In this document: piece by piece, positions 1-42,571 of the stretch
Position numbering within the stretch: the first letter of the stretch is position 1
How the letters are laid out: each line of letters begins with the position of its first letter
The notes under the pieces: model-generated
Told to the model about the DNA's origin: nothing
What the model saw: the letters and a program-made list of their open reading frames with translations, nothing else
Database searches by the model: none
Source: a bacterium
GTDB taxonomy: Bacteria; CAIWAD01
DNA length: 42,571 nt
Direction: 5' to 3'
NCBI GenBank assembly: GCA_030429345.1
Contig: JAUIFJ010000030.1
Location: 1 to 42,571 of the forward strand
Translations under genes and position numbers: made by a program

Positions 1-213
1 GGGTCCTCTCGTTTTGGTGATTGTTGACCAACACACCAATGTGGCTCTCAACTCCGTTGAACCCACGAAGAAGGGGGCCCGGTCGTTCCATAAGGTCTAG
101 CGCCGATCGGCATAAGGCAGCAATTCTTTTTCCGTCGCCCCCGCCTGCGCGGGGACGACCGACTTGGGTGGGCTGGAGTGTCGGTGTTGCGATGACGCTG
201 TGCTGCGGGGAGT
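1..213. other. Left edge, no gene seen
   Basis: No convincing coding frame lies in this stretch. It is downstream of the minus-strand MoeB-type gene and holds the inverted repeat listed at 134-159. Confidence 0.5.
134..159. repeat. Intergenic hairpin, 11-bp arms
   Basis: Arms at 134-144 (GTCGCCCCCGC) and 149-159 (GCGGGGACGAC) pair with one mismatch around a 4-base loop. No T-run follows on either strand, so it is not a classical intrinsic terminator. It resembles the short GC-rich palindromes dispersed between genes in many genomes. I see no second copy in the window. Confidence 0.45.
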
Positions 214-1359
214 CTAGTATCGCGTGATCCCTTTGTCCACCTTTGCGCCCCACTCGAGAATGCCTCCGACCAGGTTGTAGCACCGCTCGAAGCCCATGCG
301 GCGCAGTTCGACGCAGAGTCGATGGCTGCGCACGCCGCTGCGGCACTGCAGCACAATGTCCCGGTCACGGGGCAGTTCCTTCAGTCGCGCCTTGACCTCG
401 TGCTGCGGTATCCACGTCGCGCCTTCGATGAGGCAGATCTCCCGTTCCCAGGCCTCGCGGATATCCAGCAGGAAGGGCGCTTCGGCGCCCGTCATCCGCC
501 GGGCGCAGGCCTCCACGCCGATCTCGGGAACCTCCTGCTCGAGCAGGTCCTCCTGTGATACGTCCGGATTGCAGAACTGCTGGTAGTCCACCAGTTCCCG
601 GATGGTCGGGGAGTCGCCGCAGACGGGGCAGTCGGGACGGCGCCGGATGGTCAGTTCCTGGAAGCTCATCGAGAGCACATCGATCAACTGCAGGCGACCG
701 CTGAGCGTCGATCCGATGCCGGCGAGGATCTTGATCGCCTCGCTGGCCTGGATCACGCCGACCAGCCCCGGCAGGATGCCGAGCACGCCCCCCTCGGCGC
801 AGGAGGGCGCCTGTTCGGGAGGCGGCGGGGCCGGAAAAACGCAGCGGTAGCAGGGGCCGCCCCGGTAGTGGAACACGGAGGCCTGGCCGTCGAAGCGGTA
901 TACGCTGCCGTAGCAGTTGGGCCGGTTCTCGAGCACGCAGGCGTCGTTGACCAGGTAGCGGGTGGGGAAGTTGTCGGTGCCGTCGATGACCAGGTCGTGC
1001 TCCCGCACCAGCTCGCGCGCGTTCCCGCCGTGCAGGGCTTCCGGTATACAATCGATCCGGACCTGCGGATTCAGCCCGGCCAGGCGCCTGCGCGCGGAGT
1101 CCACCTTCAGGCTTCCGATATCCCCTTCCGTATACAGGACCTGCCGCTGCAGGTTGCTCAGAGCGACCGTGTCCATGTCGACGAGTGTCAGGCGTCCCAC
1201 TCCGGCGGCCGCCAGGTAGAGCGCCACCGGACTGCCCAGCCCGCCCGCGCCGACCAGGAGCACCGACGCATCCCGCAGGGCTTCCTGTCCCTCGCTCCCG
1301 AACTCGGGAAGATTGAGATGGCGGCTGTAGCGCTTGAGTTCTTCAATGGAAAGGGGCAT
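214..1359 (-). CDS. moeB: MoeB/ThiF-type adenylyltransferase fused to rhodanese
   Basis: The product activates the C-terminus of a ubiquitin-like sulfur carrier (MoaD, ThiS or CysO type) by adenylation and probably sulfurates it, for molybdopterin, thiamine or cysteine synthesis in the cytoplasm. The N-terminal E1-like domain (about residues 1-250) has the Rossmann loop GAGGLGSP, the DGTDNFPTRYLVND segment and two cysteine pairs that should bind zinc (CYRC and CPVC). The C-terminal rhodanese domain (about 280-381) has the active-site loop QCRSGVRS. This MoeB-R/MoeZ fusion is common. I start at the ATG at 1359, which has AGGAAG upstream, rather than the codon at 1401, which would run into the divergent gene's leader. 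No carrier gene lies nearby, so the pathway is not fixed. Confidence 0.9.
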   Translation of the reverse strand: MPLSIEELKRYSRHLNLPEFGSEGQEALRDASVLLVGAGGLGSPVALYLAAAGVGRLTLVDMDTVALSNLQRQVLYTEGDIGSLKVDSARRRLAGLNPQVRIDCIPEALHGGNARELVREHDLVIDGTDNFPTRYLVNDACVLENRPNCYGSVYRFDGQASVFHYRGGPCYRCVFPAPPPPEQAPSCAEGGVLGILPGLVGVIQASEAIKILAGIGSTLSGRLQLIDVLSMSFQELTIRRRPDCPVCGDSPTIRELVDYQQFCNPDVSQEDLLEQEVPEIGVEACARRMTGAEAPFLLDIREAWEREICLIEGATWIPQHEVKARLKELPRDRDIVLQCRSGVRSHRLCVELRRMGFERCYNLVGGILEWGAKVDKGITRY

Positions 1360-1412
1360 GTTTCCGCTTCCTGTCTTTGCCCGCGTCAAACGGTGATTCA
1401 ACTGGAGGAACC

Positions 1413-1775
1413 ATGGGCTTCTTCGATCTCCTGGCCGAACGCCGCATGGCCGAAGCTGTCCGCCGCGGCGAGCTGGACAATCTGCCCGGTTCCGGCAAGC
1501 CCCTGCCCCCCGACGAGTTCGCCAACCTGCCCGATGAGATCCGCATGGCCTGCCGAGTGCTGCGCAACGCGAATGTAGTGCCCGAGGAGATGCAGCTCGA
1601 CAAGGAACTGCGACGCCTGCGTGACCTTTTCGAGGCCAGCAGCGACGACGAGGAACGCGAAAGGCTGCGCTCCGAACTGCGCAAAGCGCGTCTGCGCCTG
1701 GACCTGCTGCTGGAACGAAGCCGCGGGCCGATTCCGCCCCAGTACCTGGACCGCGTCCGCGATCGCCTGAAGTAG
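1413..1775 (+). CDS. DUF1992 (DnaJ-homologue C28 conserved domain) protein
   Basis: A 120-residue cytoplasmic protein starting MGFFDLLAERRMAEAVRRGE, with the family signature LDNLPGSGKPLPPDE and a charged helical second half (LDKELRRLRDLFEA). This is the DUF1992/DJC28 domain of E. coli YhdN and eukaryotic DNAJC28; its biochemical role is not established. The length is normal for a bacterial stand-alone version. The ATG at 1413 is preceded by TGGAGGAA. It is divergent from the moeB-type gene across about 50 bases, and convergent with crcB, whose stop is only a few bases from its own. Confidence 0.88.
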   Translation: MGFFDLLAERRMAEAVRRGELDNLPGSGKPLPPDEFANLPDEIRMACRVLRNANVVPEEMQLDKELRRLRDLFEASSDDEERERLRSELRKARLRLDLLLERSRGPIPPQYLDRVRDRLK

Positions 1776-1779
1776 AGGT

Positions 1780-2142
1780 CTAGCGCGCCAGCGCCATGCC
1801 GGCCCGGAAGAGGGCCAGCCCCGCCGCCACCTGCAGCACCAGGTGGATTCCCGCTCCCATCCAGAGGCCCCGTTCCAGCAGTCCGCTGCCTTCGCTGATC
1901 CAGGTCGAGAAGGTGGTGAAGGCCCCCATGAAGCCGGTGAGCAACCAGGGCTGCCACTCCACAGGCAGAGGGCCGTGTTCGCGCGTCCATTGCCAGACCA
2001 GTCCGAAAAGCAGGCAGCCGAGCAGGTTCGCGGCCCAGGTGCCATAGAGCGGACTGCCGAGGAGCTGCTGAAACCCACGGTTCAGACCATGGCGACTCAG
2101 GGTGCCGGCGGCTCCGGCAAGGGCGAGGAGAATCCAGTTCAT
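1780..2142 (-). CDS. crcB: CrcB/FluC fluoride ion channel
   Basis: A 120-residue inner-membrane protein with four predicted helices. Family motifs are the AGTLSRHGL segment near the N-terminus, ANLLGCLLFGL in the second helix, and GFMGAFTTFSTW in the third, matching the G-x-x-G-x-x-TTFSTF signature of Fluc channels. The family forms dual-topology dimers that export toxic fluoride. The start is the ATG at 2142, giving MNWILLALAG; longer starts would add a non-conserved 16-residue tail. Only one copy is present, so a homodimer is expected. I found no convincing fluoride riboswitch in the short upstream gap. Confidence 0.92.
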   Translation of the reverse strand: MNWILLALAGAAGTLSRHGLNRGFQQLLGSPLYGTWAANLLGCLLFGLVWQWTREHGPLPVEWQPWLLTGFMGAFTTFSTWISEGSGLLERGLWMGAGIHLVLQVAAGLALFRAGMALAR

Positions 2143-2215
2143 GGACCCAAGGTCGCAAATCAGCCGGGCCTGTTGATACTTGAGTACCACATGCGTATTT
2201 CTTTACTTCGGTCCG

Positions 2216-2581
2216 ATGAAGAAACCGGTGACCGCCATACTCTCCCTTCTCCTGCTGTTCCAGGTTCTCCTGGGATTGTCCGCGCCCTGCGCTCATGAGG
2301 CCGGGGAATCGGTCTGCCAGGAGCATGGCTGCGAGGAGCAGGACAGCACCTGCCTGCCGGTCTTCTGCGGACACGACTCGCACGAACACTGCGGGGAAGT
2401 CCACGAATGTCCTCAGCCGCGGACCGTTCCGCCCCAGCGCGCCCTGCAGGCTCTTCCGCCGGTCATGCCTCCGGCCCCGGTCGAGGCGATCCTTCCACAC
2501 ATGGCCCAAGAGCCCCTTGTGCCCCCGCCTTCCGTGATCTCCCCCTTCCCGGGGACACCGCTCCTGGTGCTGCGCATCTGA
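2216..2581 (+). CDS. Small exported Cys/His-rich protein heading efflux operon
   Basis: A 121-residue protein with an N-terminal hydrophobic signal segment (MKKPVTAILSLLLLFQVLLG), then a region dense in Cys, His and acidic residues at about 25-66 (CAHEAGESVC, EHGCEE, FCGHDSHEHCGEVHEC), then a proline-rich tail. I recognise no family. The composition and position, 48 bases ahead of a TolC-type gene and a metal RND system, suggest a periplasmic or outer-membrane metal-binding accessory; that is inference. The start is the ATG at 2216; an in-frame TTG at 2180 is possible. No strong ribosome-binding site is visible. Confidence 0.65.
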   Translation: MKKPVTAILSLLLLFQVLLGLSAPCAHEAGESVCQEHGCEEQDSTCLPVFCGHDSHEHCGEVHECPQPRTVPPQRALQALPPVMPPAPVEAILPHMAQEPLVPPPSVISPFPGTPLLVLRI

Positions 2582-2629
2582 TCCTCTCCGCCCGCCGCGC
2601 TACGCCAACGGATACCCAGCGGAGAACCC

Positions 2630-3907
2630 ATGTTCGACACCTTTTCCCCGACCGGCCGACAGCGGCTGGTGCTCAGTGTATTCTGCCTGTTTTTCGCCTG
2701 CCTGTCGCCTCTGCGGCATGCCAGTGCGCAGCCCCCTCTGGAAGAATGGCTTCACCAGGGCCTGGAGCAGGATCCGGTGATTCTCGCCGCTGGCGAGTCG
2801 CTTCAGGCAACACATCGGCGAGCCGCCCTTGCCGGACGGCTGGAAGCCCCCCGCATCGAGGCCGAGTGGACGGACCAGCGCTTGCCGGGAGGCGAGACGG
2901 GGCGCGGCTACAAGCTGCACCTGCTGCGAACCCTGCCGCTGGACGCCCGCCTGCAGCGCGAGAACCTCGAGGCGCGTGCGACAAGCCGCCTTGTGGCGAT
3001 CGATCTTTGCCGGTTGCGCCTGGAACGGATCACGCTGTACCTCGAAGCGCTGCAGGAATGGCGCGCGGCGGAGCGGCAGGAGGCCCTGGCGGCGCGCATG
3101 GCGGGGATCGCCGACAGCCTCGAGGCGAGCGCGCGCCTTTTCGCGGGTCGCGGCGAGTTCTCCCTGCTGCAGGCCATCGAGTTTCGTCATCTGGCGAGGC
3201 AGGCGCGCGCGGTTGTCGCCTCCCGCAGCGGAAGTGAAAGACAGGCCCGGACGAAGCTGGCAGGTCTGGGCTTCGATCCGGCGCTGCTGCCCGAACCCCA
3301 TACGGCACCGGCACCGAAGGAACAGGTGCATCCCGGGCGTGCGGCCCTGCAGGCGGAGGTGGAGCTGGTGCACGAAAGGATGGATCTCTGGAGGGCTTCC
3401 GGCCTGAGGGACATCGACTTGGGCATTGGCCTGGAGGGTGAGCGGGAAGAGGCGGACTGGAATCACGGCATCAGCCTGAGCCTCGAGTTGCCTCTGCCAA
3501 TGCGAGGGCGGGCGCGGGATGGAAAGACCTACCTGCTGGCGAAACAGCGCGCCGCGGCCAGGGCCCTTCAGACCTGGGACCGCGAACTCCAGCGCCGAAC
3601 ACAGGAAGCGAAGGCAAGGCTGCGAAGCCTGGAAGAGCAGCTGGAGAGGGAAGCGCCGGTGCGGGAAGCCCTTGACGAGGAATGGAACCTGGCCCAAGGG
3701 GCCTGGCGGGAAGGCATGCTGGCCGAACCGGGGCTGCTTGAACTGAGTCTGCACCGGATCCAACAGGAAAGCCGCGAACTCGATCTGCGGCTGGCGATCG
3801 AGGACCAGCACCTTCGCCTGGCTCTGCTGCGCGCGGAGGTGCCCGCGGTGCATGATGCGGAAACTTGCCGTTGCGGCAAAGAAGGAGAACCCATCGATGT
3901 CGAATAG
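2630..3907 (+). CDS. TolC-family outer-membrane efflux protein (CusC/CzcC-like)
   Basis: A 425-residue exported protein with a signal segment at about residues 12-33 (LVLSVFCLFFACLSPLRHASA), then two long alpha-helical halves rich in Arg, Glu, Ala and Leu, the repeat layout of TolC-type trimers. The length fits CusC/CzcC. It should form the outer-membrane exit duct of the tripartite pump encoded downstream. The ATG at 2630 follows a GGAGAA stretch. Its last 11 bases overlap the adaptor gene, implying translational coupling. The family call rests on architecture and context more than on a unique motif. Confidence 0.85.
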   Translation: MFDTFSPTGRQRLVLSVFCLFFACLSPLRHASAQPPLEEWLHQGLEQDPVILAAGESLQATHRRAALAGRLEAPRIEAEWTDQRLPGGETGRGYKLHLLRTLPLDARLQRENLEARATSRLVAIDLCRLRLERITLYLEALQEWRAAERQEALAARMAGIADSLEASARLFAGRGEFSLLQAIEFRHLARQARAVVASRSGSERQARTKLAGLGFDPALLPEPHTAPAPKEQVHPGRAALQAEVELVHERMDLWRASGLRDIDLGIGLEGEREEADWNHGISLSLELPLPMRGRARDGKTYLLAKQRAAARALQTWDRELQRRTQEAKARLRSLEEQLEREAPVREALDEEWNLAQGAWREGMLAEPGLLELSLHRIQQESRELDLRLAIEDQHLRLALLRAEVPAVHDAETCRCGKEGEPIDVE

Positions 3908-5231
3908 AACACGGCAGTGCATGGCCCTGGCCTGCCTTCTGGGAGCAGCCATGGTGGCCCTTGCGGGACCCGGACACGATCACGGCACGGCGCCGTCGGC
4001 CGCGGGGGTCGAAGGCGGGGATTGGATCACATTGAGCCATGAAGCACAGCGCAACCTTGGCTTGCGCAGCGAGCCGGCGCGGATTCGCCCCCTGCAGGAA
4101 ACCTTGCCAGCGATCGGGAGCATCGACCCGGCGCCGGACCGGATCACAGAACTCAGCAGCCGCATTGGCGGACAGGTCAAGAGGCTGGCCACGGCGGAAG
4201 GCGAGTGGGTGCGAAAGGGGGACTTCCTGCTGGAGGTCCAGAGCAGCCTTCCCGGGAATCCCGCGCCGGTGGTGCGCTTCGAGGCTCCCCATGCGGGAAT
4301 TGTGACACGACTGCATGTGGCCCAGGGCAGCCATGTGTCCCCGGAAGAGCACCTGCTCGATGTGGTCGACCCCACCGTGCTCCACGCGCGTGCCATGGTC
4401 CACGAAGGGCAGCTGCGCCACCTGCGTATCGGCCAGGAGGCGCGGATCCGGCTGGCGGCCTGGCCCGATTCACTCTGGAATGGTCGGCTGCTGCGCATGG
4501 GCGGCGAGCTCGACGAGGCCTCCGGGACGCTCCCCGCCTGGTTCGAGCTGGCCAATCCGGCCCGCGTGATTCGTCCCAACATGCGCGCCGACTTCCGCAT
4601 TGTAACACGCCGGGCCGAGGAGGCGCTGACCGTGCCGGAACGGGCCGTGCTCGGGGACCAGGGCGAATACTTCGTATTCGTCGTGCGCGGCGAAGGCGTA
4701 TACGAGAAGGTCCCCGTCGTCCTCGGCCTGACCGACGATCTGGGCCTGCAGGTCCTGGAAGGCCTGCAAGCCGGGGAGCGGGTCGTCGTCGAGGGGAACT
4801 ACAGCATGCAGTTCATTCCCGGAGAGGCGGAGCCGCCGATGGCGCTTGTTCCCGCGCATCGGGAGGCCGCGGAGCAGGCGATGGACGATCACGGGGATCA
4901 CGACCACGGGGATGGCGACCACGCGCATGGAGACCATGAGGACGAGGATCATGACCACGCGCATGGAGACCACGAGGACAAGGATCACGGCCACGCGCAT
5001 ATGGATCACGAAGCGGGTGATCACGACCACGCGCACGAGGATCATCCTCTTCCGGATCAGGATCACGAAGGGCATGATCATGGGGGGGGGGAAGATGCTG
5101 CGGTGCACACGGAAACGGCATCCTCTGCAGGAACACCCTGGCTCCTGGGCAGCGGCCTGCTGCTGAGCCTCCTGCTGAACCTGGTCCTGCTCGTGAGGCT
5201 GGACCGCCACTCGAGCCGGGAGTCTTCCTGA
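3897..5231 (+). CDS. HlyD/CusB-type periplasmic adaptor with His-rich tail and C-terminal helix
   Basis: This is the membrane-fusion subunit linking the RND pump to the TolC duct. It has a signal segment (about residues 7-23) and an immediate GPGHDHG motif. The core has paired barrel/lipoyl segments (RIGGQVKRLATAEGEWVRKG; FEAPHAGIVTRLHVAQGSHV), a beta-barrel domain ending near PNMRADFRIVTR, and a membrane-proximal domain. After about residue 325 it departs from the family: a histidine/aspartate-rich stretch with four 12-residue repeats, then a hydrophobic helix (PWLLGSGLLLSLLLNLVLLV) and a short basic end. The ATG at 3897 has AAGGAG upstream. The extra C-terminal anchor may hold a metal-buffering His tail near the pump (inference). 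Confidence 0.88.
   Translation: MSNRTRQCMALACLLGAAMVALAGPGHDHGTAPSAAGVEGGDWITLSHEAQRNLGLRSEPARIRPLQETLPAIGSIDPAPDRITELSSRIGGQVKRLATAEGEWVRKGDFLLEVQSSLPGNPAPVVRFEAPHAGIVTRLHVAQGSHVSPEEHLLDVVDPTVLHARAMVHEGQLRHLRIGQEARIRLAAWPDSLWNGRLLRMGGELDEASGTLPAWFELANPARVIRPNMRADFRIVTRRAEEALTVPERAVLGDQGEYFVFVVRGEGVYEKVPVVLGLTDDLGLQVLEGLQAGERVVVEGNYSMQFIPGEAEPPMALVPAHREAAEQAMDDHGDHDHGDGDHAHGDHEDEDHDHAHGDHEDKDHGHAHMDHEAGDHDHAHEDHPLPDQDHEGHDHGGGEDAAVHTETASSAGTPWLLGSGLLLSLLLNLVLLVRLDRHSSRESS
4914..5057 (+). repeat. Four in-frame 36-bp repeats encoding His-rich units
   Basis: Units at 4914-4949, 4950-4985, 4986-5021 and 5022-5057 encode 12-residue blocks of the form [HG]xHAHxDHExxD. They diverge in third positions and in a few residues, so they are old enough to have drifted while the histidines were kept. 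Further His/Asp-rich but less regular sequence flanks them from about 4881 to 5100. Confidence 0.85.
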
Positions 5232-8200
5232 TGTTCCAGTTCCTTGTCGAATGGTCCCTGCGCAATCGAGTGCCGGTGCTTGCCCTGTCCCTGCTGCTCT
5301 GCGTGGCCGGCCTGCAGGTCGCGCGGCAGCTGCCGGTGGATGTGCTGCCTTCGCTGACCCGCCCCACCGTGACCATCCTCAGCGAGGCGCACGGCATGGC
5401 GCCCGAGGAGGTGGAAAGCCTGGTCACTTTCCCCATTGAATCGGCGCTCTCGGGCACACCCGATGTGAGACGCGTGCGCTCCAGCTCCGGAGTCGGTCTT
5501 TCCCTCGTGTTCGCCGAATTCGACTGGAGTATGGATCCCTACCTGGCCCGCCAGCTGGTGCAGGAACGGCTGCAGAGCGTGCTGGGCGACCTGCCGGAGA
5601 GCATCCAGCCGGTGATGGGACCACTCAACTCGCTGATGGGGGAGATCATGCTGGTCGGCGTGAGTGACAGCACAGGCAGGCTCGACCCGCTTCAGCTGCG
5701 GACCCTGGCCGAGTTCGATATCGGCCGGCGACTGCAGACGCTTCCCGGCGTCTCACAGGTGCTGGCCATCGGAGGCGGGCTGCGCCAGTACCAGGTGCTC
5801 CCGGACCCCAAGCGTCTCGCCGCGATGGGCATCAGCCTGGAGGAGCTCGGTCAGACGATCGCCGTGGCCCAGGGCAATACGGGCGGCGGGTTCCTGGAGG
5901 GTGCGCACCGGGAGTTCCTTGTGCGCAACACGGGCCGCAGCAGCCGCCTAGAGGACCTGGCGCAGACTGTGATCCGCTCCGTCAACGGGGTGCCGATTCG
6001 CGTTGCCGACGTTGCCGAGATCCGCGAGGGGGCGGCGACGAAGCGCGGCGACGCGGAGGTCAACGGCCACGACGGCGTGATCCTGGGCGTGCAGAAGCAG
6101 CCCGAGTCCGACACCGTCAAGCTGACCCGGGACATCGAACTCGCCCTGGCCGAGCTGGCCCCGGGGCTTCCGGACGGGATCCGGACGGACGTTCTCTTCC
6201 GGCAGGCAGGCTTCATTGAGCACGCCATCGGCAATGTCCGCGAAGCCGTGCTGCTCGGAGGAGTAATGGTGGCCGTCGTGCTGTTGCTGTTCCTCTTCAG
6301 CGCGCGCACGACCTTCATCACGATGACCGCCATTCCCCTGTCCTTTCTCGTCACGATCCTCTGCTTCCGACTGTTGGGCCTGGGCATCAACACAATGACC
6401 CTCGGCGGTCTCGCCGTGGCGATCGGCATGGTGGTCGACGACGCCATTGTCGATGTGGAGAATGTATACCGCCGCCTGCGGGAGAACCATGCCCGCGGCC
6501 GGCCCGATTCCGTCTTTCGCGTGATTGCCCGCGCCACGGCGGAGATCCGCGGATCGATCTTCCTGGCCACGGCCGTGATTGTGCTCGTCTTCCTGCCGCT
6601 GCTCGGGCTCGAGGGGGTGGAAGGCCGTCTCTTCCGGCCGGTGGCCGTCGCCACGATCCTCTCGATGAGTGCTTCCTTCCTGGTCGCCCTGACCGTGATC
6701 CCCGCGCTGTGCTCCTTTCTGCTGCCGGCCTCCGTGGAGCGGGGGCGACGCAGTCCTGTGCCGACGGCCGTATACGCCCTCACCCGGCGCGCGCTGCGGC
6801 CGGTCCTGCGGATGCCCCGCACGGCGCTCTTCCTCTGCGCCCTGCCGGTTCTTGCCGCTCTTTCGCCCTTCCTCGAGATGGGGCGGGAGTTCCTGCCTCC
6901 CTTCAACGAGGGCAGCGCCATCGTCAGCGTGATCAGCGCTCCGGGAACCTCGCTGGAGCAGAGCAACCGCATCGGCAGCCGAGCCGTGCGAATGCTGCTG
7001 GAGATCCCCGAGATCAAGACCGTGGGGCGTCGCACGGGACGCGCCGAAGAGGACGAGCACGCCGAAGGGGTCTTTTTCAACGAGATCGACGTGGAGTTCC
7101 ATGAGGAAGGTCGTCCGCGCGAGCAGGTCCTGGCGGAGATCCGGCGACGAATCGGAGCGATCCCCGGGACGACGCTGAGCCTTGGGCAGCCGATCAGCCA
7201 CAGGCTGGATCACATGCTGACGGGCGTCGAGGCCCAGGTCGTGATCAAGGTGATGGGCGACGAACTGGGACCCCTGCGGCGCAGCGCGGAGGAGATCCGC
7301 GCTCTGTGCTCGGAGATCGAGGGCGTGGTCGACCTGCGCCTCGAGCAGCAGGTGCCGATCCCGCAGATCTCGATCAGCGTGGATCGCGAAAGGGCCGCCC
7401 TCTACGGAGTCCGCGTGCAGGACCTGAATGAGCAGCTGGAAACGGCTCTTGCCGGGCGGGTCGTAGCCGAGGTCTACGAAGGCCAGGCCGTGTGGGACAT
7501 TGTCCTGCGGTATCCGGAGAACGAGCGCGGCAGCCTGCAGGCGCTGCGCAACACACTCGTTACCACTCCCCGCGGAGCCGTGCCCCTGGAGCTGGTCGCG
7601 GACTTGCGCCCCGGCACGGGACCGAACACGATCAATCGCGAGAACCTGCGGCGCCGCATGGTCGTCAGCGCCAATGTCAGCGGGAGAGACCTGGGCAGCG
7701 TGGTCGAAGAGATGCAGGAGCGTGTCCGTGAAGGGCTTGTCCTGCCCGCTGGCTCCTTTCTTCAGTGGGAAGGGCAGTTTCGAAACCAGCAGGAGGCGGC
7801 GCGCCGGATCCTGCTGCTGGGCGCGCTGGCCCTGCTGACGATGACAGCCATGCTCTACGGGTTCTTCCGCAGCGCGAACCTGGCGTTGCAGGTCCTGCTC
7901 AGCCTGCCGACCGCCTTTGCCGGCGGCATCCTTCTTACCTGGTGGACGACGGGCGTGGTTTCGCTGGCGACCCTTGTCGGACTGATCACGCTGGCGGGCA
8001 TCGCCGCGCGCAATACGATCATGCTCGTGAGCCACTACATGCATCTTGCTCGCGAAGGACAAGGCCGCTTGCCGGATGACATCGTGATGCAGGGCACGGC
8101 GGAACGCATGGTGCCGGTGCTGATGACGGCCCTGACGGCTGGCATGGCCCTGCTGCCGCTCTTCCTGGCCTCCGGGGAGCCGGGCAAGGAGATTCTTCAC

Positions 8201-8323
8201 CCGGTGGCGGTGGTGATCGTCGGCGGCCTGTTCAGCAGCACCCTGCTGACCCTGATTGTCACACCGGTCGTCTTCCGCCTGTTCACGCCCCGTCTACTTC
8301 TTGAAGGAAGGAACCAGCCATGA
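5231..8323 (+). CDS. RND heavy-metal efflux pump, CusA/CzcA type
   Basis: A 1030-residue inner-membrane proton-driven pump, a typical RND length. The layout is the RND duplication: an N-terminal helix, a large periplasmic loop, a helix bundle with VAIGMVVDDAIVDVENVYRR (helix 4 of the heavy-metal branch), a second large loop (LPPFNEGSAIVSVISAPGTS, VMGDELGPLRRSAEEI) and a final bundle with LVGLITLAGIAARNTIMLVS. The N-terminus MFQFLVEWSLRNRVPVLALS is typical of the heavy-metal branch. The cation cannot be assigned by eye. The start codon overlaps the adaptor stop (TGATG), so the subunits are translationally coupled. Confidence 0.95.
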   Translation: MFQFLVEWSLRNRVPVLALSLLLCVAGLQVARQLPVDVLPSLTRPTVTILSEAHGMAPEEVESLVTFPIESALSGTPDVRRVRSSSGVGLSLVFAEFDWSMDPYLARQLVQERLQSVLGDLPESIQPVMGPLNSLMGEIMLVGVSDSTGRLDPLQLRTLAEFDIGRRLQTLPGVSQVLAIGGGLRQYQVLPDPKRLAAMGISLEELGQTIAVAQGNTGGGFLEGAHREFLVRNTGRSSRLEDLAQTVIRSVNGVPIRVADVAEIREGAATKRGDAEVNGHDGVILGVQKQPESDTVKLTRDIELALAELAPGLPDGIRTDVLFRQAGFIEHAIGNVREAVLLGGVMVAVVLLLFLFSARTTFITMTAIPLSFLVTILCFRLLGLGINTMTLGGLAVAIGMVVDDAIVDVENVYRRLRENHARGRPDSVFRVIARATAEIRGSIFLATAVIVLVFLPLLGLEGVEGRLFRPVAVATILSMSASFLVALTVIPALCSFLLPASVERGRRSPVPTAVYALTRRALRPVLRMPRTALFLCALPVLAALSPFLEMGREFLPPFNEGSAIVSVISAPGTSLEQSNRIGSRAVRMLLEIPEIKTVGRRTGRAEEDEHAEGVFFNEIDVEFHEEGRPREQVLAEIRRRIGAIPGTTLSLGQPISHRLDHMLTGVEAQVVIKVMGDELGPLRRSAEEIRALCSEIEGVVDLRLEQQVPIPQISISVDRERAALYGVRVQDLNEQLETALAGRVVAEVYEGQAVWDIVLRYPENERGSLQALRNTLVTTPRGAVPLELVADLRPGTGPNTINRENLRRRMVVSANVSGRDLGSVVEEMQERVREGLVLPAGSFLQWEGQFRNQQEAARRILLLGALALLTMTAMLYGFFRSANLALQVLLSLPTAFAGGILLTWWTTGVVSLATLVGLITLAGIAARNTIMLVSHYMHLAREGQGRLPDDIVMQGTAERMVPVLMTALTAGMALLPLFLASGEPGKEILHPVAVVIVGGLFSSTLLTLIVTPVVFRLFTPRLLLEGRNQP

Positions 8324-8775
8324 AGACCGATACAGCCCACATGCGTTTCCTGGCGCTGGAGATCCCCCTGCAGGCGCCTGTCGCACAGGCCTGGAAGGCC
8401 CTGATCGAAGAGATCGACCAGTGGTGGCTCGCGGATTTCCGCGTCTGTGGCACGGGCAGCCGGTTCAGCCTGGATCCCCGTCCGGGCGGCCTGCTGCTGG
8501 AAGCCCACGAGGATGGCACACAGCTGGCCTGGTATACGGTGCAGATGGTCCAGCCGGGCAAGGCGCTCTACCTGATCGGTCACACGGCTCCGGACTGGGG
8601 AGGACCGGTTCTCTCGATGCTCAAGCTGCAGCTGAAAGAGCGCGAGGGGGGCTGCGCGCTGGCCCTCAGCGACGTGATGACCGGCAGGATCGACGAGAAG
8701 GTCGTCCAGGGCACCGAAGATGGCTGGAAAGCGCTCTTCGGGGACGGGCTGGGCGGCTGGCTCGAGCAAGCCTGA
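8320..8775 (+). CDS. SRPBCC/AHSA1-like ligand-binding fold protein
   Basis: A 151-residue soluble protein with features of the START/AHSA1 group: an early beta strand, a helix with PVAQAWKALIEEIDQWW, repeated W/G strand motifs, and a C-terminal helix (EDGWKALFGDGLGGWLEQ). Such folds bind hydrophobic ligands; the role here is unknown. The ATG at 8320 overlaps the RND stop (ATGA) and has GAAGGAAGGA upstream, so it is the last gene of the efflux operon. Finding this fold in a metal pump operon is unusual. It may be a passenger or may bind an organic substrate. Confidence 0.75.
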   Translation: MKTDTAHMRFLALEIPLQAPVAQAWKALIEEIDQWWLADFRVCGTGSRFSLDPRPGGLLLEAHEDGTQLAWYTVQMVQPGKALYLIGHTAPDWGGPVLSMLKLQLKEREGGCALALSDVMTGRIDEKVVQGTEDGWKALFGDGLGGWLEQA

Positions 8776-8791
8776 GCGACTTACGCTCCGG

Positions 8792-10915
8792 CTAGCGTTG
8801 GCCCGCGGTCACCAGGGCCTTGAATCTCGTTCTCGAAGGCAGGCTGTTCCTGGGAACATCGAGTTCGACGGGAAACCAGCCCTCGCTGATGCCGCTGGCC
8901 AGCTCCTGCCAGTTGTCCTGACCGATCGGCGAGTACAGCAGCACATAGGCATCACCGGTGAAGCAGCCCTCCAGGGTCAGTGCGACACGCGTGCCCTGCA
9001 GGGACAAGGAGAGCCTCGGATCACGGTTCCAGTTCCCCTCGTCGTGCATGGAAAGCTCCAGGGCGGGACCCTCCCCGGTCAGCAGCAGGAGCCGTGAGTC
9101 ATCCAGCACCATGGCCTGGTGCAGCCCTGGAACACGGGCCATGCCTTCCAGGTAGGGATAGCTGTCGGAAGCCAGGTCGTAGAGATAAAGGCAGCCGTCC
9201 GAATCGTCCTCCTCGGCGGAAACCAGCAGCTTCCCTCTCCAGTGCTGCAGGGCAAGCGCGTTCGGGGCGGCCCAGACCCGATGCAGCCGGTCCATTTCGG
9301 GAATGCTGTAGATCGACAGATAGCGGTACTCGAGCACGGCGAGCAGTCCCTCCTCGAAAAGCAGGTCCTTCGTGAAGTAGACGATCGTGCCGCTGTTCGA
9401 TGTATACGCGGGTTCGCCGGGGTCGCTCAGGTCGTAGAGCCGGATGTTGGGGCCATTGGTGCGGGGTTTCGACTCCGCGGCCAGCCAGTGGCCCCACTGC
9501 GCGACCATGGAGCAGCTGTTGCCCGAGATCAGGTTCTGCACATAGCCGGGATCGGAGGGGTCCGAGACGTCGAAGTGGTGCAGACCGCTGGCCCAGTTCG
9601 CGCCGGGGCCGTCGTCGGCGAGGAAGAGCTGTCCGCCGTAGTGGGCCATCTCCGCCGGTGTGTCCGGCGAATCCAGGTGATACAGGACAACGGGCAATTC
9701 CGGCTCGGAGATCGAGATCATGTCGAGGCCGCCATAGGTTCCCTGTGAGACGGCCAACAGCGTGTCCGACGCCCAGATGGGAATGCCGGAATCCGTCTCC
9801 TCGATCTGGGCCAAGGTCAGCAGTGAATCCCCTTCGCCCGCCTGCAGCAGCTGCAGGGAGCCTTCGGAAGAACCCAGCGCGAACGAGGCTTCGCCAATGC
9901 GGAGCATGCGGGCATCGGCCCCGGTCTCCAGCAGCGGATCCGCGGAAAGGCTCTGCCAGCTGCCATTGCCTACGCGTGCGACGCAGGTCCAGTAGTCGTT
10001 GAAGAAGCTTTCCCAGCTGGCGAAGAGATAGCCGTCGCGCATGCGACGCAGGATCACTGTGTCCTCGAAGAACCGCGATACGCCCCCGTCATGCAGCTGG
10101 CCGCCATGAAGGCTGGAAAGATGCAGGCCCGCCGAAGTCGTGTAGGCAAGGACATCGCCGTCCAGCTGCAGGGAAGTGGGCGTGGAAGGCAGCACCTGGT
10201 GAGCCAGGAGTTGTCCTTCTTCATATACATACAATCCGGATCCGGAAGGCCCGTTGCTCGCGTAGAAGGCGTAGCGCATTCCGTCGAAGGCCGCCCGGAC
10301 GATGGTCAGCTCGGCCGGCAGATCGGCCACGTTCTCCAGCTCGCCGGTATCCAGAATGCGTGAGGCATTCCCGCCGCTTCCGGGATGGTGGAGCACATAC
10401 TCTTCGCTCAGGTCGAGATGACCGGAACCCAGGTCGTCGTGTTCAGCCAGCAGCTGCGGCAGGCCGTCCACGGAAACATCGTAGACGCGCAAGGTGCTCG
10501 ACCAGAGAACGCAGAGCCAGTCGCCGACCAGCCGCATGTCGGTCACATTTCCCTCTACGGACAACGAACCCGTGTGCTGGATATCCTCGGGATCCGCAAG
10601 GGAGTAGGTCTCGATCGTCGTATTGCTGAAGCTCCGGTCCAGCAGCACCCAGGCGCTGCTGCCGTCGCTCTCGACCCAGCCGCCATAGTCGCCGGAGACG
10701 AAGCGCGAATCCAGCCCTTCGATGCGATCGCCGTCCAGCAGGAGTGAAGTCGCGAGATAGGTGGTCTGGGCCGACATGGGCACGGAGACGAGCAGGGAGT
10801 CCCGCAGCGTCGTGTCGGCTCCACGGAGGACCTGGATCCAGCAGGCGGAATCGCTCCACTCCGCCCGGACCGTGTGATGCATTAGGGCAAGACATGCCAG
10901 CAGAAGAAGTCTCAT
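8792..10915 (-). CDS. Exported propeller-like repeat protein
   Basis: A 707-residue protein with a signal segment (MRLLLLACLALMHHTVRA). Its many repeated blade-like blocks alternate short hydrophobic strands with phrases such as LRVYDVSVDGLPQLLAEHDD, IRLYDLSDPGEPAYTSN and LHHFDVSDPSDPGYVQNL. These resemble LVIVD-type beta-propeller repeats common in large secreted bacterial proteins. The C-terminus (VELDVPRNSLPSRTRFKALV) lacks the sorting tail of its upstream neighbour, so it may be periplasmic or anchored by a partner. The gene begins 8 bases after that neighbour's stop, so they are probably one transcript. The family is assigned from repeat pattern only. Confidence 0.7.
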   Translation of the reverse strand: MRLLLLACLALMHHTVRAEWSDSACWIQVLRGADTTLRDSLLVSVPMSAQTTYLATSLLLDGDRIEGLDSRFVSGDYGGWVESDGSSAWVLLDRSFSNTTIETYSLADPEDIQHTGSLSVEGNVTDMRLVGDWLCVLWSSTLRVYDVSVDGLPQLLAEHDDLGSGHLDLSEEYVLHHPGSGGNASRILDTGELENVADLPAELTIVRAAFDGMRYAFYASNGPSGSGLYVYEEGQLLAHQVLPSTPTSLQLDGDVLAYTTSAGLHLSSLHGGQLHDGGVSRFFEDTVILRRMRDGYLFASWESFFNDYWTCVARVGNGSWQSLSADPLLETGADARMLRIGEASFALGSSEGSLQLLQAGEGDSLLTLAQIEETDSGIPIWASDTLLAVSQGTYGGLDMISISEPELPVVLYHLDSPDTPAEMAHYGGQLFLADDGPGANWASGLHHFDVSDPSDPGYVQNLISGNSCSMVAQWGHWLAAESKPRTNGPNIRLYDLSDPGEPAYTSNSGTIVYFTKDLLFEEGLLAVLEYRYLSIYSIPEMDRLHRVWAAPNALALQHWRGKLLVSAEEDDSDGCLYLYDLASDSYPYLEGMARVPGLHQAMVLDDSRLLLLTGEGPALELSMHDEGNWNRDPRLSLSLQGTRVALTLEGCFTGDAYVLLYSPIGQDNWQELASGISEGWFPVELDVPRNSLPSRTRFKALVTAGQR

Positions 10916-10923
10916 GGCCGCTC

Positions 10924-13900
10924 CTATTTGAGGTGGAGGATCTTGCGGTGTCGTGTTCCTTCCGGGTGCTCGAGGCGCAGGAAGTAGACACCGCTGGCCA
11001 GTCCGCCTCCGTCCACTGCATGCTGATGCCCTCCGGCCCCGAGTTCGCCTTCGTGCAGGAGCAGGATCTGCCGGCCCAGCAAATCGTAGAGCGCCAGGCG
11101 GACCTTGCCTGCCGAGGGCAGGTCGAAGTGGATCAGGGTCCGCGAGTTGAAGGGATTCGGACGGGCGGGGTACAGCCGTATATCCAGTGGGCGCGTCCGA
11201 TCATCCATGCCGACTTCCACGCAGGGATCCGCCGAATAGCCGACCAGCATTCCGCACTCGTTGTGCCCGGGCCTTGCGATGGACAGCTCCTGCAGGTGGA
11301 AGTCCGCCAGGGAAGTGTCACAGAGCATGGGATCCGCGACCGCGTTGCAGTGAATGCCTGCATAGTCGGCGAAGTCCGGCCAGCTCAGGCTGTTTTCCCA
11401 GAGCAGGTTGTTGCGCACATCGTCCTCGTCGTGTCCCTCAGGAAAGTTCACCACGATCGGGAAGCTGCCCGTGTTGTAGGCCACGATCGATCGGTAGAGC
11501 TGCGGATTGCCCTCGAGCGAATTGCCGTAGAAGGCCGCCCCGTTCTGCGCCTCGTTGGCGACGATGGTCGAGGAGTATACGCGCAGGTAGACCTGCGCAT
11601 AGACGGCGCCGCCGAAGCCCTGGGCGCTGTTTCCGGCCAGGAGGCAGTTGTGGAGGTTCAATCTCCGCGCGCCGATGTCGTCGTAGCCGTAGATGGCGCC
11701 CCCGGAGCCCTGGCTGCTGTTGTCGATGAAGACGCAGGAGGTGTAATCGGCCCACTGGGAATAGCAGGCGCCGCCTTTCGAGCTGCTCGTGTTCGACTGG
11801 AAGAAGCAGCCGCTGGCATCGGGCGAGCTGCCCGCCAGCGCGCCGCCCTCGTCAGCCGTGTTGCCGACGAAGGAGCTGTTCTCCACTTCCCCGACATCGA
11901 GGTAGAGGCCGCCTCCCGATTCCGCCTGGTTGCCCTCGAAGCGGCAGTTCCGGATCGAGGGCCCATAGGGATTCTGCACGAAGAGCGCGCCTCCCGAATA
12001 GGTTGCGCTGTTGCCGTTGAACTCGCAGCTGTCCAGCTGCAGCGGCGCGAAATTGAAATCCATGTATGCGCCGCCCCCGGAGCTGGCCTGGTTTCCCTCG
12101 AAAATGCAGTTCCTGAGCAGGCGCAGACGCCCGGCGTAGAGTGCGCCGCCCTGTGAATCGCTGAAGCCGTGGATGAGACGGAAGCCCACGATGGCGGAAC
12201 TGTCCGCCAGGCTGCCGTCGACGACCCGCCCGAGCGATTCGGCATCGATTGTCGCACACCGGGACTCCGGGGACTCGCTCGTCAGGTATACTCCCGGCCC
12301 CAGCTGGAGATCGTGCTCCAGGTAGGTGCCACAGGCGACGAGAACCGTGTCGCCGGGAAGGGCCGCGGCCAGGGCGGCGCCGATGCTGGCATGGTCGGCG
12401 GGCACCCGGTGGGTATCTCCGCCGACGCGGACGGCATCCGCCATTGTATACTCGCGGATCTCCCCGCCGGGGGACTCGATCCGGCAGCGCAGGTCGTACA
12501 GACCGGGTTCGGTATACTCGACGACGGGATCGGTTCCCAGGTCCTGGAAGGTCCCGGTTTCGTATACATCCCATTCCCGCGTATGCCCTTCCCCGTAGTC
12601 CGGCGCGAGCAGCGTCAGCTGGACAGGGATCACATGGCCGGAGACCTCCCGGGAGAACCAGGCCGGGGCGACGGGGTCTCCGGGCCCTTCCTCGACGGCG
12701 CCCGTCGCCAGCCCGCAACCGCCCTGCTGCGCGAGAAGCGGCGAGTCCTCCGCCACGCGCCAGTCCCCGTTCGCCGGATCCAGGAAGAGCGGGTTCAACT
12801 CGTGGTTGTCCAGCGTATCACGCCATGCATCCAGCTGGGCGGGCCAGCCCCAGCGGTTGCCGAAGAGGCTGCTGCAGCTCATCCGTGCACCATTGACCTG
12901 CAGGCCCGCGCTGAACAGGGTGGGTGAGTCATTGAAGGCGAGGACGCAGGCGACCAGCTCCAGCGAATCCAGTGCGCTGCAGGAGAACAGTGGACCCTCG
13001 AAATGGTTGTCCAGGATGGCGCACTGCACGGCCTTCAGGAAGGGGGCGACACTGTAGCCGCCGGACAGGCTCAGCGCGCGGCCTTCGTTGCCTCGGATCC
13101 AGCAGCGACGCAGCACAAGGCTGTCCGTGGTCTCGACCTGCAGTGCCGTTCCGACAGCTCCCGTCAAGGTCAGGTTGTTCAGCTCCAGAGTCGCCTCGTT
13201 GTAGGAGGTCTGGATCACGGTACTCTGGCCTTCGGCATCGAGCACGGTCTCCCCGGGATGGTCCCCCATGCCGATCAGGACCACGTTTCTGCGGCAGCGG
13301 GCATTCGCCACGGCATGGTGTCCGGGAGCGATGCGGATGGAGTCGCCGTCGCTGGCGTAGGCCACGGCGTCGGCCAGGCTGGGGATGTCCTCCGGTACCC
13401 GGATCACGCCTTGCGGCAGAACCCCGATGGCCTGCGTCGAAGCGAGGGTGTCCGGATCGCCGTCCAGCCAGTGCAGCAGCCGGATCGTGTAGATGCCCGG
13501 CAGGGAATAGGCCCAGTCCACGGACAGGCCGGAGGCGTCCGGCGTCCCGTCCGAGTCCATGTCCCAGGTCACGCTGTCGGCGTCGACAGCGTGGGCCTCG
13601 ACATGCAGGGGCTCATCGACGAGCACGAGCGTGTCCGAGACGGAAAGGGCCATGAAGGGACGGCTGGTGGTACAGGAATCTCCCTGTGCGCCGACAAGCA
13701 GGCCGCAGGCGGAAGTCCCCGGCAGGCAGGGGGAGCCGGAGCTGAGGCTCCAGTCGCCTGCCGCCGGATCGCAGAAGAGGGGCGCGATCTCCGTGTTGTC
13801 CGGCTCCTGGCCGCCGGCGAAGAGGCAGTTCACGTAGTTTGCCTCGTTCCCGTATACATTGCAGCAGGCCAGGTCGATGCCGCTGCCCTCGGAACAGGAT

Positions 13901-14676
13901 CCGGCGATGCCCCAGTTGTAGACGATCTGGCTCCGCACCACGTTCGCCCCGGCCTGGTAGCCCACATAGATCCCTCTGCTCCTGTTGGCGGCGATCGTCG
14001 TGTTCTCCACATCCAGGTCGTGGCTTCCGGAGTAGATGCCGTCGCTTCCATTGTTGTCGATCAGGCAGTAGCGCAGCAGGGCATTGGCGTCGGACGAGGT
14101 GCTGAATCCGTCGTTGCCGTTCCAGGCGATGCGTGTTCTCAGGTAGATCGTGCGACACTGGTCCGCCACCCGGACGCCGGTGCCCTCGTTGTGCATCACG
14201 GCGCAATCCACCAGGCGGCAGAAGCCCTCTCCGCTGAAGTATACGGCTGTCGTGCCCAGCCCCCCGTCCAGCTGGCAATCCCAGACATAGCAGTTGCCGT
14301 CCGCGACCGCGAGCAGGGAACCGGAGAAGCCCACGCCCTCCTCTGAAAGCAGCGCTCGCCCTCGCGTGAGCCGAAAGCCGATGACCTGGACCAGGATCTC
14401 CGCATCCTCTACATAAAGGACGCGCCCGAGGTGCTCGGCGTCGATGACCGTTGAGGACGGGTTCTCGCGGTCGCCAAGGAGCGTGCAATGATCGGGAAGC
14501 GCCAGGTCGTGTTCCAGGTAGACTCCTGGAGCGACCCGGATGGTATCACCCGGACTGTGGGCGGAGAGTGCCGCCTGGATCGTTGAATATTCGGAAGGAA
14601 CCTGAAGTTGCATGGCCGGCAGGACACGAAGCAGGAGCAGACATGCCAGCAGGGTGATTCGGACGAAACGCTGCAC
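10924..14676 (-). CDS. Giant secreted beta-helix protein with PKD-like domains and sorting tail
   Basis: A 1250-residue exported protein. A signal segment is followed by three right-handed beta-helix modules, each opening with the same phrase: VPSEYSTIQAALSAHSPGDT, VPEDIPSLADAVAYASDGDS and VPADHASIGAALAAALPGDT. PKD-like segments separate them (SVTWDMDSDGTPDASG; EWDVYETGTFQDLG). The third module carries polymorphic-membrane-protein-like repeats (GGAL/GGAx, F.GNxA). The C-terminus (PARPNPFNSRTLIHF, ALYDLLGR, SGVYFLRLE, HRKILHLK) is an FCB-type secretion/anchoring tail, so the protein is probably on the surface. The start is the GTG at 14676 with GAGG upstream; the first downstream ATG would delete the signal segment. 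Carbohydrate-binding or adhesin roles are typical of such proteins but unproven here. Confidence 0.85.
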   Translation of the reverse strand: MQRFVRITLLACLLLLRVLPAMQLQVPSEYSTIQAALSAHSPGDTIRVAPGVYLEHDLALPDHCTLLGDRENPSSTVIDAEHLGRVLYVEDAEILVQVIGFRLTRGRALLSEEGVGFSGSLLAVADGNCYVWDCQLDGGLGTTAVYFSGEGFCRLVDCAVMHNEGTGVRVADQCRTIYLRTRIAWNGNDGFSTSSDANALLRYCLIDNNGSDGIYSGSHDLDVENTTIAANRSRGIYVGYQAGANVVRSQIVYNWGIAGSCSEGSGIDLACCNVYGNEANYVNCLFAGGQEPDNTEIAPLFCDPAAGDWSLSSGSPCLPGTSACGLLVGAQGDSCTTSRPFMALSVSDTLVLVDEPLHVEAHAVDADSVTWDMDSDGTPDASGLSVDWAYSLPGIYTIRLLHWLDGDPDTLASTQAIGVLPQGVIRVPEDIPSLADAVAYASDGDSIRIAPGHHAVANARCRRNVVLIGMGDHPGETVLDAEGQSTVIQTSYNEATLELNNLTLTGAVGTALQVETTDSLVLRRCWIRGNEGRALSLSGGYSVAPFLKAVQCAILDNHFEGPLFSCSALDSLELVACVLAFNDSPTLFSAGLQVNGARMSCSSLFGNRWGWPAQLDAWRDTLDNHELNPLFLDPANGDWRVAEDSPLLAQQGGCGLATGAVEEGPGDPVAPAWFSREVSGHVIPVQLTLLAPDYGEGHTREWDVYETGTFQDLGTDPVVEYTEPGLYDLRCRIESPGGEIREYTMADAVRVGGDTHRVPADHASIGAALAAALPGDTVLVACGTYLEHDLQLGPGVYLTSESPESRCATIDAESLGRVVDGSLADSSAIVGFRLIHGFSDSQGGALYAGRLRLLRNCIFEGNQASSGGGAYMDFNFAPLQLDSCEFNGNSATYSGGALFVQNPYGPSIRNCRFEGNQAESGGGLYLDVGEVENSSFVGNTADEGGALAGSSPDASGCFFQSNTSSSKGGACYSQWADYTSCVFIDNSSQGSGGAIYGYDDIGARRLNLHNCLLAGNSAQGFGGAVYAQVYLRVYSSTIVANEAQNGAAFYGNSLEGNPQLYRSIVAYNTGSFPIVVNFPEGHDEDDVRNNLLWENSLSWPDFADYAGIHCNAVADPMLCDTSLADFHLQELSIARPGHNECGMLVGYSADPCVEVGMDDRTRPLDIRLYPARPNPFNSRTLIHFDLPSAGKVRLALYDLLGRQILLLHEGELGAGGHQHAVDGGGLASGVYFLRLEHPEGTRHRKILHLK

Positions 14677-14782
14677 GATCGGCCTCGGAATTGGAGTGTA
14701 GGCGAGGCACTATGCTGAACCTTGAGCAGCGCGAGGTTGATCTGGGTCAACCATTCGCCATGGGGAAGAGGTATTGAAGGAA
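14677..14782 (-). other. Short intergenic region with 6-bp inverted repeat
   Basis: This separates the kinase stop from the beta-helix gene start. On the minus strand it contains GGTTGA-6-TCAACC without a following T-run. A TACACT hexamer close to the downstream gene might be a -10 element, but no good -35 partner is visible. Read-through from the kinase operon cannot be excluded. Confidence 0.3.
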
Positions 14783-16090
14783 TCAGATTCCCGGCAACAC
14801 CACCCGGAACACCGCGCCGCCCTCGGGCCGGTTCTCCAGCCCGAAGTCGAAGCCGTGCTGGCCCAGGATCTCGTGGACCAGGGTCAGGCCGATGCCCTGG
14901 CCTTCCGGGCGCGTGGTGAAGAAGGGGGTGAAGAGCTGGCGCGTGGCCTCGTCGGACAGGCCGGGTCCGTTGTCGGCGAAATCCATGCGCAGCTGAGCGC
15001 CTTCGACGCGGGCCGTGATCGTGATGCAGGCATCGGCCCGCCCCTTCAGCGCGTCGAGACTGTTGCGGATCACATTGATCAGGACCTGTTCCAGCTGCGG
15101 GCGGTCGGCGCTCATCGGCCAGCTTGAAGGGTCGATCTGCACCTTCAGTCCCACGCCGGCCTGCTCGAGTTGCGGCTTCTGCAGCGCCAGCAGGTCGCGC
15201 AGGACCTCGATCGCGTCCAGAGGCTGCCTGCTGGGTTCCGGCAGGCGTACGACATCCGCGTAGCTGTTCATGAACTGTCCCAGGTGCCGGCTGCGGTCGA
15301 GCACGATGCCGATGGCCTGGCGAAACTCCTCCCGCTCCCCTTCCGGCAGCAGGTCGGCCCATTCCAGGCAGCTGCGCAGCAGCGACTGGCTGCTTCCGAG
15401 GCTGTTGTTGATCTCGTGAGACAGGGTGCGGATCAGCTTCTCCCAGGCGGCCTTCTCGCTCTGCAGCAGTTCGCGGGTCAGGTCCTCGAGGATCATCACG
15501 GCGCAGGGATGCCCCTCGACCTGGATGCTGGCCCGTGATACACGAACCCGTTTCCGTCCCTCGAGCGGCAGGACCCTGCCGCCTCCCGCCCCCAGGTCCT
15601 TCCAGCCCTCCAGCAGGGCGGCGGGCAGGCGGGGGGCCTCCTCGCCGTCCAGCGACAGGATGCCGCGCGCCGCGGGATTGGCGTACTGCGGCTCGCCGCC
15701 GGGATGAAAGGTGATCACTCCCGCCGGCGAGACCTCCAGCACCTTCTCCAGGAAGTAGTGCTGCTCCTGCAGCCGTGTCCGCTCGCGACGCAGGCGGCGG
15801 ATCAGGTCGTTGTAGAGCCGGACCAGCTGGTTGACCTCGATCGAGCTCGAATGCGAGAAGGTGTGGCTGAAGTCCTGGTCCTGGATGAAGCGGCTGCCGT
15901 CGGCGATCAGCTCCGCCGGTCGCGCGCTGGCCGCCGCCAGGCGCTGGAAAAGCAGCAGGGAAGCCAGCACCAGGCCCTCAAGCAGGAGGATCCAGGGTCG
16001 GCCGAGTTCCCAGAGCAGCGCGCCGCCGAGCACGCCCAGCAACAGGTGCAGGAAGAGAATGTAGACGAAGAAGCGGCGGCGCAGCTTCAA
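14783..16090 (-). CDS. Sensor histidine kinase, NtrB-like, two TM helices with minimal loop
   Basis: A 435-residue kinase. Two hydrophobic helices (about residues 7-27 and 33-50) are joined by only a few residues (WELGRP), so there is no periplasmic sensor domain. Then come a HAMP-like/coiled linker, a PAS-like domain (about 118-200, VSPAGVITFHPGGEPQYANPA), and the catalytic core: H-box LSHEINNSLGSS, N-box NVIRNSLDAL, G boxes DNGPGL and GQGIGLTL. It should phosphorylate the response regulator encoded immediately upstream. The start is a TTG at 16090 overlapping that gene's stop (TTGA). The lack of an external domain suggests signalling through a membrane partner, plausibly the two permeases of the same operon (inference). 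Confidence 0.92.
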   Translation of the reverse strand: MKLRRRFFVYILFLHLLLGVLGGALLWELGRPWILLLEGLVLASLLLFQRLAAASARPAELIADGSRFIQDQDFSHTFSHSSSIEVNQLVRLYNDLIRRLRRERTRLQEQHYFLEKVLEVSPAGVITFHPGGEPQYANPAARGILSLDGEEAPRLPAALLEGWKDLGAGGGRVLPLEGRKRVRVSRASIQVEGHPCAVMILEDLTRELLQSEKAAWEKLIRTLSHEINNSLGSSQSLLRSCLEWADLLPEGEREEFRQAIGIVLDRSRHLGQFMNSYADVVRLPEPSRQPLDAIEVLRDLLALQKPQLEQAGVGLKVQIDPSSWPMSADRPQLEQVLINVIRNSLDALKGRADACITITARVEGAQLRMDFADNGPGLSDEATRQLFTPFFTTRPEGQGIGLTLVHEILGQHGFDFGLENRPEGGAVFRVVLPGI

Positions 16091-17469
16091 TGGGGAATCC
16101 CGTATTTCTCGAGCCGGCGGTAGAGCGAACTGCGCGTGATCCCCAGTTCCCTCGAGACGCGGCTCAGGTTGCCGTCAAGGCGCCGGATCGCCTCGCGGAT
16201 CATGCGCTCCTCCATTTCCTCCAGGGTCCCCGCGGGCAGGGAGTCGCTGGTCGAGCGCTCCGGCGAGAGCGATTCGGCACGGGCCAGGGAATCGGCCCGG
16301 ATTCCCTGCTCCCCTTCGAGCAGGAAGGTCCGCTCGATGGCCTGGCGCAGTTGTCTCACGTTTCCTGGCCAGGGCTGGCGTCGCAGCCAGTCGGCGGCCT
16401 CCGGATCCAGTTCCGGGATGCCGCGGCCATAGCGCGCGGCGAGTTCCGCCAGGAAATGCCGGGCCAGGGGCTCGATGTCTCCGGGGCGCTCCCTGAGCGG
16501 AGGCAGGTGCAGGGGAATCAGGTTGAGCCGGAAGTAGAGGTCTTCGCGAAAGCGGCCCTCGGCGATGGCCGCGCCCAGGTCGCGGTTGGTGGCGCTGATC
16601 ACGCGCACATCCAGCGGAATCGGGCGGCTGGACCCGAGGCGCTCGAAGCTGCGGTCCTGCAACACGCGCAGCAGCTTGACCTGGCAGGCGGGATCCAGGT
16701 CGCCGATCTCGTCGAGGAAGATCGTGCCGCCCTGGGCCAGCTCGAAGCGGCCGACGCGCTCGCTCTTGGCATCCGTATACGCGCCCTTCACGTGGCCGAA
16801 GAGTTCGCTGTCGAAGAGGCTTCCGGAAATCCCGCCCAGGTTGACCTTGACGAAGGGACCGTCGCGACGGGCGCTGTTGCGCTGGATCGCCTCGGCGATC
16901 ACCTCCTTGCCGCAGCCGCTCTCGCCGGTGATCAGGACGGAGGCCTCCGTCGCGGCCGTCCGTGAGACAACATCCATCAGCCGCAGCAGGGCGGGGTCCT
17001 CGCCGATGACAGCCGTATACTCTCCGCGGGAGTCCAGCCCTTCCCGGTCGATGACCGGGGCCGGCCCGCTGCGGAAGCCGCGCAGCTCCAGCGCCGTGGC
17101 CACGCTCTGCAGCACCTGCTCGTGGGACCAGGGCTTGGTGATGAAATCGGCCGCTCCGGCGCGAATGCCCTGGACGGCCAGGCTCACGCTGGCCCAGGCC
17201 GTGATCAGGATCACGGGCAGGCCCGGCTGTTCCTCCCGCAGTTCCGCCAGCAGGCGGAAACCCTCTTCGCCGTCCGTGCGCCGGCTGAAGTTCATGTCCT
17301 GGATCACGCAGTCCACTTTGCGTAAACGCGCCTGCGCGAGCGCCTCTTCCGGGGTCTCGGCGCGCAGCACGGCGTGACCCGCCTGGCGCAGCAGCAGGCC
17401 GAGGGAAGCGAGCACGGCCGGGTCGTCGTCGACGACCAGGATCGTGGCCTGTTTCGTGCTTGTCGCCAT
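16087..17469 (-). CDS. Sigma-54-dependent response regulator (NtrC type)
   Basis: A three-domain activator. The receiver (about residues 9-125) has acidic DDD, phospho-acceptor Asp in VIQDMNF, Thr in ITAWAS and Lys in FITKPW. The AAA+ domain has Walker A GESGCGKE and Walker B GGTIFLDEIGDLD. The sigma-54-contact loop reads GAYTDA instead of canonical GAFTGA. The C-terminal Fis-type helix-turn-helix is LDGNLSRVSRELGITRSSLY. I start at the ATG at 17469, which has GAGGGAG 7 bases upstream; an ATG at 17487 overlapping the permease stop is the alternative. Phosphorylated protein should bind paired palindromes and drive RNA polymerase-sigma-54. Two such site pairs lie upstream of its own operon. Confidence 0.95.
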   Translation of the reverse strand: MATSTKQATILVVDDDPAVLASLGLLLRQAGHAVLRAETPEEALAQARLRKVDCVIQDMNFSRRTDGEEGFRLLAELREEQPGLPVILITAWASVSLAVQGIRAGAADFITKPWSHEQVLQSVATALELRGFRSGPAPVIDREGLDSRGEYTAVIGEDPALLRLMDVVSRTAATEASVLITGESGCGKEVIAEAIQRNSARRDGPFVKVNLGGISGSLFDSELFGHVKGAYTDAKSERVGRFELAQGGTIFLDEIGDLDPACQVKLLRVLQDRSFERLGSSRPIPLDVRVISATNRDLGAAIAEGRFREDLYFRLNLIPLHLPPLRERPGDIEPLARHFLAELAARYGRGIPELDPEAADWLRRQPWPGNVRQLRQAIERTFLLEGEQGIRADSLARAESLSPERSTSDSLPAGTLEEMEERMIREAIRRLDGNLSRVSRELGITRSSLYRRLEKYGIPH

Positions 17470-17483
17470 GGTCTTGCTCCCTC

Positions 17484-18695
17484 TCATTCGTAGTGCAGGG
17501 CCTGCGAGGGCAGGATGCGCGAACTGAGCCAGCCGGGATAGAGCCCCGCCAGCAGGGACAGCAGGAGGATCGCCACGCTGGTCATTCCCAGCGCGGTCAG
17601 CAGCGTGTTCCAGCCGATGCCGCCCTCCAGCCCCAGCACGGGGAGCTGCAGCACGATCAGCCAGGCGCCCGCCAGCGCCAGCAGGGAAAGTATGGCAATT
17701 TCACCGAGTAGTTGCAGGAAGATCTCGCGCCTGCCCGCGCCCAGCGCGCGACGCAGGCCGATCTCCGGCCGGCGGCGTGTGACATTCTGCCAGAGCACGC
17801 CGATCAGGCCCAGCGCCGTCATCAGCAGCAGGAAGACGACCACCAGGCCGGCGATGCCCAGGGGCAGGGCGCGTTCGCGCAGCATGTCCATGCGCAGGTC
17901 GTCCAGCTTGTCCATGCGCAGGCTCCAGTCCGGGGCGATGGCCTGGATGCGCCGCACGGCCTCCTCCTCGAAGGCGCCGGGACTCGTTCCGGGCGCGACC
18001 CGCAGCAGGATCGAGCTGAGCAGGCGCGAGGTGTCGCTTTCGGACACGGTGTGGAAGTAGAGCGCCCGTTCCTGCATCAGGTCGCCCTTCGGCCGGAAAA
18101 TGGGCACCACGCCGATGATCTCGAGGGGGTCGTGCTCGCGCTCCTCGTCGACCCGGCGGCCGATGGGGTCGACGCGCCCCTCGACCATGGCCCGGCCTTC
18201 CTCGCCGGGGAAATAGTCCAGCAGGAACTGCTCGCTGACCACGATCGGGCGGTAAGCGCCTCCCAGGTCCTCCTCGCCCGGCCAGCGCCCCTGTGAGACA
18301 TGGATGCCCAGGGTCTCGGCGAGATCCGTGCGCGCCATGTGGATGTTGGTGGCGAAGGCCCCGGGCTCCCGCCCGAAGGTCGTGCGCCAGGTGCTGTTGC
18401 GGAAGGGGCCGGGCATCATCGCCGAGGCCGATTCGACCGTCGTGATCGCCTCGAGCTGCTCGAGGGCCTCGTTGAGCCGCGTGTTGTCTACCGCATTGCC
18501 GGCATTCCCCGGATTGACGTGGATCATGTATACATTTCCCCAGGAGAAGCCCAGGGGCTTGACGAACTTCCCGTAGGCATGCAGGCCCTGTGCCAGCACG
18601 AGGTAGAGCACGATCGAGCTGACCAGCATCTCCAGCAGCAGCAGGCCGTTGGCGCGCTTGCGGTTCCAGATCATGCGCAGGATGTGGCGGGCCAT
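17484..18695 (-). CDS. ABC transporter permease, MacB/FtsX type (second)
   Basis: A 403-residue inner-membrane protein: an N-terminal helix after MARHILRMIWNRKRANGLLL, a periplasmic MacB-PCD-like domain of about 230 residues, then an FtsX core of three helices (LVVVFLLLMTALGLIGVLWQ; then two near the C-terminus) with the RRRPEIGLRRALGA motif joining helix and cytosol. The C-terminus RILPSQALHYE is family-typical. It pairs with the related permease upstream to form a heterodimer. Such transporters couple ATP hydrolysis to periplasmic work and substrate export. The start overlaps the upstream permease stop by one base. Confidence 0.92.
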   Translation of the reverse strand: MARHILRMIWNRKRANGLLLLEMLVSSIVLYLVLAQGLHAYGKFVKPLGFSWGNVYMIHVNPGNAGNAVDNTRLNEALEQLEAITTVESASAMMPGPFRNSTWRTTFGREPGAFATNIHMARTDLAETLGIHVSQGRWPGEEDLGGAYRPIVVSEQFLLDYFPGEEGRAMVEGRVDPIGRRVDEEREHDPLEIIGVVPIFRPKGDLMQERALYFHTVSESDTSRLLSSILLRVAPGTSPGAFEEEAVRRIQAIAPDWSLRMDKLDDLRMDMLRERALPLGIAGLVVVFLLLMTALGLIGVLWQNVTRRRPEIGLRRALGAGRREIFLQLLGEIAILSLLALAGAWLIVLQLPVLGLEGGIGWNTLLTALGMTSVAILLLSLLAGLYPGWLSSRILPSQALHYE

Positions 18696-19942
18696 CAGCG
18701 GACTCCTTTCAGGGTCTGAACGGGATGCAGGCGCGAGATGCGCCAGGCGGGCAGGATGCCGGAGAGAACACTGAAGACCAGGACCATCGCCAGGGCGATC
18801 CCGAAGACGCGCCCGTTCCAGCCCAGTTCGATATAGGCGAGCAGACCGCTGTTCTCGATGATCCGTAGCAGGAGGGCGTGGCCGCCGACCGCGATCAGCG
18901 CGCCGATCACGACCAGGACCAGATTCTCCACCAGCAGCTGCAGGATCAGCACGCCGGAGGTTGCGCCGAAGGCCCGCCTCACGCCGATCTCGGATCCGCG
19001 CTCAAGCACGCGGCTCAGGTTCAGGTTGACCAGGTTGAGCGCCGGCAGGGCCATGAAGAGCAGAGCCGCCCCGAGGAGGACAGAGGACAGGCGTGCCCCG
19101 TAGCTGTTGGTATCCCCGGGTTCGTTGGTGCGGAACATCTCGTGCGCCATGCGTTCCAGCTCGGAGGAGAAGACCGTGGCGAGGATCTGCTGGTAGCTGC
19201 CGTCTCCGCCGATCTCGATCTCCCCGCAGCGGCGGTAGAGCTCCTGTCTCACGGCCTCGAAGGGCAGGCTCCCGTCCAGTTGGATCACGCCGCGGAAACT
19301 GCCCATCCAGTTGTCCTTGTAGGAGGCGTCCTTGAGCGTCGTCAACGGCGCCCAGGCCTCGGCATAGGACCAGCGGTCCATCTGGCTGACATCGCGCACG
19401 ACCCCGATCACGCGGAAATGCACATTGTCCAGTTCGAGCACCCTGCCGAGCGCCCCGTCTGGAAAGAGCAGATCGCGTGTGCTCTCGTTGATCACGAGCA
19501 CGGGCTCGGCCCGTTCCAGGTCCTCGGCCGTGTAGGGGCGTCCCTCGAGAAACTCGAAGTTCAGGACCTGCCAGAAGCTCTCGTCGGTGTGCTTCAGGGC
19601 GCGCTCCAGGCGAGCGCCTTCCTGCCAGGTGATCGCCTTGCCGTCGTCCGTGTAGAGCGTCGACTGTGATACGCCGGGCAGGTCGGGCACGATCTCGCGC
19701 AGCAGGCGATAGCCCGGATTGCCGTTCCAGTGGTTGCCCTCGCCCCACATCTCGGCATAGCCGATCATTGCCAGTCCGTGGTTTCCCTGGCGGGGTCCGG
19801 CGGGATTGAAGAGGCCGTCGAGCAGGGAGACCGCGGTCATCAGCACGGCCAGCGTGAAGGAGATGGCGAAAAGGCTCACTCCGGTAAAGAAGGGATTGCG
19901 GCGCAGGATGGCCAGCGCCGTCTTGACCGTATTGCGTATCAC
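18695..19942 (-). CDS. ABC transporter permease, MacB/FtsX type (first)
   Basis: A 415-residue paralogue of the next gene in the operon with the same layout: N-terminal helix (PFFTGVSLFAISFTLAVLMT), a large periplasmic domain including ESTRDLLFPDGALGRV and FRVIGVVRDVSQMD, three C-terminal helices, the RGSEIGVRRAFGAT coupling motif, and the ending SRLHPVQTLKGVR. The start is a GTG at 19942 overlapping the ATPase stop (GTGA). Two half-size permeases without a fused ATPase are common in FCB bacteria and Acidobacteria. The substrate is unknown: MacB relatives export macrolides, peptides or lipoproteins. Confidence 0.92.
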   Translation of the reverse strand: MIRNTVKTALAILRRNPFFTGVSLFAISFTLAVLMTAVSLLDGLFNPAGPRQGNHGLAMIGYAEMWGEGNHWNGNPGYRLLREIVPDLPGVSQSTLYTDDGKAITWQEGARLERALKHTDESFWQVLNFEFLEGRPYTAEDLERAEPVLVINESTRDLLFPDGALGRVLELDNVHFRVIGVVRDVSQMDRWSYAEAWAPLTTLKDASYKDNWMGSFRGVIQLDGSLPFEAVRQELYRRCGEIEIGGDGSYQQILATVFSSELERMAHEMFRTNEPGDTNSYGARLSSVLLGAALLFMALPALNLVNLNLSRVLERGSEIGVRRAFGATSGVLILQLLVENLVLVVIGALIAVGGHALLLRIIENSGLLAYIELGWNGRVFGIALAMVLVFSVLSGILPAWRISRLHPVQTLKGVR

Positions 19943-20616
19943 GCCATCACCTCCTGGTGCACGGGACGGCCGTCGTGCAGGCGCAGGCAGCGCTGTGCCC
20001 GGTCCGTCATCTTCTGGTCGTGTGTCACCATGATCACCGTGGTGCCTGCGCGGTTGAGACCCAGCAGGATCTCCATGATCTCGGCGCCCATCACGCTGTC
20101 CAGGTTGCCCGTCGGCTCGTCGGCCAGCAGCAGGGCCGGTTCGCCGACGATGGCCCGCGCAATGGCCACGCGTTGCTGCTGCCCGCCGGAGAGCTGGCCC
20201 GGAAAGTGGCGCATGCGGCCGCCCAGGCCGACGCTCTCCAGCGCCGCGGCGGCGGCCTCGCGGCGCGCCCGTCCGCCCATCTTCCGGTAGAGCAGGGGGA
20301 TTTCCACGTTGTCGAGCACACTCAGGTCGGGCACCAGGTGGAAGCTCTGGAAGATGAAGCCGATGCGGCGGTTGCGCAGGCGCGCCCGTTCCCGGTCTCG
20401 GATGTCCTGCAGGTCCACGCCGTCGAAAGTGATCCGCCCCGCGCTCGGCGCGTCGAGCAGGCCGATAATGTTGAGCAGCGTGCTCTTGCCGGATCCCGAA
20501 GGCCCCATGATCGAAAGGAACTCCCCGGCCCGGACCTCCAGGTCGATGCCTTCCAGGGCCTGTGTCTCGATGCGGTCGGTCCGGTAGACCTTCTCGATGC
20601 CTTCCAGTGTCAGCAT
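19939..20616 (-). CDS. ABC transporter ATP-binding protein (MacB/LolD-like)
   Basis: A 225-residue cytoplasmic ATPase of the MacB/LolD/FtsE branch. Walker A is GPSGSGKST, the Q-loop is in FIFQSFHLVPDLSV, the signature is LSGGQQQR, Walker B plus catalytic Glu is LLLADEPTGNLDS, and the switch His is in MVTHDQ. It powers the two permeases downstream. The ATG at 20616 is preceded by AAAGGGAAC and lies two bases after the adaptor stop; a longer frame to 20658 would overlap the adaptor gene and lacks conserved sequence. Confidence 0.95.
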   Translation of the reverse strand: MLTLEGIEKVYRTDRIETQALEGIDLEVRAGEFLSIMGPSGSGKSTLLNIIGLLDAPSAGRITFDGVDLQDIRDRERARLRNRRIGFIFQSFHLVPDLSVLDNVEIPLLYRKMGGRARREAAAAALESVGLGGRMRHFPGQLSGGQQQRVAIARAIVGEPALLLADEPTGNLDSVMGAEIMEILLGLNRAGTTVIMVTHDQKMTDRAQRCLRLHDGRPVHQEVMA

Positions 20617-20618
20617 GG

Positions 20619-21869
20619 CTAGTTCCCTTTCAGTGTGATCTTTTCCAGGTGATGCCAACGCTCCATGGCGCTGATCACGACGCGCTCCCCGGGCTGCAGG
20701 CCCTCGAGCACCTCGACCTTGTCGCGATTGCCCAGGCCGCAGCGCAGGCTGCGTCTCACAAGTCGATTGCCCTCGACGACGAAGGCCTCCTGCAGGCCCG
20801 CCGTGCCGAAGCCCGGTCCCCGCTCGACGACCAGCGTGTTCGTCCGCTCCTCGAGCACGACCTCCACGTCCACGCGGCGGTTGCTCCGCAGTTCCGGGTT
20901 GCGCGGCTCGTCCAGGCGCAGGTCGAAGGTGATCCGCCCGCTGACCACGCGGGGATGGATGCGCTCGACCCGCCCCGTCAGCTTCTTTCCGTCGAGGCGC
21001 ACGCGCGCGGGCAGGCCCTCCAGCAGGCGGGCGGCGTGGATGTCGCTCAGGCTGGCCTCGATCTTCCAGGCGTCGCGGTCGGCAAGGCGCGCCAGCACCT
21101 CGCCCTGTGTGACAAGGCGACCCTCCTCCTCCGGAACCCAGCTGAGCACGCAGGGCCGCGGCGCGCGCAGCACGGCCTCGTCCAGTTCGCGTACCACCTG
21201 GCGGCGTTCCCCTTCCAGCAGGCGCAGCTCGATGCGCAGGGCCTCGTCGCCCGCGGCCGATCCCTCGTCCAGGCGCCGGATGCGCTCGAGCAGTCCCTTG
21301 TGCTCCAGCCGCGCGATGTTCTCGTCCCGCTCGGCCTGGCGCAGGTTCCAGACCGTGGTCAGCCGGCGCTCGAAGAGCTGGGCCTCCTGCTCGCGCTTCG
21401 CCTCCAGGAAGGAGATGCGCTCGGCGAGGATCTCGACCTCGTTGGCCAGTTCCTCGCGCTGGCGCACCTGGTCGGCGCGGGCCTTGCGCAGCTCGGCCTC
21501 CTTGAGGGCGATGCGGTCTGTCACACGCTCGAGGCGCTCGCGGATCTCGCGGCGATCGAGCACGAGGATCGTATCCCCTTCGGCGAGCAGAGCGCCCGCC
21601 GGCGCCACCAGGCGCTCGATGCGCGCCTCGACGGGGCTGGTCCGCACATCCTCGAAGGCGGGGCGGACCAGGCCGTCGGCGCTCAGCGTGGCCTCCAGGC
21701 CGCCTATTGTCGCCGTCGAGAAACGCAGCTCGCCCGCCGAAAGCCCGGGACGCAGCAGGCGGCCCAGGCCGAGCCAGAGGAGGACCAGCAGGAGCAGGCT
21801 CCCCGACAGGAGCAGAACCCGGCGTCGCTGGCCCTGGCGGCGTTCGGCTGTGGATAGAATGCGGTCCAT
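20619..21869 (-). CDS. HlyD/MacA-type periplasmic adaptor
   Basis: A 416-residue adaptor. A basic N-terminus and single membrane helix (about residues 17-36, VLLLSGSLLLLVLLWLGLG) are followed by a split lipoyl domain (VRPAFEDVRTSPVEARIERL; PRPCVLSWVPEEEGRLVTQG), a long charged coiled coil (about 90-240), a beta-barrel segment (LPARVRLDGKKLTGRVERI) and a C-terminal domain. It should bridge the ABC permeases to an outer-membrane channel encoded elsewhere. The start at 21869 follows GAGAAG and sits about 25 bases downstream of a predicted sigma-54 start point. The reading frame extends far upstream, but that part overlaps the regulatory region and another gene. Confidence 0.9.
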   Translation of the reverse strand: MDRILSTAERRQGQRRRVLLLSGSLLLLVLLWLGLGRLLRPGLSAGELRFSTATIGGLEATLSADGLVRPAFEDVRTSPVEARIERLVAPAGALLAEGDTILVLDRREIRERLERVTDRIALKEAELRKARADQVRQREELANEVEILAERISFLEAKREQEAQLFERRLTTVWNLRQAERDENIARLEHKGLLERIRRLDEGSAAGDEALRIELRLLEGERRQVVRELDEAVLRAPRPCVLSWVPEEEGRLVTQGEVLARLADRDAWKIEASLSDIHAARLLEGLPARVRLDGKKLTGRVERIHPRVVSGRITFDLRLDEPRNPELRSNRRVDVEVVLEERTNTLVVERGPGFGTAGLQEAFVVEGNRLVRRSLRCGLGNRDKVEVLEGLQPGERVVISAMERWHHLEKITLKGN

Positions 21870-21904
21870 TGTCTTCTCGTCTTGGTGAATCCCACCTCTG
21901 CCAT

Positions 21905-21920
21905 GGCAGGGATCGGGCCA
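21905..21920 (-). promoter_or_regulatory. Predicted sigma-54 promoter for the adaptor-ABC-regulator operon
   Basis: Minus-strand TGGCCCGATCCCTGCC fits TGGCACGN4TTGCW, with invariant GG and GC separated by exactly 10 bases. Transcription would start near 21894, giving a leader of about 25 bases before the adaptor ATG at 21869. Its activator site pair lies at 21974-22009. Confidence 0.72.
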
Positions 21921-21973
21921 GTTTGCAAGCACCATGAAATCAATCAGATGCGGTCGCTTCTTCTGCTCAAGCC

Positions 21974-22009
21974 TGTCCGCTGGCGCACCTGGGTGTCCGC
22001 TGGCGGACA
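21974..22009. promoter_or_regulatory. Paired enhancer palindromes upstream of the adaptor promoter
   Basis: Two 16-bp sites lie at 21974-21989 (TGTCCGCTGGCGCACC, degenerate right half) and 21994-22009 (TGTCCGCTGGCGGACA, perfect 7-bp arms around TG). Centres are 20 bp apart, two helical turns. The nearer site begins 53 bp beyond the outer edge of the -24 element. Paired dyads 60-100 bp upstream are typical of Fis-type sigma-54 activator sites. Confidence 0.7.
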
Positions 22010-22011
22010 GG

Positions 22012-22293
22012 TCAGTGAACCAGGGGAGCCCGCTCGGGCCGAGGCGGCGCATCCAGGGCGGCCTCCGCGTTGCGGCAGATCTGTCGCAGCAGCTCCTGGA
22101 AGCGGGCAACGCGCAGCGGCAGCTCCGCCGGGGATCCCGCGGCCAGCAGCAGGGCGCACTCTCTCCAGAGGGGCTCGATGTCCGCCGGACCACTTCCGGG
22201 GAAGGCCGCGGCGGGGAGGGGCTGCGGCTCCAGGGCCGGGACGGAAATCGCCAGCAGGAGGCAGGCAAGGAAAGTGTGGAGCAGGCGTTTCAT
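22012..22293 (-). CDS. Small exported protein, first gene of the sigma-54 regulon
   Basis: A 93-residue protein with a clear signal segment (MKRLLHTFLACLLLAISVPA) and a short mature part: a proline-rich start, then a helix-forming stretch (IEPLWRECALLLAAGSPAEL; RFQELLRQICRNAEAAL) with two cysteines, then a proline/arginine-rich end. I recognise no family. The ATG at 22293 lies about 37 bases downstream of a predicted sigma-54 start point. The stop lies two bases beyond the enhancer pair of the adaptor promoter. The signal peptide and position suggest a periplasmic stress or sensing accessory of the ABC system; that is inference. Confidence 0.75.
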   Translation of the reverse strand: MKRLLHTFLACLLLAISVPALEPQPLPAAAFPGSGPADIEPLWRECALLLAAGSPAELPLRVARFQELLRQICRNAEAALDAPPRPERAPLVH

Positions 22294-22340
22294 GGGATGT
22301 CCGGGTTGCTGCGGTCCAATCGATACACACCCCGGGAATT

Positions 22341-22356
22341 GGCAGGAAGCGTGCCA
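22341..22356 (-). promoter_or_regulatory. Predicted sigma-54 promoter for the small exported protein
   Basis: Minus-strand TGGCACGCTTCCTGCC has a perfect -24 heptamer TGGCACG, four spacer bases and CTGCC at -12, with GG and GC 10 bases apart. Transcription would start near 22330. The paired activator sites at 22410-22445 sit at the same distance as in the adaptor promoter. Confidence 0.8.
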
Positions 22357-22409
22357 GAACGCAACGCGCGAGGAAACAGGGACTTGAAAATGCAATCGTT
22401 TGGCGGGGG

Positions 22410-22445
22410 CGTCCCCTGGCGCACAGGGCCGTCCGCCAGCGGACA
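22410..22445. promoter_or_regulatory. Paired enhancer palindromes upstream of the small-protein promoter
   Basis: Sites lie at 22410-22425 (CGTCCCCTGGCGCACA, degenerate) and 22430-22445 (CGTCCGCCAGCGGACA, near-perfect). Centres are 20 bp apart, and the nearer site begins 53 bp beyond the -24 element. As in the other module, the promoter-proximal site is the weaker one. Confidence 0.7.
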
Positions 22446-22601
22446 GAAAACCGGGGCGCAATCACCCGGCCTTGTGAGGCGCTTCACCCGGGCCTGTGTT
22501 CCCCGTCACACGGACTCAGCCCGCTTCTCCCGTCTTTCAGGTGGGAGTGAGCCCAATCACGCTCCCGTGTGAGAAAAGGCAGTTCGGAATAGGGGGGATT
22601 C

Positions 22602-23021
22602 ATGACCGCTACTCATGCCCGCAACCTGTCGATGCTGATTCCGCTTGGATTCAGCTGCCGAGACATCCGTCGCGAGGACGACAAGCACCTGCTGCAGCTG
22701 CAGCTGATGGACGCTCCGCGCTCGACCATCGACATTCGCTTCCGGGCTCCGGAAGACAGCGAGGGCATGCGAATGCTGCCCGTCCTGCTGGAGAACCTGA
22801 GCCACTACGCCAGCGCCCGCCGCGACAGCACCCTGGCCCGGTATACGCAGCTCTGGCTGGCCTGGTATACGCACGCCATCGCGGCGAAGCACGAGCGCTC
22901 GGCCATCGCCCGCCAGGCCGAGAGGATCGGCTCGCTGGACGAGCTGCCGGAAGACTGGCGCACCTGCCTGGCGGAGATCCGCGAGGGACGCAATCCCTTC
23001 AGCGAGGGCGAGGCGGCCTAG
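22602..23021 (+). CDS. Hypothetical cytoplasmic protein
   Basis: A 139-residue soluble protein with no recognised family. Residues 1-60 look like mixed strands and helices (IPLGFSCRDIRREDDKHLLQ); residues 60-125 are mostly helical and aromatic (ARYTQLWLAWYTHAIAAKHE), with EDWRTCLAEIREGRNPF near the end. The ATG at 22602 is preceded by a strong AGGGGGGA site. It is divergent from the sigma-54-controlled small-protein gene and alone on its strand, followed by a strong hairpin. GC-rich third positions support real coding. Confidence 0.75.
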   Translation: MTATHARNLSMLIPLGFSCRDIRREDDKHLLQLQLMDAPRSTIDIRFRAPEDSEGMRMLPVLLENLSHYASARRDSTLARYTQLWLAWYTHAIAAKHERSAIARQAERIGSLDELPEDWRTCLAEIREGRNPFSEGEAA

Positions 23022-23044
23022 CTCATTGTATCACGAGAACTCCC

Positions 23045-23093
23045 GGGGACGCGAAGCGGACGGATACAGCGGTTCCGTAGGCTTTGCGTCCCC
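23045..23093. terminator. Long hairpin between convergent genes
   Basis: GGGGACGCGAAGC (23045-23057) pairs with GCTTTGCGTCCCC (23081-23093) over 13 bp with one G-U pair. Inside, ACGGA and TCCGT can extend the stem. The plus strand continues with a pyrimidine run rather than pure T. It probably acts as a terminator for the two convergent transcription units. Confidence 0.6.
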
Positions 23094-23134
23094 GTTCTCT
23101 CTCCAGCAATGAACCTTTGCAGGACTTCCGTGAT

Positions 23135-24183
23135 TCAATAGTTCACATAGAACTGCGGATGCACGGCCGCCAGCTCGAGTCGGACGGGTGAAGCGAAGCC
23201 GGTCAGGCCGATGCGCAGCCGGTAGCCGTCGAGGCGCCTTTCACGATCCAGCCAGGAATCGTCGGCCAGGCCCAGGGTGCAGTGCAGGATGATCCAGCCT
23301 TCCGTGCCGCTGTCGCTGCTTTCGCCGAAGGATTGTGCGACATCCCCGTTGACGGGGAAGACGAAGCGCCAGAAGTTGTTGTGTGTGTCCAGGCTGCGGT
23401 TGTCGTTCAGGTCCTCGCTGTCCGGAAAGGCCAGGGAAGGATTGTTGCCGTTTCCCTCCATGCCGTTTTGGGCGTGGCAAGGGGCCGGGTGGATGTAGAA
23501 TCCTCCGAAGCACTTTCGCGGTAGTCGTCGTACGACCAGTGCTCGCCCAGGTCGCGGTATCCGTTGCCGTTCAGGTCCATGAAGTCATAGGGGGCCTCCA
23601 GGCTGTTGCCTGTCCATTCAAGGAACTCTTCCGGCAGGGGCCAGGGCGGGTCCCCGGCGGCCATGCCATCCAGGCCGAAATCTTCGCTCGCGCTAAGCAT
23701 CCCGTCGTTGTTGATGTCTTCGGTATCCAGATAGCCGTTGCGAAGTACATCTTCGTCGAAGTCGCCGATGTCTACGACGATTCGCCCTGGAACACCCTCT
23801 GTCGTGAGCCGGACGGTCAGCAGCATGCCGCTGAAGCCCCAGCCCAGTTGTGAGACATCCATGCGGTTGGCGATCGAGCTCCAGCTGTCGGGAAAACTTT
23901 GCGCCCCCTCCATCGTTTGCACGGTCATCGGGATATGGTCGATGACCAGCGTTCCGGCCAGCCACTGCGCGGCGGCCGAGTCGGGCCAGATCGTGTTGCT
24001 GCGCAGGGGAAGGCCGGATTCGCTCCAGGAGACGCGTGCCGGAGGCATGTCCGCCGGCGCGGTCGCTGTGGCCAGTTGCCAGGTATTGGCAGCCGTCATC
24101 AGGCCGCGCAGGGGGTCGGGCGGATCATTGTCATCACAGCCCACAAGGAGGAGGCCGAAGACAAGACACAGGAAAGGCTTCAT
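23135..24183 (-). pseudogene. Lipoprotein with EDxNxNGxLD repeats, frameshifted
   Basis: The N-terminal part starts at the ATG at 24183 with a lipoprotein signal (MKPFLCLVFGLLLVGC, lipobox LVGC). It runs through EF-hand-like acidic repeats (NGYLDTEDINNDGMLS; DFMDLNGNGYRDLGEHW), then loses coding character near 23515. A second frame carries on with NGMEGNGNNPSLAFPDSEDLNDNRSLD to the stop at 23135. The two halves make one plausible family-like protein of about 350 residues, so a single-base indel at about 23465-23516 has split it. GC-rich third positions favour a break near the upstream end of that interval. It could be a sequencing error in a G/T-rich run or a true mutation. The start overlaps the upstream gene's stop (ATGA). 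Confidence 0.7.
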
Positions 24184-24404
24184 CAGGTAATGTTCCACAA
24201 GGTTCGGAATGCGCGCCACAGCGCTTCATAGAGCGGCCGTCCCAGGATGGCCGAGGCGATGCCCATGCACAATGCCGTAATCCCGTAGAAAGATGGCGGC
24301 AGCTCGTCGAAAAGCAGCCACAGGGCCAGGGTGCCGACCGCGGCCCCCAGGAAGAAGCGTCCCGCGGTGGGGAGGAAGTCGGTCCGGACTTCTGGTTCCT
24401 TCAT
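24183..24404 (-). CDS. Small membrane protein
   Basis: A 73-residue protein starting MKEPEVRTDF, with two predicted membrane helices (RFFLGAAVGTLALWLLFDEL; FYGITALCMGIASAILG) and a short basic C-terminus. I recognise no family. The ATG at 24404 is chosen because the longer frame to 24467 overlaps the upstream gene and adds non-hydrophobic sequence. The stop overlaps the next gene's ATG, so translation is coupled to the lipoprotein. Confidence 0.65.
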   Translation of the reverse strand: MKEPEVRTDFLPTAGRFFLGAAVGTLALWLLFDELPPSFYGITALCMGIASAILGRPLYEALWRAFRTLWNIT

Positions 24405-24441
24405 GCTGTGTCCTCGGCTTTGCATCCCAACCTGGCGTGCT

Positions 24442-24846
24442 CTACAGGCTGAGTGCAAGTACGACAATGATCACGATCCCGGCCAGGAAGGTGATCGCTA
24501 CATGCATGGCGGCGGCCTCCCCGAAGGACATTTCGCGCAGCCAGCGATCACTTGTGATCCAGGCGGGAAGCCTGGGGCCCCGTGCGCCCGTATCGTCCTG
24601 CAGGATGGCCTCTCTGGCCCAGTCGAGGTCCCTGGCCTTCGTCCTCATCAGTTCGGGGTACTTCTCCAGGATCCCGACCCACCAGTGGTGAAGATCCGGT
24701 TCCTTCCAGTTCCGTCGTGTGACAGGATCCACCTGGCGGTACAGTGCGCGGAGCAGGGCGCGGGTGCGCTCGGGAGGCAGCCACTCGTCGCCATCGTCCG
24801 GCTGCGCGTGGCGTTGCAGCTGCTGCTGGATCCAGAATCCGATCAT
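24442..24846 (-). CDS. W[LM]PP/WW-domain protein with C-terminal membrane helix
   Basis: A 134-residue protein. Residues about 17-90 form a compact domain (EWLPPERTRALLRALY; RNWKEPDLHHWWVGILEKYP; TKARDLDW) that clearly matches the protein encoded at 31749-32306. A hydrophobic anchor follows near the C-terminus (AITFLAGIVIIVVLALSL). I know no named family for it. The ATG at 24846 overlaps the stop of a tiny upstream frame. The domain would face the cytoplasm if the anchor is a simple C-tail (inference). Confidence 0.72.
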   Translation of the reverse strand: MIGFWIQQQLQRHAQPDDGDEWLPPERTRALLRALYRQVDPVTRRNWKEPDLHHWWVGILEKYPELMRTKARDLDWAREAILQDDTGARGPRLPAWITSDRWLREMSFGEAAAMHVAITFLAGIVIIVVLALSL

Positions 24847-24953
24847 GATGCTGCTTTCGCCGGGAGTGGTTCTTCTCTGTAGCACGCCGAATGAGCCTGG
24901 AGCCGGTACGAGACCAAGCGATGGAACACGGCCTCTTGCAGCGTGAGCATCAT
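24843..24953 (-). CDS. Possible 36-residue coupled peptide
   Basis: A frame of 36 codons, MMLTLQEAVFHRLVSYRLQA onward. Its start overlaps the stop of the lectin-like gene (TGATG), and its own stop overlaps the next ATG (ATGA). Such double stop-start overlap is what a coupled operon gene looks like. It could equally be a non-functional bridge carrying ribosomes between genes. Confidence 0.4.
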   Translation of the reverse strand: MMLTLQEAVFHRLVSYRLQAHSACYREEPLPAKAAS

Positions 24954-26005
24954 TGCCCCGCCGCCTCGGGCAGTTCCAGCTGGAACCAGCCGGATCTCTC
25001 CGGCAGGTCCCGCAGGGCGATCATGTACTCGCCGCCACTTGCCGTGTCCAGCAGGGTTTCCGGGCATGTCTCGAAGTACGGTTCCTGCGAATGGTGGATC
25101 TCGAAGAGGGTGTTCGGTTCCAGGTGGGCTGGCACGGTCCAGCTCAGGCGGAGCTCCGGACCGAACACCTCTGCACGCAGATCGTGGATTTCCGCCGGCC
25201 AGACGAAGGGCCATTCCAGCAGCACATGGGCCGGCAGCTGGAAGCCCAGGGAATCGATGCTGGACCAGCTGCCGTCAAGCTCCATGCGGGCATAGTCGGC
25301 GGTCGTGTCCTGCTCGTTTGGCTCTCCGGGTCCCCAGGCGCTGTAGATCACTTCGTCGCCGTTGTGCCACAGCCAGGTTCCTTCCGTCTCCTCGTCCGTC
25401 GCGCCGATCCAGGCGGGCAGGTCCTCCAGAAGGCCCTGCAGGTAGATGTTTTCCTCCACGCTGCCCACGGATGCCAGCTCGGCACCCAGGGTGTAGGCGA
25501 TGCGCTGAATCTCGTCCCAGGTATTCGCCTCGTGGTTTCGGAAGAGCGTGTAGCTGTGGTCGTCGTATACGGAGACTTCCGTCTCCATGGAATAGGGCGG
25601 ACACAGCTCGAGAGGGTGAATCGGGAAGGGGGTTGGATACGGCGGTGGTGGGCATGGACCAGGCAAGTAGAACATGGCATAGAGCGGGTAGTCATTGATG
25701 TACTCGCGCGGCTCACCATTGCAGGAAAGGACAAGGCGATGCTCCAGAATCATGGCAGTGGTCGGGATGATGGCGTCGAAATTGTGTACGGCATGGATGT
25801 AGGACGGGAGTCCGCTCGGACCGGACACGGCGGCCATCAGGTTGAATTCGACATCGTCAGACAGGCGGCGCAGCCGCACATGGACTTCGGGCATGACCTC
25901 CGAATCCCAGTGGAGAGGAAAGGTCTTTGGATCAATGTCGATCTGCATCTCTGCTGTGCCTGCGCCAGCAAGAAGCAGGCAGGCAAGCGCGGAAAGAGAA
26001 AGCAT
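24950..26005 (-). CDS. Exported protein with C-type lectin-like domain
   Basis: A 351-residue protein with a signal segment (MLSLSALACLLLAGAGTA). An N-terminal region of unknown type (about 20-145) contains a proline-rich patch (PGPCPPPPYPTPFP). A C-type lectin-like domain (about 148-262) follows: YTLFRNHEANTWDEIQRIAY, then WIGATDEETEGTWLWHNGDE, then YSAWGPGEPNEQ, the WIGL and WxxGEPN motifs of that fold. The C-terminal part is fibronectin-like. It probably binds surface glycans or proteins outside the cell. There is no sorting tail. The ATG at 26005 has GAGG upstream. It heads a coupled minus-strand operon running to 23135. Confidence 0.8.
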   Translation of the reverse strand: MLSLSALACLLLAGAGTAEMQIDIDPKTFPLHWDSEVMPEVHVRLRRLSDDVEFNLMAAVSGPSGLPSYIHAVHNFDAIIPTTAMILEHRLVLSCNGEPREYINDYPLYAMFYLPGPCPPPPYPTPFPIHPLELCPPYSMETEVSVYDDHSYTLFRNHEANTWDEIQRIAYTLGAELASVGSVEENIYLQGLLEDLPAWIGATDEETEGTWLWHNGDEVIYSAWGPGEPNEQDTTADYARMELDGSWSSIDSLGFQLPAHVLLEWPFVWPAEIHDLRAEVFGPELRLSWTVPAHLEPNTLFEIHHSQEPYFETCPETLLDTASGGEYMIALRDLPERSGWFQLELPEAAGQ

Positions 26006-26312
26006 GCACAGCCTCGCGACGGGAGCTTCGCCGGTTGCCTCCCGTGGAGGAGGGCGGGGGGCAATCGGTCGATTGTTCGGAGTGTAGTATTGGCTGTGCC
26101 GGAATTCCAGAGTTATGACAGGCGGGGAAGGGGAAGTGAAGATGTGAGTTGCGTCTCAATTGCTCTGCGGGCGGAGTTTATGAGTTTCAGGGAAGCATAC
26201 GATTGCACCAGCGGCTACGCTCTGCATGAGAAGATCCGGCCAAAGGATCAGGAAATTCTGCTGCACACAACGATTCGATTTTACGCCGCGTTCCGTAAGG
26301 CGATTGAACTGG
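26006..26312. other. Intergenic, no gene seen
   Basis: This spans the leader of the lectin-like gene and the 3' side of the leucine-rich repeat gene. A TACACT hexamer near 26080 on the minus strand could be a -10 box, but no -35 partner is clear. Composition falls from GC-rich to mixed here. Confidence 0.35.
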
Positions 26313-27971
26313 TTAAGGGGATTTAGTTCGCTCGAATATGGATGGCATGTCTTCTCCTGTCATCCAATCCACTCCCCTAGCCTCAACATCCGCATACGGC
26401 TCCACCCTGTACGCAATCCGATCGGAGAACCTGGCCGCCAAGGCATGCACATGCGAATTCGTCGTCGGTGCCGCCAGGAAGTAGTAGGAGTTCGGGTTGT
26501 AGGGATTGCCCTCGCTGTAGAAGACTAGGTAGTAGTCGGGCGTGGTTTGGCTGCCGCAGAGGGTGACGTTAACGGGGGACCAGTCCAGGTAAACGTTGCC
26601 GCTAGGGTCAGTTGAGACTTGGAGGTCGTCGATGGTGGGGTACCTGGGGGCTACGCTGCCTTCGAGAGTGATGATATGGTGTTGTGGGTTGGTTGTGTTG
26701 GAGATGTCTGTCTGAGCAAAAATCTCAATCGTATCATTGAACTCTCCGTTTGAAGGAGGATTGAAGCCTATCTGCAATACTGCAGGATTTTGACCAAGAA
26801 TCTGCTGTGGAACTTCTGTGAGTAACTCGAATGGTGCTGAAGGCACTCTAATGCTATCCACTGTGATTGCGATTGCATCAGTTTCTAGAGCTAGCGACAG
26901 CTCATATGAGCAATCAAGTTCTGTGATCCAGGAAAGTGAGCTTACATAGCGTAGGCTATTCTGGCAGCTACTCAAGTAAGCTGGGTCTGGAAATAACAAC
27001 TCTGCAAGTTCACAAGAAGAATCAGGGATACAGATAAATGTGAGCGAAGAATTTCCAGTCAAGTTGATACTTGATGTTTGGCACAAATCAGCTGCGTGTC
27101 GTAAATCGGCCCACTGGAGGCTACTGCCGCTTAAGGAGAGCTCACCAGTACTTGTGCCACTAGGAAGAATCAAGCCGGTAATTGACGACACATCACCTAA
27201 AGTTAGACTCGCCTCAGGCCCAAGGGAGAAGAGTGGTTCAAAATCACTAGCGGATTCAAATGCTGGATTCCATATGTGTACAGTTCCGCCTGTGAGATTC
27301 GATCCGCTAATGAACTGTATAGGTGTATCGATTAAGTCCAAATACGCTAAATAGGACCCTTCGCCAAAGTCTATATGTGCTATATCACTCGAATAGCATT
27401 CTATAGTGACATGCGAATTATTAGGGAATAGTAACTCAGTGAAGGCGAATGTTCCTCCCCAAAGTCTACCTGTGAATGGAATTGATCCAGCAATCTGGAT
27501 GTTGCTGTATGTGCTCTGCATGTTAATTACATCCATGTAGCCAGAGTTGCTTTCCAAGTGTAAAGCTATTGGCGATTCATTTTCGTTCAGCGTTACATTT
27601 ACCGTCTGATTCATGTGTAAGATACTCAATAGTTCTATGTAACTGCCCCAGATGTTAACAGTTGTGATACTGCTGCTTCCATCTAAGAGGAGATTTGTCA
27701 GAGTAGGCATAGAATCTATCTCTATTGTGTTTAGGTTCGGGAAGCTCGAAATAGAACCAAGATCTGAGATGGTGTATGAATCATCATCTAGATTAATGGA
27801 AGTAACTGATTGCGATTCAGAATACTCTAGCACATCGTTTGAGTTGCTGTCATATCCATGATCGATTAGCCACCGCTTGAACTCCGGATCCAGCGGCACA
27901 AAATCCGCCCACACCTGTACACTCATTGCCAGGACACAATAAGCTGAAGCAAGCGCGCGTAGACAGTTCAT
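26313..27971 (-). CDS. Exported leucine-rich-repeat-like protein
   Basis: A 552-residue protein starting MNCLRALASAYCVLAMSVQVW (signal segment), then an acidic motif DSNSNDVLEYSE and irregular repeats of hydrophobic positions (ISDLGSISSFPNLNTIEIDS; LLLDGSSSITTVNIWG) that look like an LRR or beta-solenoid. A C-terminal fibronectin-like segment (VYLDWSPVNV) follows. There is no sorting tail. Base composition is clearly lower in GC than genes to the left, with many AT-ending codons, suggesting transfer or a different history. I start at 27971, the ATG that begins the signal peptide; upstream sequence in this frame runs over the tRNA remnant. Its role is unknown, probably surface binding. Confidence 0.75.
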   Translation of the reverse strand: MNCLRALASAYCVLAMSVQVWADFVPLDPEFKRWLIDHGYDSNSNDVLEYSESQSVTSINLDDDSYTISDLGSISSFPNLNTIEIDSMPTLTNLLLDGSSSITTVNIWGSYIELLSILHMNQTVNVTLNENESPIALHLESNSGYMDVINMQSTYSNIQIAGSIPFTGRLWGGTFAFTELLFPNNSHVTIECYSSDIAHIDFGEGSYLAYLDLIDTPIQFISGSNLTGGTVHIWNPAFESASDFEPLFSLGPEASLTLGDVSSITGLILPSGTSTGELSLSGSSLQWADLRHAADLCQTSSINLTGNSSLTFICIPDSSCELAELLFPDPAYLSSCQNSLRYVSSLSWITELDCSYELSLALETDAIAITVDSIRVPSAPFELLTEVPQQILGQNPAVLQIGFNPPSNGEFNDTIEIFAQTDISNTTNPQHHIITLEGSVAPRYPTIDDLQVSTDPSGNVYLDWSPVNVTLCGSQTTPDYYLVFYSEGNPYNPNSYYFLAAPTTNSHVHALAARFSDRIAYRVEPYADVEARGVDWMTGEDMPSIFERTKSP

Positions 27972-28124
27972 CTTAGAGACCTCATGGGCTGGCAATACAA
28001 TTCGAGATGGACATAGCCGAGACGACATTTGAACGGTACGGAGGGTGGGGTAGAGTTGCAATGAGAACCTGATCGCCAATACGAATGACGATGGAATTCG
28101 TTGATACAATCTGAAAACGATGTA

Positions 28125-28166
28125 TGGGCCCAGAGGGACTCGAACCCCCGACCTAGTGATTATGAG
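28125..28166 (-). tRNA. 3' part of a CAU-anticodon tRNA gene (attachment-site remnant)
   Basis: Read on the minus strand from 28166 the layout is exact: anticodon loop CTCATAA, 5-base stem strand TCACT, 5-base variable loop, T-stem GGGGG, T-loop TTCGAGT, T-stem CCCTC, acceptor TGGGCCC and discriminator A at 28125. No D-arm or 5' acceptor strand precedes it, so it is not a functional gene. It is the tRNA 3' fragment left at one junction when an element integrates into a tRNA gene. The anticodon could be Met or modified Ile. Confidence 0.8.
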
Positions 28167-28177
28167 ATACTTCTCAT
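28162..28177. promoter_or_regulatory. Candidate crossover core (inverted repeat at the anticodon loop)
   Basis: ATGAGATACTTCTCAT is a perfect 6-bp inverted repeat with a 4-base centre, overlapping the anticodon loop of the tRNA remnant. Tyrosine recombinases often cut inside such imperfect or perfect dyads in tRNA anticodon loops. Position and symmetry support it as the att core. Confidence 0.5.
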
Positions 28178-28180
28178 GTT

Positions 28181-28220
28181 CAATTGACGACAATTGACCA
28201 CGATTGACGACAATTGACGA
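28181..28220. repeat. Four tandem 10-bp repeats, candidate integrase arm sites
   Basis: Consecutive units are CAATTGACGA, CAATTGACCA, CGATTGACGA and CAATTGACGA. Two further copies occur at 28296-28315 (CGATTGACGA, GGATTGATAA). They sit between the att core and the integrase gene, exactly where arm-type integrase or excisionase sites lie in P4/lambda-like elements. An alternative is a binding array for a regulator of int. Confidence 0.6.
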
Positions 28221-28403
28221 AAACTCCCTAGATGGTTGAAATAGTGTAACATACAATCGGAATTATTTCGCCAATGCCCTGCTCTCGATTCCAGCCGATT
28301 GACGAGGATTGATAAAAAGTATGGGACCGGCATGGGACCGAAGGGGTGTAAACAGCTAGATTCTTGACCTGGTGATTCTGCAGTGTTTTCTATGGAGCGG
28401 GTG

Positions 28404-29567
28404 ATGAGATTCCGATTCACGAAGGCCGGGCTCAGGGAATTGAAGACCGAGAAGAGCCGTGAATGGTTCTATGATGATCAGGTCCATTCCCTGGCATGCA
28501 TGGTGACCAAGGCTGGCGCCAAGTCCTTTTATGTTTCCAAGCTCTACAGGGGAAAGAAGCACCAGATCCGTATTGGTTCCGTAGAAGACATTCCAATCCT
28601 GAAGGCCAGGCAGATTGCAGTCGAGATTCTGGGCCAGCTGTTGGCGGGCAAGATGCCGGCTTCCCGACGCGAAGCCGTGCGCCAGGAGGAGATCACTCTG
28701 GCTGAAGCGGCCGAGGAGTACTTCAAGTATGCGGATGCGCACAGGCGGCCTGTCACTGTTGCCAAGTACCGCAGTCAGTGGAAGAGCTACATCGCGCCCT
28801 GGGCTGGGAAGCGCCGTTTGGCAGACTTCCGGAGGCTGGATGTCCGAAACTTCCATCTGCAGTTGGGCGCGGACATCGGGCAGGTCACGGCCAACAGGGT
28901 AATTGCCCTGATTCGCGCGATCTACAACCGGACGATCCGGGAGCACGAGCTGGAATTGTTGAACCCTGCAATCAGCATCACTGCCTTTCGTGAAAGAAGT
29001 AGAACCCGGCGGCTGCAGCATGGTGAGATCCGTGCTTTCTTCGAAGCCCTTGCCGCAGAAGCCAACCAGGACATCCGGGACTTCATCCTGCTGCTCTTGT
29101 ATACGGGCGCACGCAAGTCGAACCTGTTGGCCATGAGGTGGAAAGATCTGGATCTGAATGTTGGGACCTGGGTCGTGCCTGCTGAACAGGCGAAGTCTGG
29201 TGTGGAGATTCCGATCGCGCTGGCCGGCACAGTTTGTGAGATCCTGAGGGCCAGGCAGTCCCAGCCACAGAATGAGTTCGTTTTCCCCGGCCGGTACGGT
29301 AGAGGGCACTTGAAAGAGCCGAAGATTGGCTGGGATCGGATTCGCAATCGGGCGGGGCTGCAGGACCTACGCATGCATGATCTGCGCCGCAGCCTGGCCA
29401 GCTACCAGTTGGACACTGGCGCCCCGCTGGAAGTGATCCAGAAGACTCTGGGTCATGAGAACAGGACTACTACTGAAGTCTATGCTCGGATGGCCCTGGA
29501 CCCCGTTCGGCAGAGCTTGGAGAAGGCGGTGCAGGCTATACAGCGGCATGCCAGTAGGTTGGACTGA
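28404..29567 (+). CDS. Tyrosine recombinase/integrase, P4-like
   Basis: A 387-residue integrase. It has an N-terminal DUF4102-like arm-binding region (about 1-85, FRFTKAGLRELKT; SKLYRGKKHQIRIGSVEDIP), a core-binding domain (about 95-180) and a catalytic domain with Arg in TGARKSNLLAMRW, Lys in EQAKSG, HDLRRS, His in LGHENRTTTEVYAR and the Tyr of that same motif. All catalytic residues are present, so it should be active. The ATG at 28404 has GGAG six bases upstream; 28392 (ATG) and 28383 (GTG) are alternatives. It integrates the element into the tRNA at 28125. Confidence 0.93.
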   Translation: MRFRFTKAGLRELKTEKSREWFYDDQVHSLACMVTKAGAKSFYVSKLYRGKKHQIRIGSVEDIPILKARQIAVEILGQLLAGKMPASRREAVRQEEITLAEAAEEYFKYADAHRRPVTVAKYRSQWKSYIAPWAGKRRLADFRRLDVRNFHLQLGADIGQVTANRVIALIRAIYNRTIREHELELLNPAISITAFRERSRTRRLQHGEIRAFFEALAAEANQDIRDFILLLLYTGARKSNLLAMRWKDLDLNVGTWVVPAEQAKSGVEIPIALAGTVCEILRARQSQPQNEFVFPGRYGRGHLKEPKIGWDRIRNRAGLQDLRMHDLRRSLASYQLDTGAPLEVIQKTLGHENRTTTEVYARMALDPVRQSLEKAVQAIQRHASRLD

Positions 29568-29728
29568 CTCAGCTGGGCCAGCTCTTCCAGGACCGGGATT
29601 GACAGACGCCAGACCTTATAGACAGGTTTCGCGCCTGACTTTAGTCGCTTTAAGATCACGGATAGTGTTTTGAGTTGATAGCGAGCGGGGCACAATCCTT
29701 CATTCCTCCATTAAATAGAAAATCTGGG

Positions 29729-29757
29729 TTGTGGCGCACCACATTCTCGACTATATT
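29729..29757 (+). promoter_or_regulatory. Possible housekeeping-type promoter before the HTH-M78 gene
   Basis: TTGTGG (29729-29734) and TATATT (29752-29757) are separated by 17 bases, giving a start near 29764, about 70 bases before the ATG. The -35 is a partial match to TTGACA. FCB bacteria often use other consensus elements, so this is tentative. Confidence 0.35.
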
Positions 29758-29832
29758 TGTGATCAGCAGAGAAAAGTGTGCAAGAAAGGACACACATGGA
29801 CAATGTTCTGCTAGAAACCACGGGAGGACGCC

Positions 29833-30951
29833 ATGGAGGCTGTAGTCAAACCATGGTCAAAGACGTTTCGTGAGTTCTTTGAAATTCAACAGAATCTGCA
29901 CGAAGCGACAATGACCGAGATCGCACAATGCCTGAACCGCCCACGACGCTCTGTGTATGACCTACTCGAAAAACCAAGCAGGGAATTCCTAGAAGAGGTC
30001 GGGGCTCTGTTCGGAATCCCAGCGGACAAATTGATTCGCCAGTACCTGGAAGGCGAGGATGATAGCCGGCGACAGCATCTCAAGCATCTCAAACAAATCG
30101 GAAGAATCGCCAGGACATTTCCACGGCGGGATTTGCAGAAAGTTGGGGTTCTTCGCAAGAAAGTGGGCTTGGTTGATTCCTGCGCAGAGATCCTTGAAGC
30201 GCTTGGAATCGGGTCAGCTGAAGAGATCGACTCAACCCGAACAGTGGATTGTCTTGCTTCCTCTGAGCAGAGGAAAACTAGCGCTAAGGGGTTGAATTGG
30301 GTGTTGGCCTGTGCTGAGAAGGTGATCGAGCGGGAGAATGTCTCACTTCCCTCCTTTGACAGTGAAGAGCTTGAGAAGCTCGCCAGTGATCTCATTCTGT
30401 ATCCTGCTAATGGGCGGCTAGGATTCGATGCTGTGGCAAGAAATCTTGCCGAAGCTGGTGTGCACTTGATCGTGCTGCCCAAGTTTCCCCACCTGGGGGC
30501 AAGGGGTGTGTCATACAAGAGGAACGACCAGTATGTGATACTCCTTTTTGAGAAGGAGTACTGGGATACGGTCTGGTTTGCCTTGGCACATGAGATCGGC
30601 CATCTCATATTGCATAGGGATGTGCTGGAGCAGACTCGTGTACACGTAACAGAAGGGGAACGCTTTTCACTTGTTGAGGAAAGTGAAGTAGAAAACGAAG
30701 CGAATAGCTTCGCTGTTGAAGCGCTCCTCCGCGACATTGATTTGGAAGAGTTTCGCGGATACAGCTTCAATGTCAAGTCCATTGCAGCACGGGCGAAGGA
30801 TGTAGGAATTGAGCCGTCCATTGTATTCGGAAGGCTGGCCTGGGAAATGGATGAATACTGGCGGTTTAATCCGTTCAGGAAAACGTTCAAACGGGAGATG
30901 AAATGGAGCACATCATGGATTGGAATGACAACAGAATTGTCATCGGCATAA
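29833..30951 (+). CDS. HTH plus ImmA/IrrE-type M78 metallopeptidase
   Basis: A 372-residue protein. The N-terminal helix-turn-helix (about 23-60, MTEIAQCLNRPRRSVYDLLE) is followed by a helical linker. A zinc peptidase domain of the ImmA/IrrE family (about 190-320) contains HEIGHLILHRD with the HExxH motif and an ExEANSFAVEALL third-ligand helix. Such fusions regulate mobile elements or act as toxin-antitoxin antitoxins by cleaving or sequestering a partner. The ATG at 29833 has GGGAGGA upstream. The small gene 15 bases downstream is the natural partner. Lower GC fits its location in the integrated element. Confidence 0.88.
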   Translation: MEAVVKPWSKTFREFFEIQQNLHEATMTEIAQCLNRPRRSVYDLLEKPSREFLEEVGALFGIPADKLIRQYLEGEDDSRRQHLKHLKQIGRIARTFPRRDLQKVGVLRKKVGLVDSCAEILEALGIGSAEEIDSTRTVDCLASSEQRKTSAKGLNWVLACAEKVIERENVSLPSFDSEELEKLASDLILYPANGRLGFDAVARNLAEAGVHLIVLPKFPHLGARGVSYKRNDQYVILLFEKEYWDTVWFALAHEIGHLILHRDVLEQTRVHVTEGERFSLVEESEVENEANSFAVEALLRDIDLEEFRGYSFNVKSIAARAKDVGIEPSIVFGRLAWEMDEYWRFNPFRKTFKREMKWSTSWIGMTTELSSA

Positions 30952-30966
30952 TTCGGAGGACTTCGA

Positions 30967-31359
30967 GTGAAGAAGTTCAACTTTCGGAAAGCGGATCAGA
31001 AGGCGGTTCAGCTCCGCCTTGATCTGGAAGTTCAGTCGCACAACCCCCTGGGAGACGCGACAAGAGACGGACAGCACTACATGTATTACAATGCTTGGCT
31101 GCCCTATGTGCACGAATTTCTTTCGGGCGCGCAGGGCAAGGCGGCAAGAGAGGAGGTGGGTTGCTTTCTGAAGAAGGGCCTGAGATCCGGGGCCTGCATG
31201 AAAACGGCTTCACAAGGACTCTGGCGAGAGGCAATCACAGAGTTGCGTTTGATAGCAGCTTCTGTGTCGCCGGAAGAGATCCCGGAAGCCGTAAACGCTC
31301 GGTTCACGGCAATGAACGAGCGATGGGTTGATGACGATTTGAACGGAATGCCTTCCTAG
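30967..31359 (+). CDS. Hypothetical partner of the M78 regulator
   Basis: A 130-residue soluble, mostly helical protein (MKKFNFRKADQKAVQLRLDL; NAWLPYVHEFLSGAQGKAAR; VSPEEIPEAVNARFTAMNER). I do not recognise a family. The GTG start at 30967 has GGAGGA upstream. It follows the HTH-M78 gene after 15 bases and precedes a strong terminator, so the two form one transcript. Its job could be toxin, antitoxin or substrate of the peptidase; nothing in the sequence decides. Confidence 0.65.
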   Translation: MKKFNFRKADQKAVQLRLDLEVQSHNPLGDATRDGQHYMYYNAWLPYVHEFLSGAQGKAAREEVGCFLKKGLRSGACMKTASQGLWREAITELRLIAASVSPEEIPEAVNARFTAMNERWVDDDLNGMPS

Positions 31360-31392
31360 AGTAGGAAGGTAAAGTCGCCGATGACATTCAGG

Positions 31393-31427
31393 CCGGGCGC
31401 TGCTTCAACAGCGCCCGGTTCTATTTT
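31393..31427 (+). terminator. Intrinsic terminator after the M78 pair
   Basis: CCGGGCGCTG and CAGCGCCCGG form a perfect 10-bp stem around CTTCAA, followed by TTCTATTTT. Confidence 0.9.
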
Positions 31428-31748
31428 CGGCATATGAGTTCAATAAATCAAATGGAAACGAATGCTGTTAAATTTTCAACTGTTCTGTTGAATCTTGATT
31501 CCACTTACCCGAACTAGTTTCTAACTTGCCCACCAGCTTCAAGACCCCGACCTTGACAAAGTTGCCGGGCTTCCAAGGGGAAAGCCTGGCGCCGGCTGAA
31601 CCGGATTTCCGATTCCTTCTCCTTCACTGGACTAGGGCACTTTCAGCCAGGGGCTTCCTTCCGCTGAGGAGGCCCCATCTTCGAACACCAAGCTTCCTTG
31701 TACTGATTCTTTGCGAGTGGGGGCCCTGCCGGATCGGTATGGCCTTTC
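31428..31748. other. Intergenic with two strong hairpins
   Basis: No gene is seen. Two GC-rich imperfect hairpins lie at 31564-31590 (arms GCCGGGCTTCC and GGAAAGCCTGGC) and 31650-31676 (GGGGCTTCC and GGAGGCCCC). Neither has a T-run on either strand. They could be a decayed repeat, a small structured RNA or a downstream barrier for the minus-strand cassette ending at 31749. Confidence 0.4.
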
Positions 31749-32306
31749 TCATTCGCTAGTGGCCATGTCTGGTCCCCAGAGCCCCTCCAGGACTTCCAGC
31801 GAAAACTCCAACTGCTTCCAATAGCCCGCTTTCAATTTGACTGCCCGGAGCACACCATCCAGCCAGGCCTCGAAGTCAGCCTGTGTCCATCGCGCCCGCT
31901 CTTCCAAAGGCTCCAGCTGAATCGCAGCCAGCAGCATCTGCGCATCAGACTTCTGCAGTCGCTTCCTCTTCGGCAGTGGCTTCTTCCTATACTTCGGTTC
32001 ATCCTCGGACAGCGACACTTCTTCATAGGCGGGCCAGACTTCGGACAGGCTGGGTCCCCAAGACCCGCGGACGATGGTCTTCACCCAGCGAAACTTCCTT
32101 GCCTCGGTCTTGTCCAGTCCTGGGCAGTGCTTCAGCAGCTGGGTCCACCATTTTCGAAGGTCATCTTCTGTCCATCTGGCGCGGGCTGAGCGCTCCTCTC
32201 CCTGGATCACGCTGTGGATGAATTCCTGAACACGTGAAGGTGGCATCCAGCCTGGGGAGCCTCGCTCTGCCAGAAGTTTGTTAAAGGCGCTCTGTTGGGC
32301 GCTCAT
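31749..32306 (-). CDS. Duplicated W[LM]PP/WW-domain protein
   Basis: A 185-residue soluble protein with two copies of a ~70-residue domain. Copy one (about 18-90) has GWMPPSRVQEFIHSVIQ, RWTEDDLRKWWTQLLKHCP and TEARKFRW. Copy two (about 118-180) has AQMLLAAIQL, RWTQADFEAWLDGVLR and KQLEFSLEVL. A basic linker (RKKPLPKRKRLQK) separates them. The same domain, fused to a membrane helix, is encoded at 24442-24846 outside the element. I know no described family. It is the last gene of a three-gene minus-strand cassette. Confidence 0.75.
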   Translation of the reverse strand: MSAQQSAFNKLLAERGSPGWMPPSRVQEFIHSVIQGEERSARARWTEDDLRKWWTQLLKHCPGLDKTEARKFRWVKTIVRGSWGPSLSEVWPAYEEVSLSEDEPKYRKKPLPKRKRLQKSDAQMLLAAIQLEPLEERARWTQADFEAWLDGVLRAVKLKAGYWKQLEFSLEVLEGLWGPDMATSE

Positions 32307-32324
32307 ACTCAGAATCCATAGAAT

Positions 32325-33194
32325 TTAGTCGTTCGCTTCAATACTTTGTTCGCCAGATATTTCGACAAGATCGGCCGTTGCTGCCTCTTTATATACATCT
32401 ATCAGTTCCTCCATGTCACACCACTCTGTTGAATCAATGCGATCTACGGGGATCAGGATAAGTTTGTTGTCGATCGCCGAAAAATCTTCAAGTCGTGTCA
32501 ACCTGTCATCCTTGTAACACACTCTTAGAAGTACGGTAACAGAGATCGATGTGTTTTCTTCATTCGGATCGAATGTAGATCGGACCCAGCCGTAAATGTC
32601 CACATCATTAGACAAGTCGAATCTGACTAGCTTTGCATCCTGCATTGACTTTAGGAAAAAACGATTTAGAGGGTCTTGCATTGGGGATAGAGTTCTTGCC
32701 AACCAAGCACCTGGCCTCATTGGTAGACTTTGCAGAGGTTTCCACTCTGGAAACTTCCTTCTAATACACCATCGAATGAAGCGCGCCTGCTTTGGAAATC
32801 GCTTTCTGAATACTTTCTCTAAGAGCAGAATCAACATTTGTATGTAGTACAAAATGCCGCCAACTACCCAGAAAAGAACGACAATACCAATCATGTCAAG
32901 GAATATGTATACCTGTCGTTGGACCTGCTGGATTTCCCACTTGGAGCCAGTGCTTGCGAAGCTGGCCGCAGCGTTACAGAACTCAAGAGCCTCGACAAGC
33001 CAGCCAGGTGTGGGCATCTCCCACATAGTCTGTACGATGCCGTAAGACAAGAGATAGAGTAAGGATGAAAATGTTGCAGTGAGGAGATAGATGTGTTGGC
33101 CGGCATTTTCGCGGCTTGCAACACGGCCGATCGGCCAAAGTCTGATTACCAAGTAACCAGGTGTAAGAAGGAAGATTAGAAAGAGGGCAATCAT
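32325..33194 (-). CDS. Membrane protein of unknown function, middle of cassette
   Basis: A 289-residue protein with three predicted N-terminal membrane helices (IALFLIFLLTPGYLVIRLWP; YLLTATFSSLLYLLSYGIVQ; MIGIVVLFWVVGGILYYIQM) and a cytosolic C-terminal domain (about 140-289) with a strand-rich section (SISVTVLLRVCYKDDRLTRL). The layout resembles a group of uncharacterised membrane proteins (DUF6338-like), but I am not sure. The ATG is at 33194. It lies 25 bases after a small basic protein gene and 18 bases before the duplicated-domain gene, so all three are probably co-transcribed. Confidence 0.7.
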   Translation of the reverse strand: MIALFLIFLLTPGYLVIRLWPIGRVASRENAGQHIYLLTATFSSLLYLLSYGIVQTMWEMPTPGWLVEALEFCNAAASFASTGSKWEIQQVQRQVYIFLDMIGIVVLFWVVGGILYYIQMLILLLEKVFRKRFPKQARFIRWCIRRKFPEWKPLQSLPMRPGAWLARTLSPMQDPLNRFFLKSMQDAKLVRFDLSNDVDIYGWVRSTFDPNEENTSISVTVLLRVCYKDDRLTRLEDFSAIDNKLILIPVDRIDSTEWCDMEELIDVYKEAATADLVEISGEQSIEAND

Positions 33195-33219
33195 TACCGC
33201 CCCCTTTCAATGGAATCAC

Positions 33220-33450
33220 CTAACGAGGCGAGCCATTGTTTGGCGGAACCTGCGGCCCGGGGCTTCCATTCGGAGCAGGCGCACTTGCCTGACGAGGTTG
33301 CTGCTGCTGCACCAACTCGCGTACTACGAGAACCCTCGAATCTTTCTCGAATTGCTCCGAATCCGTGGTGAACAAGCCACCCTTTTCGCGGACCACGGCT
33401 TTCCTCCTTCTTACCTTGCGTCTTACTTTCTTTGCCCTTCGCTTCAGCAT
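33220..33450 (-). CDS. Small basic protein with Gln/Pro-rich disordered tail
   Basis: A 76-residue protein: a strongly basic start (MLKRRAKKVRRKVRRRKAVV), a middle with acidic residues, then a Q/P/G-rich low-complexity end (VQQQQPRQASAPAPNGSPGP). The ATG at 33450 has AGGAG about nine bases upstream, better than any start in the overlapping frame. It may bind nucleic acid or membrane through the basic part. No family is recognised. Confidence 0.55.
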   Translation of the reverse strand: MLKRRAKKVRRKVRRRKAVVREKGGLFTTDSEQFEKDSRVLVVRELVQQQQPRQASAPAPNGSPGPQVPPNNGSPR

Positions 33451-33764
33451 TTGCCATGCTCCTTCGGGCCGTACAATCAGCGCAGTTAGTGCAATTTAGT
33501 GCCAGATGCTGACAATCGCTAACCCATTGCGCCTCAAGGCGTAGCAAGCGGAACACGTCTCCATTGCAGTAGCTTACCTGCAAACAGAGTGCCGCTGCCG
33601 GAACAGCCCGTAAATCCTTGCACTTAGCTTTACTAAGCGGCTCATTGATCTGTTCCCGCATGTCGTATATCGACCAACGATGACCGTATCTGAACATGTG
33701 AACAGAAGATATAGGCTGTGTCATCAGATTGCCTTTTTACAAGAGAGCTTACACGAATGCGCTG
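33451..33764. other. Intergenic, no convincing gene
   Basis: A minus-strand frame covering 33194-33724 overlaps this stretch, but its sequence has no protein-like pattern and its end overlaps the better-supported small basic gene. Presumably it holds the promoter of the three-gene cassette. I see no clear motif. Confidence 0.35.
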
Positions 33765-34574
33765 TCAAAGGACCCAACCAACCATAAAGCTGATCCAGGG
33801 TTCACCTTCATGGGGAAAGACGCTCACGTCTTCGCCGGTTTTGTCGAAACCTGCGACGAAACCGATGTTGACGCCACTCCAATTGCGAAGAAGCAAGCCC
33901 CCTGCTACTGTAACGGCTGTTGTAGACTTTGCCTTGCTTGTGGATTCGATGCTTACCTGAGAAATCCCAGCGGAAAAGATTGGTGATACACTCAGTCTTC
34001 TTGGACCTAATGCCCAAGACCATCCCACATAATAGCCAAGGCCAGCATCGCCAGAAATTGTCTTAGTGTCTAGTCTGTATTTAAAAGGAACAACCAGTGT
34101 GCCCGAGATTGGCCCATAAACAGACTCTGAAACAAACTCAGCGACGTTCAATTTGCCTTCGTACTTCCTCCCCAATCTGTAAGCCTGTCTGTACTTGACA
34201 GTTGATTCTTCCCACTGGATCTGGGCAGCACCGCTTGCATCCGCTAAGCCATTTGCCGTGGAACTTGGCTTCGGGGAGGTCGATTTACCTGTCTTCAGTG
34301 AGCTCTTAGATTTCGATTGTTTTGCGCGGTATTTCGTAAGGGATTCAAATACCACATAGTAGTCCTCTTCATCGGGTGCGGAGACGACTCTGAATCGACT
34401 GAATCTCCTGGCAGTTAGCGCACTTCCATTGTCATTACGTCCCAGGGTGTGAAAGTCGGTCCAGTCGCACTCTAGTCGATACACCTTGCCGACTTCTAAC
34501 ACAGGGGTTTCATTGGCAAGAGCAAACCCGAAAGGAAGGATTGCGTATGCTATCCAATTGATGCACCGTCTCAT
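33765..34574 (-). CDS. Exported outer-surface, possibly beta-barrel, protein
   Basis: A 269-residue protein with a signal segment (MRRCINWIAYAILPFGFALA), an N-terminal strand-rich domain, a Ser/Lys-rich linker (about residues 86-110) and a C-terminal half of alternating strands (GLGYYVGWSWALG; SVSPIFSAGISQVSIES; AVTVAGGLLLRN; NIGFVAGFDK). It ends WISFMVGWVL, the aromatic C-terminus of many outer-membrane barrels. I start at the ATG at 34574; a GTG at 34583 lies closer to an AAGGAG site and is an equal alternative. Function unknown. Convergent neighbours are absent. Confidence 0.65.
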   Translation of the reverse strand: MRRCINWIAYAILPFGFALANETPVLEVGKVYRLECDWTDFHTLGRNDNGSALTARRFSRFRVVSAPDEEDYYVVFESLTKYRAKQSKSKSSLKTGKSTSPKPSSTANGLADASGAAQIQWEESTVKYRQAYRLGRKYEGKLNVAEFVSESVYGPISGTLVVPFKYRLDTKTISGDAGLGYYVGWSWALGPRRLSVSPIFSAGISQVSIESTSKAKSTTAVTVAGGLLLRNWSGVNIGFVAGFDKTGEDVSVFPHEGEPWISFMVGWVL

Positions 34575-35047
34575 GTAGTACACTGTTCTCCTTTCTGGTA
34601 CCAGCGCAGATGTCTGCATTGAATGGTGGTTGACAATGCGTGCAAGAGCTGATTGGACTGGCTTGGCCCAGTACTGCAGCTTTGCAGCAAGGTTTTGGGT
34701 AAGCTATGCCCTCTCTGATCGCAATATAGTGTCAACGCGATTGAAAAAGCGATAATGATGATCGCTAAAGCCGCAAAACTAGTTCATATTGCCATTCTCT
34801 CAGTACTTGAACAATGGACTTGTGCATGGGATGGCGAAGTCGCACACTGATACTGTCAAGCGACTGATATCCGACTGAGGAAACGCCTAGAGGATGGGAA
34901 AAGGAATGTTGGTCTCCTGAAGTGGCGTTCAGGACGAAAGGCCGATCGTGACAAAAGGTCTTGAGGTCGTCACATTTGCTCGTGAGGGTGGCATCCAACC
35001 TTGTGACTGACGGATCCGTATTAGGTCGTCAAAATTCATTTCCATCA
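34575..35047. other. Intergenic, no gene seen
   Basis: Minus-strand TTGACA at 34730-34735 could be a -35 box for the outer-surface gene, but no good -10 lies at the right spacing. A short inverted repeat AGCGAT/ATCGCT lies at 34748-34766. No coding frame looks real. Confidence 0.35.
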
Positions 35048-37541
35048 CTACTTGATTTGGAGAATCTTCTTCACTTGCTGTCTTCCATTGACGCTAAGAA
35101 CAACCATGTAGACGCCACTCGAAACTTCACTGCCATCGAAGGCGACTTTGTGCTCGCCGGTCCCTCGAGTCCCCTCATCCAATAGCGCCACCAATTGACC
35201 TAATAAGTTGTATACTTTCAGCTCCACAGATTGTGGAAATGCAAGTACGTAGCGAATGGTCGTCTGTGAGTTGAACGGATTCGGGTAGGCAGATCGAAGT
35301 TGAAAGGCTGCCGGTCGACTCAGCGGTTGCTGCGGGCGCTGCAATGCGACCCAGCTGGTATCGATGTCGAGCATGGGGACCGCCCGTGAATCCCATGTCC
35401 GCACGAAGGTCTCCCTGGCTTGGCCAGTGTGCTGTTCCTGGTATTTCGGGATTCTCAAGGTCCTGCCACTCCGTTCCAGGATGCCCCGCATCCACGGCCG
35501 GCGACTGCGGGGAAAGCCAGGGACTGCCAAGAACCGGATCGAATGCCGGGTCCTCGTAGTAGATATTTCCTTCACCCGTATAGTCATCATCGAGCAGGGT
35601 GTATCGAAGCAAGGGCGGCGGGTACTCGGCAATGCTGTGGACAGGATGCGTGAAGAACTCGCATTCGTTGCCATAGAGGATCGAATTGTATACGGTCAAG
35701 CGTGGATCGTCGATGTCATTGGTCCAGAACAGGAACTGCGTGCTATTGTCAACCAGGGTCAGGTTGCCGATTCGGGCCTGGTCGATCTTATGGATCCCCA
35801 AGGCGACCTGGAAGGGAGGAGACCAGTAGGAGAAGGGGTAGTTCATGTTCGCCTCCCAAGCATCAACCCCTTCGATCCAGACATTCGTCATTTCCAGCGT
35901 GTCCACTTCAATGTAGGCACCCATTCGATGCGTGTCCTTGATGACCAGATTCCTCACGCTTGCCCTGTCGGCGCCAATGAGGTCGATGCCACCATCATCG
36001 TTGTCCAGCAGGTGCACATTGCTGATTTCGTACCTCAGTTGACGAACTGGGTTGTCACCACCGGATCTAACAAAGCTCAAAGTGCTGCCGATTTGCCGAT
36101 TCCCTGCAAACGGGTCGCTTGGAGGATTCTCGGGCACAGGATTCGTTTCTACGTTTCCCACGAAGAGACAATCTTCCATGCGAACCACGGCAGGCCATGT
36201 AAGTGTTTCCCAGGTAGAAATGCGTGCCACTCTACCGGTCTGAGCCCCCCTGCCAGTTTCAGGATTGTCATAGTCGTCGTGGTCTATGTGAATGTTGTTT
36301 CTGAAGATCATTCGTCGGAAAACCTGTGGCCCATACTCAACTGAAAGGTTAAGTAAACTGCGAAAAGTTTCGCCTCCACCAGCAGCATGTAGTTGGCTAC
36401 CCTCTTGGAAAGGAAAGACATTAGAAATATTATTTTGAATAATTGCATCTGAAATGTTTAGTCTGCTCGTAGTGAAGAGTGCACCATAGCAATTGCCAAC
36501 ACAATCAGCCGGGACCGGGGGTTCGACGCCAAACGTGTTTCCTTCGACGAGTAGGTTATTAACGGTTCCTACTTCCCCCGCCCTCATTTCAAACATTATC
36601 GGTGTATTGGAGAAATTGTCTAGCAATGAAACTTGATTTAACAGAACATGGTCACCGCCAATGTCCATAATTCTGTTTAAAGTATAATAGCTACCTAATA
36701 AAGAGCATGATTGAACCAATATGTCCGTTGCTAGTAAGTTTGAATCATCATCTTCATTCCCAGTGCCCAATGCTAGAATAATCCCATAATTGGTAGTTGC
36801 GTTTCTTACACGAATCTGTTCGGCGCGAAGAGTGTCTACAGCAGAAAAGACAATGCCATTACGGAAAGAGTTAAGGCTATCAGATTGAAATCGGGATATA
36901 TGAACTATATTCCCTCCTAAAAATACTGCATTTACTTGGCTATCGGCAGTGATTATCGTGAAGTCTTCTACGCGGATCAAATCAGTTTCATTGACACTGA
37001 AGTGGAACTCGAATGAAGAGTTCAAATCGGTATCATAGTATAGGTGTAGTCTGCAACTATTGATCAGCACGGATTCTAGTCTGTACTCTAGACCAGTATA
37101 AAACACTGACCCCATTGACGTGCTTCTATTCAACCTGAATACAACATTGCTCATGGTGAGTGAACTTCTATGGCTCGTCTGAATTGCTCCGGCGGCGTCA
37201 TCGTCCCCAGCACCACGCTGAATTGTAAGTCCGGCAATAATCAGTCGATTGCCTTCAGTTGTTCCAGTTGTGATCACTGGCCCTTGCCATGCTCCATCCA
37301 GGATAGTTTGATCCACGAACAGACTGTCGCCTGTCAAGTAGTCTTCTGAGCAGATTGTCAGACTGTGCGATGGAGTCTGGAGAAGCTCAATGTATGTTCC
37401 AGGTGATACCAATACTGTATCACCTGGAGCTGTTGCATCCAGGGCTGATTGAATCACTTGGTAATCTGCTGGAACTTGGAGAACACTACCCAATACAGAA
37501 GTTGCGTAAAAGAGCAGTGTAAGTTGAAGGAAGTTTTTCAT
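35048..37541 (-). pseudogene. Secreted beta-helix protein with sorting tail, one frameshift
   Basis: About 830 residues if restored. The N-terminal part starts at 37541 (MKNFLQLTLLFYATSVLG, signal) with the VPADYQVIQSALDATAPGDT beta-helix opening phrase. It continues through repetitive solenoid sequence to GDLRADMGFTGGP. There the frame breaks at about 35375-35385, in a G4/C3 run. The other frame resumes at MLDIDTSWVAL and carries the sorting tail: YPNPFNSQTTIRYVL, VYNLLGQLVALLDEGTRGTG, SSGVYMVVLSV and KKILQIK. One extra or missing base explains it. It may be an assembly error or a true pseudogene; if true the protein would lose its anchor. Low GC in the middle (about 36.3-37.2 kb). Confidence 0.8.
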
Positions 37542-37548
37542 TCATGAA

Positions 37549-37579
37549 AATACCTCCCCGCCAGTTGCGGGGAGGTATT
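37549..37579. terminator. Perfect hairpin between two beta-helix genes, also covering a ribosome-binding site
   Basis: AATACCTCCCCGC (37549-37561) and GCGGGGAGGTATT (37567-37579) pair perfectly over 13 bp around CAGTT. On the minus strand the stem is followed by TTTTC, so it can end the 37602-40955 transcript. The plus strand has CCTTTTATTT after it. The GGGGAGG that could serve the next minus-strand start at 37541 lies inside the stem. Confidence 0.8.
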
Positions 37580-37601
37580 CCTTTTATTTGTCGTTGCCGT
37601 A

Positions 37602-40600
37602 CTACTTCAGAAGCAGCACTTTCTTGCTGTCGAATCCGTGTGCCGTCTTGGCACTTACGACATAGACGCCTGAGGCCAGGGATGCCCCGTCAAGAAGGAA
37701 GGTATGTTCACCAGCTTCAAGTTGTCCATTGTGTAGTTCCGCCACACGTTGGCCAAGAAGATTGTAAACACTCAGGTTCAGCATATCTTCCTGAGCAAGC
37801 CAAAGACCAATTGTGGTGGTCGGATTAAAGGGATTAGGCCATACAGATGCAAGCTTGAACGTGCCAGGCTGAGTTTCGAGCCGGCTTTCCTCTTGGCGTG
37901 CAACGACTGGATTCGTCGCGAAGCTAAGCAATGCGTCTACAGATTGCAGCGTCCTGGCAGACTGTTCTGTATGAGCGAGTCCCATGAGTGCTGACCCACC
38001 ACCTTGTTTTGGGTAGGTATCAATTTCCAGCTTTGCGAATTCAGCCAAGGCTTTGGAAAGGGAGTCGCCCAGAACAATCAGGCTGTCAAGAAGATCAAGA
38101 GCGCCATCTCGATCGCCATAGTATGCCTCAACACACTGTGCATGGCAGTACTCCGTGATCGACAGCCAGTCGTTGCCATCTTCATCCGCTTCTTCACTTC
38201 CAACAAGAAGGCCAGACTTTGCCGGAGATGACCAATCGGGGTCATCCTTTCCGAGCTCCTTTAAACGAGCTGCAGCGTAAGGTGCTTTTCCCGATTCCGG
38301 GTAGAGCCGACAGACCTCCTTGTAATACCAAATCGCTAGGAGCTCGTTGTTGTTTGCTTCTGCACCCAGGCCAGCACTGTAGAGGCCTTCGTCCTCATCG
38401 TCATCAATGCAGGGCGTGGCAGGCGGATCAAAGTCAGCCAGGCAATTCGATCCATCTGCCCAGGAAGGAATCCGATCCGCGACATCTTCGCAGTCAAGAG
38501 CGGAGGACTCACTCGATCCCCAGTAGTTTTTCATCCAGTTTCTGTCCGGACCAGAGTGGTTCTGGGATTGGATGAAATCGAAGCCAGAATAGCTTCCAAG
38601 GTAGGTGTATACAAGGTTGTTGTACCCGCACTTCATAAGCAGATCGCCAGCTTCCATGGTGATGAATGCAGGTGTGTTTGCGTCGTTAAGAACACCATAG
38701 AAGTCATTATGGGCGAAGGTTTCCAAATCCACTGCACCGTATCTGATATCGATTGCAGTGTTATCAAGATCCTGGAATTGGTTTGCCCCAAAGCTGACTG
38801 TCGCATAGCCAGAAACCAGACAGCTCTTTACGTCTTCAGTTGTCTTGAACAGGCAACTTGTGATGATGACGTCCGTCGACGATACAATTGCCAAAGGAAA
38901 CAGTGCGTCGGACTGTCCACCAGCAATAAAAGCGCAGTCATTGATGTAATTGTTATCTCCAAGAGGTAGCGAGAGCCTGTCGAATCGATGGGGGGATTCG
39001 TCAATATCGCCGTTATACAAATCAAACGTGAATCCGATCACCTCTGATGCCTCACATGCCAGTAGCATGAGCTGTCCACCATCCATGTTTTGGATTTGAA
39101 CAGTTGTATTCGATTCCGGATCCGCGTTCAGCTGGAGTTCATTCAAGTGGGAGAACACAAGCCCGTACTCCGGGGCATGATTGAACAGAACGCCATCAAT
39201 GTCCGAATCGACAAGATTGCTCACGTGACCGATTTGGATCTTGTACGCATCATTGCTGACAATGGCAGTTCTCTGGCTTGAAGGATCGCCAATGGAGAGA
39301 TCTCCCGACGTGGAGTAGAGGTCTAGCGTCAAACCTTCGTCGACAACGATCACGGCACCGGGCTCGATCGTCAGTGAAGTGCCTCCCAGAGACCTGGTGG
39401 AACTGATTGTGTAGTGACCTGCTTCGATGGTGTTATTCGTCACGGAAGTAAGTTCGACCGTATCATAGACTGGGCGCCAACCAAGGTCACCCTCAGTAAG
39501 GTCGAAGTCCATGGAGTCCCCATCCTTGTCATAGCAAGGACTGTCCCAGCGAAGGGCAAAATCAATGCGATTGGCATGCAATCCACTCGGATCACAGAAG
39601 AGAGGATCTTCTTCATACACATCCGTGATCGTGTAGTTTCCTCCGCCATCGATTCCATCTTCGCCATCATAGACAGTGATGTCATCCAGGACATAGGTGC
39701 CACCAGTCGCTGAGTTCCAGCTTACTTCGTTGTCCGCGGACGGATTCCAAAGAACGCTGTTCACAATCTCAACATAGTCAGCATAACCGGTGACCAGGAA
39801 GGGAATCCCAGTGCATTCAGCAATGGTGATCTTATCAAATCGGAAATCGACTCCATTGCCAGAAGGATTTCCAAGATTAGCATCACCATCCAGAAGGATC
39901 GTATTGCCTGATTGGTTCACGAACAGACAGTTGATCATTGTATTGGAATTGTCTGTGCGACTCTTGTAGATGAAGTTGGAGTCATCGAAGATGCAGTCGA
40001 TCAAGTCAACTGAAACTGCCGCAACGCTTCCCGATTGTGCGCGCGCATCAACTGTTGTACTCTCGAATGTTACGGAGTCATAGTAGTTGATGCCGCGTAC
40101 CTGGTATAGACCAGCGTCTTCGAACTTGCCACCAGTAATGGTGCACTCACCAAGTAGGGTTGAAAGGGTTCCCTTCATGGTTAGGTCATCAATGGTAGCA
40201 TCCGTAGCATAGAAATCGAGGTCAGACTCAATCACTCCACCGTCGATATCTACGGTTACGCCACTTTGTGTATTGAGTGCCGGCAAGGCATAGCTTGCAA
40301 TATCGCACTCATCGAATGTGACTGTTGTACCGCTCGATGCAATGATCGCAGCGTCACTGACGAAGCCAGGCGAGCTGTAGGCGAGGGATCCAATCAGATT
40401 CAGTTCGCCGTACGTTCCAGATACCTTGAGCAAGGCGTCGGTTCCATCATGCGTCTCTTGCCCAAAACATTCCGGGGTCAAATCAGTCCAGTCGGACATG
40501 CCAAGAGAGCAGTCTGTAAGATTGACTGTGCAGTTGTCGACCGTAACTGCATACGAAGACAGCTCGGTGCAGGGCGGGTAGTCCCATTCAATGGTTCCAT

Positions 40601-40955
40601 TCAGATCGCACCGAATAAACGATGCATCCGAATAGACATGAAGGCCAGGTGAATAGTGTGGAGTAAACCAGATGTCCTGGAATGTAGCGCCAGAGAAATC
40701 GATTGGTTGACTCTGAATGGATACTGCGGGAAAACCCGTCACATATCCTCGGATGGTTCCGGTATATGTGATCGAGTTAAGTGCGCCGGTCCAGTCGTCG
40801 TACATAACCACGTCTTCATCGGGATTGCTTGCGGCGGCAGCAGCAATCGCTTGATTCAGATCCGTGAAATCTTGACCTGGTCCGAATGTAATCTGAGCAT
40901 TGGCCAGGGACACTGTTACCCCTAAACCCAGTGCGCAAAGCAGGGTCGCTTTCAT
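37602..40955 (-). CDS. Giant secreted beta-solenoid protein with sorting tail
   Basis: A 1117-residue exported protein: signal segment (MKATLLCALGLGVTVSLANA), a very long stretch of irregular strand repeats typical of right-handed beta-helices (about 20-880), an acidic then helical TPR-like segment (about 890-960, NNELLAIWYYKEVCRLYPES), and the C-terminal sorting tail (WPNPFNPTTTIGLWL, VYNLLGQRVAEL, EAGEHTFLLDGASLASGVYV, KKVLLLK). It is expected on the cell surface. The ATG at 40955 has TGGAGAG upstream; a longer frame to 41015 crosses the palindrome region. The start lies about 50 bases from a perfect 23-bp palindrome. Confidence 0.88.
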   Translation of the reverse strand: MKATLLCALGLGVTVSLANAQITFGPGQDFTDLNQAIAAAAASNPDEDVVMYDDWTGALNSITYTGTIRGYVTGFPAVSIQSQPIDFSGATFQDIWFTPHYSPGLHVYSDASFIRCDLNGTIEWDYPPCTELSSYAVTVDNCTVNLTDCSLGMSDWTDLTPECFGQETHDGTDALLKVSGTYGELNLIGSLAYSSPGFVSDAAIIASSGTTVTFDECDIASYALPALNTQSGVTVDIDGGVIESDLDFYATDATIDDLTMKGTLSTLLGECTITGGKFEDAGLYQVRGINYYDSVTFESTTVDARAQSGSVAAVSVDLIDCIFDDSNFIYKSRTDNSNTMINCLFVNQSGNTILLDGDANLGNPSGNGVDFRFDKITIAECTGIPFLVTGYADYVEIVNSVLWNPSADNEVSWNSATGGTYVLDDITVYDGEDGIDGGGNYTITDVYEEDPLFCDPSGLHANRIDFALRWDSPCYDKDGDSMDFDLTEGDLGWRPVYDTVELTSVTNNTIEAGHYTISSTRSLGGTSLTIEPGAVIVVDEGLTLDLYSTSGDLSIGDPSSQRTAIVSNDAYKIQIGHVSNLVDSDIDGVLFNHAPEYGLVFSHLNELQLNADPESNTTVQIQNMDGGQLMLLACEASEVIGFTFDLYNGDIDESPHRFDRLSLPLGDNNYINDCAFIAGGQSDALFPLAIVSSTDVIITSCLFKTTEDVKSCLVSGYATVSFGANQFQDLDNTAIDIRYGAVDLETFAHNDFYGVLNDANTPAFITMEAGDLLMKCGYNNLVYTYLGSYSGFDFIQSQNHSGPDRNWMKNYWGSSESSALDCEDVADRIPSWADGSNCLADFDPPATPCIDDDEDEGLYSAGLGAEANNNELLAIWYYKEVCRLYPESGKAPYAAARLKELGKDDPDWSSPAKSGLLVGSEEADEDGNDWLSITEYCHAQCVEAYYGDRDGALDLLDSLIVLGDSLSKALAEFAKLEIDTYPKQGGGSALMGLAHTEQSARTLQSVDALLSFATNPVVARQEESRLETQPGTFKLASVWPNPFNPTTTIGLWLAQEDMLNLSVYNLLGQRVAELHNGQLEAGEHTFLLDGASLASGVYVVSAKTAHGFDSKKVLLLK

Positions 40956-41510
40956 TGTCTCTCCAGAAGGTTGCGATCTTCGATGTAATACAAACTTCGG
41001 TATCCGCCACTGCACTTAGTGCAGTGGCATTTGTAGGACAGCCTTATTCATTGGCCTGGACATGAAGACCGATAGTCGATATGCGACAAGTAGGATAGGC
41101 AATGAAAATGCAGGATGACTAGATTCGTAGATCACCAAATCAACGAGATACATGAAGCTGAAGCAGTGTAGCCAATCGCAGGAGCACGTCATCCTACTTC
41201 ACAACTTTCTAGCGGGATGGCACTTGTTCGGTGTTTGAAGTTCATTGATGGCAGGTGTTCGACTTGCCACTGCATCCCGCTGCGAAATGATAGTGACAAT
41301 AGTTGGATATGCGCAACACTTCGCACACAAAACTAACAATAAAGTTCGACTTGACGAATGTCAAGCAGCAGTGACGTTGATGGCAAAGCACATTGTCGCC
41401 GTACAGAATCATGAGTTTCTATGCTAATCTCTGTAGCACGGCTTCTGATTTCGATCCAGCTTAGACGGTGTTAGCCTGCAGTAAGAGGAGATTGGGTATG
41501 GAGCCGCTAT
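40956..41510. other. Intergenic region, no gene seen
   Basis: It holds the leader of the giant solenoid gene and the 3' side of the zinc-ribbon protein gene. Apart from the palindrome at 41006-41028 I see no feature. A 60-codon plus-strand frame at 41245 has no ribosome-binding site or protein-like pattern. Confidence 0.4.
41006..41028. promoter_or_regulatory. Perfect 23-bp palindrome upstream of the solenoid gene
   Basis: GCCACTGCACT and AGTGCAGTGGC are perfect 11-bp arms around a single T. There is no T-run, so it is probably an operator rather than a terminator, or an RNA hairpin in the leader. It lies about 50 bases before the ATG at 40955. Confidence 0.5.
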
Positions 41511-42356
41511 TCATAGGATTACATTCATTGGCAAGTACCATTCGGAGTACGGCTGCCCATCCGATGTGACTACGCGCAACATCCCGGTCTTGCCTATCTC
41601 ATAGACCAGTGGATCCTGTGTCGACAAAAAACGTTTGTCGGATAGCCTTTTGAGCGGGACTTTGTCTACAGCTGAATGCTTTGCAGAGTCAGCGATCAGG
41701 AAGTAGTTCGTTCCATCTCTAACGAGCGTCCTTCTTTGCTGGACTGCTTGGCAGTCTTCTAGCCATTGACCAAGGATCGCATCCGCCTTCACCTGTGGCA
41801 TGGACTGCCAGGCCGGGACATCTTCATGAAGGATGCCATGCATCACATTCTTCAGCGTTCCGCCTTCGATTTCTGCCCAGGCCCACATGCCATTCACATC
41901 ATCCGTGCAGCCGTCTAAGTAGATACTGTATCTGCTGGTGCCTTTAAACTTTGCTGTTGAGTTGTGGGCATAGTCGATCGCATTCCCTAGTTCGTCAGAA
42001 GATAGCCTGCGGTTGAGTACGACATGGATAGACCTGGAACCGCGTCCCTGGTCCATCAGTTGAATTGATTTGATGCACTTGGGAATGGATTCTTTAGCCT
42101 GTTCACCAGCTTCAATTAGTCCACTTTCTGCTGGCGCAGTTTCAGCTATTGCCGGCACCGACTCAGCAGTACTTCGTCCTACAAATCGCACAATTCCACG
42201 ACCAGTGTAGAACAATAAGCCTGCGACTAGCATGAGTGACAGCCCAGTAAAAATGTTAATCAGCACCATAGGGAATTTGTAGCCGCATTCAGTGCAAACT
42301 TTTGGTTGGCTCTTTCCAAGAACAGCCATGCACTTGGGGCATTTGAACTCTGCCAC
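41511..42356 (-). CDS. Zinc-ribbon membrane protein of unknown function
   Basis: A 281-residue protein. The N-terminal zinc ribbon (KCPKCMAVLGK; VCTECGYKFP: two CxxC knuckles) is followed by a membrane helix (about 31-52, INIFTGLSLMLVAGLLFYTG). An alanine/glutamate linker precedes a C-terminal domain (about 90-281) with no recognised family (SRSIHVVLNRRLSSDELGNA; MWAWAEIEGGTLKNVMHGIL). The start is a GTG at 42356 with AGAGGTGA upstream. The topology puts the ribbon in the cytoplasm and the large domain outside, if the helix is a simple anchor (inference). Confidence 0.7.
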   Translation of the reverse strand: MAEFKCPKCMAVLGKSQPKVCTECGYKFPMVLINIFTGLSLMLVAGLLFYTGRGIVRFVGRSTAESVPAIAETAPAESGLIEAGEQAKESIPKCIKSIQLMDQGRGSRSIHVVLNRRLSSDELGNAIDYAHNSTAKFKGTSRYSIYLDGCTDDVNGMWAWAEIEGGTLKNVMHGILHEDVPAWQSMPQVKADAILGQWLEDCQAVQQRRTLVRDGTNYFLIADSAKHSAVDKVPLKRLSDKRFLSTQDPLVYEIGKTGMLRVVTSDGQPYSEWYLPMNVIL

Positions 42357-42571
42357 AACTCACCTCTTCTGATACTTGGACAGCCTCTGCCTATAGCGAT
42401 TGCCATCTTACGGGTTCGGAATAATCTAACGCAGGACAGATTAAAAACTAGATCCATTCCTCTTGGTAGTATTTTCTTCACCACAATCAAGATTACAGGA
42501 TGCATTTCACCCCATCCTCCCCTACATTCAGCGCCCCAAACCCTAGTCGGGGCCCCGCAGCCCTGGCCACA
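42357..42571. other. Right edge, no gene seen
   Basis: No protein-like frame lies in this short stretch. It is upstream of the zinc-ribbon gene and may hold its promoter. No motif is clear. Confidence 0.35.

Follow-up and report, generated by a model that had tools for sequence, protein, structure and literature searches.

Two σ54-type promoter modules of identical geometry at a MacB-type exporter operon, and a related layout with helix-turn spacing across phyla

The window, by which we mean the whole 42,571-nucleotide stretch of DNA that was analysed, contains a minus-strand operon for a periplasmic adaptor, an ABC ATPase, two MacB_PCD-FtsX permeases, an NtrC-family response regulator and a histidine kinase (Table 1). 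Upstream of the adaptor gene lie a 93-aa ORF and two modules, each composed of a pair of operators and a -24/-12 element. For the exporter, the nearest NCBIfam models are DarD, DarC, ADOP and MacB, none of which reaches its curated cut-off. In the response regulator, PF00072 (REC), PF00158 (Sigma54_activat) and PF02954 (HTH_8) score over the cut-off, and the protein matches the NtrC-family chain 4l4u over its full length; this REC-AAA+-HTH_8 arrangement agrees with the preliminary description, in which the downstream operon encodes a σ54 response regulator. The σ54 contact loop reads GAYTDA in the window regulator and GAFTDA in most relatives, compared with the canonical GAFTGA. Regulators of Desulfovibrio whose loop is GAFTDA or GAYTDA are regarded as activation-competent (PMC4641369), and for VfmH, which carries GAFTDA, σ54 was not seen in a pull-down (PMC10714721). 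The genome encodes rpoN (PF04552, E=2e-58) and has at least 27 NtrC-type matches. By hydropathy, the histidine kinase has a very short loop between its TM helices and no periplasmic domain. An ARAGORN tRNA-Glu call at 21538-21625 falls inside the adaptor coding sequence and is probably a false positive.

Table 1. Regulatory elements and genes of the twin-module locus (positions in the window).
Feature	Position	Strand	Remarks
Module 1 distal operator TGTCCGCTGGCGGACG	22445-22430	minus	1 mismatch, last base
Module 1 proximal operator TGTGCGCCAGGGGACG	22425-22410	minus	3 mismatches to the perfect palindrome
Module 1 σ54-type -24/-12 element TGGCACGCTTCCTGCC	22356-22341	minus	53 bp from proximal operator
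93-aa ORF	22012..22293	minus	Start about 47 bp after module 1 -12 element
Module 2 distal operator TGTCCGCCAGCGGACA	22009-21994	minus	Perfect palindrome
Module 2 proximal operator GGTGCGCCAGCGGACA	21989-21974	minus	2 mismatches
Module 2 σ54-type -24/-12 element TGGCCCGATCCCTGCC	21920-21905	minus	53 bp from proximal operator
HlyD-type periplasmic adaptor	20619..21869	minus	First gene of the operon; PF13437; RND_mfp and DarC-like matches below cut-off
ABC ATPase (MacB/LolD/DarD-like)	19939..20658	minus	PF00005; best NCBIfam match DarD, below cut-off
MacB_PCD-FtsX permease 1	18695..19942	minus	Matches first half of ADOP
MacB_PCD-FtsX permease 2	17484..18695	minus	Matches second half of ADOP
NtrC-family response regulator	16087..17487	minus	GAYTDA loop; recognition helix ITRSSLYRR; candidate activator of modules 1 and 2
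Histidine kinase	14783..16090	minus	Two TM helices, about 7-23 and 32-56

Read along the minus strand, module 1 has the layout TGTCCGCTGGCGGACG-GCCC-TGTGCGCCAGGGGACG-N53-TGGCACGCTTCCTGCC and module 2 the layout TGTCCGCCAGCGGACA-CCCA-GGTGCGCCAGCGGACA-N53-TGGCCCGATCCCTGCC. The palindrome centres are 20 bp apart in both modules. This distance and the 53-bp gap were re-read exactly from the sequence, and the positions first given for the two modules are exact to the base. The preliminary description assigned two 16-bp palindromes to each module; the distal ones are indeed perfect or nearly so, but the 3 and 2 mismatches of the proximal ones were passed over. These proximal operators are degenerate and share the identical deviation GTGCGCCAG. 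The 53-bp spacers, which had been called unrelated, are indeed so, with only 19 of 53 bases in common. Both elements fit the σ54 core GG-N10-GC of the consensus TGGCACG-N4-TTGC(A/T), and they are the sole zero-mismatch -24/-12 matches in the window. The -24 box of module 1, which reads TGGCAC, is better than that of module 2. The distal operator of module 2 lies 2 bp beyond the small ORF's stop codon, and the end of this module is about 35 bp from the operon start on the same strand.

Judged by eye, the N-terminus of the 93-aa ORF (MKRLLHTFLACLLLAISVPA) resembles a signal peptide of the Sec type, and the ORF's GC content at the three codon positions (0.80/0.53/0.83) resembles that of the operon genes. 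We infer that this ORF is a genuine gene for an exported protein. Neither Pfam nor NCBIfam has a match to it, and a homologue search gave no convincing relative, with one match at E 0.007 in G029. No intrinsic terminator or σ70 promoter was called within modules 1 and 2. The same predictions gave a weak stem at 22467-22454, above module 1, and another call on the plus strand in the adaptor start.

The arrangement is also found at related operons. In G056, the region 5′ of the homologous adaptor reads TGTACGGATTCGTACA-CCCC-TGCACGCATGCGAACG-N53-TGGCACAAGAATTGAC, with the same 20- and 53-bp distances as in the window, and at the corresponding site in G058 the palindromes are 22 bp apart and 54 bp from TGGCACAGATATTGCA. 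The operators of these two genomes lead to the degenerate form TGTNCG-N4-CGNACA. The Porphyromonas locus (L236) shares the gene order of the window operon and runs as module, adaptor, permeases, ATPase, permeases, regulator and kinase; its regulator is 50% identical to that of the window, and its module has a spacing of 20 and a gap of 45, which places it one turn closer. In Tannerella (L235), two divergent modules with common operators lie near 16071 and 16214. Pairs at corresponding places in G056, G058 and Porphyromonas/Tannerella bear on a point that the preliminary description had counted against itself, namely that orthologous operons might lack both motifs; these related operons do not. 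In the G032 operon (46% identical), TGGCACGGGGCTCGCT is kept and the palindromes are not recognizable, and for the adaptor the same-family genomes G001-G003 offer no close orthologue (best E 1.5e-10). The Tannerella palindromes form a row with 19-bp steps, and the gaps of 44 and 63 bp run in opposite directions.

We scanned the GTDB genome collection for a TGTNCG-N4-CGNACA pair with TGGCAC at 41-65 bp and obtained at least 82 modules in at least 80 loci. The matches listed are mostly from Bacteroidota, and also from Alpha- and Gammaproteobacteria, Cloacimonadota, KSB1 and Rhodothermia. Forty genomes from those matches contain 60 modules at gaps of 41-70 bp, one at 71-100 bp and one at 11-40 bp, and the reversed control in the same genomes gives 0 at every gap range; 20 of the 60 modules are beyond the original match of each genome, many being paralogues in two genomes. 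In a domain-wide sample the strict pattern is rare, matching 3 of 290 genomes (control 0; two of the three are operons already named), a lower bound since this pattern misses the window itself. As defined here, the layout has palindromes 18-22 bp apart at 41-45, 51-56 or 62-65 bp from TGGC. The window shows the 20- and 53-bp distances twice, and its distal sites fit except for the last base of module 1. The first genes among the matches listed (n=68) include HlyD (20), MacB (16), outer-membrane efflux (12) and ABC ATPase (8) genes, and the same regulator type lies beside the layout in 31 of the 80 loci among the matches listed, usually divergent from the exporter. It is well supported that the window is one instance of a cross-phylum layout for MacAB/ADOP/Dar-like tripartite exporters. 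Two Bacteroidales genomes carry eight modules (G087, L145) and nine modules (G098, L086), so that some species have a regulon of this layout instead of a single switch.

The distance between operator pair and promoter falls into three classes among the matches listed: 41-45 bp (17 modules), 51-56 bp (49) and 62-65 bp (13); the other 3 of the 82 modules lie between these classes. A periodicity analysis of 70 non-redundant modules gave 10.6 bp as the best period (R = 0.63), compared with a maximum of 0.40 in 2000 uniform draws; as the scan itself spans 41-65 bp, this periodicity applies inside that range, with the adjacent ranges of 11-40 and 71-100 bp covered by the match counts given above. 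The gap distances step by about one turn of the DNA helix. A dependence on helical phase is known from synthetic enhancers and from the Vibrio qrr enhancers (PMC4740811). The start of an IHF-like core, WATCAANNNNTTR with at most 1 mismatch, lies exactly 19 bp upstream of the -24 box in 29 of the 82 modules listed; in another 6 it is at -20 or -18, with none elsewhere between -30 and -13. The core is thus a feature of a subset and does not strictly define the layout. Its position profile (loci L074-L153) is similar across the three gap classes. In the classical arrangement, IHF assists the looping (PMC7057263). In modules 1 and 2, the scores of this IHF-like element are not above those of shuffles.

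The fourth base of the operator corresponds to the recognition helix of the regulator. Among the matches listed, a TGTGCG operator is accompanied by a TR[YF] helix in 7 of 7 cases, and a TGT[CTA]CG operator by a [TS]R[AST] helix in 18 loci, to which the window is added. Both kinds of operator and both kinds of helix are present in G087, and four Bacteroidales genomes that have only non-G operators contain no TR[YF] regulator among the matches listed. We rejected a reading of this match as many independent events, because the tree gives a single evolutionary change of helix and operator; the match therefore supports the pairing and does not prove it. In the tree, the window regulator groups with Bacteroidales regulators that are about 50% identical (SH-aLRT 87). 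A third regulator subclass, with the helices TRQTLYNK/SRPTLYSK and GAFTDA loops, is found at the Bacteroidales loci L208, L214, L216, L220 and L227.

We consider it well supported and probable that both sites are σ54 promoters activated by the NtrC-type regulator of the operon itself, which would combine positive autoregulation with co-expression of the 93-aa ORF. Autoregulation and a second promoter were already proposed in the preliminary description, and at the sequence level the operon-encoded regulator, rpoN, the motifs in related operons and the correspondence of base 4 with the helix all point the same way. In the proposed mechanism, the membrane kinase would phosphorylate the regulator, which may then occupy the paired palindromes. 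With a distance of 20 bp between them, two bound dimers would sit on roughly the same face of the helix and seed an AAA+ hexamer, and this hexamer could loop across the 53-bp spacer and remodel the closed σ54 polymerase. Module 2 would drive the adaptor, ATPase, two permeases, regulator and kinase as a positive feedback on the export pump, and module 1 would drive the 93-aa exported protein, with possible read-through into the operon. The identical twin geometry would be accounted for by one activator with a helix-phase requirement that must reach both promoters. Transcription starts at modules 1 and 2, the signal and the role of the small protein are predicted elements of this scheme.

Taken one at a time, the motifs do not stand out clearly from chance in the GC-rich window: single palindromes with at most 3 mismatches number 6 against 3.6 expected, and -24/-12 elements with at most 1 mismatch number 29 against 22, neither excess being clearly significant. 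It might therefore be argued that palindromes and promoters are an effect of chance or low complexity in GC-rich DNA, but the combination is unique. A tandem palindrome pair with at most 3 mismatches occurs at exactly two places in the 4.24-Mb genome, modules 1 and 2, with 0 in the reversed control, and a palindrome at the fixed distance from a zero-mismatch -24/-12 element is likewise found genome-wide only there. Together with the recurrence 5′ of homologous operons, this leaves chance a negligible probability, and we count it as already refuted. The confinement of the pair to this operon also bears on the idea that the operators are real and bind another protein, an NtrC-type paralogue or a repressor, with no autoregulation by the adjacent regulator. 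Palindromes alone name no binder, and the many NtrC-type matches of the genome offer candidates; nevertheless, the regulator type adjoins the layout in 31 of the 80 loci listed and its helix tracks operator base 4, which makes a different binder unlikely.

A reading at the RNA level has the module 2 repeats form a hairpin after read-through from module 1, ending or stabilizing the message of the small ORF. The pair is suitably placed just behind the stop codon and folds as RNA at -30.5 kcal/mol (z = -4.3), but it lacks a T run and coincides with no terminator call. Moreover, the module 1 pair is upstream of its own promoter and is thus absent from the transcript of that promoter, and the helix-turn distances to the -24 box at other loci are needless for an RNA element. 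The hairpin could be a side effect, and we regard an RNA function as the main explanation as very improbable. There is somewhat more room for a locus in which only module 2 works, module 1 being decayed or coincidental and the 93-aa ORF not a gene. The mismatches in both module 1 palindromes suit this view, as does an ORF with neither relatives nor a clear ribosome site. Against it stand the better -24 box of module 1, a spacing that is identical despite an unrelated spacer, and the signal-peptide-like start and coding-like GC pattern of the ORF; we judge a single working module to be improbable.

Parts of this scheme are known from other systems: some σ54 response regulators use paired sites upstream of their promoters, and control of a small periplasmic protein along with the regulator's own operon also has a precedent. 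This precedent is ZraPSR of E. coli/Salmonella, in which σ54-dependent activation by an NtrC-type regulator extends to the regulator's operon and to the small periplasmic protein ZraP; ZraR is reported to bind upstream of zraP and zraSR (PMC7657598). However, the ZraR operon has no exporter, its operators and gene order are unlike those of the window, and the 93-aa ORF, with no match in Pfam or NCBIfam, does not resemble ZraP or any other known family. The Vibrio qrr/LuxO system shares natural σ54 enhancer loops that are sensitive to the helical repeat (PMC4740811), but it concerns one regulator in one genus, whereas the steps of the present layout cross phyla and are tied to exporters. For COG0577/COG1136 ABC systems, a 2025 survey reports a σ54 enrichment, presented as first evidence (PMC12316311), and a computational link of σ54 promoters to MacB-type permeases/ATPases, seen in Bacteroidia, Opitutia and Gammaproteobacteria; the text covered by a term search gives no activator, operator pair or enhancer spacing for these ABC genes.

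The exporter itself resembles MacAB-TolC, DarBCD (darobactin) and ADOP in its adaptor, ATPase and MacB_PCD-FtsX permeases. MacB fuses ATPase and permease, while the window has a separate ATPase and two permeases, and the window exporter differs from MacAB, DarBCD and ADOP in its predicted NtrC/σ54 control. In Bce-type detoxification modules, an FtsX-superfamily ABC permease lies beside a two-TM kinase with almost no extracytoplasmic loop, and the regulator is of the OmpR type. The window kinase, with two TM helices and a short loop, is similar, but its partners are an NtrC-type regulator, a MacB-type permease pair and an adaptor. A search of the open literature turned up no earlier account of such an operator pair, of its spacing classes or of a link to this regulator type, so the window is a member of an apparently undescribed layout.

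The layout offers a candidate activator, an operator sequence and a spacing rule for many ABC exporters whose σ54 control is only predicted, and it provides a natural cross-phylum data set on enhancer distance set by DNA helical phase. It also draws attention to co-regulated small genes, whose products might be cargo or accessories of these pumps. More speculatively, these may be widespread self-regulating export modules in which a sensorless kinase reads the state of its MacB/FtsX-type pump, an NtrC-type regulator acts on σ54 promoters from an operator pair placed at whole helix turns, and the 93-aa Sec-exported orphan, co-expressed from the twin module, serves as periplasmic cargo or accessory, a picture that we find possible but rather doubtful.

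Beyond module 1, a divergent 139-aa ORF at 22602-23021 has no Pfam or NCBIfam match. Further on, the GC content of the window drops from about 0.66 to about 0.50 (26000-42571). This region includes an ORF resembling a phage-type integrase (28383-29567) and an ORF with a HEIGH metallopeptidase-like motif (29833-30951), and from the GC drop and these two ORFs it looks like a genomic island.
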